From Polytrichum commune (taxonomy: Eukaryota; Streptophyta; Polytrichopsida; Polytrichales; Polytrichaceae): DNA of 64,000 bases. Where the stretch lies: positions 5,022,001 to 5,086,000 of the forward strand of contig OX485804.1 in the NCBI GenBank assembly GCA_950295325.1, in the 5' to 3' direction. Below the pieces are notes generated by a model. It did no database searches. It was given only the letters and a program-made list of their open reading frames with translations, and was not told the DNA's origin. The position numbers and the translations under genes are program-made. How positions within the stretch are numbered: the stretch's first letter is position 1; every line of letters begins with the position of its first letter. Below, one piece after another: positions 1-64,000 of the stretch.

Positions 1-1780
1 ACTTCTTTGCCGTAGTGCATTGCTTGAAGATGTGGTGACACTATTTGGGATCGCACAAAGCAAAGGTCTACAAGGACAATGTGTCCTAAAAGAATTTTGA
101 CATTCAAGCGCAAGTGAGCGCCAAGTCATTGCGGTGGCATGATAGTTTGGCGCTTATGAAGGTGGATTTGATCCACAAACCGGACCGTGGAAATGTGGTG
201 CCGGATGCGCTAAGTAGACGGGAAGAGTTTCAAGCAATGAGAACCATCCAAACCTTGTGGCTAATGTGTGTCGGCGAAGGAAACTTGTGATGTAAGATAC
301 GGGAGGGGTAAATTAACTACCCCAAAGCACAAAAGCTTTTAGGTGAGCTTCGCAAGAGCAAGGTGCTTAAAGAGGTTAAGTTGGTGGACGGATTGTTCAA
401 GTGCAAGCAAAGTTGGGTGTATGTGCCACAAAGCAAGTTGAGGCTATTGGTTTTGAAGGAGGAATATGATAGTCCTATTGCCGGCCATAGAGGAGAAAAA
501 TAAAACCACCATAGAATGGTGTCAAAGAGGTACCATTGGCGGTGCATAAAGTAGGATATAACCCACTTTGTGAAGGCGTGAATAAAGTGCCAAGTGAACT
601 GAGCCTCTTATCAAAAGCAAGGCAGTTTCTTGCAACCGTTGCCTATCCCGTCGGCGCCATGGCATAGTATGTGCATGGACTTGATCACAAGTTTGCCGGA
701 GTCACATGGGTATGATGCCATCTTGTTGATGGTAGAGCGGTTTGCCAAGTTGGCACACATGGTGCCGATTGTGGGAACCGCCACCGCGTTGGAGACCGCA
801 TAGCCTTTTCTCAAAGGATGGTTGAGGCACCACGGGTTGCCAAGAGTGATTGTGTGGGATCAAGATCCAAAGTTCACAAGTGCATTTTCAATGCATTTCT
901 CTAAGGAGGTTGTATTGAAACTAAGGTTTAGCACGGCCGTGTATTCCCAAATGGATGGGAAAACAAAGCGTGTGAATGGAGACTTGAAGCAATACTTGAG
1001 GAACTTGGTGGGGGCGGACCAAGGAGATTGGGCGAACTATGTGGGTCGAGCGGAGTGTAATTGCAATGTAGCCACGCACTTGGCTACCAAGGGGTGGTCT
1101 TTGGTGGTGGCTTATGGAGTGGATGCGCTCCAACCTATTAACCTAGCTCTCGAGGGGGCACATTCAACACTAGAGTTTAACCAAGATGGTGAGGACTTGG
1201 CCAAGGATGGTAACCAAGTCTTGGAGATGACCAAGTTGTTGGTGGAGAAAGCCCGAAGGTGCTACGGAGTGCAAGTCAATGCCGGAAGACGCGAAGTGGA
1301 GAATGAGGTGGGCCAAAAGGTGTTGTTGAATGTGAACAACTTCACTTAGCCGGAAGGCCTCGCTCCAAAAGTTCATGTCCAAAATTGGAGCTTCGTTTTC
1401 CATTGTGGAACAAGTGTTCAAGGACATATATAAGTTGGAATTACCGCCCGAGATCAAAGTGCATCTAACATTTCATGTCTCATTACTAAAGCCATTCACG
1501 GAATATACGTTGTGGCCCGATCACAAGCAAGTGAGTAAGCCACCTTCCGACCTTGTGGAGGTCATTTGGAACATGAGGTAAGAGGGCATCCTCAAGTGTA
1601 GGAAGACCAAGTGAAAATGAAAGAAAATGTACAAAGGAGTACTTGGTGAAATGGTGAGGATACCATGAGAAAGAAGCCGTTTGGGTAGCGGCAAGAGACA
1701 TGATGAACGCCAAGGAATTGGTAAAGCACTTTGAAGAAACTAAGGCTAGACATTCCAATAAAATGAAGCGTAGGCATTGA
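1..1780 (+). pseudogene. A1 gypsy pol remnant: RNase H tail, integrase, chromodomain
   Basis: Broken polyprotein. About 1-290 encodes the end of the RNase H region, and about 340-1350 the integrase. The integrase shows the first catalytic Asp in MDLITSL (about 676), the second in VWDQDPKF (about 857) and the Glu position in the QMDGKTKRVNG stretch, where the usual Glu is Lys. The C-terminal chromodomain starts at EYLVKW (about 1638) and has a stop directly after that motif; a KMKRRH tail ends at a TGA at 1778-1780. Stops at about 801 and 1348 and frame changes show it cannot make a full protein. Family knowledge: integrase inserts cDNA, and the chromodomain steers it to marked chromatin. Confidence 0.85.
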
Positions 1781-2599
1781 TGAGGACATCAATCTCCTTT
1801 AGTGGGGGAGAGACGCTAGTAGCACACTTAGCTTCGAGGCTAATTGCTCCACAACATGAACTTGTTCTTTGGCTTGAGGGAATAAAGTCCAAACTTTAGT
1901 GGTGCAAAGAGAAAAGTACGAGATGAGGTCCTAGTCTTGTACTTGTGCTTGGTTAGTGGAAGAGGGGGAATAGATATGCCAAACTAGGTTGGGTAAGCCG
2001 AGTAATTGGGGCCATGGCTAGGAGGGGCCTTGGATAAAACCAAAAAACTTCTTAGTTGTGGGCTTGTCCGGGCGGGGACAAGGTGATGGCGCGTGCTCAT
2101 AAAAGTGCTACCCGCGAGCTAACGAGAGTTGGCGCATGGGAGTCATGAACCCATGTCTCGAAAGAGCAAAGTGGGAACCGAATCGGGCGGGACTTGGCAT
2201 CACCCCCGTGCGATCGAGGCGTGGCTTAACAATGGAAAGCCATCTCGGAGTTGCAACCGAGACAACTTAGTGGAAGCGTTGAGGTCTCGCCTAGATGTGT
2301 CACGTTAGGCTAGTGGAGCCTAACGGGGGAGGCCCCAAAGGAGGGGCAACCCAAGTGAGTCCCAAAGTAGGTGGGTCTAGTGTAGGTTAGGTCCTTGGAT
2401 GAGAGATCCAAGGTCGCTAACGGACCACCTAGGAACGACACCTTTGGGACTATGCCAAATTTGAAGATGCATTGTGGGGGTCGCGCCCTAAGGTAAAGAC
2501 AATGCGGCACCATAGAGGATGGCAACTTGAGAATTGGTGTGCCGACTACGAGTATAGTCGATGAGGGCATCGACTCCGTTTGGTGGGGGTGGGGGTGAG
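1781..2599 (+). other. A1 noncoding 3' region
   Basis: About 820 bp between the end of pol and the 3' LTR. No credible coding frame. It is highly similar to 37181-37992 and to the reverse complements of 44189-45002 and 52750-53563. The last bases before the LTR form a G-rich stretch (TGGTGGGGGTGGGGGTGAG) that is a plausible polypurine tract for plus-strand priming. Confidence 0.75.
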
Positions 2600-3571
2600 T
2601 GTCGCGCACCTCTCCATGAGGAGTGGCCGAAACACCATGGGCACAAGGGGGACCCCGGAGTGACACCCGGGACTTGTGGCGCCGTTGGTGAGAGGGCCCA
2701 AGTGATCCTAGTGTGGGTGAGGGCCCCGGGCGTTGGGAACGCCTCCCACCCACAAAGACTAGGAGGCATGAGGGTGAGGCCATGAGCTATGCGTAGCTCA
2801 TGGCGTGGTGATTCTAGAATGCGCAAGAACACCTCAATCCGAGGTGTGAGCTAGGAGTTATGGCCATTTGAGTGGGGTGCTGTCCCGGGACAGCGCCCTG
2901 CTACAGCAGTGCCTGGGAGTGATTCCCGGGACTGCCAAGGTTCAAACAGGCATAACTTCCTCAAGACTTGCCCGAATGGGGCAAGTGAGGAGTCCATCGG
3001 CATCTACGTGAAGCGTAGATGAAGATAAAGTGGTTGGTTGCTGGAATCAGACATCATACAAGGAATTTATGATGGTCTGAAGCTGCTGGGGGCTTCTAGG
3101 CCCAGCGGCTAAGGGAAAATGTCCACTTGGCCCCAACTCTTGGTAGAGAGACAAGAGGTTGGTTGACGGTGGGGTAGGGGCCCCGCGTGAAGTCCTAGAG
3201 GCTTATATGGGTGAGGTGGTGTGGCCTCACCCACCCGAGGCCGAACGGCAAGGCCTCCATGGGCTTTGGCCTATTGTGAGGCCATAGTTGCCTAGTATGG
3301 TGCGGGTTGTTGTAGTGTTGCTCCGGCAACGCGATGATCAACATAGGATTGGACTTCCATGGATGGAAGTCCACATTGGGGAAATGGGTTACCGATTAAG
3401 GGGTGAGTCCCGAAAGCAAAGTAGGAGGGTTGGTTCCCTCCTATGAACTATTGGTCCGGGGTAAGAGGAGCTATCCATTAGCATGGCGGAATGCGAAGGG
3501 TTAGCGCTCGTAACCTTTGCTAGAAACGAAAATTGGCAAGATTGTTAAGGGACCTAGCAAGGGTTGCGACA
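2600..3571 (+). repeat. 3' LTR of A1 (972 bp)
   Basis: Begins TGTCGCGCACC and ends GGGTTGCGACA, so the ends are TG...CA within the inverted repeat TGTCGC/GCGACA. Nine other full copies or split copies occur in the window. A TATA-like TTATATGG at about 3203 may mark the U3/R promoter. Several hairpins are visible: 2780-2803, 2829-2847, 2879-2894, 3001-3021 and 3350-3373. Confidence 0.95.
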
Positions 3572-6500
3572 CACAAGGTGGAAGACACGTGAAAGCTATA
3601 GAAATAGAAGTTGTTATAGTAGATAAGGTGGTTCCTAATGTGCTAGTCGACGGAGGGAGTAGTCTAAATATACTACCGGAGGATACTATGAAAAAATTGG
3701 GACTTGGATTCACGGGGCCTTCACCTTTGGTCATAAATATGGCAAATCAAAGTTCGACTACGCCTTTGGGGATGATCAAGGATTGTAGAATGACTACGGG
3801 AGGTGAGGAGTACTTGGTCACCTGCCATGTCATTAAAATGCACTCCAACAAGGACACCTTCCCCATTTTGCTAGGTAGGCCTTGGTTGCGGATGGCGAAT
3901 GCTATGGTCAATTGGGGTGGACCTAAACCATCCATCACTTATGGTCCGGAGGGTAATAGGGTCATAGTGTCCATTGGTTCATTAGAAGGATGGATGGAGA
4001 AGGAGATGTATTTGCCATTGGAGAAGGAAATTGATGACTTAAACGAGAATGAGATTGGCAAGGCATTGGTGGGAGTCGTCCATCCCGAAGGTCAAAGGGT
4101 TGTTATAGATTCGGGCTCGGGAAGTCTAGGTCCTAATTTTTACAATTATGGGGATAATGGGGATTATGCCCAATGGCTAAGGGAGTACCCCGAGTCCGAG
4201 GTTGATGTAATGGTTACATTTCACCAAGTAGGCTTAGGGAGTGAATTTCCTAGTGTTAGTTTAGGAGAGGGCTCATTGTTGGAGCCATGTGAGGTGCTCA
4301 CCGAGGAAGAGTGGGTTAGCGGTGGGTTAACACCTTGGGTAGATGACGTGGAAGAGGGTGAGGTTAGTTTAATTCATGTAGATGGGACTCAAGAGGAGGA
4401 TGTGATTATTGAGTCATCGAAATTGGAGGAGCCTTTACATTTCAAGACCACGTCTACGGGGATAGTTGTAGGTCAAGATGTGAAAGATTACCCCAATGTG
4501 CCTTCCGATTGGTATCGGAACAAAGAGGAACAAGCACATGTGTCGGAAGCGGATTGGCGGTACGTGGATGTGAAATTAAAGAATGGAAAAACCCGACAAA
4601 TGAAGATGGGCTCCAAATTGGGGGAGAAAGAGGTTAGGGAGTATAGCAATTTGGTGGATGAGTTTAGTAATACTTTTGCATGGTCCTACGATGAGCTTAA
4701 GGGAATTCCTAGGGAAATGGTAGAGCACCGGATTCCTTTAATTCCGGGGGCGAGGCCAATTAGACAAAAGGAGAGGAGGATGAATCCTCAATTACAATTG
4801 TTGGTGAAAGCGGAATTGGAAAGGTTATTGAAGGCCGGGTTTATCAAGCCGGTGGAAATCACGGATTGGGTTTCTCCTATGGTCTTAGTAAAGAAAAAAA
4901 ATGGGAAATTAAGGGTTTGTGTCGACTATAGGAAATTGAATTCGTGCACACAAAAGGATCACTTCCCCTTACCTTTTATCACCTTGTTGCTTGAGGAGGT
5001 TGGAGGTCATTCGCGATATACCTTTATGGATGGGTATGCGGGTTATAATCAAATTTCCATAGCCCTCCAAGATATCCATAAAACGGCTTTTACTACACCT
5101 TGGGGTACTTTTGTGTGGGTAGTGATGCCATTTGGGTTATGTAATGCCCCGGCTACTTTCCAACGATTAGTAATGTATATCTTCACCGACTTGTTGTTCA
5201 AATCCATGACCGTCTTTGTGGACGATTTTAGCACACAAAGTAATGTGGATGATCACCTACATTGTGTTAGGGAGGCATTGGTTAGGTGTAGGAAGATGAG
5301 GTTAGCATTGAACCCGGATAAGACATTTTTGGGAGTGAATAAGGGAGTGTTGTTGGGTTATGTTGTTAGTGAGAAAGGTAGAGAACCCGATCCGGATAAG
5401 ATTGCGGCCATAAGCGACTTGGCAACTCCAACCAATTCCAAGGGGATCTCTAAGTTGTTAGGACATGTGGGATGGTACCGGGAACTTATTCCTAATTTTT
5501 CAAAGATAGCGGTGCCCATTACCCATTTGCTCAAAAAGGATGTCAAATTCGAGTGGACGGATGCTTGTCAAAAAGCCTTTGAGGAATTGCGGGATAGGTT
5601 GAGCACCTATCCGGTGTTGATACCACCCAATTGGGGTAAACCTTTTCACGTCTATTGTGATGCTAGTAATGTGGCAATAGGGAGTGCGCTTTGTCAGGCA
5701 ACGGGAGAAAAAGAGAAGGATCAACCTATAGCTTATGCGAGTAAGCAATTGACCCCCGCCGAAAGAAACTACTCTACAACGGAGAGGGAGTGCCTAGCCA
5801 TGGTGTTTTCCGTTAAAAAGTTTAGGCATTACCTCATGTGCAACCCGGTTGTATTTTTTGTTGACCACATGGCTATCAAGTATCTAATTAACAAGGCGGA
5901 GTTAAGTGGTAGGTTAGCTAGGTGGGTTTTGTTATTAGAAGAATTCGACTACACGGTGGAATATAAACCGGGTCGTATGCATTTACAAGCGGACCACTTG
6001 TCTAGGTTGTCGGAGGAGATAGGAAAAAATCCGGTAAATGATATGTTAGTAGATGATAGCCTCTTTGTGGTCACTTCTACACCGGAGTGGTATGCGGGCA
6101 TAGTGGAATTTCTAACAACCCACAAGTTGCCCAAAGAGTGGACAAAAGAAGAGAGAAGGAAGGTGAGGGTAAATAGTAGGCAATTTGTTGTAGTGGGCCA
6201 TAGGTTGTTTAGAAGGGGGTCCGATGGTATTTTACGACGATGCGTGTCAAAAACGGAGGTTGAAGCGATTTTAATCGCTTGCCACGATAGCGCTTGCGGC
6301 GGTCACTTCTCGGGTCAACTCACCGGGCAAAAAATACTTAGAGCGGGCTACTTTTGGCCTACACTATTTAAGGACGCCCATGACTATGTAAGGAAATGCG
6401 ACGCTTGCCAACGATATGCCCGAAACGACCTTAGAATGGAGATGCCTTTACATGTATCATTACCCTTAATTCCTTTCGAAAAATGGGGCATCGACTATGT

Positions 6501-7335
6501 GGGTGAGGTCCATCCCCAATCTTCAAAAGGAATGAAATATATTGTGGTGGCAACCGAGTACCTCACCAAGTGGGCGGAAGCCAAAGCGGTGAAGACCGAC
6601 ACGGCGGAACACGCGGCAACATTTATGTACGAAAACATAATTTCGCGGTTCGGGGTGCCGAAGATCCTAGTAAGCGATAGGGGTACTCACTTTTTGAATG
6701 ACTTGATTCGAGAGATGACAGAGAAATTTAAAATTGATCACCGGAAGACTACTCCCTACCACCCACAAACCAATGGACAAACGGAAAGGGTTAACGGAAT
6801 TTTGGTGAGTATACTACGCAAGACGGTTATAGACTCGAAGCGGGATTGGGATACGAAACTAACGGCGGCACTTTGGGCATACCGTACAACCTATAAGGTA
6901 ACTACGCGTGCTACACCATTTTCCTTAGTCTATGGTCTTGAAGCGACACTACCAATCAAATATGAAGTCGAGTCACTTAGGGTGGCCGTGAGTACGAGAC
7001 TTACCGAAAGTCAATCCTTACGAAATCGACTAACCGATTTGGAAGCACTTGACGAAGGGAGGAGAATGGCGGCTCAACATATTGAGGCAATCCAAAGAAG
7101 GAGAAAGATTACTTTCGACAAACGACATAAGAGAAGGGCCCTAACACCGGGAATGATGGTCATGATTCAAGACGCACGAAAGCTTGAATTTCCGGCGAAA
7201 TTCAATGCGGTATGGTTAGGACCTTACCTTGTCTATGAGGTCTTTCCTAATAATTCAATTCAATTGGAAACGTTGAATGGTGAGCTCTTTCCTACCCGTA
7301 CATCGGGAAGTAGATGTAAGAAGTACCGAGCTTGA
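3572..7335 (+). CDS. Gypsy pol polyprotein of element B (PR-RT-RNase H-INT), open frame
   Basis: About 1,250 codons without a stop; the first ATG in frame (3517) lies in the A1 LTR, so the true start is lost. Counting from that ATG, an aspartic protease motif VDGGSSLNILP is near residue 44, and reverse transcriptase covers about 400-600 with VSPMVLVKKKNG, FMDGYAGYNQ, MPFGLCNAPATFQ and the catalytic VFVDDF near 566. RNase H starts at YCDAS (about 712). The integrase zinc finger H-H-C-C lies around 921-955 (CDACQRY). The DDE triad is IDYVGE (about 991), SDRGTHF (about 1052) and the Glu in NGQTERVNG (about 1088). All key residues appear intact. Apart from the A1 insertion and missing 5' part this copy looks young. 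Confidence 0.92.
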
Positions 7336-8091
7336 CTAGGCAACTTACCCTTGGAGCAAGAGATGTTTGGATTCATCCCCCGATGGTCGCCAATTATGTG
7401 AGCCCAAAAGGGTGCCCACATTTAGTCTTAGACCCTTGAAACGTTAGTTGATGCACTTTGAAGTAGCATGTTACTTCACAAAAATATAAAAAGAGTGAAA
7501 TGTTAGCCTTAGAAGTACCATGTTGTAAGAGGCTAGGATGTGAGTTGTTATTGTGTTTTTACCTTCGGAAGGATTTGAGTGAATGAGGATAGGTAAGGAG
7601 AACTTGGATTGAGTAGTTAGTGAGTAGGCTAGTACAAATGGATGGAGACAACCAAAGTGACTCAAGAGGCAAGTGCATTCGAATTGGGATGAATGGAGGA
7701 TCACATGGAGCGCACAAGTGGACCACCTCATCATGGCCACTTAATGGGGAAGGCCCAAGGAAGAATGCAAGGTGGAGGATAAGCAAATTCTCAAAGCACC
7801 AATCAAATCACGAGTTAAGCATCGTGGTTTGAATTAAGTGGTGAGCGACGATTTGGGAAAGTAAGGGGAGAAAGTTATGGCGGCGGAAAGCGAAGGAGGC
7901 TAAGTTTGGGTTGAAGCATCCCAAGTTTGGTAAAGTGTGGTAGGTAGAAAGCCAAGGCTAGTTAAATGTTCGAATTAGGATCCTTGTTGATCATTTGAGG
8001 GAGGGAGGCTTAGAAGATAGGATTGGCGCCTACTAAGTAGGAGGAAATCTCAAGGGCTTATCGTGAGCCTTGAGGGTGCTCACCCCCTCAA

Positions 8092-8108
8092 GCTTACTAT
8101 ATAATCCC
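8092..8108 (+). promoter_or_regulatory. Candidate TATA box in B LTR
   Basis: The string TACTATATAATCCC is followed by a pyrimidine-rich stretch, in the part of the LTR where the U3/R border is expected. It is conserved in the solo B LTR (about 38970-38985, reverse strand). No transcript evidence is available. Confidence 0.45.
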
Positions 8109-8616
8109 TCATTCTTCCCTCACTCATCCTCTCTTTCCTTTGTGCTCCAAGGCACCCCACGAGTTATAAGTGTGGGTGTGGGAAGCCATATTGGAGCACA
8201 TGTGTGTGCTTAGTTTTTAGTTTGAGAGCCAAGGCTTGTTAGCCTTGAAGAGGGCTTGACCTCTTGGTAGAATTAGTGTTGACGTGAAGGATTTTAAAGT
8301 TAATTCATGATTCCAATTTGTGGTACTTAAAGTTCATGTTTTGAATACACGTGGTTGCAAGTTCCATGTTTAAGAGTTGAGCACTTGATGTTGTGATGAA
8401 TGCAAAAATATACTTGTGTGAATTAGTTAGTCTTAGTGAAGTTAGGAAATTCTCTCTCCCCCTCTCCTCTCTAGGATTTTAGGATTTTAGGATTAGAGAA
8501 GAATTGTGTGATTAGAAAGGGGTTGTTAGTAGAATTAGGGAAATTAGGTAGGAAGATTAGTTAAGGGCTTGAATAATTAGTGAGATAGTTGGGCATTACA
8601 ACTACAAAGTTGTGGG

Positions 8617-8975
8617 TTCATGAAGGAGCTGGGTTTATGAAGGAGCTGGGTTTGTTTAGTTAGAAAGTAAAGAGCTGGGTTTATGAAGGACCTGGGTTTG
8701 TTTAGTTAGAAGCTAAGGAGCTGGGTTCATGAAAGAGCTGGGTTTATGAAGGAGCTGGGTTTGTTTAGTTAGAAAGTAAAGAGCTGGGTTTATGAAGGAG
8801 CTGGGTTTGTTTAGTTAGAAGCTAAGGAGCTGGGTTCATGAAGGAGCTGGGTTTATGAAGGAGCTGGGTTTGTTTAGTTAGAAGCTAAGAAGCTGGGTTC
8901 ATGAAGGAGCTGGGTTTATGAAGGAGCTAGGTTTATGTAATTAGAAAGTAAAGAGATGGGTTCATGAAGGAGCTT
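8617..8975 (+). repeat. Minisatellite inside B LTR
   Basis: Tandem, imperfect units built on GGAGCTGGGTTTATGAA alternating with TTTGTTTAGTTAGAA and similar blocks. The copy number is higher here than in the solo LTR (about 30240-30440), which accounts for part of their length difference. Confidence 0.85.
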
Positions 8976-9670
8976 AGTAGATAGCCTACCTAATTAGCTC
9001 ATAGACAAGTAGTTGGTTACATTATGCTAGTTAGTGTTATGTGTGGCTTTCACAAGTAAATGTATTTGAGATTGACTATAGAGAATAGTGTTTTTTTTAA
9101 CACTTGCATCCTCTCTTTAAAAATAAACCACGTGCACAACTTAATGGAGAATGTGGAGCACTCTCGCGATGGCAAGACAAAGGAAGCAAAGACCAAAGGT
9201 GCGAGGGAGAGATTGACATAAGTCACATAACTATTTCTTAATACTTAAAGGCTTATGTACGGTATGGAGACACCAAGTGAGACCTCTTATAGTAGCGATA
9301 CGGAATACACAAGTGATAGTTCAAGTGGTAGTATAGAGTCAACGGCACGGACTCCATTTAGGAGAGGGATATCCTTAAGGGCTTGTGTAGCTAAAGCAGC
9401 CGGATGGACGTTAGAAGCAAACAAAGACAAAATAGCACCCGAGCATAAGGAGGTTAAAATAACATAGTTAACTTGTGCATTCTCCACATACGTATTGAAA
9501 TCGTACATTGAGTTGTTAAAAGTGAAATTCCAGTTAAATCCAAGACCACTAGAAGGGTGAACATTGCACTATGGACTCATCCAAGTCCAAATCCAATACC
9601 GCGGAAGAATGTGAGCCCAAACCCACTACTCGGACTACGGACGCTTAAGGGTGGGGGGTTTGGCCTCACA

Positions 9671-9868
9671 CCCCGAATATGTGCCATTTGCCCATATTTG
9701 CTGACCCCCTTCCGAATAAGTGGAATACGAATGCGTTTGGGAAACCGAACGTCTTGCACTCTTCCGTAGGGCCAAACAACGATCAGACTCGCAAGAAGCT
9801 GTCTTCAGTGTTCGCCTATCCAATGACGAAGTCGATGATGCCCGGCCCACATTCGTGTACATTGGGGT
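9671..9868 (-). CDS. T1 small gene, exon g (truncated by B1)
   Basis: Second exon of a small minus-strand gene of unknown function; B1 cuts its 3' end. The acceptor is TTCAG before ACCCCAATG. The peptide contains SSTSSLDRRTLKTASCESD and CLALRKSARRSVSQTHSYST, which match the T2 copy at 27834-28154 (CLALRRSARHSLSQTHSYST) much better at protein than at DNA level. It is basic and Ser-rich, with no known domain that I recognise. The upstream exon f lies at 10019-10417. In T2 the frame ends in a basic tail with KKKN. Confidence 0.6.
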
Positions 9869-10018
9869 CTGAACAATGACCATAAATATATATAATGAAG
9901 TGGGTTAGTATAAGTGGTTACAAGTTACGGATGGAAGTCCGAAAAACCCAAGAAGTTGAAATGCACTAATACACGGAAATCATCAAGGAAAAACTTGAGA
10001 ATGCCAATAGTTGGGCAC
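9869..10018 (-). other. Intron f-g of T1 small gene
   Basis: 150 bp, donor AAG|GTGCCC (also present in T2) and acceptor TTCAG. It carries a decayed copy of the palindrome at 9923-9942 (TTACGGA, 6-base middle, TCCGAAA). Confidence 0.5.
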
Positions 10019-10417
10019 CTTCGCCTTTGGGGCGCTGGTTAGAGCTTTTGGGACATCGACGGGTGTAGATACAAGCCCGAGAGGGACGTTCGCAAACGCC
10101 GGGACATCAATTTGGGGTTCATCCATGCAAAGGCGTCTGGTCGACCGTGGATTACGGACGTGCTTCTCACTGCGGAGGGGAGATGGAGATGGACTTGGAG
10201 AGTAATTGAGTTTTGCAACCTTTGCAGGAGGGCTATCCACGACTCCGTCTTCAAACCCGGAGTCTTTGGAGTAATCAACAGCAGAGGCAGCATCGACGGC
10301 CGAATATTGGAATAGTGAAGGCATTGCAACGTCGCTCATACCAAGGGAAAGGGAGCCGGTGTCTGCCTGAGATGCAGACATGCCATTGACGACACTTTTG
10401 GGTGCTTGGTGAGGCAA
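10019..10417 (-). CDS. T1 small gene, exon f, unknown function
   Basis: Exon of about 133 codons between acceptor CTTAG (10418) and donor AAG|GTGCCC. Its hallmark is a stretch around nt 10235-10320 reading MPSLFQYSAVDAASAVDYS followed by a GFEDGVVDSPP segment. T2 keeps MPSLYQFSAVDAASAVDYS and IDDGIVNSPP. A Ser-Pro-rich block (SPSPSPSP) follows. No enzyme or fold is recognisable, and the low complexity suggests a disordered regulatory protein. The exon upstream of f was not found: it may be a short leader, or f may be spliced from the preceding HAD transcript. Gene order HAD-f-g is the same in T1 and T2. Confidence 0.6.
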
Positions 10418-10509
10418 CTAAGACACAAAAATACATTACAAAGATAAGGGGAGAAATGTTAGATATTTACATGGAGAGTCCAAGTACAAACCCAAAATCA
10501 TCAAAGTTT

Positions 10510-11229
10510 TCATATTAATTTATTGAGTCTAGCGTAGCCGTACAATCTCCTAAATTCCTCATCTTGTGGGCCTAGAGGCCTATTGCCAATTGGGTTGGAG
10601 AGCACAAAATCCGGGACACTTCCGGGGTGATAGGCAAGCCTCCTAATGTAGGGTCCTAGTTCACTCTCTAGAAAGTTGTCATTTCTATCGCTTTCCCAAG
10701 GATCCGGGAATATGCAATTGCCCGGGGGATTGAGAATACTCTTTGCCGGGCTGTCGTCAATGAGGAGTGTGTTATCCGGGGTGGGCCAACAACCGTGGGG
10801 AACCCCCTCCAACATAGGGACGCCCACCCAGAGGTTCTTCCTCAGGACCTTTAAGAATTGAGGCCCACGACCCCCTCCGACCTTGGGTACAATATTGCCA
10901 CTACGGTCATAGAGGTCATCGCAGTGTTCTTGACCGAGAAGCAAGCATGGCATTGCGAGTTCTCGGAAAAGGAAACCGACGATGGCCTTCGTGTTGTCCA
11001 TGAGCATAGAGCTCCAGATGATGACATGGGCGAAGCCAAGGACCTCACGAAGGAAGCTCCTCAAACCGGGGCGGGCACGTACAACCTTCTTATTTATGAG
11101 AGTATCGAAATGTCCGCCGTAATCCATGTCTTGTGGACTACGGAAGGGCCCCTTGGACGCACTATTCGAGATATGTTTGGATTGACAAAGCACCCCATTG
11201 AGGTCAAATATTATGAACGGTTTCATCAT
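10510..11229 (-). CDS. FCP1/HAD-like phosphatase-family protein (T1)
   Basis: Complete 239-residue frame starting MMKPFIIFDLNGVLC and ending LNKLI. HAD motif I is DLNGV with Asp9; the second acidic residue of DxD is Asn11. Motif II is WSS (Ser73), and motif III/IV is LIDDSPAKSILNPPGN (Asp158, Asp159, Lys163). This layout, including DDSP and NPPG, resembles the plant FCP1-homology (NIF) family, relatives of RNA polymerase II CTD phosphatases. The Asn in motif I also occurs in plant relatives with FDLNG, and whether the protein is active cannot be told. It lies between gene 1 and exon f on the same strand and in the same order as in T2, so it appears to belong to a mobile or duplicated cassette rather than to be a stand-alone host gene. 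Confidence 0.85.
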   Translation of the reverse strand: MMKPFIIFDLNGVLCQSKHISNSASKGPFRSPQDMDYGGHFDTLINKKVVRARPGLRSFLREVLGFAHVIIWSSMLMDNTKAIVGFLFRELAMPCLLLGQEHCDDLYDRSGNIVPKVGGGRGPQFLKVLRKNLWVGVPMLEGVPHGCWPTPDNTLLIDDSPAKSILNPPGNCIFPDPWESDRNDNFLESELGPYIRRLAYHPGSVPDFVLSNPIGNRPLGPQDEEFRRLYGYARLNKLI

Positions 11230-11602
11230 GGGCGCGCTTGGTTTTCCCGCGGGGTTGCGACATATCTCCGACGGACCCTGTGATGGAACATTCTATCTAG
11301 GTAAATGGTACTACTCAAGAAAACCAATTGACAAGCATGGATAAACTCAACACAAATTATAAGGCCAAAAATAATCCGAACCATCCAGTTGAAAAATTGG
11401 TATTAATGTAATTGGTGATATACATTTGGTGAATAATATACATTGTCGCAAAAAATATCTGTTGAAGTTAATGGAATCTATGCTAACAAAATTGTATCCA
11501 CCCGCCGGGCGAAGTCGAGGATTGAACTCGATAATATACACACGCCACGAAGGAGGCAGACAAGGAAGTTTTGGACGCGCGTCCGTAACGTGGGAGGCAT
11601 GC
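11230..11602 (-). other. Spacer between gene 1 and HAD gene (T1)
   Basis: About 370 bp with no coding signal of its own. It probably includes the last intron of gene 1, the end of that gene, and the HAD promoter. It contains a palindrome at 11573-11584. Confidence 0.5.
11573..11584. repeat. Palindrome downstream of gene 1 exon d
   Basis: Perfect core GGACGCGCGTCC within TTGGACGCGCGTCCGTAAC. If GAAGAG|GTAATC at 11618/11617 is used as a donor, as in T2, this copy is intronic as well. Confidence 0.7.
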
Positions 11603-14600
11603 TCAAAGGTTGATTACCTCTTCAAGGGCGAGGTCCGCGCCAGCAGTGCCTCCCTCACCTGGCCCCGTCATGGGCACAAGATCCGGACGCGCGTCCGCAA
11701 AATTGTCCAGATCTTCGACCACCAACAAGGTGTCTCCAGCCGCTTGCGACCCTTGAGTATCCACGTAAGGCTGATCCTCGTCTGTGGAGTCTTGGCTGCC
11801 CCGCATATGTACATCTTCATCGCCGATGGGGGCATTGCCTTCATTGACATCTGTCTCGGCGGCACCCGCCATGTCACGTGCCGGTATCTCCTCCACTCCT
11901 GTAGGATGAGAGGAGGGCTCCTCTGGAGTGGCGACAACAAGGGGAGAGGGCGGGACAATCAACGCGGGGGCTGGATAAGCATGCTCGGGTATATACACCG
12001 CATGGCTACTAGACGGAGGCCGCATGAGAGTGGGGGGCATAGACATGACGGCATCGGGAGCTGTATAGACTACAGGGGGTCTTGCCTGCAAGCTCTGCAT
12101 CAGGCTCATAAATTGTTGACTTTGGGCCAAGAACTGTTGATTTTGGGCCATGAGATCGGCGTGCCTTCGAGCAGACTCCAACCTAGCTTGCTCCATCTCA
12201 GCTTGGATGGCGGCCATCTTTTTGGCGTGCTCCTCGTTAGCTTCTCGAAGCCGTTGGTCAAGCTCTTCCTTCATTCGCCTCTCCATCTTCTCGTCCAATT
12301 CGGACACTGACATCGGCTCTTTCTTCACCTTGCCAGGTTCCGTAGGCAAGGCAGAGATGGCATTGTGAATCCTAATCTCATCCTCGTCTTCATCGGAGAG
12401 CTCCAAGACCGCGCCTTCAGGGTATTCGTTGTATGGCGTCTTGTTCCTCTTTCGTCGACTCTCACGATATAGAGAGATATCAGGCCTCAATATCAACTCC
12501 AGCACATCCCTCCCCTCCATAGGGGGTAGATCTGAATGTTGAGATCCCCCTCCAGATGAAGCGGTGCATCCGCCTTCTGCCGCAAGGTCCACATCCTTCT
12601 CGGCCATAACTCCTGGAGCACGAGATGGACCCGCAGTTGAGGGAAATCCAACTCGAGAGGTGGGAGTCCCAAAAGGTGAGAGAACAGGGGTATGAGGGAC
12701 CCTTATCGGAGTGAAGTTCACGCGTGCCTCCTGCGCATCCGTGTCGTCTGTTCCCAGCAGGAAAGCACTTGGATTAATTGGGTCGCGAACAAGGCCGTGT
12801 AAAGGCTCCTGTGTGGAGGGTTGCGCTCTTGGGGAACTGGGATCTTGGTCCTCTTCAGGGTCTGTCTCCATTCCGGGCATTGCCTCTTCTCTAGAAGAAA
12901 GAGGCACAACAGGATGGGGTGTAAGGACGTCCATGATGTCCTGGATATCCATTTTGGAGGCCATTACCCTGTGAGTATGGGCGTCATCGTAGTCGGAATC
13001 CTGCACAAAAGAATTCACCTGCAAGCCAAGCATCTGGACCATAACAAGAAAATTAGATAAGAACAATAGTGGTGATTGCATATAAATGAGGCTAGATGTC
13101 AACACGTTATACGGACGCGCGTCCGTAAAACCACCACTCAAAAGTTGGACAATTTTACGGACGCACGGTCGTAAAATTCACATGCACCTGATACTGGGTT
13201 TTTACGGACGCGCGTCCGTAAAATAACTATGCAAAAGATAGGTGGGTTGAAAGACAAACAAATACTCACCAGTGCTGCATACATAAACTTCGTGCCTCCG
13301 AAGACGTTGTAAACTGTCTCACTCATGACAGTTAAAGCCTTCAAGACCCCTATATAAAAGTCCATCCGGAGCTCGAACGCCGGATAGATTGCATGCATTG
13401 TCTCCTCAACAAGCTCCTTGGGATGTGGTGGCGGCAACGAATAGACTTTCCTGAACACCTCGTGTGGTTTAATGGGCAATCGCCCAGTTGGGGAAGACTT
13501 GCGTGTTAAGAAATAAAGCTGCACAGCTCCCACTTGCTTCACCCCCCTTGCCTCTTGAATGAAAGTGATCCCTTCTGTCTTCGCTGGGATGTAGGTGCTG
13601 TGGTACATATCGTATTCGAGGTCCATCGTTGATGTGTACAGATGGACAATGGATGTGGACCTCTCTTGCTCTACAATCCATAACCACACATGAGGCTCGA
13701 AGAGGGCAGGCGAGCGATAGCTCTTGAAGGCTTTTAAGAAGGGCTCGTAGAAGGGTGCTCCCGCAACGTCTTGCTTCCATGCTCCGGGAATTGCACGAAA
13801 ATCAAAAATGGCGAAAGGGCAACCCCTGGGGTCATCTCTCACAGAGGCTCTTGAAGCATGGGTGTCCCATGCGCCGAACTTCATGCCCTTTGCGACCGTG
13901 CAGAATCTTGCAAACCCTCCAAATTTCGCGTTCTTTTTCCTATCGAGAAAGTGAACATACAACCCTGCCTCCCTCTCGTCGATGGATCCCTTCTTTTCGT
14001 TCCTTCTGGATCGTTGGGCAAGGAAGGATGATGCCCCTCTTATCAAAGCTCGCATTGAGACGCCATTGATGTGGTATTCACCCTTCAGCTTCCTCCAATT
14101 CTCCCACACGATCTCACCATCACTATTAATGAGGTTGTGGGTGGGTAGCAATTTGCTAATCTCCCTTACAGCCATGGTCTTCTTCTTTCTGTAATCGCAC
14201 CATTCCTTAATGTGGTACGTGGATGGCTTCATGTGCTTCGGCCGCTTCAGAAAGATTTTGGGATAGGGCAAAGTTCTTCTAGGAGTTTCTAGAAGAATGT
14301 GTTCTGCTGCCCTGTACAGCTCCGAGTCCATCAATCCTTGGAGGGGACGAAAGAACTCTCGCAGGATTGGTGGTACCTTAACTTTTGAGTCGCTCTTGTA
14401 GGTGTTCTCCGTATCTGGATTGACAAGGTCGCCGTTGTTGTGGGCATCGAAAAGTCGCAACCATATTGACCACGTCTCTTCTGTTGCAGTGATGAGCTTG
14501 AGTTCGCCTTTTAATTCATGCACTGTTTTCATGCCGCTTGTCTTCATGTCTATACTCGAGAACTTTGTCAATATGGCATTGCTGAATGTCTGCAAGAGGC

Positions 14601-16011
14601 GCGAATTGCAAGAAATCAGAACATTGAATTCAGTACAAATTAAATTCAAATATTTGAATCAGTGGGAGGAGAAGGGCCACATTTACGGACGCACGTCCGT
14701 AAATCTATTTGAGTAACATACCTGCCATTTTGGGTTCTTCACGACAGCATTATCTCTTTCTTTTGGGGGACATTCGTGCTCCACCCACAAGGTCCTCCCA
14801 GCCACGATGTTGGCTGCCCATGAAGCCTCGAACTGCCTCACTTTATTCCCCTGGTTCATGAAGGCAGATATTGCTATGAGTTGGTTCGAGTCCTTGGAAT
14901 GCACGACGAATGCCTTCCAATATCGGATTGTCTCCTTTAATGGGCTTTTCCACTCGTCGTCTTCAAGGAGAGCTTTTGCAGCCATTACACTATGTTGGCC
15001 GTCGACAATGTAGAACTCTCCATTCTTGAGAATCGGCCAATTTTTTTCGTTGACTTCAACGATAGGATCCTTTGGTGTCACACAAATGGTTTGCCTGTCA
15101 AACTTGGGGTTGTTCATGATGTTGTTCATTTGCCACCATACACCGCTTTCTTCTTTTGCTCTGGTATTCATACTTTCGGTGCCCTTGTGGCATTTGTAGA
15201 CGTCTACTTCGAAAGTAAAATACCTGCCAAGGGGCCAGCATCCCTTCGTCTTCTCATCGAACTCTTGGAATATTTTTGTTGAGAGTTCGGCGTCAGGGCG
15301 TTGACCCTTTTTGAGGAGTGGAGCGACAGTCGGTGTAGAGCTGACATCCGGACCCTCTGTTAGTCCAGAGTCCATCTGCGAGTGAGAGCGTTTACTCGCC
15401 TGTCTGCTCCCTCTTTATGCACCACTCTGCGAGGGCCTTGAGGATTCCGGCACTAGTTTAGGCACACGCTTGGGTCGTTCAGGAACGATTTGTTTTTTCT
15501 TATCTTTCCCCTTTCTGGCCTCTAGCAAGGCTCTATTTACTCTTGTTACATTGTTCAAGAGTCGTCCAAGCCACTTACCCGTCCAAGGTGCATTGCATGC
15601 ATAGTCTTGGAACTCCGTCTGGAGATTGAAGCAAGCCGCATCTGTACTAGCATTCTCACACTCATTTTTGTTGAAGGGGTGGTAGGATTCGTGCAAAATG
15701 AAAGTGACCCGATCTTCTTTCTTCTCAAGGTCTATTACTACATAATCCCCTTGTGCCACTGCACACTCTACTGTCCACGATTTAAGCTTTATCCACTTCT
15801 CAGCTTCATCTATGTCCGTCTTCATTTGATATGCAAATCTAAGCACAAATATTTCTTTCTCGTCCTTTTCTACCAATACTGTCCAATTATCCACAATTTC
15901 ATCTTGTGGCTTGTAATGGTCGTTGGGACTTATGTCTTTGATGGCTTCTGGTAGCGGAGGAATGAGAGCTTCTGCGAACATCTCAATTGCATGTCTCTTT
16001 TTAGATGCCAT
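11603..16011 (-). CDS. T1 gene 1: large protein with ParB/DGQHR-like motif and acidic coiled-coil C-terminus
   Basis: Multi-exon gene; exons read from right to left at 16011-14722, 14589-13270 and 13033-about 11619, all joined in phase 0 by GT-AG introns, giving about 1,340 residues. ATG at 16009-16011 follows an intron-like TTTGCAG. An in-frame TAA at 15415-15417 interrupts an otherwise continuous first block. Near residue 336 FYIVDGQHSVMAAKAL resembles the DGxH motif of ParB/sulfiredoxin-like folds. The middle block (about 431-870) is the part best conserved with T2 (YPKIFLKRPKH, RGCPFAIFDFRAIPGA, VWLWIVEQ, TVYNVFGG). The last block has acidic VLELSDEDEDE, then VKKEP and a Glu/Lys-rich coiled coil (about 1100-1185). 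The overall family is not known to me. Conservation with T2 suggests past selection on the protein. Confidence 0.7.
11684..11697. repeat. Palindrome inside gene 1 exon d
   Basis: Perfect 14-bp CGGACGCGCGTCCG, read in gene 1 as part of FADARPD. This is the only clear exonic copy in T1. Confidence 0.75.
13034..13269 (-). other. Intron c-d of T1 gene 1 with three palindromes
   Basis: 236-bp phase 0 intron, donor CTG|GTGAGT and acceptor TCCAG, whose position agrees with T2. A downstream alternative acceptor TTGCAG at 13019 is also in phase. Palindrome copies lie at 13200-13223 (24 bp, perfect), 13153-13176 (imperfect) and 13110-13127 (18 bp, perfect). Confidence 0.8.
14590..14721 (-). other. Intron b-c of T1 gene 1 with palindrome
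   Basis: 132-bp phase 0 intron, donor CAG|GTATGT and acceptor CTTGCAG. It contains a 24-bp palindrome with one central mismatch pair at 14681-14704, starting 17 nt inside the donor. Confidence 0.8.
14722..15375 (-). other. ParB/DGQHR-like region of T1 gene 1
   Basis: This block encodes the segment from MDSGLTEG to NPKWQ. The central strand-turn motif ILKNGEFYIVDGQHSVMAAK is followed by helix-like sequence with a Trp and charged residues. In the ParB/Srx superfamily a DG-x-H-R motif sits at the active or nucleotide-binding site; here the Arg is Ser. The match rests on one motif, so a structural comparison would be decisive. Confidence 0.35.
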
Positions 16012-16065
16012 CTGCAAATGATAAGATAGATAAGTTAGAATTCTTGGCAAAAGATATAGATCATA

Positions 16066-16089
16066 CTTTACGAACGCGCGTTCGTAAAG
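16066..16089. repeat. Palindrome upstream of gene 1 ATG
   Basis: 24-bp perfect palindrome with core ACGAACGCGCGTTCGT, the variant typical of T2. It lies 55 bp upstream of the likely start codon in what looks like a leader intron. Confidence 0.85.
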
Positions 16090-16191
16090 TTTTCCAAATT
16101 GTCTCAATTACATTTTTGGATCCAAATGAAAAGATACATTTCTTCCAAATACGCATAACGCGTATATTATATACTCAAATATCTCTATAAG

Positions 16192-16795
16192 TTACGGACG
16201 CGCGTCCGTAAACTTCGCAAAGATAGTATGGTGGTAAATATCAATGTATTCAAGTTACGGTTAATATTTTTTTGAGAGTCTTGTTTCACACCTACATTTT
16301 TTTGAGAGTCTTGTTTCTCACCTACACAAAGATCCACAAAGTTTACGGACGCGCGTCCGTAAACTTTGAGTATTATAAAGGCTATTTTAATATGCCTAAT
16401 ATTACAATATTTGGCTTCGTTTGCGTAATATGTTGTTTGAGAGGCTTGTCTCTCACCTACACAAAGATCCACAAAGTTTACGGACGCGCGTCCGTAAACT
16501 TTGAGTATTATAAAGGTTATTTTAATATGCCTAATATTACAATATTTGGCTTCGTTTGCGTAATATGCGGTTTGAGAGTCTTGTTTCTCACCTACACAAA
16601 GATCCACAAAGTTTACGGACGCGCGTCCGTAAACTTTGAGTATTATAAAGGCTATTTTAATATGCCTAATATTACAATATTTGGCTTCGTTTGCGTAATA
16701 TGTTGTTTGAGAGGCTTGTCTCTCACCTACACAAAGATCCACAAAGTTTACGGACGCGCGTCCGTAAACTTTGAGGATTATAAAGGCTATTGTAA
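16192..16795. repeat. 135-bp tandem array with palindromes, upstream of gene 1
   Basis: A single 20-bp palindrome at 16192-16211 is followed by units spaced exactly 135 bp, each holding a 32-bp perfect palindrome: 16337-16368, 16472-16503, 16607-16638 and 16742-16773. The rest of each unit (CTCACCTACACAAAGATCC and an AT-rich segment with TATGCCTAATATT) is almost identical between units. Both strands are open across the array only because the palindrome reads VYGRASVN in either direction. The array ends about 180 bp upstream of gene 1's first mapped exon. Confidence 0.92.
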
Positions 16796-18159
16796 TGTTT
16801 GCGTATTCCAATGTTTTCATTAATGCTCCGTGTTTTTCGGGACTTTACCTTGTCGTCCAATATGGTTTTGCCCTCCAAATAAGAATGCAATCTTACTTCA
16901 CTGCAATAGCAAACACTGCACTGCAGATTGACAACATAAGGCACTTTCAGAACACTGACATGTCCATAACTAAATGATTCTTAGAATGTAGCCATAGACA
17001 AAGTACTAAACAAATTCAGAATTCCTTGAAACTGGAATCTCACATTCTGTCATGCTAACCTTAAGCCCTAAACCACAACAACCCAAAATTGCAATCATAC
17101 AAAATGCAATTGCAATGTTCTAAAAAACTTACCTTTCTAGAGTGTTTGCTCCTAAACCACAACTAGCTACTCCTGCTGCAGCTAATACCAACTGCAAATG
17201 AACAATAAAATTGAGGTCAGAAACCTCTAGTAATTCAATGTGCACATGCATGATTCAACATTGAGAACTACTCAAAAAAAGTTGCTCATAAATCATATTC
17301 ATGCAACACAAGTGAAAGGAAACTATTGATTTGTATGCAAAAAATATAATGAACTACATGGTGAAGCTACAACTGAAACCCTAATGAGCAACATCTGAAA
17401 CACTAATTACCCTTGCAACAACTGAGATCAACAACTGAAAACAACCTAATGAGCAGTAGCAAGCAACAATGAGCATCCTAATGATCTAATGAGCAGCAAG
17501 CAAGCAAGCAGCAAACAAAACTTACTAATGAGCTAATGAGCTAATAAGCAAATGAGCAGCAAACAAGGAGAACTTACTCTAGCTCTGACGCGCGTCAGCA
17601 ATTGACCAATAAGAATGAGTTTTGCATTGTGAGGAAAGAGAAGCAAGACCAGCAAGGGAAGCAAGAGAAGAGAGAGAAGAAAGTGAAGATAAGGGTAAGA
17701 AGCAAGAGAAACAAGAGAAGAAAGTGAAGAGAAGCAAAAGAAGCAAAAGAAGATGAGCAGATGAGCAAGAGAAGATGAGCAAGAGAAGATGAGCAAGAGC
17801 AGATGAGCAAATGAGCAAGAGAAGCAAGAGCAGATGAGCAAGAGAAACAAGAGAAACAAGAGCTGCAAGAGAAGGAAGCAAAAGCACGAAGAGGAGGGCA
17901 AAAGGGAGCTGGTGTACTTTGAAACCCTATAACCCTAAAGCAAGAGAAGCAAGAGCAACAGTAGAAGGAACGGAAGGAAGAGATGATAGAGAAGGAAGGA
18001 AAAGCACGAAGAGCGAGGGCGAAAGGGTGCTGGAGTACTTGGAACCCTAAAACAATGGCGTGCCTCCACGTGTCCCTACCCCAAACGTCGCGCCCAATCG
18101 CCGGCCTATACCCTTACGTGGCATCACCCTACTGGTCTATATTTGGTATTGAAATAGGG
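16796..18159. other. AT-rich and purine-rich region upstream of gene 1
   Basis: No gene seen. 17440-18000 is low-complexity sequence built on AGCAAGAGAAG and GATGAGCAA, which yields meaningless Leu/Ser-rich frames on the minus strand. A 14-bp palindrome CTGACGCGCGTCAG lies at 17585-17598. The gene 1 promoter probably lies here, but I cannot place it. Confidence 0.6.
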
Positions 18160-18683
18160 GTTTAATTTATACTTAGTTTGGTGATTTTATTATCATATTA
18201 TGTCATAATAACATCTTATGTTTATGCTAAGGCAAGTTAAAAGTCACACTAAATGTCACTCTAAATATAAAATGAGCCATCTCGTTGCCTCTTCTCTTCA
18301 CTTTTGATAATGAGTGAAATATTCATACGAGCTCTAGAAAGTATTCATTATTTTAGGAAATTATATTAGGGTGTGAGGTTGAGTAAATTATTATGTCATT
18401 GTCAACAATTAAATGACATCAATAATAATAATAATATCATTTTGGAACTCCAAACAATGAGAGAAACTAACTACAATTTCTAGTGTGGCCTCTATGGAGA
18501 GTGGGGGAGCACCTTTCATTAAAACCTAGAATCACGTGCGTTCACTGCATACTCTAAAAACCCCCTAATATATACAAGTGATTTTTTGTGAAATGAAGTA
18601 ATACACATACAATTGCAACAATAAATATACAAGCGACAATATGTATACACAAAAAAACATTCATTCATATATATTAGTCATTA
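18160..18683. other. AT-rich intergenic sequence
   Basis: No gene seen. There is an AAT microsatellite near 18420-18436. The last eight bases (18676-18683) are the left target duplication of the next element. Confidence 0.6.
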
Positions 18684-19003
18684 CTCGGGGGGGCAGTGTG
18701 TTAAAAAAATAAGGATATAGGGGGGTATTACTTTCAATTCTCTTATTTTTTTCACATGCTATCATTATATAAATTTCTACTTTGGGTTAATAGAAAAATG
18801 GCTTGCATTACTTATAATTCCAAATTACCAATTATTCCATACCCTATACTACTTTAAAGATGTCCAGTGCCATTTTTGATACCCTATATTACTCTTAAGT
18901 CCATAATTTTATAATTTTTTGCCCCCATGTTTTTAAAATACCCTATCATTTGTTTGCACGTATATTGCTACTCCAACCAATGACTGCCCCCCCCCCCCCC
19001 GAG
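18684..19003. mobile_element. Small non-autonomous hAT-like element (320 bp)
   Basis: The ends are inverted: left CTCGGGGGGGCAGT, right ACTG-C(14)-GAG. The flanks are a perfect 8-bp duplication AGTCATTA at 18676-18683 and 19004-19011. An 8-bp duplication is typical of the hAT superfamily. The interior is AT-rich and noncoding. Confidence 0.8.
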
Positions 19004-19011
19004 AGTCATTA

Positions 19012-21470
19012 ACATAAGTATACAAATGCAATTATTGTCTCTAAGTCTACCATGGAATGATCAATAAGATCATATGTCCACTTGTTGTTAGCCCCTTTTG
19101 ATACCAACATAAACCAATCTCCACGTTTGATGGACGGTCCATCAAGTCAAATGGATCCCTATACTCCACCCAACGATTACCAAACTTCCTCCGCATCCTA
19201 TAAACTCTCCCAACAAACCAAACCTTATGAAAACTTATCCAATATGAACACTTATGATATATAGTATAGTAACAATACCATACAAGTACAATTATTCTAT
19301 ACTTTTTAAAGGCCTTCCATATATGTACGTAACTATAAATTATAACATGTATACCATATGTATATGCAATACGGCAAGGTCCAAATCAATACCCCTCCTG
19401 TGCACTCACGTATAACTCGTACATGTTTAGTACAGTGCACCCCCCGAGCTATGGAGGGGACTCTATATTTCGAGAATAGTAATAATATTCAATAAAAGGA
19501 TGTCTTGTTGATTAACTTCAGTATAAGAATTCTTTTTCTTCTCAAAGGTGGGATTCAAATGCAATTGGGGCAATATACCAATTGGCCACAAATTCTCATG
19601 AAACTTTGCCAAGAAATACTTGTGAATCCCTCAATTATCGCAATAAGTTGTGAAACGCAATTAACAAAACCGAAACATCGAGATATGGGGAGAATTCATA
19701 TGCTTGTAATACCTTAAACAACATTACGGATTAATTCAATCCCTCCACACATAGGTCTAAGCTTGTATTAAAACAAAATGCATGGGTATGTGTTGAATGT
19801 ACATCCCTCTTGTACATTAAACAACCTTTCGGATCCATCCAATCCTTCCACACATAGGCCTCAGCTTGTATTATCGCTTATAAGTAGTAGCAAACTTGTT
19901 TATATTTGGAGTTTTCTTTCGGTGGTGAGTTGTGTTTAGGACTCGATTATAGAATACCAATATACGATCTTCAAAACCTTTCATCAAAAGTATATGTTTA
20001 AAGCAAATGGTTTAAAGCCAAAGAAAGATTTAAAAAAATGAAAGGTAAGGTTACCCCTAAATTTGCTTCACATTTGAAATGTTTATGGTTTTATTTTACA
20101 AAATTTAAAGGTAGTCATATAGTTTTGAATTACTTCCACTTAAGGCTACACATGTATTGGGAGTTATTAAGTTAACCATGCGTACCGTATGTCGTTGTGT
20201 TTGTTCAGGGGTGGGTGGTTATAGGGTATAGGGTATAGGGTATAGGATTTAGGGTACCACGTATGAACTAATGAGAGTATCCCCCTTCTGTCACCAACTT
20301 AAAATTGCTTGCCTTTATAATATTTGGATACCCTACCCTCCCCTTCTCTCCATTATGCTTTGTTGGGCTCATAATGTTACTTAGAACAACAACTGCTATT
20401 GTTTGAGTCAATATTGTAGATAATGTACATGGGGTACTAAAAATTGTTTTTTGTCTCACGTATAGTACATTAAGAATGCTAGTATTATTTTTTTTGAAAT
20501 AAATGTTGATGTATTGAAGGGGGCCCTAAGGTTAAGAGAGGAAATTGAGAATATTGATTTTAAAGCAACCCATTGTGCCTATGACAATAGATGTGCTATT
20601 TTCATGGCATCTAGGCGCTCAAAGTTTGTGTACGTATTAATATAATTATGTATAGGTGTGTAAAAGTGGGTAAATTAAACGGGTTGGATGGTAGGGTGGT
20701 GGCAAATGTAATTACTAGTTTAAATGCTAGATGAGAGGAGATAACATGATATTGGAGTGAATATCATTACATCGTATGCAAAACAATAAAATAGATGCTA
20801 GTTTAATTTTGAATGACACGTATTTTTATACTCCATGTACTATTGTTGTTGTTGTGGTTGATGTTTCACACGACACTATAATTTTCTGTCTCCTAGTTCT
20901 ACAATGACCTCTCAATATTAGGTACTTCAATATTATAAACCACCCCTCAACAATGTTCAATGCTCATATATTATTAGCCTATTTTCTTTGTTGTCCACCA
21001 TAAATACGTAGATGCCTTTTGCTTTGTCATTATGTGGACTCATCGTCTATGCATGTTGTCCACTATGAATACACATTCCATTGTAAGGCTGGCACACGGA
21101 ATGTAGTAATGTTAGGTTTTTATTTATAGGACGTAGATGGTGGCTAGTATCCTATGTTGGAAAACGGATCCAAGGGAAACGATCAGTACTTAAGGGGACA
21201 CCCCTCCACCAAGGGACTCTTTTTGCATCTCAGATGTGGGTTGCGCTGCTTGGACCCTTGTAGTGTTCTGGATGTTTATTTCGTGCAGGTACAGATCCTA
21301 TTGCAATGGACCTTTTATACCCTAAACACTAAATTCCAAGCCATAAACCCATTAGTGGAGCCAATTTTTATGTGGATTGCACTGTCTGGATCCTTATAGT
21401 GATTGATTTTTGTTTATGGCAAGTATCGTTCCTGGTGAAATGGTCCTATTATGGCGCCGCAAATCACGGA
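19012..21470. other. AT-rich intergenic region
   Basis: About 2.5 kb without a supported gene. It contains a short TATAGGG-type repeat at about 20219-20247 and, at 21225-21450, two diverged copies of a roughly 130-bp repeat (GGATTGCACTGTCTGGATCC and its relative) that lead into the palindrome array. Confidence 0.6.
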
Positions 21471-21875
21471 GGTTTACGGACGTGCGTCCGTAAACCTTAA
21501 ACCTCTTGCTTGGTTGGATATCTATTTATGTGAGAATTGCACTTGAGCTATTTCATGTACATTGAGGTTTACGGACGCGCGTCCGTAAACCTTAAACCTC
21601 TTGCTTGATTGGATATGTATTTCTGTGAGAATTATACTTGAGTTATTTCATTTACATTGAGGTTTACGGACGCGCGTCCGTAAACCTTAAACCTCTTGCT
21701 TGATTGGATATCTATTGTTGTGAGAATTATACTTCAGCTATTTCATGTACATTAAGGTTTACGGACGCGCGTCCGTAAACCTTTAACCTCTTCCTTGATT
21801 GGATATCTATTGCAGTGAGAATTATACTTGACCTATTTCATCTACATTGAGGTTTACGGACGCGCGTCCGTAAAC
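21471..21875. repeat. 95-bp tandem array with palindromes, upstream of DUF7869 gene
   Basis: Five units at a spacing of 95-96 bp, each with the palindrome: 21471-21496 (one central mismatch pair), 21565-21592, 21660-21687, 21754-21783 and 21852-21875. The flanks extend symmetry to 24-30 bp (AGGTTT/AAACCT). Between palindromes the unit reads CTTGCTTGATTGGATATCTA, then TTTCATGTACATTGAGG. Its spacer is unrelated to that of the 135-bp array, so the palindrome is the shared element. Confidence 0.92.
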
Positions 21876-22032
21876 TTTTGCACCTTTTTGTTCCATTGTT
21901 CGGTATTGCACCTGAGCTGACATCATGACCACTTGCCATGTATAGTATACCAACGAGACTGTATTGTCATGAAAATTTTCTGGCTCACGTCCAGTAACCT
22001 AAACCTATTTGTGCTAGTAATGAGGTACAGAG

Positions 22033-22515
22033 AGGTTTACGGACGCGCATCCGTAAACCTGCAAACCTTTGGTTCCATACTTTTCACTATGTGCCATGTA
22101 GAATATTACATTGAGACTGTACGGTCAATGGAGGTATAAGATCCCTAAACCCTAAGCTTACATCACCCTATGTGTCATAGTATAATATTTTGACATTCAT
22201 AATACACAGTAGGAACCTGGCACCTGGACATCTTGGTTTCCTAAACCTCTGTGTGTCTTGCACAACACTGACTTTTGACATTCGGATGTTTGCGGACGCA
22301 CGTCCGTATACCTATGTTGTATAGTTTGCGAAAACATTTGCACATGATATTGACCTCTTTGACCACGAAGAAATTTACGGGTGCGCGCCCATAAAACTGT
22401 CATGTTTTTGTTGTCTGGACCTTTCCGCCGACTATGAACAAATAAAGACATATGTATGCGCGTGCTTGCACTGATAATGTTGTTACATGGAGATATACGT
22501 ACGCGCGTTCGTATA
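22033..22515. repeat. Dispersed decayed palindromes upstream of DUF7869 gene
   Basis: Copies at 22033-22060 (one mismatch pair), 22290-22309, 22373-22395 (variant ACGGGTGCGCGCCCA) and 22494-22515 (TATACGTACGCGCGTTCGTATA, one mismatch). They lie between the array and the start codon. Confidence 0.8.
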
Positions 22516-22596
22516 CCAATGTGTCTTTGTTTCCAGGCCATGAAATCCACTATTGTTGACATTGTGTTTCATTGACAATAAGCGTTAGGACTATCC

Positions 22597-25500
22597 ATGA
22601 CATTTATTGAATGGGATATTTTGACATACTCTTCATGTGGGTCACTTGTAGTGGCCATGGATTCCAACGTCCGAGATAGTGCATTCGAGTTCTCTTCGGA
22701 AGCGTCAAGCTATGCTAGCGAATTTGAAGGTGTCATGGAACATGAAACTACAATTGGTGTCGCCAATGCAGAGGATGATTTCATACCAACATGTGAGGGT
22801 TATTCGCGGGAACAATGGATTGATCTTGATGTTGTCATAGTCAATGGATACGGCGTCCCCGTGGCCAATGGTGTTTGTAGGAACTCAAATCCTATGGACT
22901 GTATTGATGCAAATCCCCTTGGGGAGGAAGATGTTGGGGTGTGCATTTTGAACTCCTTACATCCATTGGAAGTACCTCCTGGTTGGAGATTCTCTCTTCG
23001 TCGATGGCCGTTGCGAAGTGTTCTTCACGATGGTGTCAGCTTGTGGAATCATACACGTCGTTTTGAGGAAATACAAAAGACTTTGTTCGCCACAATGCGT
23101 CCTAGACAAGGTCGGCGTAAATATGATTCCGTTCGCGTGCCCCGTGAACCCACGCAACGTCGTCGAGATCTAACATTGGGAGACACATCTATTAGGTCCG
23201 TAGCAACAAAGGATTGTTGTGCAAAAATGTGTTGCCAACTATTTCCCCGTGACAAAATCAAATCTTTGAGACAAGAGATGTGGCTTGCGGACTTTCGGAT
23301 GCGATCTGCAAAGAAACTTGAAGTCCATCGCAACATGCACTTTGATGCCGAAGGTCGTAAGGTTGTGACCTTGGAAAATATAGAGGTATGCTGCACGGCA
23401 TGGTACATTATACATGCAGTTTCAAAGGCAGATTTTTATAGGTTCCGGAACTACTCGCTGCAAGGACGGCGTTCTCGGTTCCATGGCAACTCTGGTACAA
23501 AGAAGCCCAGGGAGGCAACACTCCAAGCAGCTGCAACACTATCAACCATCATTATGCCATTAGCAGATGCGATGCCACACAAGACACGGACTCTGCCGTC
23601 GGGGGAAAAGGTTGTCCAGATGGTTTTGCCTACAGGGACAAAATGGAAGAACATACTTATGGATGTTAATGAGGTTGGCGAAAAGGCTGGATGTGGGCCG
23701 ATTTCGTTGTCAAAATTGAGTGTGATCAAGAATCAACAATTTGCAGAGTACATTACGAAGAGGCCTGGGGATAAGTTTGCCAGGTGTTCTGCTTGTGAGA
23801 AATACAAGGGCCTTCGAGATGCACATCCCATAGGGACTGAGTCGCACAATAGACATCAACGGAAATACATTGAGCATGTCAACAACCAAGAGGCACACCG
23901 TCAAGTCTACTACAAGAATCGCGCATTATCGATAATGAGGCCGAATGAGGTTTTGACAATCATTCATGACAAAATGGACCATGCGAAGACTGCGTGCCCT
24001 TGTTATGCACGGAAAATAAAGGCTACAGATGGATATTTCAAGCTCCCAATATCTGTCACAGGTTCGTTGGTTTTCACATTTTTTTTGCGAACCCACATAC
24101 TCATCGTTAAGAGTTACGGATGTACATCCGTAAGTGTTTGTTCATTTTCTTGGCCTGCTTGCGGAAAAATTGAATTTCCTTATCATAAATGATATTGGAA
24201 TGTACTTCTCATTTGTATGTCTTAATTCAGGTATGATCGCACATGGCCATGTGGACGTCAAGTATGCACATTATGGCTTGGATTTCTATCCAGGCGACGC
24301 CAATCATACCGTAGGGTCTTTTGCAAAACTTCTACGAGATCTTGAGAGTCCGCCAACATCATCCTCTCGCGCTCTTTTTGTTGGATGTGGAACAACACCG
24401 ATTTATGAGGCTGTGCTAGAGGGGAAAGAAGTATGTCTATCGTCACTGCAAGAACCGCCTGAACAAACCGTTCTTGCTAAACCTTTGCCTCCAACTCTAC
24501 ATGTGCAACTTGACAATTGTGCCAAAGACAACAAATGTCGATACGTGTTTTGTTTTTGGTCATTGCTCGTAGCCAAGGGCATTTTCAAAGAAGTGTTTGT
24601 GTCTTTTTTGATGGTTGGCCACACGCATGATGACATTGACGCTTCATTTGGACGTTGGAGTATGAAGTTGCACGAGGAGGATTTTCCGACGATTCCTCTT
24701 CTCATGAAATCATACATGGATTTGGATAATGTCGCGCACCTCTCCATGAGGAGTGCCCGAAACACCATGGGCACAAGGGGGACCCCGGAGTGACACCCGG
24801 GACTTGTGGCGCCGTTGGTGAGAGGGCCCAAGTGATCCTAGTGTGGGTGAGGGCCCCGGGCGTTGGGAACGCCTCCCACCCACGAAGACTAGGAGGCACA
24901 AGGGCAAGGCCATGAGCTATGCGTAGCTCATGGCGTGGTGATTCTAGAATGCTCAAGATCACCTCAAGCGGAGGTGGGAGCTAGGAGTTATGGCCATTTG
25001 AGTGGGGCGCTGTCCCGGGACAGCGCCCTGGTACAGCAGTGCCTGGGAGTGATTCCCGGGACTGCCAAGGTTCAAACAGGCATAACTTCCTCAAGACTTG
25101 CGCAAATGGGGCAAGTGAGGAGTCCATCGGCATCTACGTGAAGCGTAGATGAAGATGGAGTGGTTGGTTGTTATGATCAGACATCATACAAGGAAGTTAT
25201 GATGGTCTGAAGCTGCTGGGGGGGTTCTAGGCCCAGCGGCTAAGGGAAAATGTCCACTTGGCCCCAACTCTTGGTAGAGAGACAAGAGGTTGGTTGACGG
25301 TGGGGTAGGGGCCCCGCGTAAAGTCCTAGAGGCTTATATGGGTGAGGTGGTGTGGCCTCACCCACCCGAGGCCGAACGGCACGGCCTCCATGGGCATTGG
25401 CCCATTGTGAGGCCATAGTTGCCTAGTATGGTTCGGGTTGTTGTAGTGTTGCTCCGGCAACGCGATGATCAACATAGGATTGGACTTCCATGGATGGAAG

Positions 25501-26732
25501 TCCACATTGGGGAAATGGGTTACCGATTAAGGGGTGAGTCCCGAAAGCAAAGTAGGAGGGTTGGTTCCCTCCTATGAACTATTGGTCCGGGGTAAGAGGA
25601 GCTATCCATTAGCATGGCGGAATGCGAAGGGTTAGCAACTCGTAACCTTTGCTAGAATTGAAAATTGGCAAGATTATTAATGGACCTAGCAAGGGTTGCG
25701 ACAGATAATGTGCCAGTCATCCCGCATTTGATTGAAGAAGTGCCCGATTTCAAAGCGTTTATCGAACCATTCATTCTTAAGGGAGGTGACCGTTTAGTGG
25801 GCCATACCAAGGCTCAACAATTCCGATTCTATATGCGTGATGATGGTTTGCCGGCCATGCAATTCAAAGTTTTGTGCACTTCCCCGGATTGGGGTCCAGA
25901 GGAAGGGATACTCGTATGGCGCCAAAACGAAGAGGGCAAATGTATGCTACCTGATGGGGAGCCGAAGCCTTGCAAACCCAACCCCATGAGGAATGGACCA
26001 GAAATCATCAAAGGTATATCCGGATTCATCCAATATTGGAAAGAATTGTGCGAGGAAGACATCACAAGGCGTGTTCGGGATACCCACGAACCATTGATTA
26101 CGTACTGGGATCGCATTCGCTCAGCATTGCTAGCACCCGATGTCGAAACACATTCATGTTTGACACAAGGTTTTTGGCCACAAAGCCGAGTGACAATCGT
26201 GGAATCTGAGGCCATGTTCTTCGACAATGGGGACATCCATGAAGAGTTCGCAGCGGACGACCATTATGTTGGCCCAGCTCGTAATCGTCCGGCTCCATCA
26301 TTTCGTGTGGCTGTTGATTGCTACGAAGGGTATATGATCCTCGTACGTCCTGGAGATGATGAGCACCCTAAACCGATTTGGTTGGTAAAAGCATTGTCAT
26401 CACCAAATTTTGTTCCAACTAGCCCAAATTTTCATCAAATTGAGGTGGAATATTGCCGTCCTAGCACCAAAGATCAAAATGTGCTCCGCACATATTTAGG
26501 GTGGGACACCAAAAAAGGTTTCAAATGGACAATGGACTCAGCATACGAACCAATATGGATAAACACAGATACCATACTTTGTGCTTGGAAACCACGCAAA
26601 GGTTCCAAATCAGAGACAATGACCATCCCCCAAAAACATATAGATTTTGCCAAAGACAACTTGGCACGTATTGCTGCTGCAGAAAACGATGTCGAGAATG
26701 GAAATGAAGCTGAAGATGAAGATGGAGAATGA
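22597..26732 (+). CDS. DUF7869-like transposase-type protein, split by a solo LTR
   Basis: Two exons: 22597-24061 and 24231-24729 joined to 25709-26732 after removing the solo LTR and one target-duplication copy. That gives 995 codons with no stop or frameshift. Another possible start is the ATG at 22660 (MDSNVRD). The motifs match my memory of DUF7869 proteins: KMDHAKTACP near residue 459, QLDNCAKDNK near 581 and VGHTHDDIDASFGRW near 619, a DDD-type pattern consistent with an RNase H-like nuclease. A Cys-containing stretch (CSACEKYK) precedes it. The C-terminus is acidic (EAEDEDGE). The role as a transposase is inferred. The LTR now breaks the reading frame. Confidence 0.72.
24062..24230 (+). 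other. Intron of DUF7869 gene with palindrome
   Basis: 169 bp, donor ACAG|GTTCGT and acceptor AATTCAG. It holds a perfect 20-bp palindrome at 24114-24133 with a different core, GGATGTACATCC. Confidence 0.82.
24730..25703 (+). mobile_element. Solo A-family LTR in DUF7869 gene
   Basis: 974 bp, TGTCGC...GCGACA, with perfect 5-bp target duplication GATAA (24725-24729 and 25704-25708). It left by LTR-LTR recombination the only visible lesion in the gene. Confidence 0.95.
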
Positions 26733-27833
26733 TATTGACGTAGGGTTGGACCACAATTATTTGAAATGTGTCTTGGTTTTTCATGAAATATATGGCATTG
26801 GGGTCGAATACTATATTAGACACATTTTATAGCAATTTTATAGATTACAATTATATATCATGATTGTATTGATTTACGGATGTGGAATCCAACTTCACAT
26901 GCGCTATCAAATGTTTTTTATATGTTTGTGTTTACGGATGTGGAGTCCAAACTATATAATTATATTGCAGATGCTAATTTGCAATTTCTTATACACACTG
27001 TCAAATTATTTTAATATTGTTGCGTTTGGGATGTGCCGTTCAATTCACCTACAATTGGCTAAGATGTTATGTTTGGGATACGCATCCAAGAGTCCCTAGT
27101 AGATATAAAATCAGATGGCTATTTATAGATTCGTTAATTTTGTTCAATACAAAATCAAAAATACAAAATAATTGTGAATTTGTGACATTGGAATATTGTG
27201 TTGGCGTAGTTTTGATTATCCCCCAAATAATTACTATATTTAGAAACATATATATTCATCACATATGGATCTTTCGAACATTATGTTGCCATTGTTCCCC
27301 ATGTTCCCTACGTTCACAATATTCGCATCCGAAACTACGGGTCCAATTTATTTTGAGACTTTCCAAAGTCTCCAATTAACGAATATAGTGTTATGTTCTT
27401 ATTTCCGCATAGTGTCAAGTTTGATCATTAGCTTCTTAACAACCTTGAATACTATATTCGGTAATTGGAGACTTTTTATTGATTATGAGACTATTTAAGG
27501 ATGCATTTTTCAAAATTGGACCAGAAATGACAACCTAAAAATCCCATATGTATAATTTTGGATACTATTATTAGACATAAAGGCATGAAAGTGAACAAAA
27601 ATGTGAGACATACATGAAATAGTTGCGTATGAAATGAGAGATCGTTATGAATGGAAGGGAAGATGCGGAGCATGATTGGAAGTTGAATGAATTCAATGGG
27701 ATTGAAATACAATTATAATGGAAATACCATCAATGTCTTGAGTAACTTGGAATAGAATAGAAAGTAAGCACTAATATGTTCTACACCTAAGCGCATTTAG
27801 GGAGTCTGTCCTACTAGCACGCTTCTAGTCCCA
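26733..27833. other. AT-rich region after DUF7869 gene
   Basis: No gene supported. Two decayed palindrome arms occur at about 26872-26890 and 26929-26951 (GTTTACGGATGTGGAGTCC). The inverted repeat at 27361-27481 lies here. Confidence 0.55.
27361..27481. repeat. Inverted repeat related to MITE ends
   Basis: AAAGTCTCCAATTAACGAATATAGTG at 27364-27389 is opposed to ACTATATTCGGTAATTGGAGACTTTTT at 27454-27480, about 60 bp apart. The motif equals the ends of the MITE at 56985-57241 but points outward-to-inward in the other sense. It may be the abutting ends of two elements or one end of a larger one. Confidence 0.6.
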
Positions 27834-28154
27834 CTAGTCCGACCCATTATTTTTTTTTCGCGGCCTTGTCCTTGTTTTTGGCAGCCTCCATGGCTCTGAA
27901 AATCTCAGGCCCGCGGCTATAACCGTTTTTGTTGACGGACCCGGAATACGTGTCGTTCTTCCAAATTTTGGACGCGCTCCCGAATTGTACGGAGTGGTAT
28001 TGTGAGTGGAATATGAGTGCGTTTGCGAGAGGGAATGTCTTGCGCTACGGCGGAGGGCCAAACAATGATCGGACTTGGATGATGCGGCCTTGAGGGCGTG
28101 CCTATCCAAGGAGGACGTGGAGGAGGGCCGGGCACCAAGCGAGCAGGTAGCCAC
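27834..28154 (-). CDS. T2 small gene, exon g
   Basis: Homologue of T1 exon g, and complete at its 3' end: it runs from acceptor TTTCGCAG at 28155 to a TGA at 27834. It keeps SSTSSLDRHALKAASSKSD and CLALRRSARHSLSQTHSYST and ends in a Lys/Arg-rich tail (KTRTRPRKKN). It is basic, possibly nucleic-acid binding or a nuclear signal. No domain is recognised. Confidence 0.6.
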   Translation of the reverse strand: MATCSLGARPSSTSSLDRHALKAASSKSDHCLALRRSARHSLSQTHSYSTHNTTPYNSGARPKFGRTTRIPGPSTKTVIAAGLRFSEPWRLPKTRTRPRKKNNGSD

Positions 28155-28296
28155 CTGCGAAACGTCATAGGAAGATAAGAATAAGAATGGAGTGGGGAAA
28201 ATAATGAGAGCGGTTTGGGGTGGGCGCTCGTAAAGATAACGGCACGCACACGCAAGACAAGGGAAGCAAAAGCGGGAAAGGGGTTTAAGAGGGCAC

Positions 28297-28822
28297 CTTG
28301 GCTTTGGGGACGTCCAAGCGGGGGACGGTGGGCACGAGGGGGGCGTCAACGGGAGCATCCGGAGCCGATCGAACTATTGCATTGTTGAATGGCGGGGGGG
28401 AGTCGAGGCGTGGAGGGCCCACAATCGCGGAGGACATTGCGGGGGGAGGAACGGAGTCGTCGGGGGAGGTGTGGCATGGGGGGCCTTCCATGCAGAGACG
28501 CCGGTTGGGCCCACGGCGAGCGATGGCGTCGTCCGTAGAGGGCGAGAGGTGTCCCAAACGAACGAACGTCCATTTCTCCTTGGAGAGGGAGGAGGGCGAC
28601 GGGGCGTATGCGCGGGCGACAAGTGGGGGGGGGGGGGCTGTTGACGATGCCGTCGTCGATCCCGACGTCGCGGGAGTAATCCACGGCCGAGGCCGCGTCC
28701 ACTGCCGAGAACTGGTAGAGGGATGGCATTTGGAAGTCCGTGACGTTGCGGGAAGGGGAGGCAAGGGGCGAGAGGGGACGGGAAGGGCCGTCGAGTACCG
28801 GGGCGCCACACAGGGGGGGAGA
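28297..28822 (-). pseudogene. T2 small gene, exon f with frameshift
   Basis: Matches T1 exon f at MPSLYQFSAVDAASAVDYS and VNSPP. The end of the exon (VPRLDVPKAK before donor GTGCCC) is in another frame, so at least one frameshift separates them. The C-run on the minus strand around 28624-28637 is a likely slippage site. Acceptor GCCCAG at 28823. The preceding minus-strand sequence contains an AAC/GTT microsatellite (28830-28852). Confidence 0.55.
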
Positions 28823-28925
28823 CTGGGCAATAACAACAACAACAACAACAAAAAGAAACATCCAAAAACGGAGCAAGCATTAGATATGTGAAGCACATGA
28901 TACCAAGCAAAGACATGGAGGCATT

Positions 28926-29645
28926 TCAAATCAATTTATTTAATTTGGCGAGCCTCATGATGCTCTTATATACATTATCGCGGGGGCTTAGTGCCGCATT
29001 GCCGAAGGGGTTGGACCTAACAAAAAATGGGATGCTACCGGCATGGAGCACAAGCTTTCTAAGGTAGGGTGCTAGTCTATCGACCAAAAATGTGTCTTTC
29101 TTATCGCCGGTCCAAGTATCCGGGAAGATGACGTTGCCCGGGGGATTCAAGACGCTCTTGGCGGGGCTGTCGTCGATGAGGACGGTGTTCTCAGGAGTCG
29201 GCCACCACCCGTGGGGTGTCCCCTGCATCCGGGGGACGCCTCGCCAGAGTCTGGACCGGAGGACCATGAGGAACTGTTGTCCTCCGCCCCGTCTGCCAAA
29301 CTTGGGCACCGGTTGACCTTTCTCGTCGAGCAGCTCGTCGCAGTCCTCTTGGCCGAGGACGAGGCAAGAGCTCGGGAGATCACGGAACAAGAAGTCGACG
29401 ATGGGCTCCGTGTTCTCCATGACCATGGAGCTCCACACAATGACGTGAGCGAACTCGACCACCTCGCGAAGGAAGTCCCGCAAGCCGGGACGGGCGCGGA
29501 CAACCTTGCGGTTCATGAGGGTGTCGAGCTCGCCGTCATAGTCCCTTTCGTCGGGTTGACGGAAGGGACGCGTGGGAACCTTGGGGATGTGTTGGGTATG
29601 ACACAACACCCCGTTGAGGTCAAAAACTATGAAAGGTTTGTTCCG
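28926..29645 (-). pseudogene. FCP1/HAD-like gene (T2), start codon lost
   Basis: Second copy of the T1 HAD gene, open from KPFIVFDLNGVLC to LNKLI. The Met codons of T1 (MMKPF) correspond to RNKPF here, so no ATG remains at the start; the first later candidate start is internal. Motif I DLNGV, WSS, and LIDDSPAKSVLNPPGN are all kept. The frame stays open over about 238 codons while DNA identity with T1 is only moderate, which suggests it decayed recently. Promoter sequence upstream is interrupted by solo LTR B2 at 29872. Confidence 0.75.
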
Positions 29646-30494
29646 GGTGTGAGGTCCACTGGTCGAGGGGTTGCGACCTATCTCCGGGGGGTCCTGTGAT
29701 GAACAACTCGACTAGTTTAATGCTATGATCCAATAATGAAATTTTGCGTAGAAAATGAAGACAATGCATTATGGGAAAAGACGAGGAAGTGAGGAGGGTG
29801 CGAGGAATATGTGCTCAAGGCACACTTGCGAACGAGCATTCGTGAATGAAGGTTGCGGGCGGCGATGCGCATGTGAGGCCAAACCCCCACCCTTAAGCGT
29901 CCGTAGTCCGAGTAGTGGGTTTGGGCTCACATTCCTCCGCGGTAGTGGATTTGGACTTGGATGAGTCCATAGTGCAAGGTTCACCCTTCAAGTGGTCTTG
30001 GATTTAACTTTGGTCTTTGCTTCCTTTGTCTTGCCATCGCGAGAGTGCTCCACATTCTCCATTAAGTTGTGCACGTGGTTTATTTTTAAAGAGAGGATGC
30101 AAGTGTTAAAAAAAACACTATTCTCTATAGTCAATCTCAAATACATTTACTTGTGAAAGCCACACATAACACTAACTAGCATAATGTAACTAACTACTTG
30201 TCTATGAGCTAATTAGGTAGGCTATCTACTAAGCTCCTTCATGAACCCATCTCTTTACTTTCTAATTACATAAACCTAGCTCCTTCATAAACCCAGCTCC
30301 TTCATAAACCCAGCTTCTTAGCTTCTAACTAAACAAACCCAGCTCCTTCATAAACCCAGGTCCTTCATAAACCCAGCTCTTTACTTTCTAACTAAACAAA
30401 CCCAGCTCCTTCATAAACCCAGCTCCTTCATGAACCCACAACTTTGTAGTTGTAATCCCCAACTACCTCACTAATTATTCAAGCCCTTAACTAA

Positions 30495-31466
30495 TGTCGC
30501 AACCCTTGCTAGGTCCCTTAACAATCTTGCCAATTTTCGTTTCTAGCAAAGGTTACGAGCGCTAACCATTAGCATTCCGCCATGCTAATGGATAGCTCCT
30601 CTTACCCCGGACCAATAGTTCATAGGAGGGAACCAACCCTCCTACTTTGCTTTCGGGACTCACCCCTTAATCGGTAACCCATTTCCCCAATGTGGACTTC
30701 CATCCATGGAAGTCCAATCCTATGTTGATCATCGCGTTGCCGGAGCAACACTACAACAACCCGAAGCATACTAGGCAACTATGGCCTCACAATAGGCCAA
30801 AGCCCATGGAGGCCTTGCCGTTCGGCCTCGGGTGGGTGAGGCCACACCACCTCACCCATATAAGCCTCTAGGACTCTACGCGGGGCCCCTACCCCACCGT
30901 CAACCAACCTCTTGTCTCTCTACCAAGAGTTGGGGCCAAGTGGACATTTTCCCTTAGCCGCTAGGCCTAGAAGCCCCCAGCAGCTTCAGACCATCATAAC
31001 TTCCTTGTATGATGTCTGATTCCAGCAACCAACCACTCCATCTTCATCTACGCTTCACGTAGATGCCGATGGACTCCTCACTTGCCCCCTTCGGGCAAGT
31101 GCTGAGGAAGTTATGCCTGTTTGAACCTTGGCAGTCCCGGGAATCACTCCCAGGCACTGCTGTACCAGGGCGCTGTCCCGGGACAGCGCCCCACTCAAAT
31201 GGCCATAACTCCTAGCTCACACCTCGGATTGAGGTGTTCTTGAGCATTCTAGAATCACCACGCCATGAGCTACGCATAGCTCATGGCCTTACCCTTGTGC
31301 CTCCTAGTCTTCGTGGATGGGAGGCGTTCCCAACGCCCGGGGACCTCACCCACACTAGGATCACTTGGGCCCTCTCACCAACGGCGCCACAAGTCCCGGG
31401 TGTCACTCCGGGGTCCCCCTTGTGCCCATGGTGTTTCGGCCACTCCTCATGGAGAGGTGCGCGACA
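30495..31466 (-). mobile_element. Solo A-family LTR in B2
   Basis: 972 bp in minus orientation, with perfect target duplication ACTAA (30490-30494 and 31467-31471). Confidence 0.95.
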
Positions 31467-31916
31467 ACTAATCTTCCTACCTAATTTCCCTAATTCTACT
31501 AACAACCCCTTTCTAATCACACAATTCTTCTCTAATCCTAAAATCCAAAAATCCTAGAGAGGAGAGGGGGAGAGAGAATTTCCTAACTTCACTAAGACTA
31601 ACTAATTCACACAAGTATATTTTTGCACTCATCACAACATCAAGTGCTCAACTCTTAAACATGGAACTTGCAACCACGTGTATTCAAAACATGAACTTTA
31701 AGTACCACAAATTGGAATCATGAATTAACTTTAAAATCCTTCACGTCAACACTAATTCTACCAAGAGGTCAAGCCCTCTTCAAGGCTAACAAGCCTTGGC
31801 TCTCAAACTAAAAACTAAGCACACACATGTGCTCCAATATGGCTTCCCACACCCACACTTATAACTCGTGGGGTGCCTTGGAGCACAAAGGAAAGACAGG
31901 ATGAGTGAGGGAAGAA

Positions 31917-32888
31917 TGTCGCGCACCTCTCCATGAAGAGTGGCCGAAACACCATGGGCACAAGGGGGACCCCGGAGTGACACCCGGGACTTGTGGCGCC
32001 GTTGGTGAGAGGGCCCAAGTGATCCTAGTGTGGGTGAGGTCCCCGGGCGTTGGGAACGCCTCCCATCCACGAAGACTAGGAGGCACAAGGGTAAGGCCAT
32101 GAGCTATGCGTAGCTCATGGCGTGGTGATTCTAGAATGCTCAAGAACACCTCAATCCGAGGTGTGAGCTAGGAGTTATGGCCATTTGAGTGGGGCGCTGT
32201 CCCGGGACAGCGCCCTGGTACAGCAGTGCCTGGGAGTGATTCCCGGGACTGCCAAGGTTCAAACAGGCATAACTTCCTCAGCACTTGCCCGAAGGGGGCA
32301 AGTGAGGAGTCCATCGGCATCTACGTGAAGCGTAGATGAAGATGGAGTGGTTGGTTGCTGGAATCAGACATCATACAAGGAAGTTATGATGGTCTGAAGC
32401 TGCTGGGGGCTTCTAGGCCCAGCGGCTAAGGGAAAATGTCCACTTGGCCCCAACTCTTGGTAGAGAGACAAGAGGTTGGTTGACGGTGGGGTAGGGGCCC
32501 CGCGTAGAGTCCTAGAGGCTTATATGGGTGAGGTGGTGTGGCCTCACCCACCCGAGGCCGAACGGCAAGGCCTCCATGGGCTTTGGCCTATTGTGAGGCC
32601 ATAGTTGCCTAGTATGCTTCGGGTTGTTGTAGTGTTGCTCCGGCAACGCGATGATCAACATAGGATTGGACTTCCATGGATGGAAGTCCACATTGGGGAA
32701 ATGGGTTACCGATTAAGGGGTGAGTCCCGAAAGCAAAGTAGGAGGGTTGGTTCCCTCCTATGAACTATTGGTCCGGGGTAAGAGGAGCTATCCATTAGCA
32801 TGGCGGAATGCGAATGGTTAGCGCTCGTAACCTTTGCTAGAAACGAAAATTGGCAAGATTGTTAAGGGACCTAGCAAGGGTTGTGGCA
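31917..32888 (+). repeat. 5' LTR of A2
   Basis: TGTCGC start. The end reads TTGTGGCA in place of TTGCGACA, two changes relative to its partner. Confidence 0.93.
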
Positions 32889-32890
32889 CT

Positions 32891-32902
32891 TGGTATCAGA
32901 GC
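32891..32902 (+). other. Primer-binding site of A2
   Basis: TGGTATCAGAGC, two bases after the 5' LTR, complementary to the 3' end of plant initiator-Met tRNA. Confidence 0.95.
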
Positions 32903-33561
32903 AGGGTTCCAATATTTGAGCTAGCACTTTGAGGGAGACATGGCTATCAAAAATGCGGGTTATGATGGTGAGCCCGGGGTTTCCAAAAGGTTGTGAGGCT
33001 CAAATTGGAACAAGGATCATGTGCAAGTGGATTTTGACCATACCATTGATTCTAATGACAATGGTGGGCATGAGGGTGGATTCGGTGAGGAAAATGGAGG
33101 AATGCTTTGAAAAGGTTCCCGCAAACCTCGAAAAGTATTCGGGGGCTAGAATACCGAATGCACCCAAAACCTTGGAGGGCATTAATGTTGGATTGAAATT
33201 CCAATTCGAAATGCTTGGAAGGTATTGATGTTGGAATGAATTTGGTGCTAATGAGGCACCCGGGGCCTCTTAAGGCCTATGTGCGCTATTCAAACGCACA
33301 AATGAAGGATACACCTAAAACGGACGAGCTTTCTAAGAAATGCATCTTTTAGGTGGGGTTTTAAAAGTGGGTGGTGGATGCCTTGTTTAAGTCCCTAAGG
33401 CTTCTTGAGGACATGGTGGGGACCATCAAGTTTGCAAGAGCATTGAAGCCGATGGTTCCAAAGAGAAGTTTGGCGGCGCATCACCACAAGTGGCTTTAGC
33501 CAAAGTAGGTCCCAAAGAAATGAGTGCAAATTGTTTGGTCCAATTTACTTAGGGAAAACAT

Positions 33562-33850
33562 GTTGGTGCCGCGGACGGAATGTTGAAAGGTGGATTTATG
33601 CTTCCAAAGCAAATCATACTTGTGCCGCGGACGGAATGTTGGGAGGTGGGTTTGTCCTACCAAGGCAATTCATGTTCGTGCCGCGGACGGAGTGTGGGAA
33701 GGTGGCTTTGTGCTACCAAGGCAAAACATGTTTGTTTTGCGGACAAACTATTAGAAATTGGTTTTGTGGCACCAAACCAATTTGTCCCGCGGACAAAATG
33801 TTTGAAGTTGGCTTTGCGGACCAAGCCAAGCCAAGTTGCCGAGGACCGAA
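33562..33850 (+). repeat. Tandem repeat in A2 gag region
   Basis: About five units of roughly 60-66 bp, each with GCCGCGGACGGAATG or a variant followed by GGTGGxTTTGT. A3 has the same units at 48560-48830, while A4 keeps only a trace. Confidence 0.8.
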
Positions 33851-34699
33851 TGTAAGACGATGGCATTGTGGGCAAGGCTAGAAGCCTTAAGCCAAGGCCA
33901 AATCTTTTGTACCTTGAGGCTCAATGAATGGAAGAAATGTCTCATGTGTTGACAAAGAGGCTACCACTCCTTCTTGAGCCCAAAATTCACAAGGAAGTTG
34001 GGGCTTGCCGATTGATAGAGAAAGCAAGCCCACCAAGGTGCGGTTTGGAAAGGATGAACCGCATGAGACAAAGGAGGCCGCGATGCATGTAACCTTTCAA
34101 TGTGGGACATTGGATTTTTGTCAAAATTTCACACCATGTGAAATAGATGAAATGCATGTCATTGTGAAGGCCGCCTTCTTTGAAACTCACATGATATATA
34201 TGAGGTGCAAGCCGGTGAGCTTGCGGTGCATTATGATGGGTCATAATGGCAAAGAATTGAAGTTCAAATTGACAAGGACTCCTATGGTAGGAGGACCCAA
34301 GTTGAATTTGGTCTTAATGAACCAAATGAAAAATAGAAAACATAATGGTCCTGGTTCAATTGGAGCAACTCCAAGGAATGTATGGGGAGGCTAGGAAAGA
34401 TGGGCCTCCTCCAAACCACATTGGTGGGATGTTGGTGAGATACAAGGATGTATTCACCAATGTGTTGCCCAAAAACAATTACCGCCAAGAAGTGAAAAAT
34501 AACTTTGCTCAACGAGAGATTGAGTTCTTGAGGTATGTGGTGACAAAGGAAGTTGGTGGACGAACATGAAAAATGTCAAGGCAATCTAAGAAGAGAATTG
34601 GCCCTTGACTCAAGACAAGGGCTTAGGTCATTTGTTGGCCTAGCCAACTACTACCACCACTTCATTCATGGTTTTTCTAAGGTTGCTAGAACCTTAGTC

Positions 34700-35390
34700 A
34701 ACATGTTGGAAAAAATGGCTATCCCAAGAGTGGGATGAGCCTTGTCACCAAGCCTTTGGGGAGCTCAAGAGTAACTTCTCTTCACAACATGTGGTTAAGT
34801 TTCCGGGTTTTCATGAGCATGTTGAGGTGCACATGAAGGCGAAGGACTTCACCATTGGCGGATGTTGATCCAAGATGGATAACCATTGCTTATAGGAGCA
34901 TTAAACTCCATGGTTGTAGAAGCTTGTCCAACTTGTGCAAGAAATGGCTATCCCAAGAGTGGGATGAGCCTTGCCACCAAGTCTTTGAGGAGCTTAAGAC
35001 CAAGTTCCTCTTTACCACCCGTGTTCAAGTTCGCGGAGCTTGAAAAAACCTTTTGAGGTGCATACGGGGGGCGAGTGACTTTACCATTGGCGGATGCTAA
35101 TGCAAGATGGATGGCCATTGCATATGAGAGCATGAAGCTCGATGGTTGTCCGACTTGTGAAAGAAATGGCTATCCCAAGAGTGGGACTAGCCTTGTCACC
35201 AAGTCTTTGGGAAGCTTAAGAGCAAGTTCTCTTCACCGCCCGTGCTCAAGTTCATGGAGTTTGACAAACCTTTTGAGGTGCATACGGGGGCGAGTAACTT
35301 TGCCAATGATGGATTGTTAATGTAAGATGGATGGCCTTTGCATATGGGGGCTTGAGGCTCGATGGTTGTCAAAGAAGACAACCAACTCAT
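34700..35390 (+). repeat. Tandem duplication of RNase H start in A2
   Basis: Units of about 222-227 bp begin at ATGGCTATCCCAAGAGTGGG (34717, 34945 and 35167). Each runs through PPVLKF, PFEVHTG and an AYESMKLDGC-like segment before restarting. Only the last is followed by the normal THDKELLC segment. Confidence 0.85.
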
Positions 35391-37992
35391 GACAAAGAAC
35401 TTCTTTGCCGTAGTGCATTGCTTGAAGATGTGGCGACACTAGTTGGGGTCGCACAAAGCAAAGGTCTACAAGGACAATGTGTCCTAAAAGTATTTTGACA
35501 TACAAGCGCAAGTGAGCGCCAAGTCATTGCGTTGGCATGATAGCTTGGCGCTTATGAAGGTGGATTTGGTCCACAAACCGGACCGTGGAAATGTGGTGCC
35601 GGATGCGCTAAGTAGACGGGAAGAGTTCCAAGCAATGAGAACCATCCAAACCTTGTGGCTAATGTGTGCCGGCGAAGGAAACTTGTGATGCAAGATACGG
35701 GAGGGGTAAATTTACTACCCCAAAGCACAAATGTTTTTAGGTGAGCTTCGCAAGAGCAAGGTGCTCAAAGAAGTTAAGTTGGTGGACGGATTGTTCAAGT
35801 GTAAACAAAGTCAGGTGTATGTGCCACAAGGCAAGTTGAGGCTATCGGTTTTGAAGGAAGAATGTGATAGTCCTATTGCCGGCCATAGAGGAGAAAGAAA
35901 AAGCCGCCATAGAATGGTGTCATGGGGGTACCATTGGCGGTGCATAAAGAAGGATATAACCCACTTTGTGAAGGCTTGGATGAAGTGCCAAGTGAACCGA
36001 CCCTCTTACCAAAAGCAAGGCGGTTTCTTGCAACCGTTGCCTATCCCGTCGGGGCCATGGCATAGTATGTGCATGGACTTGATCACAAGTTTGTCGGAGT
36101 CACATGGGTATGATGCCATCTTGTTGATGGTAGAGCGGTTTGCCAAGTTGGCACACATGGTGCCAATTGTGGGAACCGCCACCGCGTTGGAGACCGCATA
36201 GCCTTTTCTCAAAGGATGGTTGAGGCACCACGGGTTGCCAAGAGTGATTGTGTGGGATCAAGATCCAAAGTTCACAAGTGCATTTTCAATGCAATTCTCT
36301 AAGGAGGTCGGATGAAACTAAGGTTTACCACGGCCTTGCATTCCCAAATGAATGGGAAATCGGAGCATGTGAATGTAGTCTTGAAGCAATACTTGAGGAA
36401 CTTGGTGGGGGCGGACCAAGGAGATTGGGCGGTCTATGTGGGTCGAGCGGAGTGTAATTGCAATGTAGCCACGCACTTGGCTACCAAGGGGTGGTCTTTC
36501 GTGGTGGCTTATGGAGTGGATGCGCTCCAACCTATTAACCTAGCTCTCGAGGGGGCACATTCAACACTAGAGTTCAACCAAGATGGTGAGGACTTGGCCA
36601 AGGATGGTAAACAAGTCTTGGAGATGACCAAGTTGTTGGTGGAGAAAGCCCGAAGGTGCTACGGAGTGCAAATCAATGCCGGAAGACGCGAAGTGGAGTA
36701 TGAGGTGGGCCAATAAGGTGTTGTTGAATGTGGACAACTTCACCTTGCCCAAAGGCCTTACTTCAAAAGTTCATGTCCAAAATTGGAGCTTCGTTTTCCA
36801 TTGTGGAACAAGTGTTCAAGGACATGTATAAGTTGGAATTACCGCCGGAGATCAAAGTGCATCCGAAATTTCATGTCTCAATACGAAAGTCATTTTAGGA
36901 CGACACCTTGTGGCCCGATCACAAGCAAGTGATTAGGCCACCTCCCGACCTTATGGAGGTCATTTGGAACATGAGGTAGGAGGGCACCCTCAAGTGTAGG
37001 AAGCCCAAGTGAAAATGAAAAAAAATGTACAAAAGAGTACTTGGTGAAATGGTGAGGATACCATGAAAAAGAAACCGCTTGGGTGGCGGCAAGAGACATG
37101 GTGAACACCAATGAATAGGTGAAGCACTTTGAAGAAACTAAGGCTAAGGATTCCAATAAAATGAAGCGTAGGCATTGATGAGGACATCAATCTCCTTTAG
37201 TGGGGGAGAGACGCTAGTAGCACACTTAGCTTCGAGGTTAATTACTCCACAACATGAACTTGTTCTTTGGCTTGAGGGAATAAAGTCCAAACTTTAGTGG
37301 TGCAAAGAGAAAAGTATGAGATGAGGTCCTAGTCTTGTACTTGTGCTTGGTTAATGGAAGAGGAGGAATAGATATGCCAAACTAGGTTGGGTAAGCCGAG
37401 TAATTGGGGGCCATGGCTTGGAGGGGCCTTGGATAAAACCAAGAAACTTCTTAGTTGTGGGCTTGTCCGGGCGGGGGCAAGGTGATGGCGCGTGCTCATA
37501 AAAGTGCTACCCGCGAGCTAACGAGAGTTGGCGCATGGGAGTCATGAACCCATGTCTCGAAAGAGCAAAGTGGGAACCGAGTCGGGCGGGACTTGGCATC
37601 ACCCCCGTGCGATCGAGGCGTGGCTTAACAATGGAAAGCCATCTCGGAGTTGCAACCGAGACAACTTAGTGGAAGCGTTGAGGTCTCGCCTAGATGTGTC
37701 ACGTTAGGCTAGTGGAGCCTAACGGGGGAGGCCCCAAAGGAGGGGCAACCCAAGTGAGTCCCAAAGTAGGTTGGTCTAGTATAGGTTAGGTCCTTGGATG
37801 AGAGATCCAAGGTCGTTAACGGACCACCTAGGAACGACACCTTTGGGACTATGCCAAATTTGAAGATGCATTGTGGGGGTCGCGCCCTAAGGTAAACACA
37901 ATGCCGCACCATAGAGGATGGCAACTTGAGAATTGGTGTGCCGACTACGAGTATAGTCGATGAGGGCATCGACTCCGTTTGGTGGGGGTGAG

Positions 37993-38964
37993 TGTCGCGC
38001 ACCTCTCCATGAGGAGTGGCCGAAACACCATGGGCACAAGGGGGACCCCGGAGTGACACCCGGGACTTGTGGCGCCGTTGGTGAGAGGGCCCAAGTGATC
38101 CTAGTGTGGGTGAGGTCCCCGGGCGTTGGGAACGCCTCCCATCCACGAAGACTAGGAGGCACAAGGGTAAGGCCATGAGCTATGCGTAGCTCATGGCGTG
38201 GTGATTCTAGAATGCTCAAGAACACCTCAATCCGAGGTGTGAGCTAGGAGTTATGGCCATTTGAGTGGGGCGCTGTCCCCGGACAGCGCCCTGGTACAGC
38301 AGTGCCTGGGAGTGATTCCCGGGACTGCCAAGGTTCAAACAGGCATAACTTCCTCAGCACTTGCCCGAAGGGGGCAAGTGAGGAGTCCATCGGCATCTAC
38401 GTGAAGCGTAGATGAAGATGGAGTGGTTGGTTGCTGGAATCAGACATCATACAAGGAAGTTATGATGGTCTGAAGCTGCTGGGGGCTTCTAGGCCCAGCG
38501 GCTAAGGGAAAATGTCCACTTGGCCCCAACTCTTGGTAGAGAGACAAGAGGTTGGTTGACGGTGGGGTAGGGGCCCCGCGTAGAGTCCTAGAGGCTTATA
38601 TGGGTGAGGTGGTGTGGCCTCACCCACCCGAGGCCGAACGGCAAGGCCTCCATGGGCTTTGGCCTATTGTGAGGCCATAGTTGCCTAGTATGCTTCGGGT
38701 TGTTGTAGTGTTGCTCCGGCAACGCGATGATCAACATAGGATTGGACTTCCATGGATGGAAGTCCACATTGGGGAAATGGGTTACCGATTAAGGGGTGAG
38801 TCCCGAAAGCAAAGTAGGAGGGTTGGTTCCCTCCTATGAACTATTGGTCCGGGGTAAGAGGAGCTATCCATTAGCATGGCGGAATGCGAATGGTTAGCGC
38901 TCGTAACCTTTGCTAGAAACGAAAATTGGCAAGATTGTTAAGGGACCTAGTAAGGGTTGCGACA
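37993..38964 (+). repeat. 3' LTR of A2
   Basis: 972 bp, TGTCGC...GCGACA, near-identical to the 5' LTR. Confidence 0.95.
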
Positions 38965-39689
38965 AAGAATGAGGGATTATATAGTAAGCTTGAGGGGGTG
39001 AGCACCCTTAAGGCTCACGATAAGCCCTTGAGATTTCCTCCTACTTAGTAGGCGCCAATCCTATCTTCTAAGCCTCCCTCCCTCAAATGATCAACAAGGA
39101 TCCTAATTCGAACATTTAACTAGCCTTGGCTTTCTACCTACCACACTTTACCAAACTTGGGATGCTTCAACCCAAACTTAGCCTCCTTCGCTTTCCGCCG
39201 CCATAACTTTCTCCCCTTACTTTCCCAAATCGTCGCTCACCACTTAATTCAAACCACGATGCTTAACTCGTGATTTGATTGGTGCTTTGAGAATTTGCTT
39301 ATCCTCCACCTTGCATTCTTCCTTGGGCCTTCCCCATTAAGTGGCCATGATGAGGTGGTCCACTTGTGCGCTCCATGTGATCCTCCATTCATCCCAATTC
39401 GAATGCACTTGCCTCTTGAGTCACTTTGGTTGTCTCCATCCATTTGTACTAGCCTACTCACTAACTACTCAATCCAAGTTCTCCTTACCTATCCTCATTC
39501 ACTCAAATCCTTCCGAAGGTAAAAACACAATAACAACTCACATCCTAGCCTCTTACAACATGGTACTTCTAAGGCTAACATTTCACTCTTTTTATATTTT
39601 TGTGAAGTAACATGCTACTTCAAAGTGCATCAACTAACGTTTCAAGGGTCTAAGACTAAATGTGGGCACCCTTTTGGGCTCACAGCGCA

Positions 39690-40003
39690 TCATTTACGAG
39701 CGCTCGTTCGTGAGCACGTCTACACGTACATTTACGAGCGGTCATTCGTGAAGGAGGTGGACAGTGGGTTGCACCCTTTCACGAACAAGCGTTCGCGAAT
39801 GAGGTGGGTATGCAAGAATGAACATAATCGCATGAACATCCACAATAGACAAGAAGGGGTCGAGGGCACAGAATTTGAAGCAATGCGATGCAGAGAACAT
39901 AAGCTCATATATTAATTCGTTGAATATTTTACATTTCTCACGTGATAATCTATCACATTTTCCTAAGGCAACATGATGCCGTGTCCTACAAAACTGGTCG
40001 GCC
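39690..40003 (-). other. T2 spacer between gene 1 and HAD gene
   Basis: No gene seen. It contains several decayed palindromes: CGAGCGCTCG at 39697-39706, and imperfect copies at about 39730-39750 and 39779-39800. It continues at 29646-29866 on the other side of B2. Confidence 0.6.
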
Positions 40004-40765
40004 CTAAGGGGGATCGCTGAAGAGGGCTCTCGTGGGCCACTGGATGTCGATGGAGAGAAAAACATCATGATGTCAGGGAGGTTACGAATGCGCCTTTGTA
40101 AAAAAATGGTATTCTCAGAAGAAAGTTACCTCGTCGTCGGGGGGAGGGGCAACGGCGCTGGACCGAGCAGCAAGTCCCTCCTCAACGATTAACGAACGCG
40201 CGTTCATAACCTCCAAAGTTGCAGCCGCCTCCGTCTCCATGGCCTCGGCCTCACGCTCCGACTGAGACGCTTGTGTCTGCTAGATGTGCAACGCATCTTC
40301 TTCCTTGGCGCCCAGGTCGAGCGCGTCCATTCACGCAGCAGGGGTCTCTTCCACGTCCATCCCCTGCACTCCTGCTGTGTCATTGGGGCTCCCCTGCGTG
40401 TCCTCCACAATGACCATGTCAGTGTGTCGCGTAGAGTCATCACTCTGTCTGTCTACTACCCTGGGGATAGCGGTGAAAGAGGTGTTGGTGTCTGAGGGCA
40501 GTCCTACCCTTGAAGGGGGAGCGGTGAGGACTGCATGACCTGAAGATTCACGAACGCGCGTTCGTAAATCCTCGTCCTCCTGGATGGCCGCCGCGACAGC
40601 ATCGTGGGAGGTGGTCGAGGGAACCTCTGGGGGCGGAGGAGTGCCAACAGGCGTAGCGTGGGGCGCATGTTGGTGGGATGGTTCTTCTGGGAAGGGATAC
40701 GCGGGCTGGGGAGGCGCCGAGAAGCTAGAATGGCGTCCGCCTTGTCATTGGATTGTCTGAGCTCC
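40004..40765 (-). pseudogene. T2 gene 1: end of exon d and last exon
   Basis: From the B'-LTR junction the frame continues as LRQSNDKADAILAS, the coiled-coil end. A frame change follows, and the rest reads sensibly in a second frame (EEPSHQHAPHATPVG, VVDRQSDDSTRHTDM). A donor GACGAG|GTAACT at 40130/40129 and acceptor CATCCAG at 40040 give a 90-bp intron and a 36-bp last exon ending in SDPP and TAG. Palindromes occur at 40550-40565 (ACGAACGCGCGTTCGT, exonic, read as YERAFV) and 40194-40205, and a decayed one in the intron (about 40083-40107). Confidence 0.6.
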
Positions 40766-42355
40766 TGTGAGCCCAAAATGGTGCCCACATGTGGTGATTA
40801 ACTCTTCGAAACCAATTTTAGTTTGACTTGGATGTGTTATGATTATTCACAAAACATAAAAAGAGTGAAGTGTGGTTTGGATTTAAGTTTAGGCATTAGA
40901 ATGTGTTGTGTAGTTATTTCAAGGTTTGATTTCAATAAGAGGATGCCTTGATTATGTGAGTAAAGGGTAAGGTGAGGCAAGGTGAGCTCCGCGGGTTAAA
41001 TGCCCACTTTTGGATCCACCTTGGTAGTTTAGGAAGAAGGAAGCTTGGTGGAAGGGGATTAGTCCCTACTTTGAAGGTGAAGGTTAAGGGATTGTGATTG
41101 GAGGTGCTAATCCTCCCACCCTATCCTCACCTCTCTCTCCCTCTCTCCCTCTCTCCCTCTTTGCTACTTAAGGTGTTCTTTCTCTCATTTGCGACTCTCT
41201 TCATCAAGTGCTCTCAAGGGAGCAAGCTCTTAAGAGCTTGAGCCACGTGTGTGGGGGATTGGTTTTTAGTGAAGTTAGTGAGTTAAGCTCTCTCTCTCTC
41301 AATGCCTCACAAGTGAGTGAGCTCTTAGAGTTTAAAGATTGCACGTGGTGATTAGGTAGGAGTTAGTGAAATTAGTTTGTTAGATTAGTTCATTACTTAG
41401 GAGCAAAGAAAAGAAAAAAAATAAGATAACTTCGAAAACATTGTATTAGTGGATGAGAGGGTTCGTATTAAGGTGCATGCTAGTAGTTGGTTGCCTATTC
41501 GGGTATTGGAACTCCGTAGGGTGAGACTGCAGCTGAGCTCCTGGGCTAACAGCACCGAAGCTGGGGTGAGACTGCAGCTGAGCTCCTGGGCTAACAACAC
41601 CGAGGCTGTAGGGTGAGACTGCAGCTGAGCTCCTGGGCTAACAGCACCGAAGCTGGGGTGAGACTATAGCTGAGCTCCTGGGCTAACATCACCGAGGCTG
41701 TAGGGTGAGACTGCAGCTGAGCTCCTGGGCTAACAACACCGAGGCTGTAGGGTGAGACTGCAGCTGAGCTCCTGGCTAACAGCACCGAGACTGGGATGAA
41801 ATTGCGGGATGAGACTGCAACTGAGCTAATTAGTAACAAACCATAATTAGGCCGTCTAAGTGTTAGCAAGGCTAAGCCCAATTAGTGGGTGTTAGCACTT
41901 AAGAAAATAAATCACCTTAGGCCATTTTAGTGGTGGCCAAGTAGTTAGATTCATTAGGCTAGTGGGTGCTACGTGTGGGTTGTATGAGTGTGTTGAACCA
42001 TTGAGAAAAGTGTTTTTCAACACTTGCACCTCTTGGTCAAAATAACTCACTGGCATTATTAATGGAGAATGTGGAGGATTCTTGCAATGGCAAGAAAAAG
42101 GAAGTGGAGATTAAAAGAGTGAGGGGAATGTCCTTAAGGGCATGTGTGGCTAAAGCCGCGGGTTGGACTCTTGAGAACACCAATTCTACCACAAGCCAAG
42201 AGGCTAACATTAATAAAGTACAATGAGTGAAACAATATGTGTTCCTTTGGACATGAAAATTACCTTGCACATGGTTCAAAGTTGTAGAAGATACATGTGA
42301 TTCTCAAAGCCATCACCCGGACTAGGACGCTTAAGGGTGGTGGGTTTGGCCTCAC
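40766..42355 (+). mobile_element. Solo LTR of a B-related family (B')
   Basis: 1,590 bp, TGTGAGCCCAAAATGG...GGTTTGGCCTCACA, with perfect target duplication GCTCC (40761-40765 and 42356-42360). The ends resemble family B but the interior differs. It splits exon d of T2 gene 1 within the coiled coil: QEE before it and LRQ after it join in frame. Confidence 0.92.
41519..41830 (+). repeat. Minisatellite in B' LTR
   Basis: About seven imperfect units of 44-48 bp beginning GTGAGACTGCAGCTGAGCTC and ending in ACCGAGGCTGTAGG or a variant. Confidence 0.88.
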
Positions 42356-42360
42356 AGCTC

Positions 42361-42940
42361 CTCCTGAATGAGGAACATCTTCTTTGCATTCTCCTCAGTA
42401 GCCTTCGCCATGTCCTCCTTCATTTTCTGCTCGAGCTTGGCGTTAAGCTCGGCGACGGAGAGGGCCTCCTCTTTGACCCGCTTATTCTTGTCGAAGTCGA
42501 CCCCCAACTCGACCATTATCTCCATGTCGCCCTTGTCCTCATCGGAGACCTCGATGATTGCCCCCAGCGGCAGCTCCACGTAGGGGGTCTTCTTCATCTT
42601 CCACCTCGTGTTGCGGAAGTGGTCCAACGACGGTCGGGAGCGTTGGTCCAAAAGGTCGAGGTTCTCCATCTTGGGAACCACAACTGGCTTGGGCGACACC
42701 GATGTCGAGCATCCCCCGGGAGTGCCGAATGCCTCCTCTCTAGACGTTCGCGCGGGGAGGACATCTTGGGTTGTCCCCGCCGACGACCATGTGTATCCAC
42801 CCGGAGTCCTCTGCACGTCGGATGGATTTCCCGACAGCGCCAAAATGCGGAGAGGCGTGACATCGAAGGAGCGGATGATCGCCTCAATGTTGGCGAAGGG
42901 GACGGGCTCGTCGTCGTCCGTCTTCATGGCGGGCATGCCC
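42361..42940 (-). pseudogene. T2 gene 1: middle of exon d
   Basis: Minus-strand fragment from GMPAMKTDDDEP to KKMFLIQEEL. It contains the SIM-like AIIEVSDEDKGDM, then RVKEEALSVAELNAKLEQKM and the start of the coiled coil, which align with VLELSDEDEDE, KVKKEPMSVSELDEKMERRM in T1. It continues into 51188 on the right and 40765 on the left after removing the inserted LTRs. Confidence 0.7.
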
Positions 42941-43211
42941 TGTCGTGCACCTCTCCATGAGGAGTGGCCGAAACACCATGGGCACAAGGGGGACCCCGGA
43001 GTGACACCCGGGACTTGTGGCGCCGTTGGTGAGAGGGCCCAAGTGATCCTAGTGTGGGTGAGGGCCCCGGGCGTTGGGAACGCCTCCCACCCACAAAGAC
43101 TAGGAGGCATGAGGGTGAGGCCATGAGCTATGCGTAGCTCATGGCGTGGTGATTCTAGAATGCTCAAGATCACCTCAATCGGAGGTGTGAGCTAGGAGTT
43201 ATGGCCATTTG

Positions 43212-44188
43212 TGTCGCAACCCTTGCTAGCCCCCCCTTGACCATCTTGCCAATTTTCAATTCTAGCAAAGGTTACGAGTGGCTAACCCTTCGCATACCGC
43301 CATGCTAATGGTTAACTCTTCTTACCCCGGACCATATAATTCAAAGGAGGGGAACCAACCCTCCTACTTTGCTTTCGGGACTCACCCCTTAATCGGTAAC
43401 CCATTTCCCCAATGTGGACTTCCATCCATGGAAGTCCAATCCTATGTTGATCATCGCGTTGCCGGGGCAACACTACAACAACCCGAAGCATACTAGGCAA
43501 CTATGGCCTCACAATAGGCCAAAGCCCATGGAGGCCTTGCCGTTCGGCCTCGGGTGGGTGAGGCCACACCACCTCACCCATATAAGCCTCTAGGACTCTA
43601 CGCGGGGCCCCTACCCCACCGTCAACCAACCTCTTGTCTCTCCACCAAGAGTTGGGGCCAAGTGGACACTTTCCTTTAGCCGCTGGGCCTAGAAGCCCCC
43701 ATCAGCTTCAGACCATCATAACTTCCTTGTATGATGTCTGATTCCAACAACCAACCACTCCATCCTCATCTACGCTTCACGTAGATGCCGATGGACTCCT
43801 CATTTGCCCCATTCGGGCAAGTCTTGAGGAAGTTATGCCTGTTTGAACCTTGGCAGTCCCGGGAATCACTCCCAGGCACTGCTGTACCAGGGCGCTGTCC
43901 GGGGACAGCGCCCCACTCAAATGGCCATAACTCCTAGCTCACACCTCCGATTGAGGTGATCTTGAGCATTCTAGAATCATCACGCCATGAGCTACGCATA
44001 ACTCATGGCCTTACCCTTGTGCCTCCTAGTCTTCGTGGGTGGGAGGCGTTCCCAACGCCCGGGGCCCTCACCCACACTAGGATCACTTGGGCCCTCTCAC
44101 CAACGGCGCCACAAGTCCCGGGTGTCACTCCGGGGTCCCCCTTGTGCCCATGGTGTTTCGGCCACTCCTCATGGAGAGGTGCGCGACA
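43212..44188 (-). repeat. 3' LTR of A3
   Basis: 977 bp, followed on its right by the polypurine-tract complement CTCACCCCCACC. Confidence 0.95.
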
Positions 44189-45002
44189 CTCACCCCCACC
44201 AAACGGAGTCGATGCCCTCATCGACTATACTCGTAGTCGGCACACCAATTCTCAAGTTGCCATCCTCTATGGTGCGGCATTGTGTTTACCTTAGGGCGCG
44301 ACCCCCACAATGCATCTTCAAATTTGGCATAGTCCCAAAGGTGTCGTTACTAGGTGTTCCATTAGCGACCTTGGATCTCTCCTCCAAGGACCTAACCTAT
44401 ACTAGACCAACCTACTTTGGGACTCACTTGGGTTGCCCCTCCTTTGGGGCCTCCCCCGTTAGGCTCCACTAGCCTAACGTGACACATCTAGGCGAGACCT
44501 CAACGCTTCCACTAAGTTGTCTCGGTTGCAACTCCGAGATGGCTTTCCATTGTTAAGCCACGCCTCGATCGCACGGGGGTGATGCCAAGTCCCGCCCGAC
44601 TCGGTTCCCACTTTGCTCTTTCGAGACATGGGTTCATGACTCCCATGCGCCAACTCTCGTTAGCTCGCGGGTAGCACTTTTATGAGCACGCGCCATCACC
44701 TTGTCCCCGCCCGGACAAGCCCACAACTAAGAAGTTTCTTGGTTTTATCCAAGGCCCCTCCAAGCCATGGCCCCCAATTACTCGGCTTACCCAACCTAGT
44801 TTGGCATATCTATTCCCCCTCTTCCATTAACCAAGCACAAGTACAAGACTAGGACCTCATCTCATACTTTTCTCTTTGCACCACTAAAGTTTGGACTTTA
44901 TTCCCTCAAGCCAAAGAACAAGTTCATGTTGTGGAGTAATTAGCCTCGAAGCTAAGTGTGCAACTAGCGTCTCTCCCCCACTAAAGGAGATTGATGTCCT
45001 CA

Positions 45003-48000
45003 TCAATGCCTACGCTTCATTTTATTGGAATCCTTAGCCTTAGTTTCTTCAAAGTGCTTCACCAATTCATTGGTGTTCACCATGTCTCTTGCCGCCACCC
45101 AAGCGGTTTGTTTCTCATGGTATCCTCACCATTTCACCAACTACTCCTTTGTACATTTTCTTTCATTTTCACTTGGGCTTCCTACACTTGAGGATGCCCT
45201 CCTACCTCATGTTTCAAATGACGTCCACAAGGTCGGGACGTGGCCTAATCACTTGCTTGTGTTCGGGACACAAGGTGTCGTCCTAAAATGACTTTCGTAA
45301 TGAGACATGAAATGTCGGATGCACTTTGATCTCCGGCAGTAATTCCAATCTATACATGTCCTTGAACACTTGTTACATAATGGAAAACAAAGCTCCAATT
45401 TTGGACATGAACTTTGGAGTGAGGCCTTCCGGCTAAGTGAAGTTGTTCACATTCAACAACGCCTTTTGGCCCACCTCATTCTCCACTTCGCGTCTTCCGG
45501 CATTGACTTGCACTCCGTAGCACCTTCGGGCTTTCTCCACCAACAACTTGGTCATCTCCAAGACTTGTTCACCATCCTTGGCCAAGTCCTCACCATCTTG
45601 GTTGAACTCTAGTGTTGAATGTGCCCCCTCGAGAGCTAGGTTAATAGGTTGGAGCGCATCCACTCCATAAGCCACCACCAAAGACCACCCCTTGGTAGCC
45701 AAGTGCGTGGCTACATTGCAATTACACTCCGCTCGACCCACATAGTCCGCCCAATCTCCTTGGTCCGCCCCCACCAAGTTCCTCAAGTATTGCTTCAAGA
45801 CTCCATTCACACGCTCCGATTTCCCATTCATTTGGGAATGCAAGGTCGTGCTAAACCTTAGTTTCATTCCCACCTCCTTAGATAAATGCATTGAAAATGC
45901 ACTTGTGAACTTTGGATCTTGATCCCACACAATCACTATTGGCAACCCGTGGTGCCTCAACCATCCTTTGAGAAAAGGCTATGCGGTCTCCAACGCGGTG
46001 GCGGTTCCCACAATCGGCACCATGTGTGCCAACTTGGCAAACCGCTCTACCATCAACAAGATGGCATCATACCCATGTGACTCCGGCAAACTTGTGATCA
46101 AGTCCATGCACATACCATGCCATGGCGCCAACGGGATAGGCAACGGTTGCAAGAAGCCGCCTTGCTTTTGGTAAGAGGCTCGGTTCACTTGGCACTTTGA
46201 TTCAAGCCTTCACAAAGTGGGCTATATCTTCCTTTATGCACCGCCAATGGTACCTCTTTGACACCATTCTATGGCGGCTTTTTCTTTCTCGTCTATGGCC
46301 GGCAATAGGACTATCAAATTCCTCCTTCAAAACCGATAGCCTCAACTTGCCTTGTGGCACATATACCCGACTTTGTTTGCACTTGAACAATCCGTCCACC
46401 AACTTAACCTCTTTGAGCACCTTGCTCTTGCGAAGCTCACCTCAAAGCTTTTGTGCTTTGGGGTAGTTAATTTACCCCTCCCGTATCTTGCATCACAAGT
46501 TTCCTTTGCCGGCACACATTAGCCACAAGGTTTGGATGGTTCTCATTGCTTGGAACTCTTCCGGTCTACTTCGCGCATCCGGCACCACATTTCCACGGTC
46601 CGGTTTGTGGATCAAATCCACCTTCATAAGCGCCAAACTATCATGCCTCCGCAATGACTTGGCGCTCACTTGCGCTTGTATGTCAAAATACTTTTAGGAC
46701 ACATTGTCCATGTAGACCTTTGCTTTGTGCGACCCCATATAATGTCGCCACATCTTCAAGCAATGCACTACGGCAAAGAAGTTCTTTGTCATGAGTTGGT
46801 TGTCTTCTTTGACAACCATCGAGCTTTATGCTCCCATATGCAATGGCCATCCATCTTACACATAATCCACCATTGGCAAAGGCACTCACCCCCGTATGCA
46901 CCTCGAAAGGTTTGTCAAGCTCCGCGAACTTGAGCACGGGCGGCGAAGAGAACTTGGTGTTAAGCTCCCCAAAGACTCGTGACAAACATCATCCCACTCT
47001 TGGAATAGCCATTTCTTCCACAAGTCGCACAAGGTGGGACAACCATCGAGCTTCATGCTCTCATATGCCATGGCCATCCATCTTACCTCAACATCCGCCA
47101 ATGGTAAAGTCACTCGCCCCCGTATGCACCTCAAAAGGTTTGTCAAACTCCGCGAACTTAAGCACGGGCGGCGAAGAGAACTTGCTCTTAAGCTTCTCAA
47201 AGACTTGGTGGCAAGGCTCATCCCACTCTTGGGATAGCCATTTCTTTCACAAGACGCACAAGGTTTGACAACCTTTAAGCTTAATGCTCCCATATGCAAT
47301 GGGCATCCATCTTGGATCAACATCCGCCAATGGTAAAGTTACTCGCCCCCGTATGCACCTCAAAAGGTTTGTCAAATTTCGCAAACTTGAGCACGGGCGG
47401 CGAAGAAAACTTGGTCTTAAGCTCCTTAAAGACTTGGTGGCAAAGCTCATCCCACTTTTGGGATAGCCATTTCTTGCATAAGTTGGACAAGGTCGGACAA
47501 CCATCGAGATTCATGCTCTTATATGCAATGGCCATCCATTTTGCCTCAACATCCGCCAATGGTAAAGTCACTCGCCCCCGTATGCACCTCAAAAGGTTTG
47601 TCAAAGTCCGCGAACTTAAGCACGGGCGGCGAAGAGAATTTGTTTTTGAGCCCCCCAAAGGCTTGGTGACAAGGCTCATCCCACTCTTGGGATAGCCATT
47701 TTCCTCAATAAGTTGAATAAGGTCCTAGCAACCTTAGAAAACTCTCGAATGAAGTTGTGGTACTAATTGGCTAGGCCAACAAATGACCTAAGTCCTTTTG
47801 AATCAAGGGCCAATTCTCCTTTTGGATTGCCTTGACATTCTTCATGTTCGTCCACCAACTTCATTTATCACCACATACCTCAAGAGCTCAATCTCTCGTT
47901 GAGCAAAGTTATTTTTCACTTCTTGGCGGTAATTTTTTTTTTGGGCAACACATTGGTGAATACATCCTTGTATTTCACCAACATCACACCAATGTTGTTT

Positions 48001-49454
48001 GGGGGAGGCCCATCTTTCCTAGCCTCCCCATACGTTCCTTGGAGTTGCTCCAATTGAACCACGACCAATATGTTTTTTTTTTTTTATAAATTCGGTCCAT
48101 TAAGACCAAATTCAACTTAGGTCCTCCTACCATAGGAGTCATTTTTAATTTGAACTTCAATTCTTTGCCATTATGACACATCATAATGCACCGCAAGCAC
48201 ACCGGCTTGCACCTCACATCTATCATGTGAGTTTCAAAGAAGGCGGCCTACACAATGACATGCATTTTATCTATTTCACTTGGTGTGAAATTTTGACAAA
48301 ATCCAATGTCCCACATTGAAAGGTTACATGTATCACTGCCTCCTTTGTCTCATGCGGTTCGCCCTTTCCAAACCGCACCTTGGTGGGCTTGTTTTCTCTA
48401 TCAATCGGCAAGCCCCAACTCCCTTGTGAATTTTGGGCTCAAGAAGGAGTGGTAGCCTCTTTATCAACACATGAGACATTTCTCCCATTCATTGAGCCTC
48501 AAGGTACAAAAGACTTGGCCTCAGCTTAAGGCTACTAGCCTTGGCCACAATGCCATCGTCTTACATTCGGTCCTCGGCAACTTGGCTTGGCTTGGTCCGC
48601 AAAGCCAACTTTAAACATTTCGTCCGCGGAACCAATTGGTTTGGTGCCACAAAACCAATTTCTAATAGTTTGTCCGCAAAACAAACATGTTTTGCCTTGG
48701 TAGCACAAAGCCACATTCCCACACTCCGTCCGCGGCACAAACATGAATTGCCTTGGTAGGACAAACCCACCTCCCAACATTCCGTCCGCGGCACCAACAT
48801 GTTTTGCCTAAGTAAAATGGACCAAACAATTTGCACTCATTTCTTTGGGACCTAATTTGGCTAAAGCCACTTGTGGTGATGCGCCGCCAAACTTCTCTTT
48901 GGGACCATCGGCTTTAATGCTCTTGCAAATTTGATGGTCCCCACCATGTCCTCAAGAAGCCTTGGGGACTTAAACAAGGCATCCACCACCCGCTTTTAAA
49001 ACCCCACCTAAAAGGATGCATTTCTTAGAAAGCTCGTCCGTTTTAGGTGTATCCTTCATTTGTGCGTTTGAATAGCGCACATAGGCCTTAAGAAGCCCCG
49101 GGTGCCTCATTTGCACCAATTCCAACATCACCACCTTTTAGGCATTTCAAATTGGAATTTCAATCCAAAATTAATACCCTCCAAGGTTTTAGGTGCATTC
49201 GGTATTCTAGGCCCCAAATACTTTTGGAAGTTTGTGGGAGCCCTTTTCAAAGCACTCCTTCATTTTCCTTACCGAATCCACCTTAGTGCCCACCATTGTC
49301 ATTAGAACCAATGGTATGGTCAAACTCCACTTGCACATGATCTTTATTCCAATTTAAGCCTCACAACCTTTCGGAAACCACGGGCTCACCATCATAACCC
49401 GCATTTTTGATAGCCATGTCTACCTCAAAGTGCTAGCTCAAATATTGGAACCCT
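45003..49454 (-). pseudogene. A3 gag-pol remnant lacking the RT core
   Basis: Read right to left. A gag-like remnant (about 48830-49440) is followed by the CCGCGGACG repeat (48560-48830) and a protease-flank (48150-48400). RT is reduced to its ends, joined at NNFAQREIEF (about 47905). About four RNase H-start units follow (46880-47700). Integrase (45433-46440) has MDLITSLPESHGYD, VIVWDQDPKF and NGKSERVNG with the Glu kept. A chromodomain remnant ends near 45003. Stops and frame breaks are numerous. Confidence 0.83.
46880..47700 (-). repeat. Tandem duplication of RNase H start in A3
   Basis: Four units of about 225-235 bp, each marked by CATCCCACTCTTGGGATAGC or near variant (46986, 47218, 47447 and 47677) and by the CTCAAAAGGTTTGTCAAA block. 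Confidence 0.85.
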
Positions 49455-49466
49455 GCTCTGATACCA
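49455..49466 (-). other. Primer-binding site of A3
   Basis: GCTCTGATACCA on the plus strand, the reverse complement of the initiator-Met site, two bases from the 5' LTR. Confidence 0.95.
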
Positions 49467-49468
49467 AG

Positions 49469-50445
49469 TGTCGCAACCCTTGCTAGCCCCCCCTTGACCA
49501 TCTTGCCAATTTTCAATTCTAGCAAAGGTTACGAGTGGCTAACCCTTCGCATACCGCCATGCTAATGGTTAACTCTTCTTACCCCGGACCATATAATTCA
49601 AAGGAGGGGAACCAACCCTCCTACTTTGCTTTCGGGACTCACCCCTTAATCAGTAACCCATTTCCCCAATGTGGACTTCCATCCATGGAAGTCCAATCCT
49701 ATGTTGATCATCGCGTTGCCGGGGCAACACTACAACAACCCGAAGCATACTAGGCAACTATGGCCTCACAATAGGCCAAAGCCCATGGAGGCCTTGCCGT
49801 TCGGCCTCGGGTGGGTGAGGCCACACCACCTCACCCATATAAGCCTCTAGGACTCTACGCGGGGCCCCTACCCCACCGTCAACCAACCTCTTGTCTCTCC
49901 ACCAAGAGTTGGGGCCAAGTGGACACTTTCCTTTAGCCGCTGGGCCTAGAAGCCCCCATCAGCTTCAGACCATCATAACTTCCTTGTATGATGTCTGATT
50001 CCAACAACCAACCACTCCATCCTCATCTACGCTTCACGTAGATGCCGATGGACTCCTCATTTGCCCCATTCGGGCAAGTCTTGAGGAAGTTATGCCTGTT
50101 TGAACCTTGGCAGTCCCGGGAATCACTCCCAGGCACTGCTGTACCAGGGCGCTGTCCGGGGACAGCGCCCCACTCAAATGGCCATAACTCCTAGCTCACA
50201 CCTCCGATTGAGGTGATCTTGAGCATTCTAGAATCATCACGCCATGAGCTACGCATAACTCATGGCCTTACCCTTGTGCCTCCTAGTCTTCGTGGGTGGG
50301 AGGCGTTCCCAACGCCCGGGGCCCTCACCCACACTAGGATCACTTGGGCCCTCTCACCAACGGCGCCACAAGTCCCGGGTGTCACTCCGGGGTCCCCCTT
50401 GTGCCCATGGTGTTTCGGCCACTCCTCATGGAGAGGTGCGCGACA
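49469..50445 (-). repeat. 5' LTR of A3
   Basis: 977 bp, TGTCGC...GCGACA in minus orientation. Confidence 0.95.
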
Positions 50446-51182
50446 ATTTGAGTGGGGTGCTGTCCCGGGACAGCGCCCTGGTACAGCAGTGCCTGGGAGT
50501 GATTCCCGGGACTGCCAAGGTTCAAACAGGCATAACTTCCTCAAGACTTGCCCGAATGGGGCAAGCGAGGAGTCCATCGGCATCTACGTGAAGCGTAGAT
50601 GAGGATGGAGTGGTTGGTTGTTATGATCAGACATCATACAAGGAAGTTATGATGGTCTGAAGCTGCTGGGGGGGGGGTTCTAGGCCCAGCAGCTAAGGGA
50701 AAATGTCCACTTGGCCCCAACTCTTGGTAGAGAGACAAGAGGTTGGTTGTCGGTGGGGTAGGGGCTCCGTGTAGAGTCCTAGAGGCTTATATGGGTGAGG
50801 TGGTGTGGCCTCACCCACCCGAGGCCGAACGGCACGGCCTCCATTGGCATTGGCCTAATGTGAGGCCATAGTTGCCTAGTATGGTTCGGGTTGTTGTAGT
50901 GTTGCTCCGGCAACGCGATGATCAACATAAGATTGGACTTCCATGGATGGAAGTCCACATCTAAGGATTGGTTACCAATTAAAGGGGTTGGTTACCGATT
51001 AAAGGGGTGAGTCCCGAAGTAAAGCAAAGTAGGAGGGTTGGTTCCCCTCCTATGAACTATAAGGTCCGGGGTGAGAGGAGCTAACCATTAGCATGGCGGT
51101 ATGCGAAGGGTTAGCGACTCGTAACCTTTGCTAGAATTGCAAATTGGCAAGATTGTTAAGGGGGCTAGCAAGGGTTGCGACA

Positions 51183-51323
51183 TGCCCTCATCGACGGGCA
51201 TGTTGAAGTCCGTCCTTGGGAGGGACATGTCCTCCAGGTCCATCGTGGATGCCTTCGCCATGTGCACCTGGAAGTCCTCCTCGTCGACGGCGTCAATGAA
51301 GCTGTTGACGACCAGCCCAGCAT
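51183..51323 (-). pseudogene. T2 gene 1: start of exon d
   Basis: Begins after acceptor GATCTCAG at 51324 and reads VVNSFIDAVDEEDFQVHMAK and STMDLEDM. It matches VNSFVQDSDYDD and MDIQDIMD in T1. The first few codons seem to carry a one-base deletion compared with T1. Confidence 0.65.
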
Positions 51324-51448
51324 CTGAGATCCAAGCAAATACGTTAGAATATACGAACGTGCGTTCGTAAACATCAACGACGAGAAACAATGCAAGTTTT
51401 CATGAACTTTACGAACGAGCGTTTGTAAATATTGGTTGGAGAGCTTAC
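51324..51448 (-). other. Intron c-d of T2 gene 1 with palindromes
   Basis: 125 bp, donor ATG|GTAAGC and acceptor CTCAG. Palindromes lie at 51352-51369 (one central mismatch pair) and 51408-51429 (imperfect, 19 nt from the donor). Both have the GAACG...CGTTC form. T1 has its three copies in the same intron. Confidence 0.8.
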
Positions 51449-51772
51449 CATTGCAGCGTACATGAACTTGTTGCCTCCGCCGACATTGTACACAGTCTCT
51501 CCGCTTATTGCCACGCTCTGCAAGACCGAGACATAGAACTCCAACCTGAGCTCCAGCGCCATGAAGACAATGTACAAAGTCTCTTGCAGCAGATCCTTGG
51601 GAGGGGGATAAGGGATGCTGTAGATCTTCTTGAACGTACTATTCGCCTTGACAGGTGCTCGCCCACTCCGAAGCGCGTTGTACGTCAAGAAAACGAGGTT
51701 GACCGCCCCCATCTGCTTGTTGCCATTGGCCTCGTTGATGGCCACGATCCCTTCCATTTTGGCGGGCACGTA
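51449..51772 (-). pseudogene. T2 gene 1: end of exon c
   Basis: Continues exon c after A4: VPAKMEGIVAINEANGNKQM, VFLTYNALRSGRAPVK and TVYNVGGGNKFMYAAM. T1 has IPAKTEGITFIQEARGVKQV, YFLTRKSSPTGRLPIK and TVYNVFGGTKFMYAAL. The frame is open. Confidence 0.72.
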
Positions 51773-52749
51773 TGTCGCAACCCTTGCTAGCCCCCCCTTG
51801 ACCATCTTGCCAATTTTCAATTCTAGCAAAGGTTACGAGTGGCTAACCCTTCGCATACCGCCATGCTAATGGTTAGCTCCTCTAACCCCGGACCAATAGT
51901 TCATAGGAGGGAACCAACCCTCCTACTTTGCTTTCGGGACTCACCCCTTAATCGGTAACCCATTTCCCCAATGTGGACTTCCATCCATGGAAGTCCAATC
52001 CTATGTTGATCATCGCGTTGCCGGAGCAACACTACAACAACCCGAACCATACTAGGCAACTATGGCCTCACAATAGGCCAAAAGCCCATGGAGGCCTTGC
52101 CGTTCGGCCTCGGGTGGGTGAGGCCACACCACCTCACCCATATAAGCCTCTAGGACTTCACGCGGGGCCCCTACCCCACCGTCAACCAACCTAATGTCTC
52201 TCTACCAAGAGTTGGGGCCAAGTGGACATTTTCCTTTAGCTGCTGGGCCTAGAACCCCCCCAGCAGCTTCAGACCATCATAACTTCCTTGTATGATGTCT
52301 GATCATAACAACCAACCACTCCATCTTCATCTACGTTTCACGTAGATGCCGATGGACTCCTCACTTGCCCCATTTGGGCAAGTTATGAGGACGTTATGCC
52401 TCTTTGAACCTTGGCAGTCCCGGGAGTCACTCCCAGGCACTGCTGCACCAGGGCGCTGTCCCGGGACAGCGCCCCACTCAAATGGCCATAACTCCTAGCT
52501 CACACCTCCGATTGAGGTGTTCTTGAGCATTCTAGAATCACCACGCTATGAGCTACGCATAGCTCATGGCCTTACCCTCATGCTTCCTAGTCTCAGTGGG
52601 TGGGAGGCGTTCCCAACGCCCGGGGCCCTCACCCACACTAGGATCACTTGGGCCCTCTCACCAACGGCGCCACAAGTCCCGGGTGTCACTCCGGGGTCCC
52701 CCTTGTGCCCATGGTGTTTCGGGCACTCCTTATGGAGAGGTGCGCGACA
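51773..52749 (-). repeat. 3' LTR of A4
   Basis: 977 bp, minus orientation, with C-run AGAACCCCCCCAG. Confidence 0.95.
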
Positions 52750-55394
52750 CTCACCCCCACCAAACGGAGTCGATGCCCTCATCGACTATACTCTTAGTCG
52801 GCACACCAATTCTCAAGTTGCCATCCTCTATGGTGCGGCATTGTGTTTACCTTAGGGCGCGACCCCCACAATGCATCTTCAAATTTGGCATAGTCCCAAA
52901 GGTGTCGTTCCTAGGTGGTCCATTAACGACCTTGGATCTCTCATCCAAGGACCTAACCTATACTAGACCCACCTACTTTGGGACTCACTTGGGTTGCCCC
53001 TCCTTTGGGGCCTCCCCCGTTAGGCTCCACTAGCCTAACGTGACACATCTAGGCGAGACCTCAACGCTTCCACTAAGTTGTCTCGGTTGCAACTCCGAGA
53101 TGGCTTTCCATTGTGAAGCCACGCCTCGATCGCACGGGGGTGATGCCAAGTCCCGCCCGACTCGGTTCCCACTTTGCTCTTTCGAGACATGGGTTCATGA
53201 CTCCCATGCGCCAACTCTCGTTAGCTCGCGGGTAGCACTTTTATGAGCACGCGCCATCACCTTGTCCCCGCCCGGACAAGCCCACAACTAAGAAGTTTCT
53301 TGGTTTTATCCAAGGCCCCTCCTAGCCATGGCCCCCAATTACTCGGCTTACCCAACCTAGTTTGGCATGTCTATTCCCCCTCTTCCACTAACCAAGCACA
53401 AGTACAAGACTAGGACCTCATCTCATACTTTTCTCTTTGCACCACTAAAGTTTGGACTTTATTCCCTCAAACCAAAGAACAAGTTCATGTTGTGGAGTAA
53501 TTAACCTCGAAGCTAAGTGTGCTACTAGCGTCTCTCCCCCACTAAAGGAGATTGATGTCCTCATCAATGCCTACGCTTCATTTCATTGGAGTGTCTAGCC
53601 TTAGTTTCTTCAAAGTGCTTTACCAATTCCTTGCCGTTCATCATGTCTCTTGCCGCTACCCAAACGGCTTCTTTTTCATGGTATCCCCACCATTTCACCA
53701 ACTACTCCTTTGTACATTTTCTTTCCTTTTCACTTGGGCTTCCTACACTTGAGGATGCCCTCCTATCTCATGTTCCAAATGACCTCCACAAGGTCGGGAC
53801 GTGGCCTAATTAATCACTTGCTTGTGTTCGGGCCACAAGGTGTCGTCCTAAAATGACTTTCGTAATGAGACATGAAATGTCGGATGCACTTTGATCTCCG
53901 GCGGTAATTCCAACTTATACATGTCCTTGAACATTTGTTCCACAATGGAAAACGAAGCTCCAATTTTGGACATGAACTTTTGGAGTAAGACCTTTGGGCA
54001 AGGTGAAATTGTCCACATTCAACAACACCTTTTCGGCCCACCTCATACTCCACTTCGCGTCTTCCGGCATTGATTTGCACTCCGTAGCACCTTTGGGCTT
54101 TCTCCACCAACAACTTGGTCATCTCCAAGACTTGTTTACCATCCTTGGCCAAGTCCTCACCATCTAGGTTGAACTCTAGTGTTAAATGTGCCCCCTCGAG
54201 AGCTAGGTTAATAGGTTGGAGCGCATCCACTCCATAAGCCACCACGAAAGACCACCCCATGGTAGCCAAGTGCATGGCTACATTGCAATTACACTCCGCT
54301 CGACCCACATAGTCCGCCCAATCTCCTTGGTCCGCCCCCACCAAGTTCCTCAAGTATTGCTTCAAGACTCCATTCACACGCTCCGCTTTCCCATCCATTT
54401 GGGAATGCAAGGCCGTGCTAAACCTTAGTTTCATTCCGACCTCCTTAGAGAAATGCATTGAAAATGCACTTGTGAACTTTGGATCTTGATTCCACACAAT
54501 CACTCTTGGCAACCCGTGGTGCCTCAACCATCCTTTGAGAAAAGGCTATGCGGTCTCCAACGTGGTGGCGGTTCCCACAATCGGCACCATGTGTGCCAAC
54601 TTGGCAAACCGCTCTACCATCAACAAGATGGCATCATACCCATGTGACTCCGGCAAACTTGTGATCAAGTCCATGCACATACTATGCCATGGCCCCGACG
54701 GGATAGGCAACGGTTGCAAGAAGTCGCCTTGCTTTTGGTAAGAGGCTCGGTTCACTTGGCACTTCATCCAAGCCTTCACAAAGTGGGTTATATCCTCATT
54801 TTTGCACCGCCAATTGTACATGTCCATGACACCATTCTATGGCGGCTTTTTCTTTCTCCCTTATGGCCGGCAATAGGACTATCATATTCCTCCTTCAAAA
54901 CCGATAGCCTCAACTTGTCTTGTGGCACATACACCCAACTTTGCTTGCACTTGAACAATCCGTCCACCAACTTAACCTCTTTGAGCACCTTGTTCTTGCG
55001 AAGCTCACCTAAAAGCTTTTGTGCTTTGGGGTAGTTAATTTACCCCTCCCGTATCTTGCATCACAAGTTTCCTTTGCCGGCACACATTAGCCACAAGGTT
55101 TGGATGGTTCTCATTGCTTGGAACTCTTCCGGTCTACTTCGCGCATCCGGCACCACATTTCCACGGTCCGGTTTGTGGATCAAATCCACCTTCATAAGCG
55201 CCAAACTATCATGCCACCGCAATGACTTGGCGCTCACTTGCGCTTGAATGTCAAAATTATTTTAGGACACATTGCCCATGTAGACCTTTGCTTTGTGCGA
55301 CCCCAAATAGTATCGCCACATCTTCAAGCAATGCACTACGCCAAAGAAGTTGTTTGGCATGAGTTGGTTGTCTTCTTTGACAACCATCGAGCTT

Positions 55395-56290
55395 CATGCT
55401 CCCATATGCAATGGCCATCCATCTTAAATCAACAATCCGCCATTGGCAAAGTCATTCACCCCCGTATGCACCTCAAAAGGTTTGTCAAGCTCCGCGAACT
55501 TGAGCACGGGCGTCTAAGAACACTTGCTCTCAAGCTCCCAAAAGACTTGGTGGCAGGGTCATCCCACTCTTGGGATAGCCATTTCTTCCACAAGTTGGAT
55601 AAGGTCGGATGACCATCAAGCTTAACGCTCTCATATGCAATGGCCATCCATCTTACATTAACCATCCGCCAATGGCAAAGTCACTCGCCCCCCCCCCCCG
55701 TATGCACCTCAAAAGGTTTGTCAAGCTCCGCGAACTTGAACACGGGTGGCAAAGACAACTTTGTATTAAGCTCCCCAAAGACTTTGGGGCAAGGCTCATC
55801 CCACTCTTGAGATAGCCATTTCTTTCACAGGTCGCACAAGGTTTGACAACCTTTAAGCTTAATGCTCCCATATGCAATGGGCATCCATCTTGGATCAACA
55901 TCCGCCAATGGTAAAATCACTCGCCCCCGTATGCACCTGAAAAGGTTTGTCAAATTTCGCAAACTTGAGCACGGGCGGTGAAGAGAACTTGGTCTTAAGC
56001 TCCCCAAAGACTTGGAGACACGGCTCAACCCACTCTTGGGATAGCCATTTCTTTCACAAGTCGCATAAGGTTCGACAACCATGGAGCTTCATGCTCTTAT
56101 ATGCAATGGCCATCCATTTTGCCTCAACATCCGCCAATAGTAAAGTCACTCGCCCCCGTATGCACCTCAAAAGGTTTGTCAAAGTCCACGAACTTAAGCA
56201 CGGGCGGCGAAGAGAACTTGTTTTTGAGCTCCCCAAAGGCTTGGTGACAAGGCTCATCCCACTCTTGGGATAGCCATTTTCTTCAATAAA
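55395..56290 (-). repeat. Tandem duplication of RNase H start in A4
   Basis: Four units of about 230 bp, marked by the repeated ATCCCACTCTTGGGATAGCC-type block (55560, 55798, 56030 and 56258). A run of C at 55690 interrupts one unit. Confidence 0.85.
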
Positions 56291-56984
56291 TTGAATAAGA
56301 TCCTAGCAACCTTAGAAAATTCTCGAATGAAGTGGTGGTAGTAGTTGGCTAGGCCAACAAATGACCTAAGCCATTTTTGAATGAAGGGCCAATTATCATT
56401 TTGGATTGCCTTGACATTCTTCATGTTCGTCCACCAACTTCCTTTGTCACCACATACCTTAAGAACTCAATCTCTCGTTGAGCAAAGTTAATTTTCACTC
56501 TTTGGCGGTAACTTTTTGGGCAACACATTGGTGAATACATCCTTGTATCTCACTAACATCACACCAATGTTGTTTGGGGGAGGCCCATCTTTCCTAGCCT
56601 CCCCATACGTTCATTGGAGTTGCTCCAATTGAACCACGACCATTAATTTTTTTATTTTTTTTTAAAAAAATTCGGTCCATTAAGACCAAATTCAACTTAG
56701 GTCCTCCTACCATAGGAGTCATTGTTAATTTGAACTTCAATTCTTTGCCATTATGACACATCATAATGCACGGCAAGCGCACCGGCTTGCACCTCACATC
56801 TATCATGTGAGTTTCAAAGAAGGCGGCCTTCATAATGACATGCATTTCATCTATTTCACTTGATGTGAAATTTTGACAAAATCCAATGTCCCACATTGAA
56901 AGGTTACATGCATCGCGGCCTCCTTTGTCTCATGCGGTTCGCCCTTTCCAAACCGCACCTTGGTGGGCTTGCCCGCTCTACCAA

Positions 56985-57241
56985 ATCACTATATTCGTTA
57001 ATTTGAGACTTTTTCTTGTCTCAAATTAATATATGAACCACAACAACATGGTCTAATGTTTGGGTCGTCCTACCTAAACCATCTTGATATGAAGTCTTAA
57101 TTGGATTCTTGATATGAACACCCGCTTCAAAGTATTTGCATCTTACAACATTCTCCAATATCTGTGTGATTTTATCCATGTTCTCATATTTGTAACTGTC
57201 TCAAAATGCCGAAAAAGTCCCAAATTAACGAATATAGTGAT
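56985..57241. mobile_element. MITE in A4 (257 bp)
   Basis: Inverted ends ATCACTATATTCGTTAATTT and AAATTAACGAATATAGTGAT, AT-rich noncoding interior, flanking CCAA at 56981-56984 and 57242-57245. A3 shows the unoccupied site (CTCTATCAATCGGC). The superfamily is not assigned. Confidence 0.85.
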
Positions 57242-58053
57242 CCAATAGGCAAGCCCCAACTCCCTTATGAGTTTTGGGCTCAAGAAGAAGTGGTAGCCTC
57301 TTTGTCAACCCATGAGACAAGTCTCCCATTCATTTGAGCCTCAAGGTACAAAAGACTTGGCCTCGGCTTAAGGCTACTAGCCTTGGCCACAATGCCATCG
57401 TCTTACATTCGGTTCGCGGCACAAGTATTATTTGGCGGGGTACCTATCTCCCCTCAACGTCCATTGTTATAATGCACCGCCAAATTGCTTAATGGGGTCA
57501 TCGGCCTTGATACTCATGGCAATTTTGATGATCCCCGCCACAACCTCAATAAACTTTGGAAATTTGAACTTGGTCTTCACCACCCGCTTTTGAAACCCAC
57601 CTAAAACGATGCATTTCTTAGAAAGCTCGTTCATCTAAGATGTACAATTCATTCGGGTGTGAAATGCGCGCATATACGCCTTAAGAGGCCCGGACGCCTC
57701 ATTTCCACCAAATTCATTCCAACATCAATACCTTCCAAGCATTTCGAATTGGAATTTCAATCGAACATTAATGCCCTTCAAGGTTTTGGGTGCATTCAGT
57801 ATTCTAGGCCCCAAATGTTTTTTTTTTGAGGTGTGCGGGAGCCCTTTCAAAGGACTCCACCATTTTCCTTACTGAATCCACATCATGCCCACCATTGTCA
57901 TTAGAACTAATGGTATGGTCAAATTCCATTTACACATGATCTTTGTTCCAATTTGAGCCTCACAACCTTTTGGAAACCCCGGGCTCACCATGATAACCCG
58001 CATTTTTGATAACCATGTTTCCCTCAAAGTGCGAGCTCAAAACTTGGAACCCT

Positions 58054-58065
58054 GCTCTGATACCA
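58054..58065 (-). other. Primer-binding site of A4
   Basis: GCTCTGATACCA on the plus strand, the initiator-Met site in minus orientation, two bases from the 5' LTR. Confidence 0.95.
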
Positions 58066-58067
58066 AG

Positions 58068-59043
58068 TGTCGCAACCCTTGCTAGCCCCCCCTTGACCAT
58101 CTTGCCAATTTTCAATTCTAGCAAAGGTTACGAGTGGCTAACCCTTCGCATACCGCCATGCTAATGGTTAGCTCCTCTAACCCCGGACCAATAGTTCATA
58201 GGAGGGAACCAACCCTCCTACTTTGCTTTCGGGACTCACCCCTTAATCGGTAACCCATTTCCCCAATGTGGACTTCCATCCATGGAAGTCCAATCCTATG
58301 TTGATCATCGCGTTGCCGGAGCAACACTACAACAACCCGAACCATACTAGGCAACTATGGCCTCACAATAGGCCAAAAGCCCATGGAGGCCTTGCCGTTC
58401 GGCCTCGGGTGGGTGAGGCCACACCACCTCACCCATATAAGCCTCTAGGACTTCACGCGGGGCCCCTACCCCACCGTCAACCAACCTAATGTCTCTCTAC
58501 CAAGAGTTGGGGCCAAGTGGACATTTTCCTTTAGCTGCTGGGCCTAGAACCCCCCAGCAGCTTCAGACCATCATAACTTCCTTGTATGATGTCTGATCAT
58601 AACAACCAACCACTCCATCTTCATCTACGTTTCACGTAGATGCCGATGGACTCCTCACTTGCCCCATTTGGGCAAGTTATGAGGACGTTATGCCTCTTTG
58701 AACCTTGGCAGTCCCGGGAGTCACTCCCAGGCACTGCTGCACCAGGGCGCTGTCCCGGGACAGCGCCCCACTCAAATGGCCATAACTCCTAGCTCACACC
58801 TCCGATTGAGGTGTTCTTGAGCATTCTAGAATCACCACGCTATGAGCTACGCATAGCTCATGGCCTTACCCTCATGCTTCCTAGTCTCAGTGGGTGGGAG
58901 GCGTTCCCAACGCCCGGGGCCCTCACCCACACTAGGATCACTTGGGCCCTCTCACCAACGGCGCCACAAGTCCCGGGTGTCACTCCGGGGTCCCCCTTGT
59001 GCCCATGGTGTTTCGGGCACTCCTTATGGAGAGGTGCGCGACA
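58068..59043 (-). repeat. 5' LTR of A4
   Basis: 976 bp, near-identical to 51773-52749. Confidence 0.95.
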
Positions 59044-59048
59044 ACGTA

Positions 59049-59837
59049 TGTGCTATGGAAGATGTTGTACTCGAATTTGATCGTCTCCTTGTACAGCTCA
59101 GTGACGACAGACAACTTCTCATGCTCCACAATCCACAGCCAAACGCGAGGCTCCCTCATGGCCGGCGACTTGTACTCCATGAACTTGGCCATGAAGGGGT
59201 TGTAGAAGGGCATGTCCTTCCCCCCCTGCCTCGACGCACCCGAGATCCCCCTGAAATCGATCAGGGCAAATGGGCAACCCCGTCGATCCTCCCTCACCTC
59301 GGCCCTGCTGATGGTTCCGTCCCACTTGGAAAATGTGACCCTCTCCACTCCGGTTGTCACCATACAAAATTTGGCCACTCCCTTGAATGTGGCCATCCTC
59401 TTCCGCGCCAAAAACCTTTTGTATTGCTCCACCTCCTGGGGATCCGTCTCGGTTTTCTTTGTCCTCTTGTTCCCCTTCTGCTTCAAAATGGAGGCGTGCT
59501 CCTTGACAAGACAACGCATTGAGGCTCCGGAGATGTTGTAGTCGACCTTGAACATCTTCCAACTGGCCCAATTCACGTCCCCGTCGGCTAGGAAGAGTAC
59601 GTACTCGGGTATTAGGGCGCTCAACTCCCTCATTGTAGCATTCTTCATCTTGCGGTGGTCGCACCATTCCTCGATGGAATACATGCCTAGTTTGTGCTTT
59701 GGCCTCTTCAAAAATATCTTGGGGTAGGGCATGGTTCTACCCACTGTGTTCCCAAGAACATGCACCGCGCACCTCTGCAACTCGGACTCCGTTAACCCTT
59801 GAAGGGACCTAAAGAACTCCCTCAGCAGTGGAGGGGT
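59049..59837 (-). pseudogene. T2 gene 1: first part of exon c, 5' truncated
   Basis: Open minus-strand frame homologous to T1 exon c: LREFFRSLQGLTESELQR, MPYPKIFLKRPKHK, EEWCDHRKMKNATMREL, RRGCPFALIDFRGISGA, PRVWLWIVEHEK and YNIFHSTYV. It joins to 51772 after A4 is removed. The upstream end is cut at 59837 by a B-like LTR fragment, so the T2 equivalents of exons a and b (with the ParB-like motif) are missing. Confidence 0.75.
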
Positions 59838-60212
59838 GTGAGGCCAAACCGCCCACCCTTAAGCGTCCTAGTCCGGGTGAGGGAATGGGGATCACATTCA
59901 TGTTTACATAACTCCCTCTTTCCAATTCGTAAAAATCCATCACATCTCCTCATTAATCATTGCACACCAATCCATTCCACGATAATATTACAAGCGTTGA
60001 CAAACGCTCTTCTCTATTATCACAATCCTCACCTCGTGTTCTACTATCTTGCTAATGAACTAATTATCTAAAGTAACATTAAGTAACAACCCAATCAACT
60101 AACTATCATTTAGTCCAATATAGCACTACGGCTTTTCCCCTTATTATCAAGAAGGTTCCCCCTTAATCATCTACCCAAGTCACTAAAGGCCTAGCATTAA
60201 GCCTTGAAGCTG
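59838..60212 (-). mobile_element. Truncated B'-like LTR fragment
   Basis: Begins TGTGAGGCCAAACC and AAGCGTCCTAGTCCGGGTGA, matching the reverse complement of the B' LTR end (42355 backwards). The interior is AT-rich and no TTTGGGCTCACA end is found, so it is truncated or recombined. No target duplication is visible. Confidence 0.65.
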
Positions 60213-60523
60213 CCTTACTAGTGCCGAATGCCTCCTCTCCAGACGTTCGCGCGGGGAGGACATCTTGGGTTGTCCCCGCCAACGACCCCGTGTATCCACC
60301 CGGAGTCCTCTGCACGTCGGATGGATTTCTCGACGGCGCCAAAATGCGGAGAGGCGTGACGTCGAAGGAGCAGATGATCGCCTCGATGTTGGCGGAGGGG
60401 ACGGGCTCGTCGTCGTCCGTCTCCATGGCGGGCATGCCCTCATCGACGGGCATGTTGAAGTCCATCCTTGGGAGGGACATGTCCTCCAGGTCCATCGTGG
60501 ATGCCTTCGCCATGTGCACCTGG
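60213..60523 (-). pseudogene. Third copy fragment of gene 1 exon d
   Basis: Minus strand: MAKASTMDLEDMSLPRMDFN, EGMPAMETDDDEPVPSAN and TPLRILAPSRNPSDVQRTPG. It is closely similar to T2 (42723-42940 and 51183-51280) but uninterrupted by an LTR at the TGCCC site, so it shows the unoccupied site of that insertion. It ends abruptly at the G-rich tract. Confidence 0.75.
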
Positions 60524-60648
60524 ACGGGGGGGAACGGGGCGGACGGGTTGGGAACGGGGTGGGGAACGGGAGAGGAGGGGGGGGAACGGGGGCGGACAGG
60601 GGGGCGGACGGGGGGAGCGGAAGGGGGGGGGAACGGGGGGGGGGGAAC
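60524..60648. repeat. G-rich tract
   Basis: Imperfect units such as GGGGAACGGGGCGGACGGG, with multiple runs of four or more G. It is near-repeated at 61511-61640 and inverted as C-rich sequence at 60880-61240. It could form G-quadruplexes. Confidence 0.8.
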
Positions 60649-61510
60649 CAGGGTTGTCTATTGTGTCGTGACGGAGGCTAATCCCGACATAATGTCGTGG
60701 CGTCACGACACATATTTGTCACGACATTATGCCGGATGCCGTCTTTATCCTGACGAACTTGAATTTTACCGTATTTTTTGTGTAATTACATTACCCCAAT
60801 CAGGACACGTAGGATTTACGATGTCCACGTACGGTGCCATGTCAGCAAAGTAGAGGTAAAGTGGGAAAAAAATTACTAGCGCCCGTCCCCCCCCCCCCGT
60901 TCCCCCGCTCCCTACGTTCCCCTCCCCCGTTCCCCTCCCCCATCCGGCCCCCCATCCGGCCTCCATCCGGCCCCCCCCAATCCGGCACCTGGCCCCCCCC
61001 AATCCGAACCCCTGCCCCCCTTATCCGACCCGGCCCCCCCCCCATCCGAACCCCCTCCCCCCCTAATCCGAACCCGCCCCCCCCCCCCCCCATCCGAACC
61101 CGGTCCCCCCTAATCCGAACCCCCTCCCCCCCCAATCCGAACCCCAATCCGGCCTCCATCCGGCGTTCCCCCCGTCCGCATCCGTTCCCGCCCCCGTTCC
61201 CGTCCCCGTCCGCTCCGTTCCCCTCCCCCCCACACCCTCATTTGTCATATTTTACTACTTTGATTTTAACAGAATGATAAACACAAAGGAAAAATGATTT
61301 ACCTGGCAAAGGAAATATGCACATCCACGTCGGATTTTTCTGCCACATTGGATGCCACCTTGGCAAGAAGGTAAGTATTTTACCCACCCTACTAGCTTCC
61401 CCCTAGTATGACCCTACGTGGACCCTATTATGTCGTGACGGAGGGGTCCGCCCCGACACGACACGTCATGACGTCATGACGGTGGCAGGACGTCGCGATA
61501 GACAACCCTA
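60649..61510. mobile_element. hAT-like non-autonomous element (862 bp) in G-rich tract
   Basis: The ends CAGGGTTGTCTAT and ATAGACAACCCTA are inverted. The flanks read GGGGGAAC on both sides (60641-60648 and 61511-61518), an 8-bp duplication as in hAT elements, though the repetitive target makes this less certain. The interior has a long C-rich block of CCCCCATCCGG-like units (60880-61240) and no gene. Confidence 0.62.
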
Positions 61511-61518
61511 GGGGGAAC

Positions 61519-61871
61519 GGGGCGGACGGGTTGGGAACGGGAGAGGAGGGGGGGGGGAACGGGGGCGGACGGGGGGGCGGACCGGGTGTGGGAACGGGTG
61601 GGAACGGGGGCAGGAACGGGGGCAGGAACGGGGGCGGACGGGGGTTGGATCAAGGGCTAGTAATTTTTTCCCCACTTTACCTTTACTTTGCTGACATGTC
61701 ATCACACGTGGACATCTTACATCCTACGTGTCCGAAATGGGGTAATGTAATTACACACAAAATTCGGTAAAATTCAAGTATGTCAAGATAAAGACAACAT
61801 CCGGCATAATGTCGTGACAGCACAACATTATGCCGAGATTAGCCTCCGTCACGACACAATAGACAACCCTG
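61519..61871. repeat. Inverted partial copy of the hAT-like element
   Basis: 61646-61871 is the reverse complement of about 60649-60880 (ends ACAATAGACAACCCTG), preceded by a G-rich tract. With the left copy it forms a fold-back of roughly 220-bp arms. Confidence 0.8.
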
Positions 61872-64000
61872 TTCTTACCCCTAGCCGTTCATCTACGTGC
61901 ACTGTGCATACCCCTCTTCCTACTGATGTAAAGGTCAAGGTAGAGCCAGGACCAAAGACTCCTCTTCTTGCAAAAGTTAAGGTTGAACCGGGCATTTTTA
62001 ATTCAGTCATCACCCTTTCATCAGACGACGATGACAGTCCTCGCAGATCCACGCCTTTCGTTCCTAGTCCACCCAACCATTCTGGCCAGTCGAAGTCTCC
62101 TGTAGTTGTTTCAGATAAGTGTCTTCCATTGCAACCGCCTTCTTCATGTGTGTGTGTCAGTATTGTAGACTGTTTGAAAAAACTGGCTACTAGGCCAGGG
62201 AAGAAGAATCTCCTAAAGAAGCTTGACTACAGTTCCATTAGACATGAGAGAGTTGAATCTTGCCTGCAATATTTAACGGTGATGTCATGTTTGAGTTGCC
62301 TCTTGCCGGTACTTCAGCCTCACAGACGCAAGCAAAATCTATGCAGGGCATGGATAAACGATACGATGGTCATGTCTGGACCAAAACCATCACGACCAAC
62401 ATCACTAATGATATGGGTCTCTCTTTTCGGTTCTCAAGTTGTGTCAGTCACATGCAGTGTGAGAATAAGGAGTGCACCTACCTGACCCGTGAGCATCGCA
62501 TCTTCGAAGTGAACGAGACAGAGTTTGACGGATGTACCTTGCAAGCATTTGTTGTTGGCCAGGGTCCTCCCAAAGATTCGACTCTGGTTTGCAAGGTGTG
62601 TAAGGAACCTCCCGCTTGTCTTGCCACTTGTAGAGCTAAGATCTATTAATATGTATCGGGCAAGCGTAACAACACCCGTGTTTGCATCCACCTTGGAACC
62701 CATGAGCATCCTGTTAAAGTTGGCGACTATAGAGATATGAAGGTCAAAATTAGTAGCCTCATCAAAGATCAGATCGAGAAGACTCCACTTGCCACGAAGA
62801 GTGCAGTTGTGTTGGAAGCAAGTAAAATGCTTGTTGGCAACTACTTGTTGAGGTCCGAGGACGATCCGCCAAAGACGCTTACTTTTGAGGAACTCGTTCC
62901 GGTGCTTGACCGATGCAAGGACATGGCCTCGCCCAACATCCGGAATAAGGTCGTCACCTTTAGATACTTGAGGAGGTATGGTGTGATGGATAGCATTACC
63001 AAGTTGCGGGGTCTCAGCAACTGGGCTGTTGTGCAAAAGAACATGTTTCCCGGTCAAGGTGCAGAGCTTGACAAGGTCTTCGTGTTCAAGATGTCGGAGG
63101 TGGGGCCTGGAAGTGGGGTGGACTTGGTGAAGCGAATGCAGCCCAAGGGGGACCTCGAGAATGCTTGGATAATGTTCGAGCACGTCAAACGGGTGAGGCA
63201 GTGGACCACCATGGCTTGTCATGTTTACGACTCGACTTATTGCCGTGTGATGACCATCGCATGTTGAGACATGCAATCCGAGGATATTGATGCGCAGATG
63301 GTGTTCTGGAAAAACCTCAACGCAGTGATGGAGAGACATGGCGTCGAAAGGCCTTACTTCAAAGGATTCATGGCGGACAGTGCGCAGGCAAACTGGAATG
63401 CCATCCGGGTCGTATACGGGAACGGCAAGGAGGATCGCATGGACGATCGAGAGAGGACTTGTCAGTTTCACTGGACCCAGTCCATGTTGAAATATACGGA
63501 CAAACACATCGCTGAAAACATGAGGGAACAACACGTGAAGATGTGCCACCAGTATAGGACGGCACGGACACTAGCCGAGGCCGAGAGTCTTTACCATGGG
63601 CTGAGGGCCTGGTGGGTATCCGCTGGGGCCGTGACTGAAAAAACGTTGAGTAATTTGGAGTTGTGGCTTGCCTTTTGGCACTTCCGCTATCGCCAATGGG
63701 GTGGATTTATGACAGGGGTAAGCTCATTCGATTTTTGCCATGAACATCAATCCGGACTTTGAAGGGTTATATAGTTCTGAATTTTATGCTAACTTGACCT
63801 TGCATGCGATGCCCAGAAATTCACGAAGGTAGAACTTGCTGAGATGCCGTCTTGCAACCTTGCGGAGATTGTCCACAACAAGTGGCTTCAAGCATTCGGC
63901 AACAATGGCGGTGATCTTTATGTCGCCACGGTGGATGACTATATCCGGGCATTCCTACAGGTCGTCAATTACTACCAGTACTTGAAGGAGCGACGCTATT
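61872..64000 (+). pseudogene. MULE-type transposase gene, decayed and running off the window
   Basis: The N-terminal part has VKVKVEPG, VKVEPG and VITLSSDDDD. A frameshift near 62260 leads to FNGDVMFELPLAG and a Cys-rich CENKECTYL, and a second near 62650 to NNTRVCIHLGTHEHPVKVGD. The catalytic region shows HVYDSTYCRVMTIAC (first Asp) and FKGFMADSAQANW (second Asp), then RTCQFHWTQSM. A TGA at 63265-63267 lies between IAC and DMQSED. An intron (63718-63816, GTAAGC...CCCAG) precedes KFTKVELAEM and LYVATVDDYIRAFLQ, which run off the end. The MULE assignment rests on the D-D-C-H layout. Two frameshifts and a stop make it non-functional. Confidence 0.68.

Follow-up and report, generated by a model that had tools for sequence, protein, structure and literature searches.

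A repeated palindrome inside a giant Sola-type DNA transposon of a moss and its possible use by a protein of the same element

A palindromic 20-mer, TTACGGACGCGCGTCCGTAA, recurs many times in one part of the window, a 64,000-nucleotide stretch of moss DNA (C2:5022001-5086000, from a genome of 408 Mb in 64 contigs), which leads to the question of what carries it and which protein uses it. A scan of the window gave 22 matches between 11569 and 24133 that differ at no more than 4 letters, 10 being exact, in agreement with the original prediction of at least 20 copies at 11573-24133; an extra weak match with 5 mismatches lies at 9925. Outside the sites of the two elements described below, T1 and T2, no further match at up to 5 mismatches was found in the window, and thus the gypsy parts are free of the palindrome, as had also been proposed. 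Perfect palindromes of at least 18 bp number 20 in the window, whereas 20 first-order Markov sequences have 0.4 on average. Thirteen of the 20 belong to the TTACGGACGCGCGTCCGTAA motif, five represent another palindrome found in the gypsy LTR and the remaining two are others, and the longest in the window measures 32 bp. The gypsy LTR copies carry a 24-bp perfect palindrome, GGGCGCTGTCCCGGGACAGCGCCC, at 25005-25028, 31168-31191, 32192-32215, 52451-52474 and 58745-58768; a shorter perfect form is present at 2879 and 50459, and further copies lie outside the window.

Genome-wide, over the 408 Mb, TTACGGACGCGCGTCCGTAA has 1026 exact matches and 1832 with at most one mismatch, whereas a control with the reversed sequence gave 0 matches. 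The distribution is not uniform among the 50 exact sites listed (of the 1026; contig C1 up to 37.22 Mb): 49 of them lie within 10 kb of a same-clade homologue of gene 1, a gene of the window described below, and the eight clusters that they form are all inside copies of one element. In the part tested, the proposed tie of a binding or processing site to the system of gene 1 and the DUF7869 gene is thereby supported as an association; that an element protein binds the site is an inference.

The element that carries the palindrome

The copies holding the eight clusters of the first 50 sites listed (E1-E5 and F1-F3) were compared and proved to be copies of one element, some of them shortened. The four with both ends are 17.3-19.1 kb long, start with AACACTATATTCG and end with CGAATATAGTGTT; the element has terminal inverted repeats of about 28 bp, and a 4-bp target duplication flanks all four. 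T1, the copy in the window, was delimited at 9670-27392 on the minus strand by BLAST against E1-E5 and by the ends and target duplications of the other copies. Its end at 27392 is present, with the terminal inverted repeat AACACTATATTCG...GGAGACTTT at 27365-27392 on the minus strand, and at 9670 about 460 bp of the far end are missing. The element holds two divergent transcription units, the DUF7869 gene on one side and gene 1 followed by a NIF (NLI-interacting-factor-like) phosphatase gene on the other.

The DUF7869 gene (22657-26729, plus strand, start approximate) was recognised by Pfam (DUF7869, E=2.7e-35) and codon periodicity. It has two exons separated by a short intron, and in T1 the second exon is split by a solo gypsy LTR (24730-25703), which contains none of the TTACGGACGCGCGTCCGTAA palindromes. 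With AlphaFold and VIA-align applied to a relative, P0016, the protein models as a DDD transposase; Foldseek alone gave no DUF7869 match below E 0.001. The organisms named among the DUF7869 relatives listed are the mosses Ceratodon and Physcomitrium, and a literature search for the name 'DUF7869' had no match. The NIF phosphatase gene or exon of T1 (10513-11292, minus strand; Pfam NIF, E=4.4e-13) is under codon constraint. In other organisms, NIF-type phosphatases have the tails of RNA polymerase II as their substrate.

A review cites PMC2727372 for Sola. Sola elements are characterised by a 4-bp target site duplication, a DDD transposase and terminal inverted repeats of 11-1124 bp; some exceed 15 kb, and they are present in moss, being known from Physcomitrella. 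The moss element has the 4-bp duplication, a DDD transposase by its model, terminal inverted repeats of about 28 bp and a length of 17.3-19.1 kb, and the transposase model together with the duplication fits the Sola superfamily. The same duplication length is found for a 257-bp non-autonomous relative (MITE) at 56985-57241, which has related Sola-type ends, the target duplication CCAA and a position in a gypsy-rich stretch; the window scan found no palindrome in it. Since Sola elements are known from Physcomitrella and the gene layout matches that of an algal Sola1 element, the earlier remark that no described plant element with this signature was known needs to be qualified. The ends AACACTA...TAGTGTT had suggested a CACTA element, an identity that was dropped because the 4-bp duplication lies outside the AA/TT in all four copies.

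Gene 1 and the transposase gene are on opposite strands, exon 1 of gene 1 being at 14715-16011, exon 2 at 13261-14547 and exon 3 at 11711-12967 (all minus strand). The limits of exons 1 and 3 are approximate, and the open frame of exon 3 continues to 11603. Exon 1 has a premature stop at 15415-15417 in T1 and is open in other copies. It encodes a probable ParB-like domain with the motif FYIVDGQHS, read by eye; DUF6551 is a weak match only, in 12 of 18 cases. Exon 3 appears acidic and coiled-coil-like by eye and is the least conserved part. Sequence-based PDB searches returned nothing useful, Rfam gave no match and NCBIfam sub-threshold matches only.

For the ParB-methyltransferase accessory proteins of transposons, the catalytic motif IV is [DNS]PP[YFW]. 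By its fold match, exon 2 is modelled as a beta-class N4C/N6A DNA methyltransferase fold in which this motif is absent and DFRxIPG replaces DPPY; D249, F250, R251 and P254 are invariant in A3, and the placement of DFRxIPG as motif IV rests on the fold match. With DFRxIPG in that place, the gene 1 protein would be a variant and not a typical member of the ParB-methyltransferases, and its fold may no longer be catalytic but be used for recognition. The stretch 'VWLWIVEQE', formerly taken as motif IV, was replaced because the fold match places the motif at DFRxIPG.

Placement and symmetry of the sites

Upstream of gene 1, a 135-bp tandem array (16301-16796) has one palindrome per unit, at 16343, 16478, 16613 and 16748, accompanied by a single palindrome at 16192-16211 and, directly upstream of the gene, by a paired A/T-type variant, TTACGAACGCGCGTTCGTAA, at 16068-16087, both from the window scan. 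Upstream of the DUF7869 gene, a 95-bp tandem array (21469-21875) likewise has one per unit, at 21474, 21569, 21664, 21759 and 21854, and less perfect palindromes follow in 22037-22514, at 22037, 22290, 22375 and 22495. The DUF7869 intron contains TTACGGATGTACATCCGTAA at 24114-24133, whose changes are paired and leave the palindrome perfect. Intron 1 of gene 1 has a palindrome at 14683-14702 and intron 2 has three within 13109-13221, at 13109, 13155 and 13202. Two more (11569 and 11681, in 11569-11700) lie between exon 3 and NIF, in an intron or spacer, the one at 11681 still within the open frame of exon 3. These arrays and intron sites confirm that the palindromes cluster upstream of gene 1 and of the DUF7869 gene and in their introns, as originally predicted.

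In copy E1, none of 22 sites falls within the assigned exon limits, with exons making up 8421 of 17350 bp; the limits rely on open frames and on the periodicity of codons and not on transcripts, and since site 14861 lies 11 bp beyond an exon limit with the frame still open, a stricter count is 1 of 22. The outermost approximately 2.3 kb at each end of E1, terminal repeats included, are without palindromes. Between E1 and F3, identity in the mid-spacer (E1 6751-9900) is only 0.40-0.59, and F3 nevertheless has 26 sites, 12 of them exact, in arrays with a repeat length different from that in E1. The sites thus persist where the surrounding sequence has turned over. The presence of two tandem arrays could also be taken to mean that the sites are functionless passengers of satellite-like tandem amplification. 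That explanation is scarcely credible, as single sites occur in introns, the repeat units differ between copies around the same 20-mer, and E1 has no sites inside its assigned coding limits.

We consider it most probable, at roughly 60%, that the palindrome serves this giant Sola-type element as a repeated internal operator for binding as a dimer, and that the gene 1 protein is what uses it. For the analysis of symmetry, sites from five copies were collapsed where similar, and 31 of 111 were kept. These 31 non-redundant sites give the extended consensus ARGT-TTACGGACGCGCGTCCGTAA-ACYT; on either side of the dyad, the three flanking positions next to the core covary, and those further out do not. 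A dimer-binding site under selection would be expected to look like this. Core positions 2, 5 and 9 are invariant in 31 of 31 sites. Where core pairs 4, 8 and 10 have changed on one side only, the substitution is always of the C-to-T type (15 cells), and each site has five CpGs. Counted by type, the one-sided changes comprise 9 T-G and 6 C-A, and G.U-compatible types are not clearly favoured over breaking ones.

The near-perfect symmetry, the flank covariation and a 56-bp perfect palindrome in copy E4 would also suit a palindrome that acts through structure, as intronic RNA hairpins or DNA cruciforms, and not as a protein-recognised sequence. The invariant core bases and the counts of T-G and C-A changes speak against this, as does the majority of sites being upstream of genes and not intronic, and we regard a structural role as very improbable. 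The 56-bp palindrome, the longest in E4, is one site extended at element coordinate 12059, and suggests that one arm can serve as the template for the other.

A host factor, either a transcription factor or a methyl-CpG reader, could instead bind the palindrome and be exploited by the element for its expression. The arrays before both genes, the five CpGs per site and the uniformly C-to-T one-sided changes are compatible with this. On the other hand, such a factor should have its promoter targets in other places as well, and 49 of the 50 exact sites listed are near gene 1 homologues; moreover, two sister families in the one genome use different paired versions of the site, as described below. 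Recognition by a host factor is therefore judged unlikely.

If the gene 1 protein is the user of the operator, it would bind the palindrome in dimeric form, each half-site ARGTTTACGGACGC taking one subunit, and would gather on the arrays before both promoters and on the introns. It could in this way control the expression of its own element family and would probably shield that family from host silencing, as VANC does on VANDAL and ParB on parS.

Two versions of the palindrome and two gene 1 clades

T2, a diverged relative, lies next to T1 at 27448-59834 (minus strand), with an end motif at 27448, and is broken by gypsy insertions. Within the window it has a NIF gene (28929-29699), gene 1 exon 3 (42355-42867) and gene 1 exon 2, in pieces at 51440-51778 and 59037-59834, whereas the DUF7869 gene of T2 falls outside the window. 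The NIF-type phosphatase is common to both families (10513-11292 and 28929-29699). Further palindromes had been predicted in T2, and six sites are indeed present in 39694-51428, at 39694, 40082, 40190, 40548, 51351 and 51409. They differ from TTACGGACGCGCGTCCGTAA by 3-5 mismatches, however, and all six have A..T at core positions 6/15, so T2 is a diverged relative with a paired variant of its own, TTACGAACGCGCGTTCGTAA, and not a further bearer of the same sequence.

Genome-wide, the 1026 exact GG-type sites compare with 45 mixed and at most 407 for all other combinations, counts that are not independent events because many sites are copies by descent. On contig C1, 49 of the 50 exact GG-type sites listed have a T1-type gene 1 no more than 10 kb away, and none has a T2-type one nearby. 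The 54 exact A/T-type sites listed divide into 30 with a T2-type gene 1 nearby, 3 with a T1-type one and 21 with neither. Seen from the genes, a site of the own type is nearby in 7 of 7 listed T1-type genes in range (0.04 expected) and in 19 of 24 T2-type genes (0.23 expected). The expectations come from random-position tests on this one contig, with the best 98 of 1170 candidates scored for T1-type gene 1 and the best 144 of 990 for T2-type; of 25 T2-type loci on C1, one beyond the end of the site range listed was omitted. On the contig tested, the palindrome variant thus largely follows the gene 1 clade.

T1 elements also have A/T-type sites, at a single place upstream of gene 1 and, among those listed, at 3 of 16 loci on C1, and among the listed genes and sites, 5 T2-type genes have no exact site and 21 A/T-type sites are near neither gene type. 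Either the coupling is not strict or the lists are incomplete. As the A/T type has 3829 matches with at most one mismatch genome-wide, far above its exact count, the T2 consensus probably differs by one base from the A/T pattern used, and TTACGAACGNNCGTTCGTAA is a candidate pattern.

The site type follows the transposase clade too, which is what would be seen if the DUF7869 transposase itself bound the palindrome, as accessory sites for synapsis or autoregulation. Because transposase and gene 1 travel together, the clade coupling cannot separate the two as binder. The lack of sites in the outer 2.3 kb and terminal repeats of E1, and in the 257-bp MITE with related ends, argues for gene 1 over the transposase. 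Furthermore, the transposase is more conserved: in F3, amino acid identity is 87 and 93% for the DUF7869 exons versus 76, 75 and 68% for the gene 1 exons, and in T2 it is 67 and 81% for the DUF7869 exons, 60% for NIF, and 49 and 33% for gene 1 exons 2 and 3. By these identities gene 1 is the fastest-diverging gene of the element, and binding by the transposase is considered rather unlikely.

Comparison with known systems and surroundings of the locus

In bacterial ParB-parS, clusters of a perfect palindrome, parS, of 16 bp, are found near the gene for a ParB-like protein. The moss element has perfect-palindrome clusters near the gene of a protein with a probable ParB-like domain, but differs in the sequence and length of the palindrome, in being a eukaryotic transposon and in having a predicted methyltransferase fold after the ParB-like part.

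According to passages of PMC5735166, the VANC21 motif of Arabidopsis occupies non-coding parts of VANDAL21 (introns, intergenic stretches and the termini), often as tandem repeats, and motif and VANC protein diverge between VANDAL families while the transposase is more conserved. The moss system resembles this description in its short motif, placed in introns and non-coding regions and often in tandem, in gene 1 as the candidate for the sequence-specific role of VANC, and in a site and a gene 1 that differ between families more than the transposase does. In contrast, the element type is another one, the VANC motif YAGTATTAY is non-palindromic, and VANC proteins have DUF1985/DUF287 domains, for which Pfam gave no match in four gene 1 pieces or 51 homologues.

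The closest counterpart is the brown-algal Sola1 element Sola1-1_Ec32 of Ectocarpus (21.5 kb). Passages of PMC12477816, which cites Iyer 2011 and Petroll 2025, describe its transposase and a gene for a protein with ParB-like and N4C/N6A DNA methyltransferase domains as lying on opposite strands. The moss element is likewise giant and Sola-type, with an opposite-strand gene for a predicted N4C/N6A DNA methyltransferase fold behind a probable ParB-like domain, and since this arrangement is already published for the alga, the type of element is known. The moss element differs by its DFRxIPG motif IV, the added NIF phosphatase and DUF7869 relatives that, where named, are from mosses. The authors of PMC12477816 suggest that the ParB-methyltransferase proteins bind and modify their own element; these passages name no target site, and 'palindrom' has 0 matches in the main text. 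What appears to be new here is a likely target with family-specific versions, together with an altered catalytic motif (DFRxIPG, not DPPY). The algal proposal, as far as those passages present it, gains a precise candidate target, and it becomes testable because there are two natural versions of the site and two matching protein types. If true, transposon self-recognition of the VANC type arose more than once. More tentatively, and with considerable doubt, the palindrome might be the first cognate target of transposon ParB-methyltransferases, with a protein that has lost catalysis, acts as a dimeric regulator or anti-silencing factor and co-evolves with its site by paired half-site changes, in a VANC-like arms race built independently from a bacterial ParB-methyltransferase.

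Around the locus, three copies of gene 1 exon 2 (G000:C2:4942207, 5007986 and 5035261) are 100% identical to the query within 100 kb, and a second T1 copy lies approximately 27 kb upstream of that in the window, which suggests a recent segmental duplication. T1 is flanked by a long inverted repeat with arms at 7397-9670 and 29872-39684, pieces of which are 96-99.9% alike, and the right arm is broken up by LTR insertions. At 60522-61644, short tandem repeats that are G-rich (GGGGAACGGG..) and C-rich (CCCCAATCCG..) lie close together.
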